The notes beneath the pieces are model-generated. The model was not told where the DNA came from and made no database searches. It was given only the letters and a program-made list of their open reading frames with translations. DNA of 40,025 bases. It comes from a virus. Positions 1-40,025 of the stretch are shown piece by piece (the stretch's first letter is position 1; every line of letters begins with the position of its first letter). The position numbers and the translations under genes were made by a program. Where the stretch lies: IMG/VR virus record IMGVR_UViG_3300021960_000187, positions 1 through 40,025 of that record; one strand, written 5' to 3'.

Positions 1-438
1 TTCCTTATTCATATAAAGAGGATATGGTACATCTTTTGAGGGAATAGGTGTCCACTCATAACCACCTGCTGCTTTGATTGCTTCATAATCAGCATCAAGT
101 TGTGCTCGCTTATCATAATACTCTGCTTCACGAAGATTATATTCACGACACTTCTCTTTATCCTCAGCAGCATCGCACATTGCGTTCAGTTCTTCTTCGG
201 TGTATTGAGAATCCCAACCATCATAGTTTTCTTCAAAATCAACAGGACGATTTCCCTTCAGGAGAGAAAGAACTTCAATATTCTTAGTCAAATACTTTTT
301 GTGATACTCAATATTCTCATCCACAGCATTTGTGATAGTTTCATAGATTTCTTGTGGTGTTACATCCTCACAGTCCAGTGCATCATGTAACCATTCTTCA
401 AGATGCTCAAGAGAATACTTTTTGTAGTCAAAGTCCAT
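1..438 (-). CDS. Hypothetical phage protein, 3' end off the window
   Basis: The frame is open from an ATG at 438 to the left edge, giving 146 residues with no stop, so the C-terminus is missing. It begins MDFDYKKYSLEHLEEWLHDA and is rich in Asp, Glu, Lys and Tyr, with charged helical stretches. There is no signal peptide, membrane segment or catalytic motif. The zinc-ribbon gene stops two bases upstream (TGATTATG), so it is the next gene in the same operon. I know similar acidic proteins in cyanophage genomes only as conserved hypotheticals; function unknown. Confidence 0.8.
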   Translation of the reverse strand, partial: MDFDYKKYSLEHLEEWLHDALDCEDVTPQEIYETITNAVDENIEYHKKYLTKNIEVLSLLKGNRPVDFEENYDGWDSQYTEEELNAMCDAAEDKEKCREYNLREAEYYDKRAQLDADYEAIKAAGGYEWTPIPSKDVPYPLYMNKE

Positions 439-440
439 AA

Positions 441-638
441 TCAATCTCTGGGTTTTGGTTTGTTGCACTCGTTGCAGTAGTACGAGAATCCATAACGAAA
501 GTATTTTACTACCTGGAAGTGGTTCTTGTCAAGTGGTTTCTCTTCACCACATTTACTACAAATCCTTTTTCCATTGCTTACGAACTCGTTTGAGTTCTTT
601 GAGTTCCATTTTAATGTTTTTGTAAGCAGTTTCAGCAC
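441..638 (-). CDS. Small zinc-ribbon protein, start uncertain
   Basis: The C-terminal half has two CxxC knuckles, CSKC at about residues 28-31 and CNEC at about 55-58, spaced as in small zinc ribbons, and Tyr/Phe-rich sequence between them. This is the only clear functional sign: probably a Zn-binding protein that could bind nucleic acid or protein. The only start upstream is a GTG at 638, deep inside the preceding gene in another frame. The first ~19 residues look non-conserved, and no ATG, GTG or TTG lies between there and the first knuckle. The real start may therefore be non-canonical, or the ORF may be reached by a +1 shift from the upstream gene. The zinc knuckles themselves are convincing. 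Confidence 0.65.
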   Translation of the reverse strand: MLKLLTKTLKWNSKNSNEFVSNGKRICSKCGEEKPLDKNHFQVVKYFRYGFSYYCNECNKPKPRD

Positions 639-732
639 TTAACTTACCTCCCATTTCAAGGGCAACGATGATATCAACTCTTGTGCTGAAATGAGAAAGT
701 GCTTTTTCAAATGTATCGAGGTTTTCATACAT
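556..732 (-). CDS. Hypothetical 58-residue helical protein
   Basis: It starts at ATG 732 (MYENLDTFEKALSHF). The longer in-frame TTG start at 741 is less likely, because the ATG overlaps the upstream TGA by only 8 bases. It is charged and helical, with a Lys/Glu/Arg-rich C-terminus (MELKELKRVRKQWKKDL) that could bind nucleic acid or form a coiled coil. The zinc-ribbon ORF overlaps its 3' third in the +1 frame. Function not recognised. Confidence 0.65.
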   Translation of the reverse strand: MYENLDTFEKALSHFSTRVDIIVALEMGGKLSAETAYKNIKMELKELKRVRKQWKKDL

Positions 733-955
733 TCTTTTCAATCCAGTTTTCTCCAGTCAGTATATCTATACGGACATCAACTGCATCAATAGAGTTCATT
801 ATCTCATAAAGAGTATTTGAGGTTTCAATATTTTCTTCTTCTAATCTTGCAATACGATTTTCAAGTTCAATAATCTTTGAATAAATGTCTGGTTCTTCGC
901 ATATCATTTCTTTTCTAGAAGGAGAAAAAAACCAAGTAACAAATGCTTTAATCAT
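725..955 (-). CDS. Hypothetical coiled-coil protein with hydrophobic N-terminus
   Basis: ATG 955 is fixed by an ATGA overlap with the upstream 45-residue gene. This gives 76 residues, where the longest ORF would need a TTG at 1036 that runs through that gene. Residues ~1-12 are hydrophobic (MIKAFVTWFF) and may anchor or insert in a membrane. Residues ~28-60 form a likely coiled coil (IIELENRIARLEEEN). Possibly a small membrane-associated oligomer; function unknown. Confidence 0.75.
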   Translation of the reverse strand: MIKAFVTWFFSPSRKEMICEEPDIYSKIIELENRIARLEEENIETSNTLYEIMNSIDAVDVRIDILTGENWIEKNV

Positions 956-1089
956 ATCAAACCAATTTCTTTTAAATACTGCTGATAGCGCATAAACGAT
1001 TGTAGACGAATAGGTATGCCTAAACTGTCGCAACAACGACAGTATGAGATAAACTCATACCAAGGAGATGTAGGATCTGTATCGCTCAC
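952..1089 (-). CDS. Tiny 45-residue protein with a CRCC motif
   Basis: Found by reading the gap. GTG 1089 overlaps the upstream stop as GTGA, and its TGA overlaps the next ATG as ATGA. The product reads VSDTDPTSPWYEFISYCRCC in its first 20 residues and ends YLKEIGLI. Two start-stop couplings with exactly matching frames support it as a real gene. The Cys cluster (C17, C19, C20) is notable, but no second pair makes a zinc finger. Function unknown. Confidence 0.75.
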   Translation of the reverse strand: MSDTDPTSPWYEFISYCRCCDSLGIPIRLQSFMRYQQYLKEIGLI

Positions 1090-1259
1090 AGAAATTGTCT
1101 CCAGAACTCTTCACCTTTTTGTAGTGCTAATATAACTGTAGTATGTTCTCTAGCGTGTCTGTCTAAATCTTGTGCATCAAAATAAATGTTAGATCTTTGA
1201 ACAGCACAACGGAACACATCAGCCCATAGTTGTTGATTAGGCGTTAGACGCAGTTTCAT
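1086..1259 (-). CDS. Hypothetical 57-residue protein
   Basis: Start chosen at ATG 1259 (MKLRLTPNQQLWADVF), which overlaps the upstream gene by 23 bases; the longer ORF to 1298 would overlap by 62. It has a Trp near each end and a central CAVQRSN segment, suggesting a compact helical fold. The stop forms a GTGA overlap with the 45-residue gene downstream. I recognise the type only as a conserved cyanophage hypothetical. Confidence 0.75.
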   Translation of the reverse strand: MKLRLTPNQQLWADVFRCAVQRSNIYFDAQDLDRHAREHTTVILALQKGEEFWRQFL

Positions 1260-1455
1260 TTTTGTTAAAACCAAACTTTGTTTTCTCTTCTTCTGCACGA
1301 AGTTTCTGCGCTAAACTACATACAGTTTCCATCACTTTAAGTGTGTCTTCTGTTGTAGCATTGGCAGGCATACGATTGCGTACAATATCAAACAGCGGAA
1401 AGAATTGTTCTGCTGCTTTTTGTACTTCGTCAGGAGTCAGTGGATTTGTATTCAT
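1237..1455 (-). CDS. Hypothetical 72-residue helical protein
   Basis: It starts at ATG 1455 (MNTNPLTPDEVQKAAEQFFP) and overlaps the upstream gene by 26 bases. It appears largely helical, with several Ala/Glu/Lys-rich turns and a charged C-terminus. It has no motif and no signal peptide. It sits in the run of coupled small genes; function unknown. Confidence 0.75.
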   Translation of the reverse strand: MNTNPLTPDEVQKAAEQFFPLFDIVRNRMPANATTEDTLKVMETVCSLAQKLRAEEEKTKFGFNKNETASNA

Positions 1456-1612
1456 TTGGTTTCTTCAAATCAGGGTGTGGTGCATAAAGTGGTCCTTCAT
1501 AGTTGCCAGCAAATTTAGAAGTATGAAGTTGTTTAAGTGCTTCTGTAACTTCTAGAGTTTCTTCCCAGGTCCAGACATCTCCAGTTTTTCCAATAAATGA
1601 TCGGGTTGTCAT
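1430..1612 (-). CDS. Hypothetical 60-residue protein
   Basis: ATG 1612 shares one base with the preceding TAA (TAATG), typical of translational coupling. The product begins MTTRSFIGKTGDVWTWEETL and contains an acidic helix, then a Pro-rich tail (YAPHPDLKKP). No known domain is recognised. Confidence 0.75.
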   Translation of the reverse strand: MTTRSFIGKTGDVWTWEETLEVTEALKQLHTSKFAGNYEGPLYAPHPDLKKPNEYKSTDS

Positions 1613-1824
1613 TAGAGTTTTCCTCCAACAGTTCCATCGTGTTTTACAATATTAGCATCATCCCACCCTTCTTGTCTACCTTTCAGGTAAAATCTTGTCC
1701 CACTAATACAAGATTCTTCTGTAAGTGCTGATACAAGACCTTTACCTTCTAGATCATAACTATCCCAAAGAAATTTTCCTTTTTGAACATAAAAACAATC
1801 ATCAATTATCTTCTTTTCTTCCAT
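1612..1824 (-). CDS. Hypothetical 70-residue protein
   Basis: Start chosen at ATG 1824 (MEEKKIIDDCFYVQKGKF) rather than the in-frame TTG at 1836. The ATG overlaps the preceding gene by 23 bases. The Tyr/Trp/Gly spacing suggests a small beta-rich fold. It ends in a one-base TAATG overlap with the next gene. Function not recognised. Confidence 0.75.
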   Translation of the reverse strand: MEEKKIIDDCFYVQKGKFLWDSYDLEGKGLVSALTEESCISGTRFYLKGRQEGWDDANIVKHDGTVGGKL

Positions 1825-1969
1825 TTTGCAGTACAAGTTGTCGTTCTATTTCGTATTTAACAGGGAGGAGATGTGAAGTAAAAAATGCTTCATAGTTATT
1901 CTTTCGCAGTAGATTAGAAATATTTTCTATCTGCTGCAGAGCAAGAATAAGATTAACTTTGGATGTCAT
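1802..1969 (-). CDS. Hypothetical 55-residue helical protein
   Basis: ATG 1969 (MTSKVNLILALQQIENISNL) overlaps the stop of the upstream 57-residue membrane gene as ATGA, which decides against the longer start at 1999. It is a predicted pair of helices with a Leu/Ile heptad-like pattern, ending RQLVLQNGRKEDN. Function unknown. Confidence 0.8.
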   Translation of the reverse strand: MTSKVNLILALQQIENISNLLRKNNYEAFFTSHLLPVKYEIERQLVLQNGRKEDN

Positions 1970-2139
1970 TGTTCCTTTACCACACAAGATGTAGTGCATT
2001 TAAGATCACCAGAACTACCAACAACGGTAGATGTATGCTCAGGTGTTTTTTCTGGTGTTAGATTGTAAGAAACTGTTGCAGAAACGAAAAACACAAGAGC
2101 AGGAATCGCAATATAATACAAATAAGTTTTACTGTTCAT
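1966..2139 (-). CDS. Small single-pass membrane or secreted protein, 57 residues
   Basis: Read from the gap. ATG 2139 overlaps the upstream TGA as ATGA, and its own TGA overlaps the next ATG the same way. It begins MNSKTYLYYIAIPALVFFVS: a short polar start, then one hydrophobic segment to about residue 24 that would serve as an anchor or uncleaved signal. A Thr/Ser-rich tail with two Cys (CTTSC) follows. Probably inner-membrane or periplasmic in the host; no function assigned. Confidence 0.8.
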   Translation of the reverse strand: MNSKTYLYYIAIPALVFFVSATVSYNLTPEKTPEHTSTVVGSSGDLKCTTSCVVKEQ

Positions 2140-2462
2140 TTTTTGGGTTTTTTAGTTCTTGTATTGCGAGTAGTGTTTCCCACGGAATCCACGCTGGATT
2201 TTCGTTTGCGAACTGCACCTGCACTTCCTTTACTTTTTGGTTTAGGCTTTTGCTCCACACTTCTCTTACGTTTTTTACTTGGTTCAACGGGTTCTCCATC
2301 ACGATAATCAATCTTAATAGTTCTCTTATCTAGTTTATACCTTTCTAGGTATTTGTCAAGGTGTTCCTGGCACTCAAACCAGCAGATTGTAGAGTTCTTT
2401 TTTTCACCAAACTCCAATCTAAACCCAAACTTTTCATAGGGGAATAGTTCTGTGCTAATCAT
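2136..2462 (-). CDS. Hypothetical protein with a basic, Lys/Arg-rich tail
   Basis: 108 residues in two parts. Residues 1-55 look like a compact alpha/beta domain with aromatic residues. Residues 58-108 are low complexity and strongly basic, dominated by Lys, Arg, Ser, Pro and Thr, with KKRKR and KPKPKSKG. Such tails usually bind nucleic acid or acidic partners; that is inference. It is coupled on both sides by ATGA overlaps. Confidence 0.8.
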   Translation of the reverse strand: MISTELFPYEKFGFRLEFGEKKNSTICWFECQEHLDKYLERYKLDKRTIKIDYRDGEPVEPSKKRKRSVEQKPKPKSKGSAGAVRKRKSSVDSVGNTTRNTRTKKPKK

Positions 2463-2851
2463 CTGGTGATATGTTCGTACTCAACCACTTTACCATACTT
2501 GAAGTGAATTCTACAACGGGGCCAATCATCATAGTGTCCATCCCAATTTGATGGATAAATCTCCACATATTTGGTGATTGGATGAACATGATATTTTCCA
2601 TGAACTCCTGTAGGAATCCATTCATAATTTAAGAAAAAATGTTTATCATTATATCTTGGATCATCCTTCTCAATAATCTCAAACGTATTAGTTCCAGTAT
2701 AATCACCAACCCACAAGTAACCAGCAGGATCTATCCAGAAGTGTGACATCGTGCCACTATATCCTTCTTCAATATCTTTGGTTTGACACTCTACATTTGT
2801 GAAGTTTTCTCCAAGATTATATGAAGAACGAACATAATCAAACATCCCCAT
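2459..2851 (-). CDS. Conserved cyanophage hypothetical protein, 130 residues
   Basis: It begins MGMFDYVRSSYNLGENF and is rich in Tyr, Trp, His and Asp, with many short beta-prone stretches; it looks like a small soluble beta protein. A purine-rich GAGGAGA lies ahead of ATG 2851. The alternative ATG at 2845 would remove only MG. I associate the MFDYVRS start with conserved hypotheticals in cyanomyoviruses; role unknown. Confidence 0.85.
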   Translation of the reverse strand: MGMFDYVRSSYNLGENFTNVECQTKDIEEGYSGTMSHFWIDPAGYLWVGDYTGTNTFEIIEKDDPRYNDKHFFLNYEWIPTGVHGKYHVHPITKYVEIYPSNWDGHYDDWPRCRIHFKYGKVVEYEHITR

Positions 2852-3176
2852 CTTCTTTCTCCTCTACCAAATCACCAACAAGATTATCTATCTCATCAAA
2901 CATCTCTTGAGTAAATGGAACTGTCTCTACTTTACCACTCTCAATATCATCTACCATTTGCTGAAGATGTTCAAGAAACTCTTTTGGTAGTGTGTCATCA
3001 ATATTCAAGGAAGACCAGAACCATTCATAACACTCTTCATATGGGTCATCATACCACATTAGAGCATAATCTTTGTAGTTCCCAGTTACTAAATCTCTCC
3101 AGATACGAAAATTACCTCCAATGGTTTGGAACCATGAAGGAATCAAATGTGTGAAGATGTATTGAGTCCAAGTCAT
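2838..3176 (-). CDS. Hypothetical acidic protein, 112 residues
   Basis: The N-terminal ~40 residues are aromatic-rich (MTWTQYIFTHLIPSWFQTIG), though too interrupted for a clear membrane helix. The C-terminal third is strongly acidic and helical (Asp/Glu-rich, ending EEKEDGDV). It is coupled to both neighbours: a 14-base overlap downstream and an ATGA link to the next ORF's start region. Unrecognised. Confidence 0.8.
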   Translation of the reverse strand: MTWTQYIFTHLIPSWFQTIGGNFRIWRDLVTGNYKDYALMWYDDPYEECYEWFWSSLNIDDTLPKEFLEHLQQMVDDIESGKVETVPFTQEMFDEIDNLVGDLVEEKEDGDV

Positions 3177-3349
3177 TTTAGATATCGCGGTTTTTCAGTA
3201 TCAAACTGATAGAACTTCACATCTTTCATATCAAGACACATTCTCACAGTTTCGTGCTCTCTATGTTCTCTATCTGTTCCTTTATATATCCCTCTGCGTT
3301 GATAAGCACAGCACCAGACATTATAGTAGATTTTAGATTTCTCGTTCAT
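3173..3349 (-). CDS. Hypothetical 58-residue protein
   Basis: ATG 3349 (MNEKSKIYYNVWCCAYQRRG) is preferred over ATG 3391 because it overlaps the upstream gene by 17 bases rather than 59. The other start would give 72 residues. It has a Cys-Cys pair, a cluster of Arg/His/Glu and no membrane segment. Its stop overlaps the next gene's ATG as ATGA. Unknown function. Confidence 0.75.
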   Translation of the reverse strand: MNEKSKIYYNVWCCAYQRRGIYKGTDREHREHETVRMCLDMKDVKFYQFDTEKPRYLK

Positions 3350-3584
3350 TAGGACAATATAGGAAGTATTTGTATTCAGCAAGAGATCCATAGTGCCACT
3401 GAATTATATCACATTCTTTGTATGTACCAACTACTTTGGTGGACTGTGATTTATCTGTCTCGGTATTACTACCTGATGCCCAGACGATATAGGAAAGTAC
3501 TAAACAAAGACCGATAAAAATAATACTAGCACCACCAAATCCACGCAGAAACTCTTTCAGAAATTGTTTATCGTCTTGTGTCAT
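3333..3584 (-). CDS. Single-pass membrane protein, 83 residues
   Basis: ATG 3584 (MTQDDKQFLKEFLRGFGGAS) overlaps the upstream TGA as ATGA; the TTG at 3596 is less likely. One hydrophobic helix spans about residues 21-38 (IIFIGLCLVLSYIVWA). A Ser/Thr-rich linker and a small aromatic C-terminal domain with two Cys follow. Probably anchored in the host membrane; function unknown. Confidence 0.8.
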   Translation of the reverse strand: MTQDDKQFLKEFLRGFGGASIIFIGLCLVLSYIVWASGSNTETDKSQSTKVVGTYKECDIIQWHYGSLAEYKYFLYCPNEREI

Positions 3585-3928
3585 TGTTCCTCCCAAGGTG
3601 CGGGTTTAGATATAATTTGTTTTAATCGCTCTACTACTTCGGGATCTGGTGGTTTATTGATTGCTTCTATAAGAGCATCATATGCTTCTTGTGAAACATA
3701 AATGACTGGTGGTTTCTGGTCCAACCTTAACTTTCTTTCAGGAGAAATAGTGGGATTAAAAGCATCATCATATGGGTAGATATATTCCATATACCAACCT
3801 AATGATAGTCCCTCCCAAAATTCCTGGTATCCCCAAGTATCACCATCATTATAACAATCAAGACAGTTCCAGAAGTTACGGAATCCATCAAGGAAAAGTT
3901 CAAGTTTTGTTGGATTCTCAAACCTCAC
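3581..3928 (-). CDS. Hypothetical protein with antitoxin-like C-terminus
   Basis: GTG 3928 is supported by a GTGA overlap with the upstream gene. Residues 1-70 are aromatic and acidic. Residues 76-115 (SQEAYDALIEAINKPPDPE, then a KPAPWEE ending) resemble the C-terminal toxin-binding segment seen in DUF1778/TacA-type antitoxins and in some phage proteins. No acetyltransferase or other toxin lies beside it, so a toxin-antitoxin role is not supported. It may be a protein-binding tail. Confidence 0.75.
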   Translation of the reverse strand: MRFENPTKLELFLDGFRNFWNCLDCYNDGDTWGYQEFWEGLSLGWYMEYIYPYDDAFNPTISPERKLRLDQKPPVIYVSQEAYDALIEAINKPPDPEVVERLKQIISKPAPWEEQ

Positions 3929-4083
3929 GGCAACTCCTCCTCCAAATAACGCAATCGTCTTTCAATCTGTTCAATATCATCATCGTGTCGTTCTACAATC
4001 TTTTCAAGTTCAGATTGAGCACGATGTAACCAGGTTTTGCGGTCTTGTTTCTCAAACCACCAAGATGTTTTAGTTTCAAACAT
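3925..4083 (-). CDS. Hypothetical 52-residue coiled-coil protein
   Basis: Read from the gap between two larger genes. It starts at ATG 4083 (MFETKTSWWFEKQDRKTWLH) and ends at a TGA that overlaps the next GTG as GTGA. It is highly charged and helical, with a heptad-like C-terminus (IEQIERRLRYLEEELP), a likely coiled-coil dimer. Role unknown. Confidence 0.75.
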   Translation of the reverse strand: MFETKTSWWFEKQDRKTWLHRAQSELEKIVERHDDDIEQIERRLRYLEEELP

Positions 4084-4089
4084 TTTTAA

Positions 4090-4275
4090 TCACGCGGTTT
4101 CATCACTCCAATAATAACGCAGTTTATCACCATCCGCAGAAATATTCAAGTGATAGATTTTACCATCATCACCGTAAACACCAATCCAGAGTGTCCTTTC
4201 ATTCATACTTTCAAGATGAAACATTTGAATGTCTTGAAGTACGATTTCGTCTGGGTTTTCAGTAAATCTACTCAT
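4090..4275 (-). CDS. Hypothetical 61-residue beta protein
   Basis: It begins MSRFTENPDEIVLQDIQMFH. The alternating hydrophobic and polar residues and Gly-Asp turns (GVYGDDGKIYHL) suggest a small antiparallel sheet. The ATG overlaps the upstream stop as ATGA. Function not recognised. Confidence 0.75.
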   Translation of the reverse strand: MSRFTENPDEIVLQDIQMFHLESMNERTLWIGVYGDDGKIYHLNISADGDKLRYYWSDETA

Positions 4276-4574
4276 CGCAGTTTCTCTTGAAGTTGTTCTG
4301 CTGTATAAGTATCTCCATTATAATCGTAATATTTTTTTTCTGGTATCATTTCACAAATATAAGTTTTTCCAGAAACTTGTGGAAACTCATCCTTTACTTT
4401 TTCTTGGACATAGTTAATATCCCCAACATAGGGAGGGGAAAAAATAACATCATTCCAATAACCCTTATGTTGGTCCAAGAACTTTACACTTTCTTTCACC
4501 AAACTTGTATCGGATTTAGTAGATACAAGTTTGATATTAAAAAAAGCAAGTAGTTTATTAATTAGATTGGTCAT
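4272..4574 (-). CDS. Hypothetical 100-residue protein
   Basis: The N-terminus is amphipathic/hydrophobic (MTNLINKLLAFFNIKLV). The rest is soluble, with a Tyr-rich C-terminal part containing YDYNGDTYTAEQLQEKL. ATGA overlaps occur at both ends. There is no motif that gives a function. Confidence 0.75.
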   Translation of the reverse strand: MTNLINKLLAFFNIKLVSTKSDTSLVKESVKFLDQHKGYWNDVIFSPPYVGDINYVQEKVKDEFPQVSGKTYICEMIPEKKYYDYNGDTYTAEQLQEKLR

Positions 4575-4720
4575 TCTGCCTCCGTATAAGCATCCTGAAC
4601 CATCTCTGCGATTTCCATTACTTCTGTTTTCATTTCGGCAGGTGCGGTCTTTGCGATCTCATCATAGAACAGAGTAAGGGCAGTCGTCAATAGAACCAGT
4701 TGGCGTTTTGTGAAGTTCAT
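4571..4720 (-). CDS. Hypothetical 49-residue helical protein
   Basis: Read from a gap. ATG 4720 (MNFTKRQLVLLTTALTLFYD) overlaps the upstream TGA, and its own TGA overlaps the next ATG. It contains two amphipathic helices and Met/Glu-rich sequence. The double coupling supports it as a gene; function unknown. Confidence 0.75.
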   Translation of the reverse strand: MNFTKRQLVLLTTALTLFYDEIAKTAPAEMKTEVMEIAEMVQDAYTEAE

Positions 4721-4887
4721 TCTATCACATCCTCAAAGAAAATTGTATGATATTCACCTTCTACTTCTTCAAAGGTAAAGTTTTCGTGCCAAGCATAAGG
4801 TAACATTTCTTTCACTGTAAAGATTTGATTTGGTTCAAACTTATCTTTATATGGACCAAAACCAGTATATCTGACTTTGTATGTCAC
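4717..4887 (-). CDS. Hypothetical 56-residue beta-rich protein
   Basis: Read from a gap. GTG 4887 overlaps the preceding TGA as GTGA, and its TGA overlaps the next ATG as ATGA. The N-terminus is VTYKVRYTGFGPYKDKFEPN. Alternating aromatic and charged residues suggest an SH3-like or OB-like small barrel, but no family is recognised. Confidence 0.75.
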   Translation of the reverse strand: MTYKVRYTGFGPYKDKFEPNQIFTVKEMLPYAWHENFTFEEVEGEYHTIFFEDVIE

Positions 4888-5048
4888 TTCAATCTTTCCA
4901 ATACATTACGAATATGAGATACTGAAAGATAAAACTCTCTGGTGTTTTGTCCTCCCAATACAATCGCATCAAGTTCTATAAGGGCTTCATTGATGAGTTC
5001 TCTGCGTTCTGCTTCTTCAAACATCGCATCAGGGTATGGTTCAGTCAT
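4884..5048 (-). CDS. Hypothetical 54-residue helical protein
   Basis: ATG 5048 (MTEPYPDAMFEEAERRELIN) overlaps the upstream stop by 8 bases; the upstream TTG at 5072 would overlap by 32. It is acidic and largely helical, ending SHIRNVLERLK. Unknown function. Confidence 0.75.
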   Translation of the reverse strand: MTEPYPDAMFEEAERRELINEALIELDAIVLGGQNTREFYLSVSHIRNVLERLK

Positions 5049-5313
5049 TTTTATTCTTGGAATTGATAGCAATGTTATGAAATGCGTCTAATAGATCAGA
5101 ACCAATATTTGATGCTAAACCACTTTCAGGATGTGTCCAAGGTTGTGTATCCCGTTCAAGTGCTTCTACCCTTGCTTTGAGTTCAGCATTTTCTACATAC
5201 AAATCCTCCAAGATACTTGCGAGGTTGTAGTAGTTGATTTTACCTGTGATGTGGTTATCTGCTGTTGAGATTTCATCAAAGATTTGTTTCCATTTGAGTG
5301 ATAGTTCAGTCAT
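5041..5313 (-). CDS. Hypothetical 90-residue coiled-coil protein
   Basis: It starts MTELSLKWKQIFDEISTADN. A heptad-like stretch around residues 35-54 (LEDLYVENAELKARVEALER) is a probable coiled coil. A Trp/His/Pro-containing segment and a helical tail follow. It overlaps both neighbours by 8 bases, with the same ATGACTGA junction at each end. Function unknown. Confidence 0.8.
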   Translation of the reverse strand: MTELSLKWKQIFDEISTADNHITGKINYYNLASILEDLYVENAELKARVEALERDTQPWTHPESGLASNIGSDLLDAFHNIAINSKNKND

Positions 5314-5512
5314 TAGTTTTATAGATTGGTGTTACAGAGATGATAGTATATTGTCCTCGTGCTTCAAGAAAGTGAGCGCCAGCAAGTGCCATTCTCATTG
5401 TTTCATGTTTTTGTGTGCGGAACTCGTTTGGGTCTGCTCTATCGTATTTGTAGGCAACTTGGTAATAATCTACAGTTGATGGATTGAAATTCTTGAGTTC
5501 GTCTTTAGTCAT
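5306..5512 (-). CDS. Hypothetical 68-residue protein
   Basis: Start taken at ATG 5512, sharing a base with the upstream TGA (TGATG). A GTG one codon earlier (5515) would make a GTGA overlap and is almost equally good. It has a mixed alpha/beta look, with YYQVAYKYDRADPNEFRTQK and a central helix (MRMALAGAHFLEA). No family is recognised. Confidence 0.75.
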   Translation of the reverse strand: MTKDELKNFNPSTVDYYQVAYKYDRADPNEFRTQKHETMRMALAGAHFLEARGQYTIISVTPIYKTND

Positions 5513-5697
5513 CACGATTTCCTCTCAATAGTTCTTTCAAGTTGTGCTTCTTCTTCTTCAAGTTCTTTCAGCAACTCTTGATATTCATTCACCCAGTGTT
5601 GAGAAGCAGCATCTTTGATAGTGTAAATGAAGTACTCAACAGCATCAATCAACATTCTGGTTTTTTGGAGTTTGTGCTGGTGTCTCATTTCAGTCAT
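5512..5697 (-). CDS. Hypothetical 61-residue coiled-coil protein
   Basis: ATG 5697 overlaps the upstream TGA as ATGA. The N-terminus is MTEMRHQHKLQKTRMLIDAV. The C-terminal half is a strongly acidic coiled coil (ELLKELEEEEAQLERTIERK). Probably an oligomerising small protein; role unknown. Confidence 0.75.
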   Translation of the reverse strand: MTEMRHQHKLQKTRMLIDAVEYFIYTIKDAASQHWVNEYQELLKELEEEEAQLERTIERKS

Positions 5698-5954
5698 CGT
5701 CCGTATGCTTTAAGGTTACGGGGTCGTGTCTGAATTATATCACACCTAATCTGAAACCACTTCCAACGAAATGAAAATCCACACAAAGACCTGCTACCAA
5801 AACTAATCAGTAACAATGGGAAGATTTCAGTGGCAGGGTAATCATCCCATTGGACACCAATATCACATAGAGCAAACTTTGGGTAGTATGTGAGTAGTTG
5901 GAAATACCACTCGTGCCCAAAGTCTTCATAGTGTGCATAATCAAAGAGTTTCAT
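5694..5954 (-). CDS. Hypothetical protein, paralogue of the next gene upstream
   Basis: Start chosen at ATG 5954 (MKLFDYAHYEDFGHEWYFQL), giving 86 residues with a 14-base overlap; the ORF to 6056 would overlap by 116 bases. It aligns along most of its length with the upstream gene: MKL start, a short acidic stretch ending in Gly-x-Glu, then YF.LLT, a central Tyr/Trp-rich part, and a Phe-rich strand before Arg/Trp. The two look like a tandem duplication. There is no catalytic motif; aromatic-rich beta protein of unknown function. Confidence 0.75.
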   Translation of the reverse strand: MKLFDYAHYEDFGHEWYFQLLTYYPKFALCDIGVQWDDYPATEIFPLLLISFGSRSLCGFSFRWKWFQIRCDIIQTRPRNLKAYGR

Positions 5955-6213
5955 CTTTCTGAACATAAAACAACTCATCGCGCCAGTTACGACCAGCAAT
6001 ATCAAAAGTAAAACCAACTCTTCCAATGGAGAATAGAACTGATAGTAACCTACCATAACCCATACTCATCTGAAAATAAGGCCATTCAATCCAGTTACCA
6101 TACTCACCATAATCAACCGCAAATTGAAGAAGTGAGTATCGTTTTGTGGTAAGAAGAGTGAAATATACTTCGGTTCCGTAATCGTCTCTTACACCAAACT
6201 GAATCAGTTTCAT
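5941..6213 (-). CDS. Hypothetical protein, paralogue of the next gene downstream
   Basis: 90 residues beginning MKLIQFGVRDDYGTEVYFTL. ATG 6213 overlaps the upstream stop as ATGA. It matches its downstream neighbour in start, spacing of aromatic residues and the YF.LLT segment, but the pair has diverged strongly. Probably a small soluble beta protein; function unknown. Confidence 0.8.
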   Translation of the reverse strand: MKLIQFGVRDDYGTEVYFTLLTTKRYSLLQFAVDYGEYGNWIEWPYFQMSMGYGRLLSVLFSIGRVGFTFDIAGRNWRDELFYVQKDETL

Positions 6214-6647
6214 ACTCCTTCCTCCAGATTAGTCAGTTCTTCATCAGTCAATGCAGTTCCCATCGGACCTTTTTTAAGACGTTCCCACTCTGCGTCTGCC
6301 TGTTGCATATCATCAAACTTCTTCCTCAGGTCTTCACCCAAAGTTAGTTCAAACTCATCAGCAACCTTACGCATATCTTCTTCTTTTCGGTGTTCACCAA
6401 ATGCGAGAGCACAAGCACCTTTCATAATGTTGATGTCATCGTGTCCCATCGCACGGGCAACGGTTGCGAAAAAGTTAAACAATTGATAAGTATTAAGATC
6501 TTCAGCAGGAACCTGAAAAATATAATGCTCTTCGGGGAGCATCATATCATCAAAACCACTACTGTAATGTGTAGAAGTCCATTCAGTATCGAAAGAAACT
6601 TTTAGGGTTGCTTTGTAAGTCATTGGAGGGGATTGATATGTAGACAT
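6210..6647 (-). CDS. Conserved hypothetical protein, 145 residues
   Basis: Start chosen at ATG 6647 (MSTYQSPPMTYKATLKVSFD), six bases beyond a terminator-like hairpin; the longer ORF to 6674 would run through that hairpin. It has an N-terminal beta part with aromatic residues and an acidic helical C-terminal half (about residues 95-145). The only Shine-Dalgarno-like bases (AAGGG) lie in the 3' arm of the hairpin, so translation from readthrough RNA may be restrained. Function unknown. Confidence 0.8.
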   Translation of the reverse strand: MSTYQSPPMTYKATLKVSFDTEWTSTHYSSGFDDMMLPEEHYIFQVPAEDLNTYQLFNFFATVARAMGHDDINIMKGACALAFGEHRKEEDMRKVADEFELTLGEDLRKKFDDMQQADAEWERLKKGPMGTALTDEELTNLEEGV

Positions 6648-6678
6648 AATAAAACCCTTGACTGAGAAAGTCAAGGGT
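6648..6678 (-). terminator. Hairpin terminator or attenuator before the 6647 gene
   Basis: A perfect 10-base stem (ACCCTTGACT / AGTCAAGGGT) with a 5-base loop is followed on the minus strand by TTTTATT and then directly by the ATG of the next gene. It would end transcripts of the 6875 gene. The AAGGG in its 3' arm is the only plausible ribosome site for the gene below. The motif AACCGTCCC (6682-6690) precedes it, as it does the hairpin near 9513. Confidence 0.75.
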
Positions 6679-6701
6679 GAAGGGACGGTTAAACAACTGG
6701 A

Positions 6702-6875
6702 CTATGATGAAAGGATTTGCCTACATATTTTTCTACAACTCTGCGTATCCTCACTGCACTCAGTCAAGCACTCAAAATAGGAATTCATAAGTTCGTGCTG
6801 ATCGATGAATTCATTTAGGGTTGGTTCAATTTGTTTCCATGCAGCTAATTGATTGTAAGAAATTAAGTTGTGCAT
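6702..6875 (-). CDS. Hypothetical 57-residue Cys-containing protein
   Basis: ATG 6875 has a clear GGAGG eight bases upstream, so the TTG at 6893 is rejected. The product begins MHNLISYNQLAAWKQIEPTL and has four Cys in its C-terminal half (ECLTEC ... SCRKIC), spaced like two CxxxC pairs that could bind a metal or form disulfides. It has its own likely sigma70 promoter at 6939-6967 and is followed by a terminator, so it may be a one-gene transcript. I associate it with conserved cyanophage hypotheticals. Confidence 0.85.
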   Translation of the reverse strand: MHNLISYNQLAAWKQIEPTLNEFIDQHELMNSYFECLTECSEDTQSCRKICRQILSS

Positions 6876-6938
6876 AATGACCTCCACGCACAAAGAATAT
6901 CATAATCAAGAATTTTCTTTCATTCTTATGACCTCATT

Positions 6939-6967
6939 ATTCTACAACTATCTAGGTGATTTGTCAG
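6939..6967 (-). promoter_or_regulatory. Probable sigma70-type promoter
   Basis: On the minus strand CTGACA (6962-6967) and TAGAAT (6939-6944) are 17 bases apart, each five of six to consensus. It would give a leader of roughly 55 bases with GGAGG before ATG 6875. The gap 6876-7004 around it is AT-rich and non-coding. Confidence 0.55.
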
Positions 6968-7004
6968 GGATTCTTAACAATAATTTATGCCTACGAGTAT
7001 ATAC

Positions 7005-7205
7005 CTACTGCGCTTTATGCAGCATTGATTCTAATTCATTAATCTGCACAAATTCTCTATGAGCTGCTTCTGAACGTGCAGAAAGAACATCAAGAATATC
7101 AGACATTACAGTTGCATTATCCACATAGTCATCCAGATACTTATCAATCGCTTCTTTTAAGTATCTGTAGCGATGCCACTCAGGTGAATATGGTTTATAA
7201 TCCAT
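7005..7205 (-). CDS. Conserved hypothetical protein, 66 residues
   Basis: It begins MDYKPYSPEWHRYRYLKEAI and continues as acidic helices ending INELESMLHKAQ. A near-perfect sigma70 promoter lies directly upstream (7228-7256), so it is probably transcribed early. Helical bundle; function unknown. Confidence 0.85.
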   Translation of the reverse strand: MDYKPYSPEWHRYRYLKEAIDKYLDDYVDNATVMSDILDVLSARSEAAHREFVQINELESMLHKAQ

Positions 7206-7227
7206 GATAAAAGTTATGTGTTTAGGA

Positions 7228-7256
7228 ATTATAGACTATCTATTTGTCTTTGTCAA
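7228..7256 (-). promoter_or_regulatory. Sigma70-type promoter, consensus match
   Basis: On the minus strand TTGACA (7251-7256) and TATAAT (7228-7233) are 17 bases apart, an exact consensus match. The -35 box lies inside the last codons of the upstream gene. It would drive the 7205 gene in early infection using host RNA polymerase. Confidence 0.8.
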
Positions 7257-7446
7257 TCTCGTAGCACTTCTCAAATTTATCTCTCAACTCATTGATTTTA
7301 ACTTGATGTTGAAACTCCATGATGTGATCTTTAATTTCTTTCTCTTCATCAGTTAACTCTAAACGATACTTGAGTTTGACATCAATCAAACGCACCATAT
7401 CCATATAGAACTCAGTACCCTTGTGAATGAAATCGTCGTATTTCAA
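7240..7446 (-). CDS. Hypothetical 68-residue helical protein, TTG start
   Basis: The only upstream start is a TTG at 7446, which overlaps the previous gene's TGA as TTGA, the same geometry as the ATGA joints elsewhere. The next Met is residue 15. It begins with K2-Y-D-D-F-I-H-K-G-T and is charged and helical throughout, with a Glu/Lys-rich middle. Function unknown. Confidence 0.75.
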   Translation of the reverse strand: MKYDDFIHKGTEFYMDMVRLIDVKLKYRLELTDEEKEIKDHIMEFQHQVKINELRDKFEKCYEIDKDK

Positions 7447-7766
7447 TCACGAGTCCTCCAATCGGTTTCGTCTTCATCACGCCTAAACCAATCGTGCAAG
7501 TCATCAATACTTTCAAAATGTCTCTTACCAAATCTTTCGTTTCCAATCCCACCAATATCTAATTGATTGAGAAAGTCATCCATATCACCTTCAACCATAT
7601 CAGGATTTTCCGCTTTTCTTCTTGCCTGGCGCAACATTGTAGCAGCAGAACGATTTGCTTTCGCAAGTTTCTCTGCCCATATCATTTCGCTTAATTCTAC
7701 TGACTCTCTTTTAACAATCTTATCACAGATTGCTTCAAGACGAAGGCGATATTGCGTAGAAAGCAT
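7443..7766 (-). CDS. Conserved cyanophage hypothetical protein, 107 residues
   Basis: It begins MLSTQYRLRLEAICDKIVKR and includes a helical Ala/Arg-rich middle (ATMLRQARRKAENP), then DDFLNQLDIGGIGNERFG and a Trp/Arg/Asp-rich end. I recognise this as a widely kept cyanomyovirus protein without an assigned role. The basic helices would fit nucleic-acid or protein binding. It starts at ATG 7766. Confidence 0.85.
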   Translation of the reverse strand: MLSTQYRLRLEAICDKIVKRESVELSEMIWAEKLAKANRSAATMLRQARRKAENPDMVEGDMDDFLNQLDIGGIGNERFGKRHFESIDDLHDWFRRDEDETDWRTRD

Positions 7767-7785
7767 ATTTATCTCCAGATATAGT

Positions 7786-8025
7786 TTATTTATTTTTAGA
7801 TTCTAACTCTTTCATCAATTCTTCTGCAAGTTTCATAGAACGACGATGCATTAAATAACGAACCCATGGAAGTTTGGGATTATTCATAGCCCACCATTTC
7901 ATAACCTCAAACTTATTTTTTACCAGTTGAGATACAAAAAATACTGCTTTTGCTACACTCTCATCAGTTACAATGAAGTATGCAGCAAAAGCAAATAATA
8001 TAAACCAAATTGTGTAGGTGTTCAT
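7786..8025 (-). CDS. Conserved single-pass membrane protein, 79 residues
   Basis: One membrane helix at about residues 4-20 (YTIWFILFAFAAYFIVT). A second moderately hydrophobic helix and a basic, Trp/Arg-rich cytoplasmic tail follow (PWVRYLMHRRSMKLAEEL). The start overlaps the upstream stop as ATGA. I recognise the type as common in cyanomyoviruses; function unknown. Confidence 0.85.
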   Translation of the reverse strand: MNTYTIWFILFAFAAYFIVTDESVAKAVFFVSQLVKNKFEVMKWWAMNNPKLPWVRYLMHRRSMKLAEELMKELESKNK

Positions 8026-8192
8026 CGTCTGAGTAGTTTTAGATATTCTAAAACATGCTCACGAACTGCCATGAGTTCGTTGTAACACTTTTGATTGTGA
8101 GCGCATTGTCTCAGTTCATGATCTGGTTTATGAACGCTCTCAATGAATAAATCAAGTCCTCGGTTCCATTTAACATCTGGTGCTTCATCCAT
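8022..8192 (-). CDS. Hypothetical 56-residue helical protein
   Basis: Read from a gap. ATG 8192 (MDEAPDVKWNRGLDLFIESV) overlaps the upstream gene by 8 bases, and its TGA overlaps the next ATG as ATGA. It is helical, with His and two Cys in the middle (CAHNQKC), possibly a metal site, but this is only suggestive. Confidence 0.75.
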   Translation of the reverse strand: MDEAPDVKWNRGLDLFIESVHKPDHELRQCAHNQKCYNELMAVREHVLEYLKLLRR

Positions 8193-8352
8193 CTTTTTTA
8201 ACTATTACAGGACAAGTTGGAATAGTTTCACGAATAATTTCAATTAATTCAGTTTTTACATATTCTGGCAAAACATTATTAGATTTAATTTTTCGGATTA
8301 TGCCCAATGCTTGACTGCATGTAATTGTTGTCGTGAGAAATAGAGCGGACAT
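8185..8352 (-). CDS. Hypothetical 55-residue protein with hydrophobic start
   Basis: Read from a gap. ATG 8352 has a strong AGGAGA eight to ten bases upstream. It begins MSALFLTTTITCSQALGIIR, weakly like a lipoprotein or signal segment (LTTTITC), then a helical stretch ending in TIPTCPVIVKKDG. Function unknown. Confidence 0.75.
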   Translation of the reverse strand: MSALFLTTTITCSQALGIIRKIKSNNVLPEYVKTELIEIIRETIPTCPVIVKKDG

Positions 8353-8372
8353 TGCTCTCTCCTATTCTAATA

Positions 8373-8549
8373 CTATTTAATCAAGTCATGACGGAGACAA
8401 ACTAATTTACCAATCAAAACTCCATAATATAACATTTGAGCACGATTATCTGAATGATTTTTACTTTCTTCTTTTACGATACGGATAAGTTCAGTAATAT
8501 CATTCAGGTTTAAGTCTGTGTCGTGAATGTTGTGTTCAGTAACTTCCAT
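8373..8549 (-). CDS. Hypothetical 58-residue helical protein
   Basis: ATG 8549 shares one base with the upstream TAA (TAATG), which is preferred to the longer ORF from 8600. It begins MEVTEHNIHDTDLNLNDITE, forms acidic then amphipathic helices, and ends LVCLRHDLIK. Unrecognised. Confidence 0.75.
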   Translation of the reverse strand: MEVTEHNIHDTDLNLNDITELIRIVKEESKNHSDNRAQMLYYGVLIGKLVCLRHDLIK

Positions 8550-8923
8550 TAGTCCCAAGAAACGTTTTGTACTAAGAATCCAGGCATTACATAAGTCCAA
8601 GCACCCAAATCATTACTTCCGCCTACTTTGTATTCCCACTTATATTCAAACTTATTATGACTATCCCAAGTCATATATCCATCTTCTTTATCAAATCGTC
8701 CCTTAATAGTGAGTCCGTGCTTGTTGGAGAAGATATTGCGAGTGCGAAGTGCTCCACCCTTTTCACGAGTTTCAATCACCACACACATATCAGGATAGGT
8801 TTGAATACCTTGTTCTAAGATACAGGGAGTTTCATATCGGAATGGACGATAATAAGTTTGTTCTGGTGTTGCAAGTGCAGGAGCACCAGAAAGAATCAAA
8901 GCAAGAGCAATCAGTTTTTTCAT
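8549..8923 (-). CDS. Secreted protein with cleavable signal peptide, 124 residues
   Basis: ATG 8923 (MKKLIALALILSGAPALATP) gives a textbook Sec signal: KK start, hydrophobic core to about residue 16, and APALA-T as the likely cleavage site. The mature ~105 residues are beta-rich and aromatic, with two Cys (CILEQ..., DMCVV) that could pair in the periplasm. The ATG overlaps the RlpA-like gene's stop as ATGA, so the two envelope proteins are likely co-translated. Possibly acts on the host cell envelope; family not recognised. Confidence 0.85.
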   Translation of the reverse strand: MKKLIALALILSGAPALATPEQTYYRPFRYETPCILEQGIQTYPDMCVVIETREKGGALRTRNIFSNKHGLTIKGRFDKEDGYMTWDSHNKFEYKWEYKVGGSNDLGAWTYVMPGFLVQNVSWD

Positions 8924-9231
8924 CCTACAACCCTCCAACATACGGTAGCATTTCCTTTACGTGCAGATTCAATGTGAGCAAAAGCAGAATAGGAAAGATC
9001 TAAGTCAGCATGAGAATAAGGTCCTCGATCATTAACTCTCACAATTACTTGTTTTCCATTATCTTGATTCGTAACCCTAATTTTAGTTCCCATAGGCAAG
9101 TAAGGATGAGCAGCAGTCCAACGGTAAGCATCAAATCGTTCTCCGTTTGCAGTAGTTTTACCATGAAAACCATCACCCATTCCGTAGAATGTAGAGATTC
9201 CACATGTGAGTCCAGCAATCAATCCAATCAT
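8920..9231 (-). CDS. RlpA-like double-psi beta-barrel protein
   Basis: 103 residues, about the size of a bare RlpA double-psi barrel. Recognisable segments are FYGMGDGFHGKTTANGERFD (15-34), AAHPYLPMGTKIRVTN (40-55), VIVRVNDRGPYSHADLDLSY (62-81) and a Gly-Ala-Thr-Val end. D67 and D78 sit where the family carries its active-site Asp. Bacterial RlpA proteins cut denuded peptidoglycan glycan strands as lytic transglycosylases. A short hydrophobic start (MIGLIAGLTCGIS) may be a weak signal or anchor. There is no SPOR domain. A role in opening or remodelling host peptidoglycan is inference. Confidence 0.85.
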   Translation of the reverse strand: MIGLIAGLTCGISTFYGMGDGFHGKTTANGERFDAYRWTAAHPYLPMGTKIRVTNQDNGKQVIVRVNDRGPYSHADLDLSYSAFAHIESARKGNATVCWRVVG

Positions 9232-9446
9232 TTCGTAATCTCCCAGTGTTCATTACCATTTTTCTGTACCCAAAAACAGTATTGACGATTGATGGATACT
9301 AGAAAGAATTTATCATTGGTTTCTTGTTCAATCTCACAGGAATGAAAAGAACTCATGATATTCACAAAACGATTCTTTGCTTTAGAACTCAAAGGAGTTA
9401 CATTCACAAAGCGTTTCTTTGTCTTTGGAGCTTTCATTGAGATCAT
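9228..9446 (-). CDS. Hypothetical basic 72-residue protein
   Basis: ATG 9446 is supported by GGAGG ten bases upstream. It begins MISMKAPKTKKRFVNVTPLS; the first half is basic, with the segment K-x-RFVN occurring twice (KKRFVN, KNRFVN). The second half is beta-like with FLVSINRQYCFWVQKNG. It is the first gene after a consensus promoter and heads the small-gene operon. Function unknown. Confidence 0.8.
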   Translation of the reverse strand: MISMKAPKTKKRFVNVTPLSSKAKNRFVNIMSSFHSCEIEQETNDKFFLVSINRQYCFWVQKNGNEHWEITK

Positions 9447-9470
9447 TGTTTTTCAACCTCCACAAAGGTT

Positions 9471-9499
9471 ATTGTAAAGGGTTTGGTGAGGTGTGTCAA
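9471..9499 (-). promoter_or_regulatory. Sigma70-type promoter after the terminator
   Basis: On the minus strand TTGACA (9494-9499) and TACAAT (9471-9476) are 17 bases apart. It lies just downstream of a terminator and about 25 bases before the GGAGG and ATG of the 9446 gene. It probably starts the early operon of small genes. Confidence 0.8.
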
Positions 9500-9503
9500 G
9501 AGA

Positions 9504-9539
9504 CATTATAAAACCCCTCACAGCGGACTGTAGAGGGGT
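9504..9539 (-). terminator. Rho-independent-type terminator
   Basis: The minus-strand hairpin has stem ACCCCTC-(T)-ACAG... closing with CTGT-GAGGGGT, 11 pairs with one bulge and a 4-base loop (TCCG), followed by TTTATAAT. It closes the halogenase/oxygenase unit and separates it from the 9446 promoter. AACCGTCCC precedes it (9542-9550), as at 6682. Confidence 0.75.
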
Positions 9540-9568
9540 ATGGGACGGTTTATGAAGTGGTTCTGTGC

Positions 9569-9706
9569 TTAATCTAATGATTCCACAATATTAATTATAG
9601 TTTTTTTGTCTATTTTTAAAACCTTTTCAATATCTTCATTGGTAAAGTCTAACAATTTAAGAGTATGAATAAGTTTTTTTATTTTTTCAAATTCTTGATA
9701 TTCCAT
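9569..9706 (-). CDS. Tiny 45-residue helix-turn-helix-like protein
   Basis: Read from a gap, one base after the oxygenase stop. It begins MEYQEFEKIKKLIHTLKLLD. The segment DFTNEDIEKVLKIDKKTIINIV looks like a helix-turn-helix of the 'sense the next codon, then bind' type seen in small helix-turn-helix proteins. It is AT-rich like the rest of the halogenase island and is its last gene before the terminator. It may be a small regulator; that is inference. Confidence 0.65.
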   Translation of the reverse strand: MEYQEFEKIKKLIHTLKLLDFTNEDIEKVLKIDKKTIINIVESLD

Positions 9707-9707
9707 T

Positions 9708-10247
9708 TTAACAATATGTCGCAATCATGATTATTCTTCTTTGGTTTCTTAGAGGTTGTCCTCCAGAATGGAGTCCCTCAAAGGAAATAATTGCATCTTC
9801 TTTGGGTTGAAAATAGTAAGTTTTTTCATCTCCATATACAATAGTTTCTCCCTCAGCATTATTCAAGTAAATTAAAAGATTTTTATGAGGAAAATTATGA
9901 TCTACATGTGGGATAGTTGGGTTTCCGTCAATATAATATGTACAATTAAAGTTAACTCTGAAAAGAGAATTAATTTCAAAAGAATTAAAAATTGCAATCT
10001 CTTTAATTACTTCATTAACTATATTAATATATTTTTCTGATGTTACTCTTGGATATAAGTTATCCTTCATTGACTGTGTGGGACGTTCTAACACACAATG
10101 ACTGTAAAATGGAACATCAGTATATCCATCGCATTTTTTATTGTAGGTGCTATATTCAGTCCAATACCAAGCGAAAGTTTTACTTAAAACTTGTTTTTTT
10201 AAAAAAAGATAATTTTCTGTCAATGGATTTTTAAGTTCTTCAATCAT
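9708..10247 (-). CDS. 2OG-Fe(II) oxygenase-like protein
   Basis: 179 residues. The iron triad is visible: H114-x-D116 (IPHVDHNFP) and H160 (FEGLHSGGQP), with R171 (QRRIIMIATY) placed to bind 2-oxoglutarate. Between them are the expected jelly-roll strands, NLLIYLNNAEGE and EDAIISFEG. Such enzymes hydroxylate proteins or small molecules in the cytoplasm. It overlaps the halogenase gene by 8 bases, so the two are likely coexpressed. The N-terminal ~95 residues show no separate domain. Substrate unknown. Confidence 0.85.
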   Translation of the reverse strand: MIEELKNPLTENYLFLKKQVLSKTFAWYWTEYSTYNKKCDGYTDVPFYSHCVLERPTQSMKDNLYPRVTSEKYINIVNEVIKEIAIFNSFEINSLFRVNFNCTYYIDGNPTIPHVDHNFPHKNLLIYLNNAEGETIVYGDEKTYYFQPKEDAIISFEGLHSGGQPLRNQRRIIMIATYC

Positions 10248-11826
10248 TTAAATTAAATTCCTTCTTCATAAATTCATACAAACTTTGCTCATCTCTAGCA
10301 TGATTATCCCAATTTTCTTTTAGATTATCCCAATATTCTATAATTTCTTTTAATCTAACTTCAGTATCTTCAACGTTTTTATAAAATTCATTTTCCATAA
10401 TATTGTTTATAGTCAAGGCAGGATAATTCATGCCATTTGCTATGCAACTGAATCCTCCTTTCTCATAGTGTCCATCTTTTTTATCTTTGATGTCCATGCT
10501 TAATTTAAATTCACAGTCATTTAAAATTCTACTTGAATCGGTTTCTCTGCCAGTCACATCTCTCCAATAGTCAGTGTCATCTCTTGCGGAAAGTTTGTAG
10601 TGCAAGGAAACAAATTTTGCAAAATTATCGTATAATTTAAAAGTCGAATAGTTATATACATCAATATCCCACTGATTTACTTTTTCTTTACTTAAAGCAT
10701 CGACTAATTTTAGTAAAAATTCATGAACTGTAAAAAGTCCATTACTTTCTAAAGGTTCTATGAACCCAGCAGATAATCCAATTGCAACAACATTTTTAAA
10801 CCAAGTTTTTTCATGAATACCTATTCTCATTTGTATATTTTTAAATTCTAAATCATCATTGATTCTTTCACGATTTGGAATAGTTGTTTTAGTTCTTAAA
10901 TGTTCTTTAAACTCTTCTAGTGCTTCTTCATCTGTAATATATTTGTCGCTATAGACATATCCTGTTCCTATTCTGCTCCACAAAGGAATATTCCACACCC
11001 AACCATTACCAATGGCAGTGCAGTTTGTATAAGGTTCTAATTCTTTTTCTTTGTCAATATAAGGTATTCTTGTAGCCCAAGCTTTTGTATTAGGAAGAAT
11101 ATCACTATATGAATTAAATTTTACATCTAGTGATTTGCCCAGCAATAAACTTTTCCAACCAGTACAATCAACAAAAAGATCTGCAGTAACAACTAAATCA
11201 TTATCCAAAAGAATTTCGGAGATTCCATCTTCATTTGAAAGAACATGATTGACATTTGCGGAAATAAAATGAACTCCTCTTGGAATACAATATTTGTTCT
11301 TTAACCAATCTGCAAATTTAGATGCATCAAAATGATAAGCAGAGTCATGTTTCAGATTAAAATTTCCAAAGTAACCGTTTTCATTTTTACTTATTTTATT
11401 TTTTTCAATTAATGAAATTGCAGGGAAAAACGTTTTTGCATAATCAGTAGGACAAGTATCTTTATATAAAGTTTTTTTGAGTAACCAGGTATTGTTATTG
11501 TATAATTCTTTATTATCAACATAAATTTTACCAAAAGGATAATGGAAATGTCCGTAATCTTTTTGATAGAAATCCGTAAATTTAATACTTAATTTAATTG
11601 ATGCATCAGTCTCTAAAATAAAGTCTTTTTCATCAATTCCCAGCGCATATAACCAGTATTTGATATGTGCTAGTGTACTTTCTCCTACACCAACGGAAGA
11701 AATTTTTGGACTTTCGATTAAAATAATTTGTTTTTGTGGAAAGAAATTAACAAGGGTGGCGGCAGTCATCCATCCTGCCGATCCTCCACCAACAATTACG
11801 ATAGAATTAATATTTTTATTTTTCAT
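10240..11826 (-). CDS. prnA: Flavin-dependent tryptophan-halogenase-like protein
   Basis: 528 residues, close to PrnA-family length. Visible features are the FAD-binding GGGSAG (13-18), GVGES (46-50), K78 in ASIKLSIKF at the position of the catalytic Lys79 of PrnA, and the family signature W276-V-W278-N-I-P281 (GWVWNIPL). EPLES around 357-361 provides the conserved active-site Glu. Such enzymes use FADH2, O2 and halide to make HOCl, which the Lys passes to an indole ring; a separate flavin reductase is needed and none is seen here. The key residues look intact. The substrate could be free tryptophan, a peptide or another indole. It sits between oxygenases in an AT-rich island. Confidence 0.9.
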   Translation of the reverse strand: MKNKNINSIVIVGGGSAGWMTAATLVNFFPQKQIILIESPKISSVGVGESTLAHIKYWLYALGIDEKDFILETDASIKLSIKFTDFYQKDYGHFHYPFGKIYVDNKELYNNNTWLLKKTLYKDTCPTDYAKTFFPAISLIEKNKISKNENGYFGNFNLKHDSAYHFDASKFADWLKNKYCIPRGVHFISANVNHVLSNEDGISEILLDNDLVVTADLFVDCTGWKSLLLGKSLDVKFNSYSDILPNTKAWATRIPYIDKEKELEPYTNCTAIGNGWVWNIPLWSRIGTGYVYSDKYITDEEALEEFKEHLRTKTTIPNRERINDDLEFKNIQMRIGIHEKTWFKNVVAIGLSAGFIEPLESNGLFTVHEFLLKLVDALSKEKVNQWDIDVYNYSTFKLYDNFAKFVSLHYKLSARDDTDYWRDVTGRETDSSRILNDCEFKLSMDIKDKKDGHYEKGGFSCIANGMNYPALTINNIMENEFYKNVEDTEVRLKEIIEYWDNLKENWDNHARDEQSLYEFMKKEFNLND

Positions 11827-11829
11827 TAC

Positions 11830-12429
11830 TCAAAATCTAGCAAATTGAACCATTGAAAATCTTCCCATATTTTTTTCAAGATATTGTGCATTCATTTCTA
11901 TTTTTTCAACACTATGTTTAATCACAGATGGAAAGATTATTGTTTTATTATTATCAACTTCTATTTTAATATCATAATCATCAAATATCAAATTTCCATT
12001 TTTAAATCTTTTTGGTTCTTTAAAAAACCAAGTTATTGCTGAAAAATATGCTTGATCTGCATGTTTTTCATAATAGTCTGAATTTTCATAATATGAAATT
12101 AAAGTGGTGTCTGTATTGAGACAGTCTTGTTTAAAAAACCAATGTGGATGATTTTCCCAAATAAATTTTCTATGAACAAAAATTTTTCTATTTACCGCCA
12201 AAATATTTGAATATTTTCTATCAGCATATACGTTATCTAACCAAACTCCAATATTTTTTTTCAAATAAACATCATTTTCAACTGCAGATCCAGTCTCTTC
12301 GGGAGAAGACATTTTTTCCCGATGACAAATAAATTCTAATTCTTGCCAAATTAAATCTAATTCGTCTCCATCAAATAAATCATTAACAATAATATATGGA
12401 AATGGTTCACAATAATGTTTTACATTCAT
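11830..12429 (-). CDS. 2OG-Fe(II) oxygenase-like protein
   Basis: 199 residues. The triad reads H123-x-D125 (YYEKHADQAYFS) and H172 (SVIKHSVEKI), with R190 (NMGRFSMVQF) as the 2-oxoglutarate ligand. Strand segments ITWFFKEPKRFKNGNLIF and KTIIFPSVI fit the double-stranded beta-helix. AGAGG lies before the ATG. It stops three bases before the halogenase start, so both are translated from one message. The substrate is not predictable from sequence; adjacency suggests the same pathway as the halogenase. Confidence 0.85.
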   Translation of the reverse strand: MNVKHYCEPFPYIIVNDLFDGDELDLIWQELEFICHREKMSSPEETGSAVENDVYLKKNIGVWLDNVYADRKYSNILAVNRKIFVHRKFIWENHPHWFFKQDCLNTDTTLISYYENSDYYEKHADQAYFSAITWFFKEPKRFKNGNLIFDDYDIKIEVDNNKTIIFPSVIKHSVEKIEMNAQYLEKNMGRFSMVQFARF

Positions 12430-12448
12430 TTCAAATACCTCTTTAAAA

Positions 12449-12976
12449 TTATATCGTAATTAATTTATAAGCAAGTGTTATTCTTAATCCAAGAAAATCT
12501 TTGGAAACGGGTTGAGAAAAATGCTTTATGTATCCAGCAAAATAAACACCAGAAAATGGTTCTGGATATACTGTATAAACATCTTCTTCGCAGTCAAATA
12601 CAGTTGCTCCAGCATATTCAATATTCCAATAATCATTGCAATAAATTAAAAGCGTTCTTGAATTCTCTCTGGTATCATCTTCATGAAGATATCCTTGCTG
12701 TCCAAATGTATGCCCATTTAGATAAATTCGTTGAACCTTTACATCTTCATTGCAATAACATTTAATATGTTTTTTGATTGAATCAAATAATATTTCACTA
12801 AAAAATTTATTATTTTCTACATTTAAGTACCAAAATAATTTATTTTTATTTTCTTCATTGCTGGAGCCACTAAATTTCCATCCTGGAGAATCATTAGATT
12901 CATTCAGTAATTTTATTTCATTTAATAACTGAACTTTTTCATTATCAGTTAATATATCCAAAAGTTTTACTATCAT
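12449..12976 (-). CDS. 2OG-Fe(II) oxygenase-like protein, prolyl-4-hydroxylase-like layout
   Basis: 175 residues. H98-x-D100 (GYLHEDDTRENSRTLLIYCN) and H152 (GYIKHFSQPV), then R165 (GLRITLAYKL), form the expected iron and cosubstrate sites. The wording 'H-x-D ... LLIYCN..W....GATVFD' is like P4H-type phage oxygenases. First gene of the halogenase island, lying 24 bases after the glycine-rich adhesin gene. I see no good ribosome site. Its substrate could be a protein, and the neighbouring glycine-rich adhesin is a candidate only by position. Confidence 0.85.
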   Translation of the reverse strand: MIVKLLDILTDNEKVQLLNEIKLLNESNDSPGWKFSGSSNEENKNKLFWYLNVENNKFFSEILFDSIKKHIKCYCNEDVKVQRIYLNGHTFGQQGYLHEDDTRENSRTLLIYCNDYWNIEYAGATVFDCEEDVYTVYPEPFSGVYFAGYIKHFSQPVSKDFLGLRITLAYKLITI

Positions 12977-13000
12977 AACAAGATAAAGACAAATTTTTAA

Positions 13001-13915
13001 TTATGTGGTTTTCCTAAATGTTGGTATAGATCTACCTCGAATTACAACTAAACCATGTCCACCGGGATTATCATTGTAAGCTCCGTTTCCACTTCCTTGA
13101 ATGCCAGCTCCGCCTGCATATGGAGTACCCCCACCACTAGCAAAAACTCCGTTAAGGGGAGATAATCCTGGAAGACCTAGATTACTAGATGTCATTCCAT
13201 ATTCTGTCATATTTCTTGATGATCCTCCGCCGGGACCACATCCCCCGGATCCGGGGGATCCTTCACTAAATGTTGCTCCTGGGACAGATCCTGGATCGCC
13301 TGAACCACCAGCCCATTGGTTATTGTGTCCACAACCACCACCGCCGCCAGAACCACCACTATCACCACCAAAACTGCCTGCAGGTTGTCCTGAAGAAGTT
13401 CCTCCTCCACCACCTCCAGCGGCAGTATAACTTTGAATAGAGCTACCATTTCCAGGATATCCTCTACCAGCCTGATAGAGGGTTCTTTGTCCACCAGATC
13501 CAGTTGTAATTTGGAGTGTTCCTTGAGCTGGAAAATTTTCATTATAAAAAACGAGTCTACCAGCGCCACCACCACCAGAAGTATGCCCACTTGGCATACC
13601 GCCAGTTCCGCCACCACCACCTACCATAAAAGCAGTGATAGCACTCCCTCCTGCAGATGCAGCAGCTCCTCTAATAAATTTACTTTTTACATAACCAGCA
13701 GCTGTGGTTTTCCCACCAATAGTAAGAGTTCCTGTTTGATTTTGATTACTTCCTTGTGGAGTTGTATTACTAAATACATAAAAAGTACTACTAACCCCAA
13801 CAACTTTGCTAGAGCCTGTTCCAGTAATAGAAGTAACTTCTGCAGCAAGACTATTTAATCCAGAAATATCATCAGTTACGTGATAAATCGTACTTAGTCT
13901 GTTTAAGATGTTCAT
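13001..13915 (-). CDS. Glycine-rich adhesin-like tail fibre tip protein
   Basis: 304 residues. The N-terminal ~90 residues are ordinary Ser/Thr/Gly beta sequence and probably attach to the fibre. Residues ~95-290 are dominated by Gly runs separated by short loops, ending in GGHGLVVIRGRS. This resembles the glycine-rich domain of phage receptor-binding proteins (T2/S16 gp38-like polyglycine-II sandwich) and the common 'GG.G.VVIIRY' ending of cyanophage fibres. The tip loops would contact the host receptor. It follows the chaperone-like gene directly, as gp38-type adhesins often do. Confidence 0.8.
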   Translation of the reverse strand: MNILNRLSTIYHVTDDISGLNSLAAEVTSITGTGSSKVVGVSSTFYVFSNTTPQGSNQNQTGTLTIGGKTTAAGYVKSKFIRGAAASAGGSAITAFMVGGGGGTGGMPSGHTSGGGGAGRLVFYNENFPAQGTLQITTGSGGQRTLYQAGRGYPGNGSSIQSYTAAGGGGGGTSSGQPAGSFGGDSGGSGGGGGCGHNNQWAGGSGDPGSVPGATFSEGSPGSGGCGPGGGSSRNMTEYGMTSSNLGLPGLSPLNGVFASGGGTPYAGGAGIQGSGNGAYNDNPGGHGLVVIRGRSIPTFRKTT

Positions 13916-13918
13916 GGT

Positions 13919-14386
13919 TTAATTTATGTCTAAATTAAAATGATCGATGATACATTGTGGAGGAGTTGGCCAAGTAAAGTCAAGTGGATCTGTAATTGTA
14001 GATGGAAAATCTCTCAATGCTTTTCTATATGCTAATAGATTATCTTTTTCTTCTTCCGTAATTGGATAATCAGAATGCATTAATTGATCTGTCTCAACTA
14101 ATCTTGCATTTCTTTGACTTCTCATCAAATTCCACATTTCAACTTCTGAAATTTCTTCTACTTTTCTTGGAACTACATTCCATGTTAAAGCATCAGAATC
14201 CCATTCTAATTCTTCTGTGCTAGTATCATGTGCTGGTTTGAAATATGGACCCGTTGCTCCAACATCAGCAAGCTCTTCATCTGTCCATGAACTTGGTTCA
14301 GTTCTAATTTGCCCAGATGACAAAAGTATACTGGTAATAAAAATTGGTTCGGTGCCATTAAAAGAAAAATACATTGTTCTGTCCAT
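13919..14386 (-). CDS. Tail fibre assembly chaperone-like protein
   Basis: 155 residues. Residues ~82-145 match the layout of phage tail assembly chaperones: W-N-L-M-R-S-Q-R-N followed by ETDQLMHSDYPITEEEKDN, then YRKALRDFP and a TWPTPP end. Those proteins help fold or attach tail fibres and usually sit beside the fibre or adhesin gene, as here with the glycine-rich protein three bases downstream. AAAGGAGAG precedes the ATG. It occupies the place that MAHFA-type proteins hold in the other cassettes, though before rather than after the adhesin. Confidence 0.8.
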   Translation of the reverse strand: MDRTMYFSFNGTEPIFITSILLSSGQIRTEPSSWTDEELADVGATGPYFKPAHDTSTEELEWDSDALTWNVVPRKVEEISEVEMWNLMRSQRNARLVETDQLMHSDYPITEEEKDNLLAYRKALRDFPSTITDPLDFTWPTPPQCIIDHFNLDIN

Positions 14387-14406
14387 TTATTCTCTCCTTT
14401 GAGAAA

Positions 14407-14778
14407 TTACGAAATAGTTTCGTATGAAATTACAACATCAAATGCGTTAGAAGCTGATGATGTAGCAACAAGAGATGTATTTTCCGTTAGATAAAGCGAA
14501 GATGCTCTATCAAGAACAACGAGAGATGTTTGTGATGTAATACCAACGTTCTTAGTAATACCATATGCAGTTCCACCGCCAGCTGCATTATTGTTCCAAG
14601 TTAAAGTAAAGTTAGCGGTACTGGAGCTTACGTTACATGCTTCAACGAAATTAACTTTATATACAACTCCACTTGCTGCAGCGTTAGAAAGAATAGATGT
14701 TGCACTGGTATTGGATAATGCTGTTGCAGTGGTTATTCCATTAATAGTCGCAACATTAACAATATTTGGGTTTGCCAT
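14407..14778 (-). CDS. Small virion beta protein, 'PNI' family copy 1
   Basis: 123 residues beginning MANPNIVNVATINGITTATA and ending DVVISYETIS. It shares its whole layout with the genes at 25737 and 23485: a PNI start, a Val-rich first strand, a middle strand series with TN-rich loops, 'YLTEN.SL' and 'SYE' at the end. Probably a small head- or tail-associated beta-sandwich protein; no enzyme motif. A TATAAATA box lies 24 bases before the ATG, so late expression is likely. Confidence 0.8.
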   Translation of the reverse strand: MANPNIVNVATINGITTATALSNTSATSILSNAAASGVVYKVNFVEACNVSSSTANFTLTWNNNAAGGGTAYGITKNVGITSQTSLVVLDRASSLYLTENTSLVATSSASNAFDVVISYETIS

Positions 14779-14801
14779 TGTTTACTTCTTTTCGTTTGGT
14801 T

Positions 14802-14809
14802 TATTTATA
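14802..14809 (-). promoter_or_regulatory. T4-type late promoter box TATAAATA
   Basis: An exact TATAAATA on the minus strand 24 bases before ATG 14778, in a 49-base AT-rich gap. It matches the T4 late-promoter -10 used by gp55-type sigma. Confidence 0.75.
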
Positions 14810-14827
14810 TTGTTATTTATTATATTC

Positions 14828-15073
14828 TCAAGTCCTGAATTCATCAAATTTTAATATCTTTTTGAAAGCAATTGCCTTTGCAGACGTCACTGAAGTTAAA
14901 TTTGTCAGGTTTGCACCATCTCCAGAAAAAGATGTTGCAGTTACTACACCAGTGATGTTCACTCCACCTGCACAAGTTACAGCATAACCTGCAGAAACAA
15001 CTGCTCCGTTATCTATTACTGGAGCTCCTGTTCCTAATCTATTCGTTATTTGATCTACTTTGAGTGTTGACAT
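14828..15073 (-). CDS. Short fibre-repeat structural protein
   Basis: 81 residues: an MSTLKVDQITNRLGTGAPVI start, then the repeat NITGVVTATSFSGDGANLTN, then a short tail with KKILKF. The repeat is the one found in the large fibre proteins of this window. It is too short to be a fibre alone and probably adds a tip or trimeric segment. It is the last of four or five such genes in a row. Confidence 0.75.
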   Translation of the reverse strand: MSTLKVDQITNRLGTGAPVIDNGAVVSAGYAVTCAGGVNITGVVTATSFSGDGANLTNLTSVTSAKAIAFKKILKFDEFRT

Positions 15074-15074
15074 T

Positions 15075-15299
15075 TTAAATCACAGTGTAAAGTGCTATTA
15101 TTTGACCTATAGGAGCTAAAGGTAAATTTGTGAGGGCAGATCCATCTCCATAAAAAGATGTTGCAGTAATAACTCCAGATACATTTAATCCACTGGTTGT
15201 TAAAGCATAACCTGGAGAAACTGAAAGCCCAAAAGGAAAACTAACAGCTATTCCTGTTGTTGATGGTTCTATACTATTTACTCTAAGTTGAGATGACAT
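15075..15299 (-). CDS. Short fibre-repeat structural protein
   Basis: 74 residues: MSSQLRVNSIEPSTTGIAVS, then LNVSGVITATSFYGDGSALT and a short hydrophobic end (APIGQIIALYTVI). It is built like its neighbours (common N-terminal strand, one repeat, variable tail) and looks like a duplicated tip module. It ends one base before the next gene. Confidence 0.75.
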   Translation of the reverse strand: MSSQLRVNSIEPSTTGIAVSFPFGLSVSPGYALTTSGLNVSGVITATSFYGDGSALTNLPLAPIGQIIALYTVI

Positions 15300-15307
15300 G
15301 ATTTTTA

Positions 15308-15526
15308 CTATATAAAAGAAAGAGCAATTCCTTTTGAAACATTTACTCCTGGTAGATTTGTAAGTGCAGATCCATCTCCAGAAAAAGATGTTGCAGTTGC
15401 GACACCAGTAATACTTACGCTATTTGCAGTTAAAGTTTGATTCGCTGCTAATCCCATACCTTTAGGAAAAGTGATTGCACCTGTTCCTTCACCATTAGAA
15501 AGAGAATTAACCGTTATTTTCGACAT
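15308..15526 (-). CDS. Short fibre-repeat structural protein
   Basis: 72 residues: MSKITVNSLSNGEGTGAITF, a SITGVATATSFSGDGSALTN repeat, and the tail PGVNVSKGIALSFI. GGGGAGG before the ATG is a strong ribosome site. It is related to the 15075 and 14828 genes by N-terminus and repeat. Confidence 0.75.
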   Translation of the reverse strand: MSKITVNSLSNGEGTGAITFPKGMGLAANQTLTANSVSITGVATATSFSGDGSALTNLPGVNVSKGIALSFI

Positions 15527-15541
15527 AAAACATTCCTCCCC

Positions 15542-15781
15542 TTATAGTACAGAATATGAAACACCGGCACCAACAGTAATAGTTTGTCCAACACCGATTG
15601 TAATTGGACCTATCTGAGCATAATTAAAGTCACTATTGGACAGAGTAATAGAAGATGTTATAACGTTAGGATTGGAAATAATAGTGGCTGTCAATATACC
15701 AACGCTGACTTCATCAGAAGCAGAAACTTCTTGAATTTGTCCGTTATTTGGATTATAAACTAGAGGAATTCTTTCTGGCAT
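15542..15781 (-). CDS. Small virion protein, 79 residues
   Basis: It begins MPERIPLVYNPNNGQIQEVS and continues with Ile/Val/Thr-rich strands (ILTATIISNPNVITSSITL) ending GAGVSYSVL. It has no fibre repeat but a similar beta character and sits in the fibre run. A TATAAATA box is at 15811-15818. Probably a small structural protein of cyanophage fibres. Confidence 0.7.
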   Translation of the reverse strand: MPERIPLVYNPNNGQIQEVSASDEVSVGILTATIISNPNVITSSITLSNSDFNYAQIGPITIGVGQTITVGAGVSYSVL

Positions 15782-15805
15782 TGATATTGTCCAATACTAA
15801 TTTAT

Positions 15806-16666
15806 TTATGTATTTATAGTGGCTGTACCACCACCCCTCAATCCCAATATGAGACTAGAACCAACAAGGTTAATTGTTGCTGCAGTATTTGGATCTCTTC
15901 TACCAATAGTGAGAGTTTTGTTAATGGTAACTACACTTGTTGTCAGTCCAACATTTGTTACTGCAGCACCCACAAAGTTTAAGTGAGTGATTCCTGTGCC
16001 GACAAAATCACTGAAACTATTGGAGGAAATACCAAGAGAACCGCCACCACCGCCACCAGAGATGCTAACATCAACAGTGGTTCCATTTAGAGCAAATGTA
16101 TTACCTGCTCCAATAAAGTTAATTTGCGTAACGCCATAACCAACCAGAGTTCCAGCCGATTGAATACCAACGCCAATACCACCACCAACAAATTGTGCAG
16201 CAGTTACGACACCAGTTACATTCAAATCACCACCAGAGTTCCAAGAAGGACCACCTGCTGAAAGTTTAGGAGGTGTTACTGTTCCATCTGGTATGGTATT
16301 TAATGAAAGTGCAGTTCCAAGTAACTTACCAGAAAATGTAAGTCCAGAAGTTGGTGCAGGACCAGTAAAGGTGATATTAGAACCAGAAATTGTATAATCA
16401 GTTCCTGGTGCCTGAATAACACCACCAAGATTAATATCAAGTTGTTGAGCATTAACTGGAGAAACTGCTGTTCCCCCAGAAGTTAATGCAAAAGTTAATG
16501 TGACTCCATTAAAAGAACCACTGATATCATCAAGAACTTGAATATTCGCTGCAGTTGCTGACGAATAACTCTGCCATAGGGTTCCATTCCATTGATAAGA
16601 GAACCCAGATGTGGAATCCGTATATACGCTGCCTATACCAGGATTATTTGGAAAATTTAATGCCAC
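15806..16666 (-). CDS. Fibre-repeat structural protein, 286 residues
   Basis: GTG start (16666). The N-terminus reads MALNFPNNPGIGSVYTDSTS with an 'F.YQWNGTLWQSY' strand found at the base of many phage fibre proteins. It has a middle beta domain, then a WNSGGDLNVTGVVTAAQFVG repeat around 140-160 and two GGGGG-type turns. Probably a trimeric fibre or fibre base. It is the first gene after the 16703 terminator and has its own TATAAATA box (16693-16700). Confidence 0.75.
   Translation of the reverse strand: MALNFPNNPGIGSVYTDSTSGFSYQWNGTLWQSYSSATAANIQVLDDISGSFNGVTLTFALTSGGTAVSPVNAQQLDINLGGVIQAPGTDYTISGSNITFTGPAPTSGLTFSGKLLGTALSLNTIPDGTVTPPKLSAGGPSWNSGGDLNVTGVVTAAQFVGGGIGVGIQSAGTLVGYGVTQINFIGAGNTFALNGTTVDVSISGGGGGGSLGISSNSFSDFVGTGITHLNFVGAAVTNVGLTTSVVTINKTLTIGRRDPNTAATINLVGSSLILGLRGGGTATINT
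15811..15818 (-). promoter_or_regulatory. Late promoter box TATAAATA inside a gene end
   Basis: An exact TATAAATA on the minus strand, 30 bases before ATG 15781. It overlaps the last codons (Ala-Thr-Ile-Asn-Thr-stop) of the 15806 gene, so promoter and coding sequence share bases. Confidence 0.7.
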
Positions 16667-16692
16667 GGCACTTTTATTCTACTTCTTTTACT

Positions 16693-16700
16693 TATTTATA
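16693..16700 (-). promoter_or_regulatory. Late promoter box TATAAATA
   Basis: An exact TATAAATA 27 bases before the GTG start at 16666. It follows the T-run of the 16703 terminator by two bases, so a terminator and a new late start are back to back. Confidence 0.75.
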
Positions 16701-16702
16701 AC

Positions 16703-16733
16703 AAAAAAACCCCTTAGGGGCAATCTAAGAGGT
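16703..16733 (-). terminator. Rho-independent-type terminator
   Basis: The minus-strand stem ACCTCTTAG / CTAAGGGGT (nine pairs, one G-U) has the loop ATTGCCC and is followed by seven T. It ends the MAHFA transcript of the third cassette and separates it from the fibre gene at 16666. Bases 16734-16761 up to the stop are non-coding. Confidence 0.85.
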
Positions 16734-16761
16734 GTGTAAAAAAGAGTTATTTTATTTTTAC

Positions 16762-17175
16762 TCAAATCAATGATTTTAATACCCATCCAGTTGTATTATC
16801 TGCCTGATATGCATCTTCATCCCAACAATAGTATAAACATGCTTCTACTTCTGCATCAGTACGAGCAGGTTCTGTGCCCAGAGGTGATATCCAATGAGCA
16901 GTTGTGTTGTCTAGAACCCACGAAGCAAAAGGCTTAGGAGGTACAAATGCATCAAGTACTTCATTATATGAATAACCAATACCGGCAAAACGAGTTCTTA
17001 TATTGTTATTATATGATGTTTGTTTCCAATTAGTATCTACACCAAAAATTTTCTTACAAAACGCAATTCCAATTTCTTCCACTTCTACTCCATTAATATC
17101 TGAAGTATCTTCGTTACTCACAACAATGACTTGAGTAACTATGTTATTTTCGTCTAGTTGTGCAAAATGTGCCAT
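16762..17175 (-). CDS. MAHFA-type cyanophage protein, copy 3
   Basis: 137 residues beginning MAHFAQLDENNIVTQVIVVS. Shared features with the two other copies are DINGVE.EEIG.AFCKK near residue 30, NWKQTSYN, a GIGYSYNE segment, PPKPFASWVL and a Trp-rich end. It is nearest to the copy at 22119; the first ~130 bases of the two are close to identical. It lies right after the glycine-rich adhesin in its cassette, where a chaperone for the adhesin would be expected. That role is inference. Confidence 0.85.
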   Translation of the reverse strand: MAHFAQLDENNIVTQVIVVSNEDTSDINGVEVEEIGIAFCKKIFGVDTNWKQTSYNNNIRTRFAGIGYSYNEVLDAFVPPKPFASWVLDNTTAHWISPLGTEPARTDAEVEACLYYCWDEDAYQADNTTGWVLKSLI

Positions 17176-17223
17176 TGTTTTATGTTAAGTATTTACTAAT
17201 ATAAAAGTATTCTATTATAAAAT

Positions 17224-18186
17224 TTATATCCAACGAGTTTTGTATCTAATTAATACAACACCGGGACCTCCTGAACCTCCACCCAGTATACCACCATTAT
17301 TACCAGCGCCACCGCCGCCTCCACCAGTATTAGTTGTACCAGGAGTTCCAGGAGTATTAGTACCACCAGGTCCGCCACCACCTGTTCCACCCGGAGCAGC
17401 AGGCCAGCGTGTCGCTAGATTTTCTTGTGCGGCATTGCCGCCGCCACCACCACCTCCGCCAAACCATCCACTATCACCAACAGAAGTTCCAAAATATGGA
17501 GAAAAGTCTGTGCCAATGCCACCAGCTCTAGCATAATTCAGCCCCCATCCTCCAGGAGGTGGGGCTACATTTGAACCGGGAGCTCCTGCGCCGCCACCGC
17601 CGCCACCAGAACCTGGAGATGAGGGATTTCCATAGGCAATAGCTTGAGCTGGAACTGGGTATGGATCTGCTAAACCACTACTTGCACCACCAGAACCGCC
17701 AGGATAACCATCGACAGGTCCACCATTACTTGCCCTACCACCACCTCCTCCTCTGGCAGTTAATATTCCAACAAGACTACTATCACTTCCTCTAGGTGTT
17801 GTGGTAAATCTTCCAGCAGGATTTGAACCGCTTCCTATCGAAACTGTGTAACTTCCCGCTGTTAAGACATGTCCTGGTAAAAATGCAACCCCACCTGCAC
17901 CTCCGGCATTACTGTTGTATCCATCTCCACCTCCTCCACCACCGGCAACGACAAGAACATCAACAGCATCTCCAAAAGAACCAACAGAAGTAACTGAAAG
18001 AGTTCCTGACGTAGTAAATTTATGAATTGTATAATCGCTATAGTAAACTATTGTGCCACCTGAAGCGATTATTCCACCAGCAGCCGCTCCCCCACCACGA
18101 ACAAAACTATCTCTTTGATAACTCAATAAATGCCCATCGCTTCTAGTATTTTGTCTCTTATTCTTATTAGTGGTTTTTGCTCCCAT
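17224..18186 (-). CDS. Glycine-rich adhesin-like protein, cassette 3
   Basis: 320 residues. A basic start (MGAKTTNKNKRQNTRSDGHL) is followed by a beta region with SGGTIVYYSDYTIHKFTTSG and VDVLVVAGGGGGGDGYN, the typical entry to a Gly-rich domain. Long Gly/Pro loops then run to a GGPGVVLIRY end. This matches the Gly-rich receptor-binding fold seen in the other three cassettes. The PG-rich loops, including collagen-like GTPGT repeats, are the most likely receptor contacts. Confidence 0.8.
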   Translation of the reverse strand: MGAKTTNKNKRQNTRSDGHLLSYQRDSFVRGGGAAAGGIIASGGTIVYYSDYTIHKFTTSGTLSVTSVGSFGDAVDVLVVAGGGGGGDGYNSNAGGAGGVAFLPGHVLTAGSYTVSIGSGSNPAGRFTTTPRGSDSSLVGILTARGGGGGRASNGGPVDGYPGGSGGASSGLADPYPVPAQAIAYGNPSSPGSGGGGGGAGAPGSNVAPPPGGWGLNYARAGGIGTDFSPYFGTSVGDSGWFGGGGGGGGNAAQENLATRWPAAPGGTGGGGPGGTNTPGTPGTTNTGGGGGGAGNNGGILGGGSGGPGVVLIRYKTRWI

Positions 18187-18201
18187 TTTTTTTTACCTAC
18201 T

Positions 18202-18600
18202 TCAATTATCAGTGTCGCCAAGAATTTGGTAGTTTACAGCACTACCAATGCCAGATCCTCCTAGAGCAGGAGCTCCAACTTCTACAACAATTTTGTCTTG
18301 ATTAGTCAAAACCAATGGATAGTTTGTTTCAAAAAAGAATGTTTCGTTTGCTGCCAAATCAACCTTTGATAATCTATATGCAGTATATCCATATCCAGTG
18401 ATAGCATCAACACCACTTGGATAAACATATAACGCTGATGTGCAAGTTGCAAGTCCTGTATTGTGAGCAATTAATCCACGAACATATGTTGTTCCTGCAA
18501 CTCCAGCCCCAGTATTTGTAACTCCTGCTGTAAAAATACCAACCGTCGCAATACCAGTAACTGATTGTACACTTAAAAGTTTTGTTCTACGAAGTGCCAT
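18202..18600 (-). CDS. Small virion beta protein, divergent member of the PNI position
   Basis: 132 residues beginning MALRRTKLLSVQSVTGIATV and ending AVNYQILGDTDN. It takes the place that PNI proteins hold in the other cassettes and has a similar sequence plan (a strand-rich middle, 'PLVLTNQDKIVVEVG' near the end). Direct identity is low. Probably a small structural beta-sandwich. A CATAAATA box (18618-18625) lies before the ATG. Confidence 0.75.
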   Translation of the reverse strand: MALRRTKLLSVQSVTGIATVGIFTAGVTNTGAGVAGTTYVRGLIAHNTGLATCTSALYVYPSGVDAITGYGYTAYRLSKVDLAANETFFFETNYPLVLTNQDKIVVEVGAPALGGSGIGSAVNYQILGDTDN

Positions 18601-18617
18601 TTTACTATCTTTTTAGT

Positions 18618-18625
18618 TATTTATG
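18618..18625 (-). promoter_or_regulatory. Late-promoter-like box CATAAATA
   Basis: Seven of eight bases match TATAAATA, 18 bases before ATG 18600. The same variant appears before the 22529, 26514 and 21348 genes, which suggests a functional variant rather than chance. Confidence 0.45.
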
Positions 18626-18627
18626 TT

Positions 18628-19305
18628 TCATCCAAAAAGCATACTGTCAAGTTCTGTATAACCAGCAGGAATACTTAGTCCAGTAAGATTTGCTCCATCA
18701 CCACTGAATGATGTTGCAGTAATTGCACCTGCACTAACGTTTCCTGCGTCATAAACAGTAAAACCAGTTCCTACGGTTAATCTGCTACCATTTTGAACTG
18801 TTGCAGTATTACCAATAGAAACACCATAATTAAAAATCCAAGCATCAGTTCCTAATCCAGAATAATGACTTTGTTTTACCCACATAATTTGTTTATTAGT
18901 AGGTAAATCACTATTGACTCCATCAGTAGGAATATCAATAATTGGTGTTCCTACAGTTGATGCAATTGAAATGCCACCATGATTGGCAGTAATATCATTT
19001 GCTACATTGTTACCAAGAACATCTGTCGTAATACCAAGAGTGATGTCTTTATCATTAATTTGAAGGGTAGCAGCGTTTAAAATTACTGAGGTGCCACCAA
19101 CACTTAATGTTCCATTGACTGTCGCATTTGTAACAGTAATACTTGGATTACCTGTTAATCCACCCGCGTTTCCAGTTACATTACCAGTTACATTACCAGT
19201 TACATTACCAGTCAAATCACCACTAAAACTAGAAGCAGTAACTATACCCGCTAGATTTAAACTGCCATTAAGTGGATTTAATAATTGGGCTTTTGTTTGC
19301 GCCAT
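18628..19305 (-). CDS. Fibre-repeat structural protein, 225 residues
   Basis: It begins MAQTKAQLLNPLNGSLNLAG, then IVTASSFSGDLTGNVTGNVT, where a 12-base unit is repeated to give four GNVT/GNVT-like steps. Later come SVGGTSVILNAATLQINDKD, typical of a fibre 'neck', and a C-terminal TATSFSGDGANLTG repeat. Probably a short trimeric fibre or fibre segment opening cassette 3. A TATAAATA box is 32 bases upstream of the ATG. Confidence 0.8.
   Translation of the reverse strand: MAQTKAQLLNPLNGSLNLAGIVTASSFSGDLTGNVTGNVTGNVTGNAGGLTGNPSITVTNATVNGTLSVGGTSVILNAATLQINDKDITLGITTDVLGNNVANDITANHGGISIASTVGTPIIDIPTDGVNSDLPTNKQIMWVKQSHYSGLGTDAWIFNYGVSIGNTATVQNGSRLTVGTGFTVYDAGNVSAGAITATSFSGDGANLTGLSIPAGYTELDSMLFG
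19173..19212. repeat. 12-base tandem repeat coding GNVT
   Basis: Three exact copies of the plus-strand unit AGTTACATTACC, then a variant. It encodes a Val-Thr-Gly-Asn step in the fibre protein at 19305, and slippage there would change fibre length. Confidence 0.8.
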
Positions 19306-19336
19306 TATAACCCTTTAGATACTTTTATGCTTTGAA

Positions 19337-19344
19337 TATTTATA
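19337..19344 (-). promoter_or_regulatory. Late promoter box TATAAATA
   Basis: Exact match, 32 bases before ATG 19305 and just after the stop of the oxygenase at 19347, in a 41-base gap. Confidence 0.75.
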
Positions 19345-19346
19345 AT

Positions 19347-19895
19347 CTAAACAGATTGATGTTTTGGAAGTTTGGGTAATAAATCAAAAGAAATAATCGT
19401 TCGTTGCTTTCTTGACTGATTGGGATGAGCGAAATGTAAAGTATAGGAAGGAACAATAAACAGTGTGCCCTCTTTCACATCTTGTGGATATGCAAGAGTT
19501 GTTGTATCTGTTCTTGGATCTTGCCAGGGGGCAAGAAAACAAGTAGGAGTATGATATTTTGAGTCATACTCGACATAAAGAACACCAGAAAATCCCCAAC
19601 TTTTATGGTTGTGAATACCTTGATAGTCTCCTTGTTTATATCTGACTACCCAACAATCAGTCATGCTACAAGTGACTTGTGCTTCCCGACAAAACTCATT
19701 TAATTCTGGACGAATAATTTCTTGAAAGTAATGTAGATATGATTTCTTGTTAGTGCTTCTGTCTGTCTCAAAAGTTTGCAGAGTGGTTCTTAAAAACTTT
19801 TGAGAGTTAATACGATTTAACAAACCCTTCTTTTTAAAATCCCAGTCATCAATCTGATATTGATAGGAAGGGTATTCAAAAAGTGGTGCCTTCAT
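19347..19895 (-). CDS. 2OG-Fe(II) oxygenase-like protein (HxH variant)
   Basis: 182 residues. The signature GIHNHKSWGFSGVLYVEY (93-110) and FIVPSYTLHFAHPNQSRKQR (146-165) match the phage 'putative 2OG-Fe(II) oxygenase' group, where the usual HxD reads HxH (H95, H97). A later His (154 or 157) and R165 complete the site. It starts by an ATGA overlap with the oxygenase upstream, so the two are translationally coupled. Substrate unknown. Last gene of the first oxygenase island. Confidence 0.8.
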   Translation of the reverse strand: MKAPLFEYPSYQYQIDDWDFKKKGLLNRINSQKFLRTTLQTFETDRSTNKKSYLHYFQEIIRPELNEFCREAQVTCSMTDCWVVRYKQGDYQGIHNHKSWGFSGVLYVEYDSKYHTPTCFLAPWQDPRTDTTTLAYPQDVKEGTLFIVPSYTLHFAHPNQSRKQRTIISFDLLPKLPKHQSV

Positions 19896-20620
19896 TTTGC
19901 TTTATCCCAAGCACATTCAGCTCTTTGTCCATCTTGAAGAACATAATGGAAAAAGATTTGATGATAATACAACCCTTCCTTTTCTTTCTTTTTACCATAC
20001 CAAGTTTTTTCATACTCAGTTGGCATTGGTTCGCGCCAATGTGGACGTTCACAACCTTTGTATACCATACCATCACCAGGTTGAAGAATCACGGAACGGT
20101 TCTCACCAGGAACTAATACCTGTGTTTTCTTTTCGTCGGTATAAGTATCTGGAGTTTTAATCCAAATAGGCCAGTCGGCATTTTCTCCAGTTAAATTGGT
20201 ACTGACATGAACAGTTACAGAGATTTCACATGCATCACGATCAGCATGACGAGTCAGTTCTTGTCCAGGATAATAAAATCTATCGTAATAATAGGTATTA
20301 TAAAGTTTACGTCCCAGATGTTCTTCCAGTTTCATACGAATACCAGAGTGAATCGCACGATACTGTGGATGCCAATAGCGTGAAGTAGAACCTTCAACCT
20401 GCTGTTCAACAGGAACATGATTGAAGTGCTCTGGATTCTTATCCCAGTAGTTGTACTGTCCTTTCTGCTCAGGAACAGGGTGATAAAGTTCTTCAGCATC
20501 CCAAAGATTTTTAATCACCAGATATCCATTTTTCTCAAAAGATTCATTGCGAGTCCAGGCAGTACCTGTATTCGTCCTTTCCTGCCATTGCAGGTGTTCT
20601 TCTGTCATTTGTTCTGCCAT
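19892..20620 (-). CDS. 2OG-Fe(II) oxygenase-like phage protein, 242 residues
   Basis: Start taken at ATG 20620 (MAEQMTEEHLQWQERTNTGT), with AGAGG ahead; the longer ORF to 20662 would overlap the endonuclease gene. H125-x-D127 in YYPGQELTRHADRDACEISV and H194 (GCERPHWRE) fit the iron site. The usual Arg is not obvious, and the end reads GLYYHQIFFHYVLQDG. I recognise the family from cyanophage genomes, where it is annotated as an oxygenase. Substrate unknown. Confidence 0.8.
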   Translation of the reverse strand: MAEQMTEEHLQWQERTNTGTAWTRNESFEKNGYLVIKNLWDAEELYHPVPEQKGQYNYWDKNPEHFNHVPVEQQVEGSTSRYWHPQYRAIHSGIRMKLEEHLGRKLYNTYYYDRFYYPGQELTRHADRDACEISVTVHVSTNLTGENADWPIWIKTPDTYTDEKKTQVLVPGENRSVILQPGDGMVYKGCERPHWREPMPTEYEKTWYGKKKEKEGLYYHQIFFHYVLQDGQRAECAWDKAK

Positions 20621-20622
20621 AG

Positions 20623-21348
20623 TTATACCTCTTTTTTGGTTTTTAATCCTCCCAAAATCCATCCTTCACCAGGACATTCTTTTGAGAACTTTTGTTGTTC
20701 ACCATTATTCCAAAGTTTTCTGCCAACTTTTGTTTGACCTATTTTATTACGAACTTCTGGTGGTGTTATTTTACCATAATTTGGATTTCCTTCACCTTTA
20801 TTATTTTTTCTAAACTTTTCTTTTGACTCTTCACTATGTTTTCTGCCAATCCAAGGATGTGGTTTAGTTTCCCAAACTTTTTTTATTTCTTGTTTTAAAA
20901 GTTCTCTTGTTTCTATTGAATGCGTTTTACCGTGAAATGGATTATTTTCTCCTTCATAAGATCTACGATTTTTTACATATCCGTTATTTTCTATTTGATG
21001 TTGACGAATAATTTTTTTCGTTTCTTCTGTGTGGGATTTTCCATAAAAAGGATTTTTTTCACCAAATTTTTTCTCCGCATAGTAAAATCCAGTTGTTTTT
21101 TGCCTTGCTTTATTTGCAAAATGTGGATTTTTATCTACTTGATAAAACTTATGTAAATCTACTTCGGCTTGAAGTGCTTCTTCCCTTGTAGAAAATGTTT
21201 CAAGAACTATCTTATTAGTTGGACTAAAAGTTTCGTCGTGATAAGAACCAAGATAATCATCATCCTCTGAGAGGCAGTTGCAGGTTCTACAACCTATGTA
21301 ACCCCTCCCAAATTCTTCATAAGAGTAATAGACATAATGATTTTCCAT
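20623..21348 (-). CDS. GIY-YIG homing endonuclease with NUMOD3 motifs
   Basis: 241 residues. The N-terminal catalytic domain is GIY-YIG-like: YVYYSYEEFGRGYIGCR (5-21) with the Tyr pair and R21, a Glu in TREEALQAEVDLHKFY (about 54-69) and N79 in FANKAR. Four NUMOD3-type DNA-binding repeats follow: NPFYGKSHTEETKK, NPFHGKTHSIETRE, HPWIGRKHSEESKE and NPNYGK. These free-standing nucleases cut cognate phage DNA lacking them and spread by repair. It sits between two oxygenase genes with no intron. A CATAAATA box lies inside an upstream stem-loop (21367-21397). Confidence 0.85.
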   Translation of the reverse strand: MENHYVYYSYEEFGRGYIGCRTCNCLSEDDDYLGSYHDETFSPTNKIVLETFSTREEALQAEVDLHKFYQVDKNPHFANKARQKTTGFYYAEKKFGEKNPFYGKSHTEETKKIIRQHQIENNGYVKNRRSYEGENNPFHGKTHSIETRELLKQEIKKVWETKPHPWIGRKHSEESKEKFRKNNKGEGNPNYGKITPPEVRNKIGQTKVGRKLWNNGEQQKFSKECPGEGWILGGLKTKKEV

Positions 21349-21366
21349 AGTTTATTTTAATGGATA

Positions 21367-21397
21367 TCGGTGGAAGTATTTATGTTACCTCCACCGA
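21367..21397 (-). promoter_or_regulatory. Stem-loop holding a late-type box before the endonuclease
   Basis: An 8-base perfect stem (TCGGTGGA / TCCACCGA) encloses a 15-base loop that contains CATAAATA (21377-21384). There is no T-run after it, so it is not a plain terminator. It resembles the arrangement known for I-TevI and related phage nucleases, where early message folds and only a late start is translated. Here no clear ribosome site lies in the stem, so this is only a suggestion. Confidence 0.5.
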
Positions 21398-21403
21398 AGT
21401 TCT

Positions 21404-22024
21404 TCATTTCCAACGTGGCCCACACGTCCAACCTACCAAACTCTTACGGGTTCCTTTTGTAACTTTAAGAACTCTATGCATTGTGCGAGAATCAAACAAA
21501 ATCACAGTACCACGCTTACGAGGAGCAATATAACTATTTCCTCCCTCATCAAGCAGTTGTAGGTTGCCACCTTCATAGTCATCAGGATCGCTCAACTGAA
21601 CCACAAAGGACAGTTTACGAACAAGTTCAATATTTTCATTTAAGAAATCTTGTGCAAGTCCTTCTTGACGATTACCAACAGTTACTGGTTTGTATTGAGT
21701 GGCAAGTCCTGCATCATTGTGCCAACCATAGAACTGTCCTTCACTATACTTTGTGAACTGCATTGACTCTCCATCAATACAACGGAGATCATATAGGAAG
21801 TTCTCGCGGTTTGCTCTTTGAATGTAATGCCACACAAATCCACCAACCCAGTGATTGGTAGGAATCCATGCGTTTTGAGAATTTCTTTTTTCTTTGTTTA
21901 AGGCATCTCCGTGCAACCTGGAGTCTGCCATTTGTTCATCAAACTTTTCTGTTAGATCTCTTTCGATAATATCTACTACATCTTCTGGTAGATCGCTAAA
22001 ATACCAAATTGATTGAAATGCCAT
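21404..22024 (-). CDS. PKHD-type 2OG-Fe(II) oxygenase
   Basis: 206 residues. It has the classic layout H102-x-D104 (YGWHNDAG), RKLSFVVQLSDPDDYEGGNL (136-155), H183 (SRTMHRVLKV) and R193 (GTRKSLVGWTCGPRWK). This matches the PKHD/PiuC-type hydroxylases that are common in cyanophages. The N-terminal ~85 residues form the usual cap. A perfect sigma70 promoter stands directly upstream, so unlike its fibre neighbours it is probably early. Substrate unproven; peptide, amino acid or protein hydroxylation are all possible. Confidence 0.9.
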   Translation of the reverse strand: MAFQSIWYFSDLPEDVVDIIERDLTEKFDEQMADSRLHGDALNKEKRNSQNAWIPTNHWVGGFVWHYIQRANRENFLYDLRCIDGESMQFTKYSEGQFYGWHNDAGLATQYKPVTVGNRQEGLAQDFLNENIELVRKLSFVVQLSDPDDYEGGNLQLLDEGGNSYIAPRKRGTVILFDSRTMHRVLKVTKGTRKSLVGWTCGPRWK

Positions 22025-22047
22025 ATTTGAATAATGTATTCAGTGTT

Positions 22048-22076
22048 ATTATATAGAAACTTTTTATGAATGTCAA
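22048..22076 (-). promoter_or_regulatory. Consensus sigma70 promoter inside the late gene region
   Basis: On the minus strand TTGACA (22071-22076) and TATAAT (22048-22053) are exactly 17 bases apart. The expected start is about 15-20 bases before ATG 22024; no Shine-Dalgarno is seen in that short leader. It would let host polymerase transcribe the oxygenase/endonuclease island. The 94-base gap 22025-22118 holds nothing else recognised. Confidence 0.85.
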
Positions 22077-22118
22077 TTTACAAGTTCTACTTTTACAATG
22101 TCTTTGTGCCTACCCTTA

Positions 22119-22529
22119 TCACCCCTCTTTAGGTGCTGATGGAGTTTCTAGAACCCACTCACCATTCTCTTCATTCCAACGATAGAATGAGCGTGCTGCG
22201 ACTTCTTCATCGGTTAGTGTGGGAGCAGGACCAACTGGTGATTCCCAATTAAAAATTTCTTCATTTAGAATCCAACTATCATAAGGTTTTGGTGGGATGA
22301 AGGCATCAAATGCTTCATTATAAGCGTAACCTATGCCAGCATAACGAACTCTTATATTTCCGTTATATGAAGTTTGTTTCCAATTGGTATCAGCACCTAG
22401 GAGTTTCTTACAGAAAGCAACTCCAATTTCTTCTGCTTCTACTCCATTAATATCTGAAGCATCTTCGTCACTTACAACAATAACTTGAGTAACAATATTA
22501 TTTTCATCTAGTTGTGCGAAATGTGCCAT
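22119..22529 (-). CDS. MAHFA-type cyanophage protein, copy 2
   Basis: 136 residues, MAHFAQLDENNIVTQVIVVS start, then DINGVEAEEIGVAFCKK, PPKPYDSWIL and a GEWVLE end. It is closely alike to the copy at 16762 (first 55 residues nearly the same) and less so to 24240. It ends the second cassette, just after the glycine-rich adhesin gene. A CATAAATA box (22562-22569) sits before it, so it may also have its own late start. Confidence 0.85.
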   Translation of the reverse strand: MAHFAQLDENNIVTQVIVVSDEDASDINGVEAEEIGVAFCKKLLGADTNWKQTSYNGNIRVRYAGIGYAYNEAFDAFIPPKPYDSWILNEEIFNWESPVGPAPTLTDEEVAARSFYRWNEENGEWVLETPSAPKEG

Positions 22530-22561
22530 TGTTAGTTACTGATTAATGAATAAGTTTGCCA

Positions 22562-22569
22562 TATTTATG
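22562..22569 (-). promoter_or_regulatory. Late-promoter-like box CATAAATA
   Basis: Seven of eight bases match TATAAATA, 33 bases before ATG 22529. It overlaps the stop region of the glycine-rich gene. Confidence 0.45.
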
Positions 22570-23482
22570 AAGGGTATGCGATGATGACAATACCAGAACC
22601 ACCATTAGCATCACCACCGCCACCACCTCCAGTATTTGTCGTGCCCGCACCGGCTGCCGCACCTCCGCCACCAACACCACCAGTGCCTGAGACAACCGGA
22701 TTGGGAGAAACCCCAGGTACAAAATAAAAGTTTCCTGCACCACCTCCAGCATAATATGTTGTTATTCCAGTTATGGTTGTTGATGCTCCAGAACCTCCAT
22801 TACCTGTTTGAGATGTGGTAGCATTACCTCCGCTACCACCGGCGCCACCGCCACCGCCGCTAGATATTAGGAAGTTATCAGTAGCTCCAGATCCTCCAGA
22901 ATTTCCTTGTGGCGGCGAAAATGGTGGAGTATTTCCACTTCCTGCTGCCCCCCAGCTTCCACCACCACCCGATCCTCCTGAAAGACCAGGATTTCCCTCA
23001 AATGCATTTGCGTTACTTGCTCCAGTTCCACCACCAGAAGCAGTTATAACTCCAACATAACCCACGCCAAGTACGGAATTACTACCATTGCTTGATGGTG
23101 GAGAAGTGGACCCAGATGATTTATTTCCACCCCCACCAACAGTAATTACATATATTCCAGAAGATGCACTTAATGGAAATGAAGATCCAGATCTAAATCC
23201 ACCACCACCACCGCCACCACCGGCATTATATCCACCACCGCCGCCACCTGCAACCACAATATAATTGACAGAAGTGAGTGTTGGGTTGCCAATGGTAAAA
23301 GTTCCAGATGATGTAAAAGTATGGACAGTCGTGGTTGGAGTATAGGAAATTGTGCCGCCAGATGCTTTAACTCTATCCCATTTTCCTAATCTATTTAAAT
23401 AATCTTGAGAAGAAATATTAAAGATTCCTCCATCAGTATAAGAAGTTATCGCATACCCAACTCGATTTCCAGTATGTCTCAT
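22565..23482 (-). CDS. Glycine-rich adhesin-like protein, cassette 2
   Basis: 305 residues. The start MRHTGNRVGYAITSYTDGGI leads to a strand region, then TVHTFTSSGTFTIGNPTLTS and VNYIVVAGGGGGGYNAGGGG, the common entry to a polyglycine receptor-binding domain. It ends GGSGIVIIAYPS. The Gly-rich loops between residues ~90 and 300 differ from those of the other three adhesins while the framework stays, as expected for a tip under host selection. It stops two bases from the upstream PNI gene. Confidence 0.8.
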   Translation of the reverse strand: MRHTGNRVGYAITSYTDGGIFNISSQDYLNRLGKWDRVKASGGTISYTPTTTVHTFTSSGTFTIGNPTLTSVNYIVVAGGGGGGYNAGGGGGGGGFRSGSSFPLSASSGIYVITVGGGGNKSSGSTSPPSSNGSNSVLGVGYVGVITASGGGTGASNANAFEGNPGLSGGSGGGGSWGAAGSGNTPPFSPPQGNSGGSGATDNFLISSGGGGGAGGSGGNATTSQTGNGGSGASTTITGITTYYAGGGAGNFYFVPGVSPNPVVSGTGGVGGGGAAAGAGTTNTGGGGGGDANGGSGIVIIAYPS

Positions 23483-23484
23483 AA

Positions 23485-23862
23485 TTAACTAACCTCCTCA
23501 TAGGAAGCGGTGATGTCAACTGAATTCAAATTTGTACATGTAGCACCAATAGATTGATTTTCCGTAATATAGTATGGAGTATCTTTACCAATCACTGTAA
23601 TAGTTGAACCAGTAGGAATTGCTATTGCAGATACAATAGAAGCAGAAGATCCAGCGCCAGTAGCAGAATTAAATAATTTTACAGTTAAATTTGTCGTTGC
23701 GCTTGATGTGTTAGATGCTAATAAAGAATTAACTCTCAATACTTTATTACTTGAAGCAGCATTTGTCACAATAATACTATTTGCAGATGTGCTACTGATT
23801 CCACTAACAAAAGTGTTTAATCCTACAATTGAAGTAATATTTGCTATATTGGGTGATGTCAT
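23485..23862 (-). CDS. Small virion beta protein, PNI family copy 2
   Basis: 125 residues, MTSPNIANITSIVGLNTFVS start and DITASYEEVS end. It is clearly related to 25737: both have a VL(R/K)VN..LA(S/A)NTS segment, VVIGKDTP-like 'V(I/L)GKDTP(Y/I)Y(I/L).ENQS' and SYEE(V/I)S. Probably a fibre or tail accessory protein. An AATAAATA box lies 23 bases before the ATG (23885-23892). Confidence 0.8.
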   Translation of the reverse strand: MTSPNIANITSIVGLNTFVSGISSTSANSIIVTNAASSNKVLRVNSLLASNTSSATTNLTVKLFNSATGAGSSASIVSAIAIPTGSTITVIGKDTPYYITENQSIGATCTNLNSVDITASYEEVS

Positions 23863-23890
23863 TTTTATTAATTTACTTTAAATGTATTTA

Positions 23891-24184
23891 TTAATATCCA
23901 AAGAAGAATGCTATAGACGAAACCCTTGAAGTAGAGAGTCCCGCAGATATTCCTGTTAATTGTGATCCAGATCCAACAAAACTAGTCGCTGTAACAATAC
24001 CAGATGAATTAATATTACTTGACGTTACGTTGTTAACAGTAATATTTGGTGTTCCTGATAATCCAGTTGCATTTCCATCAAAAGTAGTAGCAGTTGCAAC
24101 ACCAGTTACATTTACACCATTAGGAAACGTAGGAGCACCAGTTCCTAATTTATCTACATAACTATCGGCTCTTATTTTTGACAT
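23891..24184 (-). CDS. Short fibre-repeat structural protein
   Basis: 97 residues: MSKIRADSYVDKLGTGAPTF, then repeats NVTGVATATTFDGNATGLSG and SGIVTATSFVGSGSQLTGIS and a short end. The start is nearly the same as the 26134 gene's, and resembles an internal segment of the 756-residue fibre (RADNFANNAGTGAPTF), so these small genes look like cut-out copies of that fibre. Late box TATAAATA at 24204-24211. Confidence 0.8.
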   Translation of the reverse strand: MSKIRADSYVDKLGTGAPTFPNGVNVTGVATATTFDGNATGLSGTPNITVNNVTSSNINSSGIVTATSFVGSGSQLTGISAGLSTSRVSSIAFFFGY

Positions 24185-24203
24185 TTTACGATTACTTTGT
24201 AGA

Positions 24204-24211
24204 TATTTATA
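24204..24211 (-). promoter_or_regulatory. Late promoter box TATAAATA
   Basis: Exact match, 20 bases before ATG 24184, in a 55-base gap. It heads cassette 2. Confidence 0.75.
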
Positions 24212-24239
24212 TTAGTGGGTATTGGAAATGTCCTTTAAT

Positions 24240-24668
24240 TTACAGTGGTTCAATCAATCTCCAATTTTGATCTTTTTCAGACCATAGATAACGAAAACCT
24301 TCATTAAATTGTTCTTCTGTTAATTCTGGTTGCGGAAGAGGTGAATTCCAAGTATAAGTTTCTTCATCTAAAGTCCAAGACTCATAAGGTTTATGTGGTA
24401 TAAAAGCATCGTTTACTTCATCATAAGTGCCATCAATACCCGCAAAATTCTTTCTAAAAGGAGTTCCTCCAAGAAGATGAATTCCCTTGGACGTGTTATA
24501 ACTTGTTTGAATCCACCTATCATTGATTGAATCGGGAATTGTTGTTTTTAGATGTTCAACACCCAATTCTTCTCTTTCTATTCCATTTTCATCAGTAATA
24601 ATTAAGTCATCTACTACTGTTACATAGGTAACTATATTTTCTGAATTAACTCTTGCAAAATGTGCCAT
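24240..24668 (-). CDS. MAHFA-type cyanophage protein, copy 1
   Basis: 142 residues, beginning MAHFARVNSENIVTYVTVVD. It shares ENGIEREELG, RWIQTSYN, FAGIDGTYDEVNDAFIPHKP and a Trp-rich C-terminus with the other two copies, but carries an insert (GIHLLGGTPFRKN, about 70-83) they lack. It is the most diverged of the three. It ends cassette 1. Confidence 0.85.
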   Translation of the reverse strand: MAHFARVNSENIVTYVTVVDDLIITDENGIEREELGVEHLKTTIPDSINDRWIQTSYNTSKGIHLLGGTPFRKNFAGIDGTYDEVNDAFIPHKPYESWTLDEETYTWNSPLPQPELTEEQFNEGFRYLWSEKDQNWRLIEPL

Positions 24669-24677
24669 TTTTCTATA

Positions 24678-25727
24678 TCAATATGGTGCTTGATTTGTTG
24701 TACGAGAATATCTTAGAATCACAATTCCGCCTCCCCCTGAACCTGCGCCTTGCGGACCGCCGCCACCGCCACCGCCACTTCCAGTTATTGCTACTCCATT
24801 TCCACGAGAATCGGGATTTGGGTTGGGACCACCAGCGCCGCCGCCGCCAGATCCCCCCGCTCCTCCTGCACCAGGAGATCCACTTCCCCTTCCACCTCCA
24901 CCGCCTCCATATAATCCGGTAGGTCCTGTAGCAGAAATAAATGCAGGTTGTTGTGGTGCTGGTAGTGTTGGTGCAATAATTGGTGCTGGGAAAATTGTGA
25001 AGGATCTACCTGCACCGCCTGAACCACCACCGCCAGGAGGATTGGAAGTTCCTCCGCCACCAGAACCACCTGCTCCACCGCCACCACCATCTCCTCCACC
25101 TGGGTTAGCGCCAGCGCCACCAGGATTACCATATCCAGTCATAATACCCGCCGATGATGGGAATGGTACTTGAAGTGCTGTACCGCCGGGTTTGGTCGGA
25201 TTATCGCTGATGCCACCGCCACCAGAACCACCGTTAACACCCAAACCAGGTCCGCCACCCCAACCGCCGGTACCACCACCAAAAGCAGTGAATGCAATTC
25301 CCGCACTCGGAGAAGAAAATGTTGTAGGACTTCCACTGCTAGAACTACCACCACCGCCTCCTACAGTGATAGTATAAGTCCCTACGCCAACTGCAATTTG
25401 GGTTCCATAAAGAATTCCACCCGCACCGCCGCCGCCGTAAAAACCACCGCCGCCGCCACCAATCATCAAAATATCAACATTTGATCCAGTCGTAACAGTC
25501 AATGTTGTTGGAGAAGTGAAAACTCTATATTCAACATCCCCTGATTGAGTAGTTGCACCACCAACAGCTTCAAAAACTTTTGAAAATCTTGGCCACCAAA
25601 TGCCACCCAATTTTTCTTCTATTCTTTTATTCCATTCAATATCATTCAAATACCAAATACCAGAAGATCCTAGTACAGTTCCAGTTTGAGCAATTCCTAA
25701 CCAACTTCCAACTCTTTTTGCACCCAT
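24678..25727 (-). CDS. Glycine-rich adhesin-like protein, cassette 1
   Basis: 349 residues, the longest of the four. It begins MGAKRVGSWLGIAQTGTVLG and the next ~60 residues are a Trp-containing attachment part. Then come YRVFTSPTTLTVTTGSNVDI and ILMIGGGGGGFYGGGGAGGI, followed by about 200 residues of Gly-rich loops ending GGGGIVILRYSR. The plan is the same as the adhesins at 22565 and 17224, with different loops. Confidence 0.8.
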   Translation of the reverse strand: MGAKRVGSWLGIAQTGTVLGSSGIWYLNDIEWNKRIEEKLGGIWWPRFSKVFEAVGGATTQSGDVEYRVFTSPTTLTVTTGSNVDILMIGGGGGGFYGGGGAGGILYGTQIAVGVGTYTITVGGGGGSSSSGSPTTFSSPSAGIAFTAFGGGTGGWGGGPGLGVNGGSGGGGISDNPTKPGGTALQVPFPSSAGIMTGYGNPGGAGANPGGGDGGGGGAGGSGGGGTSNPPGGGGSGGAGRSFTIFPAPIIAPTLPAPQQPAFISATGPTGLYGGGGGGRGSGSPGAGGAGGSGGGGAGGPNPNPDSRGNGVAITGSGGGGGGGPQGAGSGGGGIVILRYSRTTNQAPY

Positions 25728-25736
25728 TTTCTTACC

Positions 25737-26108
25737 TCAACTAATTTCTTCATAAGAACAAACAATATCAACAGCATTGGTATATCCTGCCAAAGCTGCT
25801 AAAGATTGATTTTCTTGAAGGTAAATTGGGGTGTCTTTTCCAAGAACAACAACTGTTGATGCTGTAGGAACTGAAATTGATGATGCTATAGAGACGGAAC
25901 TGCCAGCGCCTGCTGCTAAATTAAATATTTTAACAGAAACTGATTGTGTAATAGCAGATGTATTTGCTGCTAAAATTGTATTCACCTTTAATACTTTGTT
26001 ACTTCCGCTAGCATTAGACAAGAAGGAAACAGAATTCGTTGTTGTTAGTCCAACAAATGTAGATATTCCAGTAATTATTGTTAATGCTGCAATATTTGGT
26101 GCTGCCAT
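25737..26108 (-). CDS. Small virion beta protein, PNI family copy 3
   Basis: 123 residues, MAAPNIAALTIITGISTFVG start. Matches to 23485 include VLKVNTILAANTS, VVVLGKDTPIYLQENQSL and VCSYEEIS. It belongs to cassette 1. An exact TATAAATA box (26131-26138) is 22 bases upstream, overlapping the stop of the preceding gene. Confidence 0.8.
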   Translation of the reverse strand: MAAPNIAALTIITGISTFVGLTTTNSVSFLSNASGSNKVLKVNTILAANTSAITQSVSVKIFNLAAGAGSSVSIASSISVPTASTVVVLGKDTPIYLQENQSLAALAGYTNAVDIVCSYEEIS

Positions 26109-26130
26109 TGTTTCTTTTTACTTGTATTTG

Positions 26131-26138
26131 TATTTATA
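26131..26138 (-). promoter_or_regulatory. Late promoter box TATAAATA
   Basis: Exact match, 22 bases before ATG 26108. It overlaps the final codons and stop of the 26134 gene. Confidence 0.7.
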
Positions 26139-26514
26139 AACTAAAGACGTATCCAACAGCAGAAAAACCTCCTCCGCCGCCAGCAATGTTGACAGTAGCG
26201 ATACCAGATCCAACAGTTACTGTGGAAATTCCAGATCCTCTAAAATCTAAAAATGTTGCGCCAGTTCCTACAGTTCCTCCTGCAGTTTGAATACCAACTC
26301 CAGCAACTAATCCAGTAAGAAGAGAACCATCACCTTTAAACGAGGTGGCAGTAACAACTCCAGTAATATTAACACCACCATTGTTAATGGTAGCTCCTGC
26401 ACCAACAATTGCTGAGGTGGCAGTAAGAACGCCAGTAACATTCAGTCCTGCGGTGAATGTGGGAGCACCAGTTCCTAATCTATCTACATAACTATCAGCT
26501 CTTACCTTTGACAT
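26134..26514 (-). CDS. Short fibre-repeat structural protein, 126 residues
   Basis: MSKVRADSYVDRLGTGAPTF start, then NVTGVLTATSAIVGAGATIN, NITGVVTATSFKGDGSLLTG, and a strand region ending FSAVGYVFSL. Its repeat DNA is alike over stretches of more than 70 bases to two parts of the 756-residue fibre gene (around 31910-31985 and 31500-31570), which supports its origin by duplication. It heads cassette 1. CATAAATA box at 26534-26541. Confidence 0.8.
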   Translation of the reverse strand: MSKVRADSYVDRLGTGAPTFTAGLNVTGVLTATSAIVGAGATINNGGVNITGVVTATSFKGDGSLLTGLVAGVGIQTAGGTVGTGATFLDFRGSGISTVTVGSGIATVNIAGGGGGFSAVGYVFSL

Positions 26515-26533
26515 CTTACGATTACTTTTTAGT

Positions 26534-26541
26534 TATTTATG
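26534..26541 (-). promoter_or_regulatory. Late-promoter-like box CATAAATA
   Basis: Seven of eight bases match TATAAATA, 20 bases before ATG 26514, right after the stop of the 1429-residue fibre gene. Confidence 0.5.
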
Positions 26542-29500
26542 TTAGCGAGCATTGGACTGTGCTCCGTAGAGGTTGAATGATGGTGATTCTGCGAAGGCTG
26601 CGTATATGTAAGTTTTACCAGATTCATTAATATCAATGGGGGTATCACGTATTTTAAAACCATTGGAAAGAAAATCGCAAAAATCATCCGCACCTTCTGC
26701 AACAGACAAATTAGGTCTCAATCCCAAAGTTGTGGTATTATATTTGTTTCTTTCCGAATCAAGAATCCACCAATCTTTATTTACTGATGTATTTGTTGCT
26801 TTTAACAATAAAAATCTGGGTCTAAATCCGGTTACTATCATAGGACCATCTGCACTTCCATTTCCGGTATAACTGCCAAATTTACTGAAACCGGGGATTT
26901 CTGTCCAAGCATATATTATTTGTGTATTATTTGCATCAAAAAAACTAGATCCAGAAGAACCACCTAGATTTATCACGGAACTTGTTGGTGTGGTATTATT
27001 CCACATATTTTGATTGGATTGAAATGCAGAAGTATTGTTCAATCCACCATAACTTCCTGCCCCAACAGAACTATGATAGACATTCCATCCAGAGGTTGAT
27101 GGACCTCTTTGTTTGTGTATTATGAAATTTGGAGCAGATAATAATCCGTGAGAAACAGACCAAGATGTATTTGTGTTAGAAGGTGCAGTATAAGTTATAA
27201 TACTAAACCCACTCTTAGTGTTCACAGAAGCACCAGTAGGAGTAATCGTACCAGCATCTAATCCTGCCGCAGAAGCACTTGCATACCCTACATCATCAAC
27301 ATTAAAGGTGTTTGAGTTTCCACCTGCTTTCCATGCCCACGCTACATAGGTTCCAAGTGCTCCAGAATAAGTTCCACCAGGAGGTCCATTTACACCATAA
27401 TCTCCGTTTGAATTATCATTTATAGAAACACCGTTATTATTAAAAGAAGTAACGCCATATGGAGAATCATTTGCCTCTGTCGCTGTTCCATTTGAGTACA
27501 ATGCTTTATATACTCCGCGCACACTATCATAAAGTTTATGACTATTTGCACCCGACCTTGACTTAAACCAAACAAAATCTGGTTTCCATCCAATATTGAG
27601 AGATGCTGTGCTTCCATTACCAGTATAAGTCGTCACTCCAACATACTGATCAGGACGAACAATAGTAGGTCTTGGAGTATTTGCAAGTGCTAATGGTTGG
27701 AATCCTGCTGGTGGTGGGAACTTGAAGGGCTTTTGACCGAAGTTATATCTTATTCCAGCAGCAGCTCCAGCATCGGCATGAGCAGCAGTTAAATTGCCAC
27801 TTAAATTAGAGAATGCAACTCCTTGAGATACTCCATTTTTATAATAAGTTAACTCACCAGTAGTTAAGTCCATAGCAACGCCAATAATATCTCCAATAGC
27901 AAATGTAGATCCATAACTTGATGGCGATGTGGAGTTATGAATTTTGTTACCAGTATGAGAAATATATCCCCAACTTACTTGTCCATTTACTGCCCCTGTT
28001 CCATATCCAGGATAAGCATCACTACTAAAAATATCAGAAGCAACTCCAATGTTTAGATATAAACCAGAAATCAATTCTGCTTCCCAATACCACTTACCAG
28101 AAGAAACATATACGCTTGCACACGCAGGAGTGTTACCATTAGAACCAGTTGTAGTATGCTGTAAGTTTCCGTTAGCATAAGTTCCACCATTATTAGCACT
28201 ATTTGAATTTTTCCATAGAGGATTCAGAGTACACCAACCACTCTCCTGTCCTCTTACTGCATTAATATTTGCAGTGAAAGGATTGAAGTTGGTTGCCTGT
28301 GGTACTCCGTTTGATGTTATTGTTGAGGCAAAAACATTAGCAGCAGTTACAGAAGTATTTGATTGACAACACAGAAGTTTTGTCTCAGAACCAGTTGATT
28401 GAAGTGCTGTTGTTGGTGGTGTGAAGTTTTCTGTGTAGAGTGCAGTTCCATTGATAATGCGAACATTTGAGATAGCACACTTTCTTGTGTATGCACCATC
28501 AGTATAATATGAACCAATAGTCCACTTACCTAAATCATCTCCATTATCAGAAACTGGAGCAGTAAGTGTATCAAGTAATCTTCCATTAAGGAAACAATAT
28601 ATTGAAGAACCACTTTTAGTCATGGCTACATGATTCCATTGCTTTGGTGGCAATACATTTGAAATATTATATTGACCACTAGCATAGAATCCAAGATTAC
28701 CAGTGTTCTCCATAGTTATTGACAAACCACCACCACCATTTGGTCTATTTGATATTATTCCATGATAACTATCTGTTGAGATTTGATATACAAATGCTTC
28801 AATAGTCCAAGTTCCCGTGTTTGCATATAACTTAAGAGAATTGTCTTGAGCAGTTAACCAATCACCACCAGTATATCCAGCATCTGCAGTGAAATTCACA
28901 GCACCATCAGTAATCTGAGTTAGTTTAGAAGAACCAGAAACTCCTGATGGTGTATCTGGGAGAATGTCTGGGTCTGTGGATGCTGGTATGAAGTTTTGAG
29001 TGTATTTTGCAGTGCCTTTGTAAACTCTTATATCGGACATATATCCAATATATGAATAACTACCACCAGATCTTGAACCAATCCAAAGACTTGTGTTTGA
29101 TGTTGTCCCTGCGTCTGTTGCAGTTGTTCCTCTACTAATACCATCAAGATAAAGGGTTGTAGTTGATCCACTTCTTACAACAGCAATATGCGTCCATTTA
29201 TTTGCTATTATCGCATTTGACGGAGTTGGATCAAATAAACTTGCAAGTTGAACTTCCACTTCTCCACTATTAATTTGGATAGACCATCCACCAGATCCAC
29301 TACTAGTATTCTCCATTATGACTCTGGTTCCGCTTACATCAGTTGGATAAACCCAACATTCAACAGTCCAATTGACACCATTCAAATAATAATCTGCTAC
29401 ATTTGAGTTTGGATCATATATGTGATCTCTATTTCCATCAAAATAATAACTTCCACCATAGAAGTTACTTTGAGCACTTGAAGCACTGGGAGTTTCTTCT

Positions 29501-30831
29501 ATTGAAAGAACTTTTTCAGTACTTCCACTATTAATTTGATTACTATAATCTTTTCTAGTACCAACTAATGGAAGAGCAAGAACACAAGTTGCTCCAGTAC
29601 CAACAGCACTATCAGTCCTTACACCAACTCTAGCAACCTTTCCTCCTCCGTCTGTGTTGAGAATAGGTAGTGCTCCTGTTGCTTTTTCAATGGTATTAGA
29701 ACCACCAAAGTTCACCGGAGTCCAGTTGTTTCCATTGCCAGACTTATCTTCTCCGATTGGAGTATTACCGTCTAGTGGGAGGTAAAAGGAATTATCTCCT
29801 GCTGCATCAAGAAGAGTATATCCACCTACAGTAATTGCCTGAATTCCCCATCCATCAAATCCATTTACAGCTTCCCAGACAATACTTGTTAATCCATCAA
29901 AAGTATCAAACTCATAATAGTTTGGTGTAGTTCCTTGTGATGTTTGATATGCTCTTAAAGTTGATGAAACATTTACACCATTAATAGTGATAGATGCAGT
30001 ATCAGAACCACCTGTATTTGCATTGTACCACAATCCAACCTTTCCTGTAAGAGTAGTTGGTGGAGTAAATGTTAATGTTCCAGGTCTATCTGGATAGCAA
30101 GTAGTAGCAGTGCTCCCATCAAATGCGTTGGTTTTTCCATATCCAGATAAAGCTGTTCCAGAAACACTATTACTCCAAGTTGTTCCATTATTTGGATTGT
30201 TAAATGCACTAAACTTTTTAGGTCTCCAAGTATTTGTGAGTGGGTCTGTGTATCCAAAGTATGATGGGTATAATGCTTGTCCGTCTATCAGGTAGACGTT
30301 TGATGTAAGAATATCTGGATAAAATCCATAAGTGGCATCTCTTGCAATGTAGTGAGTTGCATTTGAATTTATTTCAGTTGAATGGGATTGTGGGATACTT
30401 CCATTTTGATCCCAAGTAGTAATTTCAGTTCCATTTATCCATATTCTTGCTCTACTTTGCGTTGTAGCATTTGTAGTATCAACAGTCCACACTAAATGTG
30501 TCCAAGCAGAAAAATCACGATAAACCGCAGTGCTGATACGAAAATAATTAGTCGCTCCATTTCTATGGTTTGCATAAATTTTATTGTCTTGATCTATTGA
30601 AATAAATGTATTACCACGACTGAATATCATTTGCGTGGTAGTATAATCGGCAGTGTTTCCTTTTCTTAATTGCTTAATCCAAGCACTGAATGTATATGTT
30701 GTTTGATTGCCGGTGCTAAAAGTTCTTTCTAATCTTTGACTTTTAGCACTATCAAACCTCAAACTACCATCAACAACCAGAGCACCAGATGCTCTATCCT
30801 CTGTAACTACCTGAGGAATTATAACTCCCAT
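26542..30831 (-). CDS. Giant fibre protein with LamG-like and SPRY-like domains
   Basis: 1429 residues. Three concanavalin/LamG-like domains are visible by their 'tFsaWi/WTVECWVYP/WTIEAFVY ... W.H.a.....' plan: about residues 20-205, 455-625 and 650-815. A SPRY-like domain (GKWYWEAELISGLYLNIGVA to ELTYYKNGVSQGVAFS) covers about 885-1040. The last ~370 residues repeat 'ITYTGNGS...W.PDFVWFK' blocks common to phage fibres. LamG and SPRY folds bind sugars or proteins, so it is probably a receptor-binding long or side tail fibre. There is no peptidase or lyase motif. GAGGGGATAG precedes the ATG. Confidence 0.85.
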   Translation of the reverse strand: MGVIIPQVVTEDRASGALVVDGSLRFDSAKSQRLERTFSTGNQTTYTFSAWIKQLRKGNTADYTTTQMIFSRGNTFISIDQDNKIYANHRNGATNYFRISTAVYRDFSAWTHLVWTVDTTNATTQSRARIWINGTEITTWDQNGSIPQSHSTEINSNATHYIARDATYGFYPDILTSNVYLIDGQALYPSYFGYTDPLTNTWRPKKFSAFNNPNNGTTWSNSVSGTALSGYGKTNAFDGSTATTCYPDRPGTLTFTPPTTLTGKVGLWYNANTGGSDTASITINGVNVSSTLRAYQTSQGTTPNYYEFDTFDGLTSIVWEAVNGFDGWGIQAITVGGYTLLDAAGDNSFYLPLDGNTPIGEDKSGNGNNWTPVNFGGSNTIEKATGALPILNTDGGGKVARVGVRTDSAVGTGATCVLALPLVGTRKDYSNQINSGSTEKVLSIEETPSASSAQSNFYGGSYYFDGNRDHIYDPNSNVADYYLNGVNWTVECWVYPTDVSGTRVIMENTSSGSGGWSIQINSGEVEVQLASLFDPTPSNAIIANKWTHIAVVRSGSTTTLYLDGISRGTTATDAGTTSNTSLWIGSRSGGSYSYIGYMSDIRVYKGTAKYTQNFIPASTDPDILPDTPSGVSGSSKLTQITDGAVNFTADAGYTGGDWLTAQDNSLKLYANTGTWTIEAFVYQISTDSYHGIISNRPNGGGGLSITMENTGNLGFYASGQYNISNVLPPKQWNHVAMTKSGSSIYCFLNGRLLDTLTAPVSDNGDDLGKWTIGSYYTDGAYTRKCAISNVRIINGTALYTENFTPPTTALQSTGSETKLLCCQSNTSVTAANVFASTITSNGVPQATNFNPFTANINAVRGQESGWCTLNPLWKNSNSANNGGTYANGNLQHTTTGSNGNTPACASVYVSSGKWYWEAELISGLYLNIGVASDIFSSDAYPGYGTGAVNGQVSWGYISHTGNKIHNSTSPSSYGSTFAIGDIIGVAMDLTTGELTYYKNGVSQGVAFSNLSGNLTAAHADAGAAAGIRYNFGQKPFKFPPPAGFQPLALANTPRPTIVRPDQYVGVTTYTGNGSTASLNIGWKPDFVWFKSRSGANSHKLYDSVRGVYKALYSNGTATEANDSPYGVTSFNNNGVSINDNSNGDYGVNGPPGGTYSGALGTYVAWAWKAGGNSNTFNVDDVGYASASAAGLDAGTITPTGASVNTKSGFSIITYTAPSNTNTSWSVSHGLLSAPNFIIHKQRGPSTSGWNVYHSSVGAGSYGGLNNTSAFQSNQNMWNNTTPTSSVINLGGSSGSSFFDANNTQIIYAWTEIPGFSKFGSYTGNGSADGPMIVTGFRPRFLLLKATNTSVNKDWWILDSERNKYNTTTLGLRPNLSVAEGADDFCDFLSNGFKIRDTPIDINESGKTYIYAAFAESPSFNLYGAQSNAR

Positions 30832-30843
30832 TTATCTATCCCC

Positions 30844-33114
30844 TCAACTAAAGTTTACAGAAGCGCCAGCAAGCAACTGTGTTCCTGCTGCACCAACTCT
30901 ATGAACTGTAAATGAAATTAAGTTAATTGTACCATCTGCTGTTGATAGAGATGGTGGTGAACCTGATGGGAATAAGAAGTAAGTGCTGAAACCAACAGTT
31001 GCAATACCAGAGTTAATGATTCTTACAGTATGAGATTCTCCTTCTGTACCACCAGTTACGCTAATAGTTGTGATACCTGATACTGTAAGTTTATGATCCT
31101 GCTTGCTTAAGTCAAGGAATGTAATTGTATTGTTTGGTGATGCCTGTTCTGTTCCAATTCCAATAGCAAGTCCTGTTAGTTGTGAACCATCTCCTCTAAA
31201 TGAGGTAGCAGTAACAACACCAGAGACACTTAAGTTAGTGTTGAGTCCTACAGCAATCTTATTTCTATCATAAGTAAAGTTGATATCACTAGGTCCGTAA
31301 ATAACAAGTCCCCCACCATCTTGAGTCAGAGCTGTCTTAGTAGAAGTAGAAGCAACACCAACTGTTTTGTCTGCTACATCAAGAATTTGAGTATTGATAA
31401 CAGTTTGAGTACCATTAACTGTCAAATCTCCACTTAGAATTAAGTTTGTACCAGTGGCATTTGTTGCTAATGCATTTGCAGTCGTTGCTGTGGTTGCAGT
31501 TCCATCAAAAGTAGTAGCAGTTACAACACCAGTTACATTTAATCCTGCGGTGAATGTAGGAGCACCTGTTCCGGCATTATTAGCAAAGTTATCAGCACGA
31601 ACTCTACCACCAGAACCACCAAGAGCAGGTAAAGTTCCAGTAGTTCCAATTCCAAGAATGTTTGGAATGAAATCATCACCATCAGCGATAATTAAATCAG
31701 CACCACTATCAACAAGAATTTCTGCATACTGTGTATATGCAACTTTTGCAGTTGAAGGTGGATCAACAGTTACAGTAGATCCAATACTTAATACTTGATC
31801 GGTATAATAAATCTTATTCAGTGGGTTTGTTTGATCGGAACTGAGTGCAGTTCCGAGTCCAGCAGGAAGATTTGTGAGATTGCTACCATCACCTCTGAAT
31901 GAAGTTGCCGTTACAACACCAGTGACGTTAATACCACCATTGTTAATGGTAACTCCTACACCAACGATTGCTGAAGTTGCCGTTACAACACCAGTAACAT
32001 TAACCCCACCAGGATTAACATTTAGAATTGCTGCTCCTGAAGAAACAAGTGTTTGTTGTCCAGGAGTTGGTTGGAATAATCCAGTTGAGGTGTCACCAGA
32101 AAAATAAAGACTTGGAGCAGATACCGTGCCAGATGTCAATGCGATGCTGACTGGATTTAGAACTCCAATATTAAATGGAGCGGCATCAACCCATTGAGCA
32201 CTGTCAGTATCTTGATAATAGATGAATAATCTACCAATATCTGTGTTATACCAAAGATTTCCTGCGGTTATAATTCCAGTAAATGCATCTCCAGGAGTAG
32301 ATCCAATACCAATAGAAGCACTTCCGCCGCCGCCTCCTTCAAAATAAATTGTAGCAATGCCAGTGGTAGAACTATAGTATGCAGTAGATACTCCAGAACC
32401 AAAGAAGTTTATGAAAGTTGCGCCATAACCTACTAGTCCAATACTAGTACCAATTCCAACTCCAGCACTAATATTTTGTAAGTATGCACCATCACCATAA
32501 TACGTAACAATACCAGAAGTTGCAGTAATAACTCCAGAAGAAACTAATACAGTCCCAAGAGTTGAAATTCCAGTAACATTTAAATCAGTAAATGTATTTG
32601 GTGCATTTGCAATTGCACTTTCAATAGTAGCAGTTGTAGTTGCGTCAAGAGAGACAATGTTTTGAAGTTGTCTTTCATTACTAATAACTTGAGTTGCGCC
32701 AATACTAATCGAATTAGCAGTTGCAATACCGCTATAATTTAGATTGGTTCCTTCAAGATTTGTGACAATACCAACTGCAATTGTTGCAATACCAGAAACA
32801 TTCAGAGATGCTGTTGTTGTAATTCCAGAAACGTTAGCACTAGATGCTAAAACAGTTCCTATTGTTCCTATGCCACTATAATTTAGATTAGTGCCTCCAA
32901 GATCTGTAATAGTTCCAGTAGTGCTTTGTAAAGTAACAATTGTACCTACACCACTTACACTGATGTCTGTAGCAGCAATTCCACCACGAACATCTAACTC
33001 TGTTCTGGGAGTAGTACTGCCAATACCAACCTTATTTCTAGCGGCATCAGCAAGAATAAGATCGGTACTAACTTCTAAACCGTTCTTGACTACAAAATTC
33101 TTATTGACAGCCAT
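30844..33114 (-). CDS. Fibre-repeat structural protein, 756 residues
   Basis: The start MAVNKNFVVKNGLEVSTDLI and NKVGIGSTTPRTELDVRGGI are typical of cyanophage fibre shafts. Inside are many copies of the 'V.GV.TATSF.GDGS.LTNL' beta unit, a duplicated GTNLNYSGI... part (~75-140) and a 'RADNFANNAGTGAPTF' segment that matches the starts of the small fibre genes. The C-terminal ~120 residues form a separate beta domain. Probably a trimeric shaft. GGGGGAGAG before the ATG is a strong ribosome site; a GATAAATA box is at 33145-33152. Confidence 0.8.
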   Translation of the reverse strand: MAVNKNFVVKNGLEVSTDLILADAARNKVGIGSTTPRTELDVRGGIAATDISVSGVGTIVTLQSTTGTITDLGGTNLNYSGIGTIGTVLASSANVSGITTTASLNVSGIATIAVGIVTNLEGTNLNYSGIATANSISIGATQVISNERQLQNIVSLDATTTATIESAIANAPNTFTDLNVTGISTLGTVLVSSGVITATSGIVTYYGDGAYLQNISAGVGIGTSIGLVGYGATFINFFGSGVSTAYYSSTTGIATIYFEGGGGGSASIGIGSTPGDAFTGIITAGNLWYNTDIGRLFIYYQDTDSAQWVDAAPFNIGVLNPVSIALTSGTVSAPSLYFSGDTSTGLFQPTPGQQTLVSSGAAILNVNPGGVNVTGVVTATSAIVGVGVTINNGGINVTGVVTATSFRGDGSNLTNLPAGLGTALSSDQTNPLNKIYYTDQVLSIGSTVTVDPPSTAKVAYTQYAEILVDSGADLIIADGDDFIPNILGIGTTGTLPALGGSGGRVRADNFANNAGTGAPTFTAGLNVTGVVTATTFDGTATTATTANALATNATGTNLILSGDLTVNGTQTVINTQILDVADKTVGVASTSTKTALTQDGGGLVIYGPSDINFTYDRNKIAVGLNTNLSVSGVVTATSFRGDGSQLTGLAIGIGTEQASPNNTITFLDLSKQDHKLTVSGITTISVTGGTEGESHTVRIINSGIATVGFSTYFLFPSGSPPSLSTADGTINLISFTVHRVGAAGTQLLAGASVNFS

Positions 33115-33144
33115 TCGGGTTCACTCTCCCCCTGTATTTCTTAT

Positions 33145-33152
33145 TATTTATC
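33145..33152 (-). promoter_or_regulatory. Late-promoter-like box GATAAATA
   Basis: Seven of eight bases match TATAAATA, 31 bases before ATG 33114 and at the stop of the upstream gene. Confidence 0.4.
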
Positions 33153-34770
33153 AAGAAAGATATTCAATCGTAACGTATGCTTCAGTGCTTGAATTTCCAC
33201 CAAGTCTTGTGCTTATAATATTGACTTCGCCGTTTGTATATCCACTTCCACCTCCACCACCAGAACCACCTCCAGTGCCCGCATTTCCTCCAGCAGTTCC
33301 AGAACCACCACCACCATTATCACCACTACCATTTCCACCATTGTTTCTGTAAGCAAAACCTGCCTTATATCCTCTCAAAATAGATGCAGTTGATGATGCA
33401 ACTTGCCCAGATGTACCTCTAAATTGAACATTTCCAATGTCATTACACGGAGCAATACCTTGCTGTGCCCAATACTCCCCAATAGTACATGAAGCAACTC
33501 TACCTCCAGTTGGTTGTCCATTATTAGAAAATCCAGAAGTAGCTCCACCTGGAAAGAAACCTTGAACCGGTAGAGATCCTACAGAATACAACTCTCCACC
33601 AGTTCCAGCACTTCTACCAGAACCATTTTCTCCAGCAATGCCTACACCACCACCATCTCCACCTCTGCCTTCATTTCCTGCTCCACCACCTCCACCTAAA
33701 GCAACAAGAAGTTGTCCTTTTTTATAGAAGAAAGCTCCTCCCCCTCCACCATTTGCTCCACCAGAAGGTGCTGTCTGGGCACCTAATTTAAAAATATACT
33801 CTTGATTTTGTCGTAAAGTTAAAGTAAATACTGTCAATCCACCTTCACCACCTCTATTTCCATTTCTACTTACACCTCCAGCCGCTGCCATTGTCATTCT
33901 AACAGTAATATCTTTTTCTGGCGCATAAACACTAAGAGTTCTAACCCAAGTGGATGGATTTGCAGTAAATGTAATTGATTGATCGAATAGATTTACATTT
34001 CCAAAATCAAATTGAGAAGCATTATCAGAAAGTATTTCGTAATTTAATATAGATCTTGCTGATACGACACCATAAGTTACAGAACTTGATGCGACGGGTG
34101 AATTATCAGCCGATGGATGACTTACCTCAACGTAAACAGTATTTGTTGAAACATCGGGAAGAGAAATTGTAAGTGTATTTGATGTTGCTCCACTTATAGT
34201 TCCGCCGTTAGAAATTGCATTTCCATTTAGATACCATTGATATGTCAAACTAGAATCAGAACCATCAGAAGTTGTTGCCGTTACGCTGAAAGTTGTTGAA
34301 CGTCCCTGAGCAGCTGTGCTTGATGATGGTTGACTTGTAATGGATATTGTTGGACGAACTGTAATTGCTACAGTATTAGAATCTAATGCATCATTAATTG
34401 CATTTGGTGTTGACTTCCCAATTGCATATGCTGATGCAACATAGTCTGCACGAAGGAAGAATTGTCTTCCGGTGTCTGATGGATTTGACAAACTACTTAA
34501 AGTAAGAGCAGTTGTTGCTGTTCCAGTGATTGTCGCACTATTTGATAAAGCTCCAACACCAACTTCATACCATTGGTATGAAATGTATCCTGTATTTTCT
34601 GCTGGATTTGGTGGTGTTTGTGTTGGAAATTGGGCGGTTGCAATTCCAACTAAAGTAATTGAACCGCCGTTGTTTGTAGTGACACCAACTGGTTGTTGGG
34701 AAAATGATAAAATTGGACCGTTAATTTCAAGAGATGTTGGAATGTGACGAAATACTTGAAGTCCTATCAT
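33151..34770 (-). CDS. Ig-like and glycine-rich tail protein, 539 residues
   Basis: Two Ig-like domains, about 15-120 and 145-235, are shown by ISYQWYEVG/LTYQWYLNG and T.TLTISLP-type strands. A beta region (FDQSITFTANPSTWVRTLSV) leads to a Gly-rich end (about 300-530) with PSGGANGGGGGAFFYKKGQL and a final NSSTEAYVTIEYLS. Ig-like domains on phage virions aid weak surface binding, and the Gly-rich end resembles the adhesins of this window. The ATG overlaps the upstream giant's stop as ATGA. Confidence 0.85.
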   Translation of the reverse strand: MIGLQVFRHIPTSLEINGPILSFSQQPVGVTTNNGGSITLVGIATAQFPTQTPPNPAENTGYISYQWYEVGVGALSNSATITGTATTALTLSSLSNPSDTGRQFFLRADYVASAYAIGKSTPNAINDALDSNTVAITVRPTISITSQPSSSTAAQGRSTTFSVTATTSDGSDSSLTYQWYLNGNAISNGGTISGATSNTLTISLPDVSTNTVYVEVSHPSADNSPVASSSVTYGVVSARSILNYEILSDNASQFDFGNVNLFDQSITFTANPSTWVRTLSVYAPEKDITVRMTMAAAGGVSRNGNRGGEGGLTVFTLTLRQNQEYIFKLGAQTAPSGGANGGGGGAFFYKKGQLLVALGGGGGAGNEGRGGDGGGVGIAGENGSGRSAGTGGELYSVGSLPVQGFFPGGATSGFSNNGQPTGGRVASCTIGEYWAQQGIAPCNDIGNVQFRGTSGQVASSTASILRGYKAGFAYRNNGGNGSGDNGGGGSGTAGGNAGTGGGSGGGGGSGYTNGEVNIISTRLGGNSSTEAYVTIEYLS

Positions 34771-37700
34771 GCGAAGTTTTGTCCTCCAATGACACCGTAG
34801 AGTGATGCTCCACCATCAAAAGTCATGAATGAATAGATATCAGTTTTGTTCGCAGTAGTTGTTACCACTGGAACAACTCCTCCTCCAGGCCAGTAGACTG
34901 GGATTGTCACAGGTGCTGATGTCTTAAATGTATCAATGCCGACTGAATATCCAGTTGAATTTTGCAGAATCTTGATTGTAAAAGCAGTTGCTCCTGATGG
35001 TGGATTCAGAAGAGTAAATTGAGTAACTGCAGAAGTTACAGTCAGAGTGAATGATTGTGCAATTGACAAGTCAACATCAACATTTCCACCCGAAATTGTG
35101 AGGGGTTGGACGTTTTCTGAATATGTCTTGAATTTTGCAGAACCCTCAATATCAACTTTTGCTCTTGGCGTTGCTGTTCCAAATCCAACCTGAGTTCCTG
35201 AAGTAGAAACTGCAGTTCCAACAACAAGTGTTGTAGCAGTTACAATACCTGCACGAATATTACTTGAAGTGCTATCAAGTCTATATGTTGTTGCAGTGAT
35301 TGCACCACCAACTAACACGTCCTTGGTTGTCGTAAATCCAGCAAGAACTGTTGTATTATTGACATAAAGATCTGTTGTCCCTGTGCCGGGAGTTCCAAGT
35401 TCTAAATTATAGTCAGGAACAGAAGTGCCAATACCAACTCTTGAAAGATTAATCGGATAGATTCCAGTTCCAAGTCCTGCAGCAGTTCCTGCCCAGAGAC
35501 TATCATTTGCAAGGTTTGTCAGTCCAGAACCATCACCAACAAATGTTGTTGCAGTTACAGTTCCAACAATATTTGTAGAACCAATAACATTAAGTGCATA
35601 ACCATTTGCAGTAGTTCCAATACCAACACCAGTTCCATCAATCGCAAAGATTGATGTTCCAGAACCAACCTGAAGTGTATTCAATCCAGGTGAAGTCGTT
35701 CCAATACCAACCTTATCGAAGATTGCAACATTTTGGTTTTGCTCAAAACTTACATTACCGAAACGATACCAATTATTCTCGGTAGTATAAACCCATCCAA
35801 GATGTCCACCCTTAACTGGGTTTGCATTGTATGTAATATCTCCAGGATTTCCTGATAGAATAGGCGTAGAGATACCCACAGTTTGTTTTCTAGAAACAGT
35901 CGCATCTCCTTGCAGGAAGATTGAATTTGCTTCAATACCTTTACTAGAGTTGGATGTAATCTTATTATTAAAGATAACGGGTCCATCAAATTCTGAGATG
36001 AGATTGCTATCGGGACCACCTTCAACACGAATGGAACGACTGATTGATGCTTCTAGAGGTGTTAAAACGTCAAATCCAATATTAATACCGCCAGTGCGGA
36101 TATCTTCACCAGTTACAGAAGGAATAGGAGTATCAAATACTTCTTCTTGTCCAGTTGCAGAGCTAACTTTTTTGTTTCCAACATAGAAGTCACCCTGATC
36201 GTTCATACCAGTATAAACATTAATACCACCATCTTTCTTAGTTGATTGTGATAATAACTCTTCTTCAGAAGAGAGGTTGCGATTCTGGCGATCAGGAAGT
36301 GCAGTTGAATAATTACCAGGACCGAATCCAACATATTCAAATGTATGTCCAGAGGCACGGATGATCGAGTTTCTTCTAAATTCAACTGGACGACATTTAA
36401 TTCTTCTTACAACTGTATTAATTGTATGAGTTGTTGCCCTTGTTCCAAGAACTCCTCTAAAAACAGTAATTGGATTTGCAGTAACTGTTGACTTAACTCT
36501 AACAATTTCCTCATCAATTAATAGATAATCACCGATATTGATATCAAGATTAGTGATACCAGCAATTTCGATGCTTTGAGTTGATTCTGTTAAAATATCT
36601 GCAGAAAGTGTCGTTGTAATTCCAGCATACTCTGTTACTTGTCTTCCACCAAGATTCTCATTTGCAGCAGTAATATTTCCACCGGAAGAAGCAGCACCAT
36701 AACGATAAGCATAAATCGTACCTGAAGTTGATGGAGCGATTGTTCCCACTCCAATATTAATATTAAATGAAGTTAAACTGTTAACTTTTTTGACAACGAA
36801 GTCGCCATTATAAAGAACATTATTAGCACCACCTAATTTAATCTTGTTATCTACTCTCAATCCATGTCTTTGTGCTGTGGTAACAACTCCAACTCCAGTA
36901 ATTTCATTGTAAGAAAGTGCAGTTACATTTAATGCTTGTCCCGTTAGAGTTGCAGTCGCTGCTGCAGTATTAGTCAACCCAATACCTAATGTAGTTGCTG
37001 CTCCAATCGTAGATGCAGAAGCAACTTGAATTTCTTTTGCCGCTCCCGTCGCAATACCAGTAATTCTATAAAGAGTATTGAATCCTTTATTTGATTGTGG
37101 AAGAACTCCAGCAAGACTTAGGGTATCACCAGTGTTATCATATATTGAGGTTACCGTTACAACACCAACACTATATCCTGTGGTTGTACCTACGCCAACT
37201 ACTTGAAGAGAATCTCCAATCTCATAAGCACTACCACCATCCATAATCTTGACACTAACAAGATTACCTGAGGTATTAACTTGAATTCTTGCTGTTGCAT
37301 TTTGTCCTTGAGTATTAGCAGCTCCAACAGAAACTAATTTGGCATTATAAAGATAACCAGCGGTTCCATTACCATAACCAGCACCACTATCTGCAATACT
37401 AACATTCGTAACTCTATTCAATCCATGATCAATTGCTGTATAAATTGTATGAGCAGTTCCTGTAGAATTTGAAACAATTGCAGTAATTCCTACACCAACA
37501 TTAAAGTCAAGTAATGACTCTTGAATAGTCTCTCTTGTAATACTATTCTGTGGTTCATCAACTACAACTTGTCCAATTGGATTTGGAAGAGCAAATGATG
37601 ATGCTACATCAGGATCTGATTTGGGATTATCGCGATTTGTTTGTGGATAGAGATATTGTATTGATTGCGAATATTTTTCAGTTGAGAATGGAGTTACTGT

Positions 37701-40025
37701 TGGAGAATTAGATGCATTAACAATTAATAAATGATAAATTCCATCTTGAGCGCCAGGAATATATTCTTGGACTTCTTGAGCTCTGTAAATAATATAAGTT
37801 CCCGAATACTTTTTCTGCGTAAAAGTAGGAAGACTTGTTGTTCTGGACGCAGTATCATTTGCAAATGTTCCAGGTCCCACAGTGCTAGGGATATTAACAA
37901 TAAATTCTCTTGCGCTGGTAATTCCAGTAACAGTGTATGTTCCATTAAATCCAGAATTTGCTGTACCAACTGGATTATTTGTACTCTTTACATTTTGAAT
38001 TAAAACTTCTGAACCAGTTTTTAATCCATGAGGAAGTTCAGAAAGAATATAACCACTGTTGCTATCCCAATGAGCATTAGCAATAAAACTAAAGTTTCTT
38101 TGTTCATTTAAGTTACTTAAAGAAACAGTGGTTGGACTGAAGTAGGATGCAACTTCAGTGTCGTCCTTTCCAGTTACTGTGCTTGAGTCTTGGATGACAT
38201 AACCATCAATAGGCGGACGAGCAGAAGTAATACCACTTCCAGCAGGAAGAACATATCTAGCACGATATATTGTATCAGTAACACTTCTTGTATCTGGTTT
38301 ACGTTTGATAAAAGTTCTAGGAGTTGCTGCACCAAGAGCAGTTGTACCAAGTCCAACTAAAGTAGGATAGAAACTATTATCAGTTGTTGCAGTTCCTACA
38401 GTGACATACCATTGCCCTTGAGTAGAATCATACTGAATTGGGTGCCCAATATCTCCAGATGTTTTGTCAGAGACTCTACTAACAACTTTAAGAATTCCAC
38501 CTTTGTTATTAATAATTAATGGATTTGATGCGGTAATTGCATCATTTAAAGTTTTAGCAACTTTAATTTGATCCGTACTTATTCCTGTTGTAATTGCATA
38601 GTAGATAATATTATTAGTGAGTCCATCGGGTAGATGTCCATTTTCAGAAATAATACGAATACTTTCTCCAGAAAGGAAAGTGTGAGGTTCTGTCAGTGTA
38701 ATTGTATTAGAAGAAATGCTATTTGCAGTTCCTACTCTACCAACTGTATAAACTTTTTCTGAAGTTTCTTGTTTTGTTGTGAGCTCACTATTCGGCATCA
38801 CAATTCTTGCCGAATATTGATTTGTTACTCCACCTTGAGGTATAAGAACATTTAATGTATCCCCTTCTTTTGCACCAACACGATATCCTTCGATTACACC
38901 ATCGGGAATGATATCGGCATTTGTTTGATTGTAAAGATAAAGGCGACTTGTAGATGCAACTCCCACAACTGTTTTATAAACATCAATTGCATCAAATTCA
39001 ATTGAGGTTTCGGTGGTTTCTAATTCTTTTGGTGGAATGATGTGAGTTAAATATCCAACATCATCTCTTGAGAATGCATTTCTCTTATATCCTTGAGCAA
39101 CAAGTGCCTTAGAACCAAAGTTTGAGTTAGAATTATTAATAGATTGATCTCCACCAGTATCAGAGGAGAAATGTTCAGCATATCCAATCGCAAAAATTGA
39201 TACGTTTTGGATATACGCATCATTAATTGTTTTAACGTGGAAGTTTCTATAAGATGGTTTAAAGACTGCTAATGAGTCTGCATTAATATTTTCATTTCCA
39301 GCAAATGTACTATCTTTATATTCACCACTGCTGCTATCATATTTTACAAAAGCATTTTTGTCTTTCTGTAGTCCAATTCCAGTGAATTGAGCAAGCACCA
39401 TAGATTTAAATCCAGATGCCTTATCACCATCAGCAAGAACGCCACACATACCATAAACAGATCTCAATGAAATATTAAAAATGTATGGTGAAGCAGAACT
39501 TACAGTATCAACCTGAAGATTTACAGTCGCTCCTGTTACAGATGGGAGAGGATTGGTTGGGGCATTTGATATCTGATATTTAAAGTTAAGTGTATCAACA
39601 ACATCACTCACAACAAACTGTCCACTATATCCATCTGCAGTGATTCCATTAATTTGGAATGCAGTATCTACGTCAAGTCCAGCGAGAGGAGAATCAATCG
39701 TTACAGTAACTGTCGTTGTCGCAGTAACTCCGTCTCCTGCTTTAATACTTGAAATTCCTACAGTTCCTCCAGTAGGACCAACAATACGATATTCATCAAC
39801 TTTTGGTTGAATATCTATGCTTGAACTTGGATAATCAGGTTCAATTTCTCTACCAGAAGAAGGACCATAAGCAAGTCCTACCTTTTCATAATACATATCC
39901 AGATCTGTACGATCTGTTGAATAATTTGATATGAAATTATCGTTGATTTTTACTGGGTTAACTCCATCAGCATATTCAAAACATGCTAATTTGTGGTGAG
40001 AGAAGTTAGGAACAAAAATGTTTGA
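34767..40025 (-). CDS. Giant virion structural protein, 5' end off the window
   Basis: The frame stays open from the stop at 34767 to the right edge, at least 1752 residues. The ATG at 39896 is internal: upstream codons read through SNIFVPNFSHHKLACFEYAD without a stop. The N-terminal two thirds is beta-rich with many 'ITSARxF...V.I' strands. The last ~350 residues have fibre signatures (KVGIGTTSPGLNTLQVGSG, TATTFVGDGSGLTNLA) and a final sandwich ending VIGGQNFA. Probably a baseplate-linked fibre base of the late operon; I do not recognise a specific T4 homologue. Confidence 0.85.
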   Translation of the reverse strand, partial: SNIFVPNFSHHKLACFEYADGVNPVKINDNFISNYSTDRTDLDMYYEKVGLAYGPSSGREIEPDYPSSSIDIQPKVDEYRIVGPTGGTVGISSIKAGDGVTATTTVTVTIDSPLAGLDVDTAFQINGITADGYSGQFVVSDVVDTLNFKYQISNAPTNPLPSVTGATVNLQVDTVSSASPYIFNISLRSVYGMCGVLADGDKASGFKSMVLAQFTGIGLQKDKNAFVKYDSSSGEYKDSTFAGNENINADSLAVFKPSYRNFHVKTINDAYIQNVSIFAIGYAEHFSSDTGGDQSINNSNSNFGSKALVAQGYKRNAFSRDDVGYLTHIIPPKELETTETSIEFDAIDVYKTVVGVASTSRLYLYNQTNADIIPDGVIEGYRVGAKEGDTLNVLIPQGGVTNQYSARIVMPNSELTTKQETSEKVYTVGRVGTANSISSNTITLTEPHTFLSGESIRIISENGHLPDGLTNNIIYYAITTGISTDQIKVAKTLNDAITASNPLIINNKGGILKVVSRVSDKTSGDIGHPIQYDSTQGQWYVTVGTATTDNSFYPTLVGLGTTALGAATPRTFIKRKPDTRSVTDTIYRARYVLPAGSGITSARPPIDGYVIQDSSTVTGKDDTEVASYFSPTTVSLSNLNEQRNFSFIANAHWDSNSGYILSELPHGLKTGSEVLIQNVKSTNNPVGTANSGFNGTYTVTGITSAREFIVNIPSTVGPGTFANDTASRTTSLPTFTQKKYSGTYIIYRAQEVQEYIPGAQDGIYHLLIVNASNSPTVTPFSTEKYSQSIQYLYPQTNRDNPKSDPDVASSFALPNPIGQVVVDEPQNSITRETIQESLLDFNVGVGITAIVSNSTGTAHTIYTAIDHGLNRVTNVSIADSGAGYGNGTAGYLYNAKLVSVGAANTQGQNATARIQVNTSGNLVSVKIMDGGSAYEIGDSLQVVGVGTTTGYSVGVVTVTSIYDNTGDTLSLAGVLPQSNKGFNTLYRITGIATGAAKEIQVASASTIGAATTLGIGLTNTAAATATLTGQALNVTALSYNEITGVGVVTTAQRHGLRVDNKIKLGGANNVLYNGDFVVKKVNSLTSFNINIGVGTIAPSTSGTIYAYRYGAASSGGNITAANENLGGRQVTEYAGITTTLSADILTESTQSIEIAGITNLDINIGDYLLIDEEIVRVKSTVTANPITVFRGVLGTRATTHTINTVVRRIKCRPVEFRRNSIIRASGHTFEYVGFGPGNYSTALPDRQNRNLSSEEELLSQSTKKDGGINVYTGMNDQGDFYVGNKKVSSATGQEEVFDTPIPSVTGEDIRTGGINIGFDVLTPLEASISRSIRVEGGPDSNLISEFDGPVIFNNKITSNSSKGIEANSIFLQGDATVSRKQTVGISTPILSGNPGDITYNANPVKGGHLGWVYTTENNWYRFGNVSFEQNQNVAIFDKVGIGTTSPGLNTLQVGSGTSIFAIDGTGVGIGTTANGYALNVIGSTNIVGTVTATTFVGDGSGLTNLANDSLWAGTAAGLGTGIYPINLSRVGIGTSVPDYNLELGTPGTGTTDLYVNNTTVLAGFTTTKDVLVGGAITATTYRLDSTSSNIRAGIVTATTLVVGTAVSTSGTQVGFGTATPRAKVDIEGSAKFKTYSENVQPLTISGGNVDVDLSIAQSFTLTVTSAVTQFTLLNPPSGATAFTIKILQNSTGYSVGIDTFKTSAPVTIPVYWPGGGVVPVVTTTANKTDIYSFMTFDGGASLYGVIGGQNFA

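Follow-up and report, generated by a model that had tools for sequence, protein, structure and literature searches.

The 40,025-nt window, which is the whole stretch of DNA analysed, is a piece of the genome of a T4-like cyanophage, a marine cyanobacterial virus. The halogenase-oxygenase island delineated at 9569-12976 by the first-pass annotation was confirmed; it lies on the minus strand, with two 2OG-Fe(II) oxygenase genes before the halogenase, designated O1 (12449..12976, 175 aa) and O2 (11830..12429, 199 aa), and one after it, O3 (9708..10247, 179 aa). The halogenase itself (528 aa) occupies 10240..11826. The packing was as tight as had been described, with gaps of 19 bp between O1 and O2 and 3 bp between O2 and the halogenase, an 8-bp overlap of the halogenase and O3, and 1 bp between O3 and a 45-aa ORF (9569..9706, minus strand). 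When read as 51 aa, this ORF gave only helix-turn-helix-type matches, all sub-threshold. It is followed, as had also been noted, by an intrinsic terminator, a minus-strand hairpin at 9513..9539 (-16.8 kcal/mol, z -3.27; stability reached by 0/200 shuffles) and then TTTTATAAT.

The unit reaches farther upstream than the island, to about 14.8 kb, a correction to the earlier description. There, a T4-type late promoter motif, TATAAATA (14802..14809, minus strand), was found 24 bp upstream of the first gene past it (14407..14778, minus strand), which encodes a 123-aa protein that had no match in Pfam and PHROG profile searches. The window has six exact matches to the motif, all on the minus strand, and each precedes a gene start on that strand by 20-32 bp; words of the same composition were so placed at 33 of 194 sites (P(6 of 6) = 2.4e-5). 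None of 46 halogenases in related loci had a late motif of its own.

Between this first gene and the island are two further minus-strand genes. One encodes a tail-fibre assembly chaperone (13919..14386) that matched PF16778, Phage_tail_APC (9e-17; 61.1 bits, cut-off 26.6), and phrog_4912, 'tail fiber assembly' (5e-18). The other encodes a glycine-rich adhesin-like protein of 304 aa, 27% Gly (13001..13915), whose matches were weak: 23.8 bits to PF21722 (Gly_rich_2), just under the cut-off of 24.3, and 8.6e-5 to phrog_2295, which was matched by all 15 of its aligned relatives. The model of this protein was poor (pLDDT 48.8), and its family profile matched the Pam3 tail fibre at 0.0045, in low-complexity sequence. 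It is, on these sequence matches, probably a fibre tip, a candidate for the S16 gp38 / Pam3 gp24 type, for which repeats of the -GGGGxGG- kind and a polyglycine-II lattice would be expected. In the myocyanophage Pam3, as here, a glycine-rich tip (gp24) is found beside an assembly chaperone (gp25; 7yfw, 7ypx), although the profile match is weak. This pair is the solved precedent for a fibre tip held by a chaperone, and the available part of the report mentions no tailoring enzymes (PMC9608196). Profile searches located a second, third and fourth Gly_rich_2 paralogue on the minus strand at 17224..18186, 22565..23482 and 24678..25727, and two more minus-strand 2OG oxygenases lie amid fibre genes at 19347..19895 (phrog_81) and 21404..22024 (phrog_61).

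The central enzyme of the island is, by profile and motifs, a flavin-dependent halogenase with predicted activity. It matched PF04820 at 6e-104 (348.9 bits, curated cut-off 21), phrog_2928 at 3.5e-142 and VirX1 at 1.9e-97. GGGSAG at 13, Lys78, WVWNIP at 276 and EPLES at 357 are all intact, as reported before, and the alignment bore out the catalytic residues: across 40 phage halogenases Lys78 and Glu357 never vary, and the first Trp of WxWxIP is present in all 40 and the second in 39. The enzyme had been called PrnA-like, which is right as to the halogenase family but not as to closeness, since it is VirX1-like instead (330.6 vs 212.9 bits). VirX1 of cyanophage Syn10 (6qgm) is the closest solved relative, with 37% identity over 514 aligned residues; the two are collinear (residues 6-520 vs 4-522), the Lys and Glu are kept, and both are among the 36 rows in the starred part of the halogenase tree (40 rows), a part that omits S-PM2, P-SSM2, HTVC008M and S-SSM7. 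The tryptophan halogenases PyrH, PrnA and RebH have the family and motifs in common with the window enzyme, but the similarity stops near query residue 422-433, equivalent to PrnA residue 408, and before the residues that hold the tryptophan backbone, about 443-454. With this early end, and with VirX1 aligning over its full length, free tryptophan, one of the targets suggested earlier, is less likely.

The usual published view of cyanophage prnA is that such enzymes act on a small host metabolite, be it an indole or tryptophan derivative, a pigment or another aromatic, and form an auxiliary metabolic cassette that makes, for example, a halogenated compound useful in infection. We consider this somewhat unlikely here. 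The family name is consistent with it, as is the use of tryptophan or indoles by the closest cellular enzymes; the S-SZBM1 paper proposed a pyrrolnitrin-type role and protection, a 2023 review proposed altered host metabolite activity, and certain phage halogenases lie near psbA/hli genes. O3 also resembles small-molecule 2OG enzymes. VirX1 is described in the available part of a review as having a wide-open active site and broad substrates, accepting many small aromatics in vitro with a preference for iodination, and its native substrate is not stated in that part (PMC8407142). On the other hand, the similarity to tryptophan halogenases stops ahead of the C-terminal part, none of ten fibre-linked isolate blocks contained an annotated pathway gene, and the enzymes are placed with an adhesin and a chaperone behind a late motif. 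Neither a flavin reductase nor a pathway gene was found among the window genes scanned by profile.

The oxygenases had been described as three distinct genes. There are indeed three 2OG-like genes, but they comprise two phrog_274 paralogues, O1 (1.6e-20) and O3 (1e-28), and one member of phrog_61 ('2OG-Fe(II) oxygenase'), O2 (8.7e-23). Taken singly, O1 and O3 had no Pfam family match and O2 matched PF13640 weakly (0.001, under the cut-off). The metal triad HxD...H is present as HED in O1, HAD in O2 and HVD in O3, each with a distal His, and both triad His are invariant in the alignments, 24/24 in A2, which includes O1, and 41/41 in A4. O3, the one of the three that was modelled, gave a double-stranded beta-helix (pLDDT 91.9) with 2OG enzymes as its top structural matches. 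The phrog_274 family is 2OG-like because 1) its matches overlap those of phrog_61/81, 2) PF13640 was matched by 28 of 41 aligned O3/O1 relatives, and 3) the O3 model has the 2OG fold. Its label, 'DNA endonuclease V', looks wrong in view of the PHD/P4H-like fold of the model: T4 endonuclease V has an all-helical fold, whereas beta structure predominates in the O3 model, which resembles 2OG oxygenases.

The best Foldseek match of O3 was PHD2/EGLN1 (1.2e-6), and the O3 family profile, A4, matched EGLN1 at 1.9e-7, so that by E-value both profile and model put protein prolyl hydroxylases first. EGLN1/PHD2 and the algal and bacterial P4H have the fold and the HxD...H...R motif of O3, but are only about 14-16% identical. 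A resemblance of marine phage 2OG oxygenases to EGLN3 has already been reported (PMC12774648, in the part available). The best structural Z-scores, however, include small-molecule enzymes and PiuC-type proteins, which counts against a protein-tailoring role.

Two other roles bear on these oxygenases. A contribution to DNA repair or to 2-oxoglutarate/nitrogen balance, in which the oxygenases repair DNA or consume 2OG, was proposed in the available text of PMC3037559, cited in PMC9146016, and agrees with the label of phrog_274. It is very improbable at this locus, where O3 has a PHD/P4H-like fold, a repair gene is absent among the neighbours and the halogenase would be left unexplained. The enzymes might instead modify the host late in infection, acting on its surface glycans, its lipids or a protein such as EF-Tu and not on virion proteins, for instance to exclude superinfecting phages or to halt host functions. 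This would fit the presence of the EF-Tu-bound P. putida P4H (4iw3) among the O3 structural matches and the scatter of 2OG enzymes across cyanophage genomes, but it leaves the adhesin-chaperone linkage unexplained and we regard it as quite improbable.

A fibre adhesin accompanied by a halogenase and hydroxylase-like enzymes is a real grouping and recurs across phages; the claim that it is unusual was only partly right, as marine T4-like phages commonly have it. In the 14 complete phage genomes with both features, 12 of 23 halogenases, VirX1 included, had a Gly_rich_2 gene no more than 3 kb away (expected 1.08; 0/10,000 rotations). The distance from the last glycine-rich gene to the first halogenase after it is 453-1161 bp in ten isolates, and halogenase or 2OG genes make up 51 of the next 80 genes (eight of at least 150 aa per phage), compared with 22/84 elsewhere in the loci. 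The gene order differs (G-O-O-H-O; G-small-H-H-O...) while the linkage is kept, in relatives that span 33-53% identity to the window halogenase. VirX1, like the window enzyme, has glycine-rich fibre-like genes and also 2OG genes as neighbours, but the Syn10 block runs from two glycine-rich genes through a 164-aa gene, a halogenase and VirX1 to the 2OG genes, so that both halogenases come first and the oxygenases after. Sf-CH11 (PV340848) has the order of the window (fibre, 2OG, 2OG, halogenase, 2OG, 'ferrochelatase'), with a halogenase 48.9% identical; it differs in having no PF16778-annotated chaperone directly upstream, and in that both a further oxygenase-like gene and a second glycine-rich/LamG gene come after this series. 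Among viral contigs, 40 of 69 non-redundant halogenase loci had a same-strand 2OG neighbour, 20 of them on both sides, and in contig L080 the halogenase-like and 2OG domains are fused. Not all halogenases fit: 41 of 53 viral loci had either neighbour and 12 had neither, and the halogenases are placed elsewhere in S-B64, S-MbCM6, S-PM2 and P-SSM2.

These genes could also be cargo of a variable insertion zone between the fibre genes and gp13, brought together by shared position and ancestry, with neither a common function nor any effect on the fibre. Variable hot-spot regions are known in cyanomyoviruses (PMC3037559, in the part available), synteny is common to the genomes, which have a common ancestry, and strong 2OG matches number 5-23 per genome, in many other places too. 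Moreover, 2OG genes were not enriched near Gly_rich_2 genes at 3 kb (8/196 vs 9.1 expected) or 5 kb (20 vs 14.2), enrichment being seen only at 10-15 kb. Cargo is nevertheless unlikely, given the non-random 51/80 content, the L080 fusion and a 2OG share of 163/435 within three genes of a halogenase against 63/583 farther away. A label mapped on the halogenase tree changed 7 times vs 12.4 when shuffled (0/500), although the label was set by the analyst and shared descent alone suffices for this result.

The reading we favour, with a chance that we put at about even, is that the genes form a late protein-tailoring cassette, by which the fibre tip, or some other virion protein, would gain hydroxyl groups and halogens. 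The grouping suggests that these phages complete the chemistry of the fibres with which they bind the host, and among the candidate targets we rank residues of the adjacent adhesin, proposed previously, first. Support comes from the Gly_rich_2 linkage, retained despite variable order, the VirX1 block, the 2OG neighbours and L080 fusion, the late-motif placement, the prolyl-hydroxylase likeness of O3, the chaperone beside the adhesin, and other tailoring genes in the neighbourhoods of relatives (sulfotransferase, carbamoyltransferase, glycosyltransferase-like). The case is weakened because the fibre role of the adhesin depends on weak matches and a poor model, because several halogenases lie elsewhere, because glycine-rich genes in the viral contigs were not enriched beside the halogenase (30/435 vs 35/583 farther away), and because 2OG genes were not enriched within 3-5 kb of Gly_rich_2 genes and the genomes have common ancestry. 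It is further weakened by the 30 proteins published as the virion proteome of S-SZBM1, which include products of the upstream structural genes 51-54 but neither glycine-rich protein, the halogenase nor the neighbouring oxygenases. The absence of the exact late motif from the Syn10, P-TIM40 and S-SM2 loci also counts against it.

The genes, intact catalytic motifs, O3 fold, promoter motif, terminator and recurring neighbourhood are in hand, and from these we infer one late transcript. Transcription from the motif at 14802-14809 would take in the chaperone, adhesin, two 2OG oxygenases, halogenase, third oxygenase and 45-aa ORF, and end at the hairpin, 9539-9513. The newly made tip would be held by the chaperone, as gp24 is by gp25 in Pam3, while the 2OG enzymes hydroxylate its side chains (Pro, possibly Asn/Asp/Lys). 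With reduced flavin supplied by a host reductase, the halogenase would attach seawater halide (chloride, bromide or iodide) to those aromatic side chains of Tyr, Trp or His that are exposed. The choice of a protein as substrate, its identity and the benefit are likewise conjectural; a modified tip might be protease-resistant, stiffer or endowed with new receptor-contact chemistry. That marine phages oxidatively mature receptor-binding tips, with a dedicated set of prolyl-hydroxylase-like and VirX1-type enzymes, co-transcribed with an adhesin and chaperone, adding hydroxyl and halogen groups to a glycine-rich tip, is a more tentative proposal that we would sooner doubt than accept. The hydroxylated and halogenated glycine-rich adhesives of marine animals would be its parallel.

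Cyanophage halogenases and the many 2OG oxygenases of phages are mostly classed as auxiliary metabolic genes, their roles assigned by guesswork, and the roles suggested in print (a pyrrolnitrin step, 2OG/nitrogen balance, DNA repair) are other than virion protein tailoring. If the latter is true, the native substrate of viral halogenases would be a virion protein, and the enzymes would add to the fibre tip a chemical layer of host recognition, invisible from the tip gene alone, in some of the sea's commonest viruses; they would also be a source of protein-modifying halogenases. The recurring link to adhesin, chaperone and late motif makes the idea cheaply testable in cultured phages, and unmodified fibre residues would bring small-molecule roles back into focus.

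The AT-richness of the island, also pointed out earlier, is real (GC 0.284 vs 0.388 in other minus-strand genes). Its separate acquisition was not supported, because the low G+C mostly tracks amino-acid composition and GC3 (0.178) fits the late/fibre genes, the late genes being mostly at 0.13-0.24. The GC expected for the island enzymes from their own amino acids and window codon usage was 0.304-0.319 and that observed 0.256-0.297, a small residual, so that with amino acids allowed for, the composition is not foreign to the surrounding genes in the way expected of a horizontally acquired island. At all 16 loci examined, the halogenase and oxygenase genes were lower in GC than their neighbours.

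The island lies on the minus strand, and ORF calls, a motif check and hairpin folding recovered every element listed in the first-pass annotation. Three 2OG-Fe(II) oxygenase-like genes, O1 (12976-12449), O2 (12429-11830) and O3 (10247-9708), accompany the halogenase gene (11826-10240) and are followed by a 45-aa ORF (9706-9569) and a terminator hairpin (9539-9513), all in the minus orientation. A sigma-70-like site (9499-9471) stood ahead of the next gene beyond the terminator. The window, a single linear virus record of 40,025 bases, had its closest named phage DNA in Synechococcus phage S-SM2, 79.9% across 734 bases; this match, together with the long minus-strand genes of tail-fibre and baseplate type, places the window with the T4-like cyanophages (Kyanoviridae). 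The halogenase was also present in two further contigs at 100%. A search of viral contigs with the chaperone, O1 and O3 flanks returned only two contigs, both with the same region, and thus no empty site for comparison.

The motif TATAAATA occurred six times in the window, always on the minus strand and 20-32 bp ahead of a minus-strand start. Words of the same composition were so placed at 33 of 194 sites, giving P = 2.4e-5 for six out of six; the copy number was ordinary (shuffle mean 3.8) and the placement was the unusual feature. One copy preceded 14407-14778 and the next exact copy was absent up to the hairpin, so that 14778-9569 may be a single late transcript. Such a unit would encode, in order, a 123-aa protein, the PF16778 tail-fibre chaperone (13919-14386), the glycine-rich protein (13001-13915), O1, O2, the halogenase, O3 and the 45-aa ORF. 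Among relatives (loci L004-L045, some of them near-duplicates), the motif was found within 60 bp upstream of 7/49 glycine-rich genes, 0/46 halogenases, 4/137 oxygenases and 16/596 other genes, and it was absent from the Syn10, P-TIM40 and S-SM2 loci.

The block recurred in the gene maps of phage isolates. With G, O and H denoting glycine-rich gene, 2OG oxygenase and halogenase, Sf-CH11 had the order G-O-O-H-O-O, and G-small gene-H(-H)-...-O-O-O was found in Syn10, S-RIM44, S-CREM1, Sf-FP1, Sf-FR1, S-WAM1, S-SZBM1, P-TIM40 and P-RSM6. In ten isolates, 453-1161 bp separated the end of the last glycine-rich gene from the first halogenase. Halogenases and oxygenases accounted for 51/80 of the genes of at least 150 aa that came next, compared with 22/84 elsewhere in those loci. 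Rotation tests on complete genomes, which are related so that the evidence is not independent per genome, placed 12 of 23 halogenases within 3 kb, centre to centre, of a Gly_rich_2 (PF21722) gene, versus 1.08 expected (0/10,000 rotations). Similarly, 13/25 halogenases were within 3 kb of a listed 2OG gene (6.24 expected; 75/10,000 rotations) and 53/196 listed 2OG genes were within 10 kb of Gly_rich_2 (26.9 expected; 8/10,000). With the listed 2OG genes, there was no halogenase-2OG enrichment at 1.5 kb (3 vs 3.7) and no 2OG-Gly_rich_2 enrichment at 3 or 5 kb (8 vs 9.1; 20 vs 14.2). The 2OG set excluded rows weaker than about 4.7e-24 (phrog_274), 6.2e-26 (phrog_61) and 3e-18 (phrog_81, taken from among the matches listed), and centres 300 bp or less apart were merged. 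The split halogenase matches of two genomes (W09, W13) were joined, a short halogenase fragment in a third (W06) was removed, and the window itself was left out. A link between 2OG oxygenases and host adaptation through S-TIM4 ORF23, which is mutated according to the available text of PMC6224464, was not supported; this gene lies among baseplate and CP12 genes, outside any fibre block.

Of the 106 viral loci supplied, a non-exhaustive set, 104 had a halogenase, or 83 once copies at 95% were removed. A same-strand 2OG neighbour was present in 40 of the 69 loci with at least 1 kb on either side, and on both sides in 20/69; 2OG genes made up 163/435 of the genes within three of the halogenase versus 63/583 farther away. 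Glycine-rich genes were located within 6 kb in 32/53 loci, and in 20/53 one lay no more than 4 kb upstream in the same orientation; their near and far frequencies around these halogenases did not differ (30/435 vs 35/583). More than one halogenase fell inside 3.5 kb in 11/45 loci. A PF16778 chaperone directly precedes the halogenase in one contig (L069), and in another a single 657-aa reading frame (L080:4752-6725) fuses the two enzyme types: its halogenase-like part (residues 3-345) has a degenerate WxWxIP, and its 2OG part (436-627) matched its best relative with an E value of 6.5e-66. Four contigs (L097, L088, L089, L077) carried 3-4 consecutive halogenases interleaved with 2OG genes.

The halogenase motifs were intact, and Lys78 and Glu357 were invariant in 40/40 phage relatives. 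The description of the enzyme as PrnA-like held for the family but not for the closest solved relative, which was VirX1, the flavin-dependent halogenase of cyanophage Syn10 (330.6 bits, versus 277.8 for PyrH and 212.9 for PrnA). Alignment A3 comprised 19 halogenases, and the censuses were non-exhaustive, keeping the best 80 of 591 relatives and, for genome contigs, the best 80 of 576. Halogenase matches were present in 65 phage records; genomic context was examined in 16 of these, the remainder being mainly near-duplicates or left out. On a 40-row tree, a fibre-linked label assigned by the analyst from gene maps (25 rows) required 7 changes versus 12.4 with labels shuffled (0/500). The halogenases of S-PM2, P-SSM2, HTVC008M and S-SSM7 fell outside the main clade; that of S-B64 was within it, yet is located among recombination genes. 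In the best 80 of 576 genome-contig matches, the first two (55% and 41%) were from metagenome-assembled genomes, followed by bacteria at 38% or less. One of these two, L133, which may be of viral origin, had the order G...O-O-O-H-O-O-O.

The island was indeed richer in A and T than its neighbours, with a GC of 0.284 versus 0.388 in the remaining minus-strand genes. The deficit was set by codon positions 1 and 2 (0.338 vs 0.479), while GC3 was 0.178 versus 0.207 overall. Recoding the island proteins with the codon usage of the rest of the window gave a GC of 0.304-0.319, and the observed values, 0.256-0.297, were below this range, leaving a small residual. Halogenase and oxygenase genes were lower in GC than their neighbours at 16/16 loci of other phages and contigs. 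A sharp step in GC3 at about 9.45-9.57 kb, at or downstream of the terminator (about 0.18 above; 0.19-0.42 in the genes below), groups the island with the fibre side. Since its GC3 is that of the fibre side and codon positions 1 and 2 drive the low GC, a recent foreign island was rejected, and the separate acquisition suggested in the first-pass annotation was not supported.

O1 and O3 carry the PHROG label "DNA endonuclease V" (phrog_274). The phrog_274-family profile matched EGLN1 and prolyl 4-hydroxylases (1.9e-7), PF13640 was matched by 28 of 41 aligned members, and whole-genome phrog_274 matches overlapped those of phrog_61/81. The O3 model had a 2OG fold (pLDDT 91.9) with PHD2 as the first Foldseek match (1.2e-6). 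A true endonuclease V was rejected on the basis of the EGLN1-like profile and the O3 model; phrog_274 looks to be a 2OG-Fe(II) oxygenase family, and the "DNA endonuclease V" or denV annotations in many cyanophage records look wrong. Structural matches of O3 by Z-score also included small-molecule enzymes and PiuC, so the fold alone is no proof of a protein substrate.

All 15 aligned members of the adhesin family shared phrog_2295. The first match of the family profile was the tail fibre of cyanophage Pam3, at a level that is suggestive only (0.0045), and the single sequence had no match in the PDB. According to the available portions of the reports, the glycine-rich domain of Pam3 is the receptor-binding tip, embraced by the adjoining chaperone (PMC9608196), and T2-type phages have another tip of this kind in gp38 (PMC12892980). 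The window protein is a putative fibre tip, an assignment that stays indirect because its model was poor. The virion proteome of S-SZBM1, as given in the available part of PMC9146016, includes the upstream structural proteins 51-54 and lacks the glycine-rich proteins 48-49, halogenase 46 and oxygenases 42-44. The missing enzymes are expected and the missing adhesin is unwelcome for tailoring of the fibre; the glycine-rich proteins contain few Lys (1-10) and were perhaps missed because they offer trypsin few sites or because their peptides are modified.

The best single account, with about an even chance of being right, is that a virion protein, either the fibre tip or a different one, is tailored late in infection. 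Action of the halogenase and oxygenases on a metabolite ranks second and seems rather unlikely. Published proposals, in the portions available, comprise a step in pyrrolnitrin synthesis or protection of the cell for prnA (the S-SZBM1 paper, PMC9146016), altered host metabolites for a phage halogenase (a 2023 review), and DNA repair and 2OG/nitrogen balance for cyanophage 2OG oxygenases (PMC3037559; cited in PMC9146016). In the available text of the openly licensed PMC literature, cyanophage halogenases or 2OG oxygenases were not found tied to fibre modification.

Halogenase neighbours in some viral contigs included sulfotransferases, carbamoyltransferases and one glycosyltransferase-like protein. 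The sulfotransferase genes (PF00685/PF13469; L005:4314-5090, L117:6830-7564) lie in or straight after the halogenase-oxygenase block. In loci L023-L026, where 2OG genes are absent, the halogenase and a phrog_1787 gene flank the gene for a 409-aa protein with a Cys-rich end (phrog_1458; L024:1066-2295 and relatives); this protein had no match in Pfam or the PDB. A conserved phrog_7084 protein (L031:13571-14359 and similar genes of 230-290 aa) often follows the halogenase, and its counterpart in L088 had a weak DUF6065 match. Within the window, the gene at 19892-20662 (PHROG 2954, "ferrochelatase") clustered with 2OG oxygenases in transitive protein searches, and its name may be wrong. In the fibre region, a homing-endonuclease-like gene (phrog_314) at 20623-21348 separates two tailoring-type genes.

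Follow-up and report, generated by a model that had tools for sequence, protein, structure and literature searches.

Four gene sets for putative receptor-binding fibre tips in an ocean virus of bacteria, with a candidate joint between shaft and head

Gene content of the cassette array

The window, by which we mean the whole stretch of 40,025 nucleotides analyzed here (IMGVR_UViG_3300021960_000187), comes from an ocean virus of bacteria and carries four neighboring gene sets. Each set appears to provide all the parts of a receptor-binding fibre tip, in which a joint connects a short shaft to a glycine-rich sticky head. All cassette genes lie on the minus strand in the ORF listing. A preliminary description of this DNA had proposed repeated cassettes, with copies 1 and 2 complete in the order short fibre, PNI gene, glycine-rich adhesin, and MAHFA gene, and both the ORFs and their order were found where it had placed them. 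Cassette 1 begins with the short fibre fib1 (26134..26514), for which ORF, repeat, and tag analysis gave a C-terminal tag ending in ...GGFSAVGYVFSL, and continues with the PNI-type adaptor pni1 (25737..26108), which is predicted to fold as a jelly roll, the head adh1 (24678..25727), which has a short N-terminal dock, and the MAHFA gene mah1 (24240..24668; phrog_7759, 5e-37). Cassette 2 consists of fib2 (23891..24184; tag ...SRVSSIAFFFGY), the PNI-type adaptor pni2 (23485..23862), the head adh2 (22565..23482), and mah2 (22119..22529).

Cassette 3 comprises fib3 (18628..19305; tag ...YTELDSMLFG), an adaptor (18202..18600), the head adh3 (17224..18186), whose dock RSDGHLLSYQRDSFVRG is common to other heads of the same cassette type, and mah3 (16762..17175; phrog_7759, 9e-44). 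The gene order agrees with the preliminary description, but the second gene, taken there for a divergent member, belongs to another family: it shows no BLAST similarity to the PNI adaptors and matches phrog_20100 over its full length (E = 7e-44), and we refer to it as the MAL type. Homology between PNI and MAL adaptors was unsupported by profile comparison (4% probability), and single-profile scores were weak.

The fibres of cassette 4 together span 14828-16666. The first, fib4a (15806..16666), has a GTG start and matches a tail fibre family (phrog_18673, 4e-20), and it is followed by a small fibre-associated protein (15542..15781) that holds the same position in contigs L197 and L238. Three short fibre paralogues then stand in a row (14828-15526) with distinct tails, at 15308..15526 (...KGIALSFI), 15075..15299 (...GQIIALYTVI), and 14828..15073 (...AKAIAFKKILKFDEFRT), and lead into the PNI-type adaptor pni4 (14407..14778), whose nearest relative is in L238 (57%). 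L197 and L238 contain this trio as well, and in P-RSM4 three paralogues of about 290 residues each are consecutive; the three of cassette 4 might form one heterotrimeric shaft. A tail assembly chaperone-like gene (13919..14386) and the head adh4 (13001..13915) complete the set. The several short fibres and the chaperone-like gene had been described correctly, although the latter precedes the adhesin rather than standing in the place of MAHFA.

The motif TATAAATA, which we take to be a T4-like late promoter core, sits in short gaps ahead of fib2 (24204-24211), fib3 (19337-19344), fib4a (16693-16700), and pni4, and CATAAATA sits ahead of fib1. The exact matches to TATAAATA were all on the coding strand (6/6), and their total count was not above chance.

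The array is not continuous, given that copies 2 and 3 are split by a 2.7-kb block (19347-22024) that encodes a 2OG oxygenase, a homing endonuclease, a ferrochelatase-like protein, and another 2OG oxygenase. The gene order across this block is the same in L198 and L201, and the block genes show about 73-87% nucleotide identity across many phages, flanked by variable fibre cassettes. Two sister contigs (L170 and L171) match the window with 100% identity below 21882 and break off at that same base, within a conserved 2OG oxygenase gene, which suggests a junction that varies among strains or is hard to assemble. Because both end there, the linkage of cassettes 1 and 2 to cassettes 3 and 4 rests on this one contig, a 40-kb fragment. 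Directly after cassette 4 lie a tryptophan halogenase-like gene and more oxygenase-like genes (10240-12976). At the other end of the array, 26542-33114 encodes a 756-residue fibre ending in ...LLAGASVNFS and then a 1429-residue protein starting with MGVIIPQVVTEDRASGALVVDGSLRFD; a similar pair is present in L202 and may represent a further type of shaft-head docking that uses no adaptor.

Glycine-rich heads and MAHFA proteins

The heads adh1 (28.5 bits), adh2 (69.3 bits), and adh3 (53.8 bits) passed the gathering cut-off of PF21722 (Gly_rich_2; 24.3 bits), whereas adh4 scored below it (18.3 bits). Pam3 gp24, the solved fibre of a freshwater myocyanophage with TNF-like and glycine-rich receptor-recognition domains (PDB 7YPX, PMC9608196), falls just under the same cut-off (23.8 bits) with nearly the full domain covered, and a profile built from the window heads scored 11.3 bits on gp24 compared to -1.8 bits for the best of 500 shuffles. 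Given the common PF21722 domain and this profile score, the window heads most likely have a fold of the gp24 type, and we infer that they bind receptors. Where gp24 has an alpha-helical N-terminal domain for docking to the baseplate, the window heads start with a dock just 40-60 residues or so in length. Neither phmmer nor profile searches matched them to a PDB sequence, S16 gp38 included, although low-complexity bias filters may mask weak matches, and a tblastn search of the adhesin against phages gave no match, probably because low-complexity filtering removes it. Many heads at other loci (L042, L047, L050, and L093) end in ...HTFTSSGTFTA, which resembles the opening strands of another glycine-rich domain, as though such a domain had been truncated or the existing one had undergone circular permutation.

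The MAHFA gene is tied to the head, given that it follows a glycine-rich protein in 105/136 cases, including loci where there is no adaptor. Its AlphaFold model is very confident (mah1, pLDDT 96.6). A comparison of this model with the PDB returned no fold match (best E 1.1), known tail-fibre chaperones included, and hhalign gave a probability of 1% against Pam3 gp25; neither fold nor profile places MAHFA among chaperones of the Pam3 gp25/Mu Tfa type. Because the model matches no solved structure, a chaperone role for MAHFA is a guess from its position, from which we suppose that MAHFA, or the chaperone-like protein in copy 4, would aid head folding or assembly. The copy 4 protein belongs to Phage_tail_APC (PF16778, 61.1 bits against a cut-off of 26.6).

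Matching of fibre tails, adaptors, and head docks

We gathered adaptor genes from virus contigs and compared the C-terminal residues of the preceding gene in 90 non-redundant cassettes. Each adaptor type had its own upstream tail: ...GKAIAMAIVFG or similar for PNI, ...NELDAALFN for MALKRT, ...DITASLFT for MALKKT, ...DTWLYGGG for MALERG, ...SLGLAIALGG for MAEAFS, and ...ALAIALG for MANTFK. Similarity among adaptors followed similarity among tails (n = 90; Mantel rho 0.50, reached in 0/5000 permutations), compared to a rho of 0.12 for the adjacent upstream fibre region. The nearest tail, defined by the last 14 residues, gave the right adaptor cluster in 87/90 cassettes versus 66/90 for the upstream fibre control, and shuffled labels did so in a mean of 36% of cases, with a maximum of 53%. 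On the downstream side, the first 38 residues of the head also agreed with the adaptor (rho 0.43, 43/44 matched), whereas the head body did so far less (rho 0.095, 22/44, with about 16 expected by chance). Some adaptors had no fitting tag upstream (L053 and L221). A full-text literature search found no paper on the commonest tag, KAIAMAIVFG.

Given that neighboring genes are co-inherited and that even the control fibre region was above chance, part of the match between tail and adaptor could be due to linkage. We consider it quite improbable, however, that linkage accounts for all of the matching, with clusters that travel together and products that make no direct contact, since the match peaks at the fibre end (last 14 residues) and the head start (first 38 residues), and elsewhere it is much weaker. 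Similar tails also occur on upstream genes whose products range from 57 to 1951 residues, which likewise speaks against linkage alone.

In many phages (e.g., L096, L103, L106, and L111), the fibre and glycine-rich head are a single protein. An adaptor stood ahead of 0/86 such fused heads and 73/173 short-dock heads, a comparison that is partly biased given that the adaptor served as the query for many of the loci.

AlphaFold modelled the PNI adaptor confidently as a jelly roll (pLDDT 91) whose N-terminus is less certain but conserved, with P4 and N5 invariant in the alignment. Among solved structures, the model came closest to jelly rolls that form oligomers (the spore-appendage protein Ena, the nucleophosmin core, the BC2L-C lectin, and the Sf6 tail-needle knob), and among predicted viral structures it resembled phage proteins named virion structural protein as well as larger proteins. 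One of these, a 368-residue protein of S-SKS1 that was identified by its length, has a fibre-like start, and the adaptor fold would sit toward its C-terminus. In S-SCSM1, a distant relative of the window phage, a 112-residue relative of the fold has the long tail fibre gene, which ends in ...PFILALGGN, on one side and a tail fibre gene on the other, and it carries the label of virion protein in its record. Mass spectrometry identified 45 proteins in the S-SCSM1 virion (PMC9602691), and the label presumably means that this protein was detected in that proteome. The ...ALG tail with the same gene order is also found in S-TIM5, HTVC106P, HTVC010P, and Melnitz.

These relatives bear on whether the adaptor stays in the particle. 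It could be a dedicated assembly chaperone that leaves before the virion is complete, so that the tag matching would reflect chaperone-client specificity; chaperone genes often adjoin fibre genes, and Pam3 gp25 is missing from virions (PMC9608196). This explanation seems unlikely to us, given that the adaptor fits the tail encoded before it as well as the dock encoded after it, that fused shaft-head proteins occur without it, that a fold relative in S-SCSM1 is recorded as a virion protein, and that its fold lies within a larger fibre-like protein in S-SKS1. Considered with the jelly-roll model and the PF21722 domain held in common with gp24, the matching of tail and dock, the fused heads without adaptors, and the fold relatives in S-SCSM1 and S-SKS1 make it probable that the small protein is a joint, holding the tag of a shaft on one side and the docking peptide of an exchangeable head on the other, giving one tip per cassette.

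In this proposed joint, the short trimeric beta-repeat fibre would be the shaft, with an N-terminus that presumably docks on the virion, and its last 10-14, mostly hydrophobic residues would form the tag bound by the jelly-roll adaptor of the next gene, as suggested by the matched sequence types. The adaptor would in turn bind the N-terminal dock, some 40 residues long, of the protein encoded next. This is normally a glycine-rich head, which is expected to have a TNF-like/polyglycine fold resembling that of Pam3 gp24. From the sequence matches, we infer physical contact among tag, adaptor, and dock. With the MAEAFS and MANTFK adaptor types, the next gene is often another fibre rather than a head, so the joint may elsewhere also link shaft to shaft. 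Tags within one phage were less alike than under random reassortment (7/5000). Because the cassettes of one phage use different tag, adaptor, and dock types, several heads could be built side by side, and head bodies would be exchangeable between phages behind a conserved dock. Whether this extends to a general rule in marine phages is, in our estimation, evenly balanced: peptide tags that exclude one another, together with their matching jelly-roll joints, may act as an address code by which a virion displays 3-5 different receptor-binding heads, each on its own shaft, with heads spreading between phages by recombination behind the conserved dock.

The host recognition of cyanophages and pelagiphages is largely unknown given that their fibre genes resemble little annotated sequence, and a sequence rule for shaft, joint, and head would flag receptor-binding heads in many marine phage genomes. 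A shaft-end peptide that matches its own joint would let one virus build different heads with their parts unmixed. The rule would explain how a phage carries several heads without misassembly, and it would provide a directly testable protein-protein code.

Literature searches found no description of this cassette arrangement, and the known systems resemble it in part. In S16/T2-type phages, a system cited in PMC9608196, gp38 is a separate polyglycine adhesin with variable loops on the tip of the gp37 fibre. The window likewise has a separate glycine-rich adhesin that would be mounted at the tip, but it shows no sequence match to this system and would place a jelly-roll adaptor between shaft and head, and phages of the window type have several shaft/head sets each. 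Branched systems of the CBA120/KP32 kind similarly mount more than one receptor-binding protein on each virion through docking elements dedicated to this. The anchor domains there lie inside the spikes, whereas separate adaptor proteins and C-terminal fibre tags would be used here. The knee cap gp35 of T4 is a small separate protein connecting two long tail fibre segments (PMC6957217). The likeness to gp35 is one of analogy alone, and the window adaptors differ in that they come in tag-matched types and also bear terminal heads. Pam3 gp24/gp25 shares with the window the PF21722 glycine-rich domain, an adjacent assembly-protein gene, and the TNF-like and glycine-rich architecture expected for the window heads. 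However, gp24 is a single fibre that docks itself by an alpha-helical N-terminus and needs neither a shaft nor an adaptor of its own, and gp25 is Tfa-like, whereas MAHFA shows no Tfa-like fold.

Origin and distribution of the cassettes

BLAST comparisons within the window found fib1 and fib2 similar beyond chance (E = 5e-23) and pni1 54% identical to pni2 (1e-42) and 41% identical to pni4 (1e-24). The closest MAHFA pair in the window was mah2 and mah3 (64%, 2e-64), mah1 and mah2 were 44% identical (7e-34), and adhesin pairs gave scarcely any alignment. The preliminary view of conserved framework genes around variable glycine-rich heads was supported. The sets do look like receptor-binding units, as it had proposed, whereas their amplification as wholes is not supported, given that the members are of mixed ancestry.

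Alternatively, the cassettes could descend from a single four-gene unit that was copied before its loops diverged. This origin would be compatible with the joint mechanism and could be argued from the identical gene order across cassettes, the similarity of pni1 and pni2, the nearly identical DNA upstream and at the start of fib1 and fib2, and a MAHFA tree in which a single in-window clade was not rejected (AU p = 0.51), although that tree is low in power. We regard it as an unlikely origin, since the cassettes use different adaptor families, the nearest relatives of the window members lie mostly in other phages, and the N-terminal dock and body of each adhesin have their nearest relatives in different phages. 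Even mah2 is closer to the MAHFA proteins of MAL-type cassettes in other phages (78-79%) than to mah3. Given these outside relatives and the differing relatives of dock and body, we conclude that the array was assembled mostly by module exchange, and cassettes 1 and 2 may share a duplicated 5' part. For the MAHFA gene, an old duplication may have been followed by exchange, given that the tree does not reject a single in-window clade.

Related phages carry the same module of a short fibre, a small jelly-roll protein, a variable head, and often MAHFA. The number of cassettes varies among relatives, as the preliminary description had anticipated, given that Synechococcus phage Bellamy has four in a row, several virus contigs have two to five each, S-SM2 shares the neighboring oxygenase and ferrochelatase genes and has no adhesin cassettes there, and P-RSM4 has one fused head in the corresponding region. 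At five other loci (L103, L105, L106, L111, and L096), fused fibre-head genes occur in tandem triplets with a different N-terminal type in each copy; one MAHFA gene follows the triplet, and in L096 there is one MAHFA gene per head.
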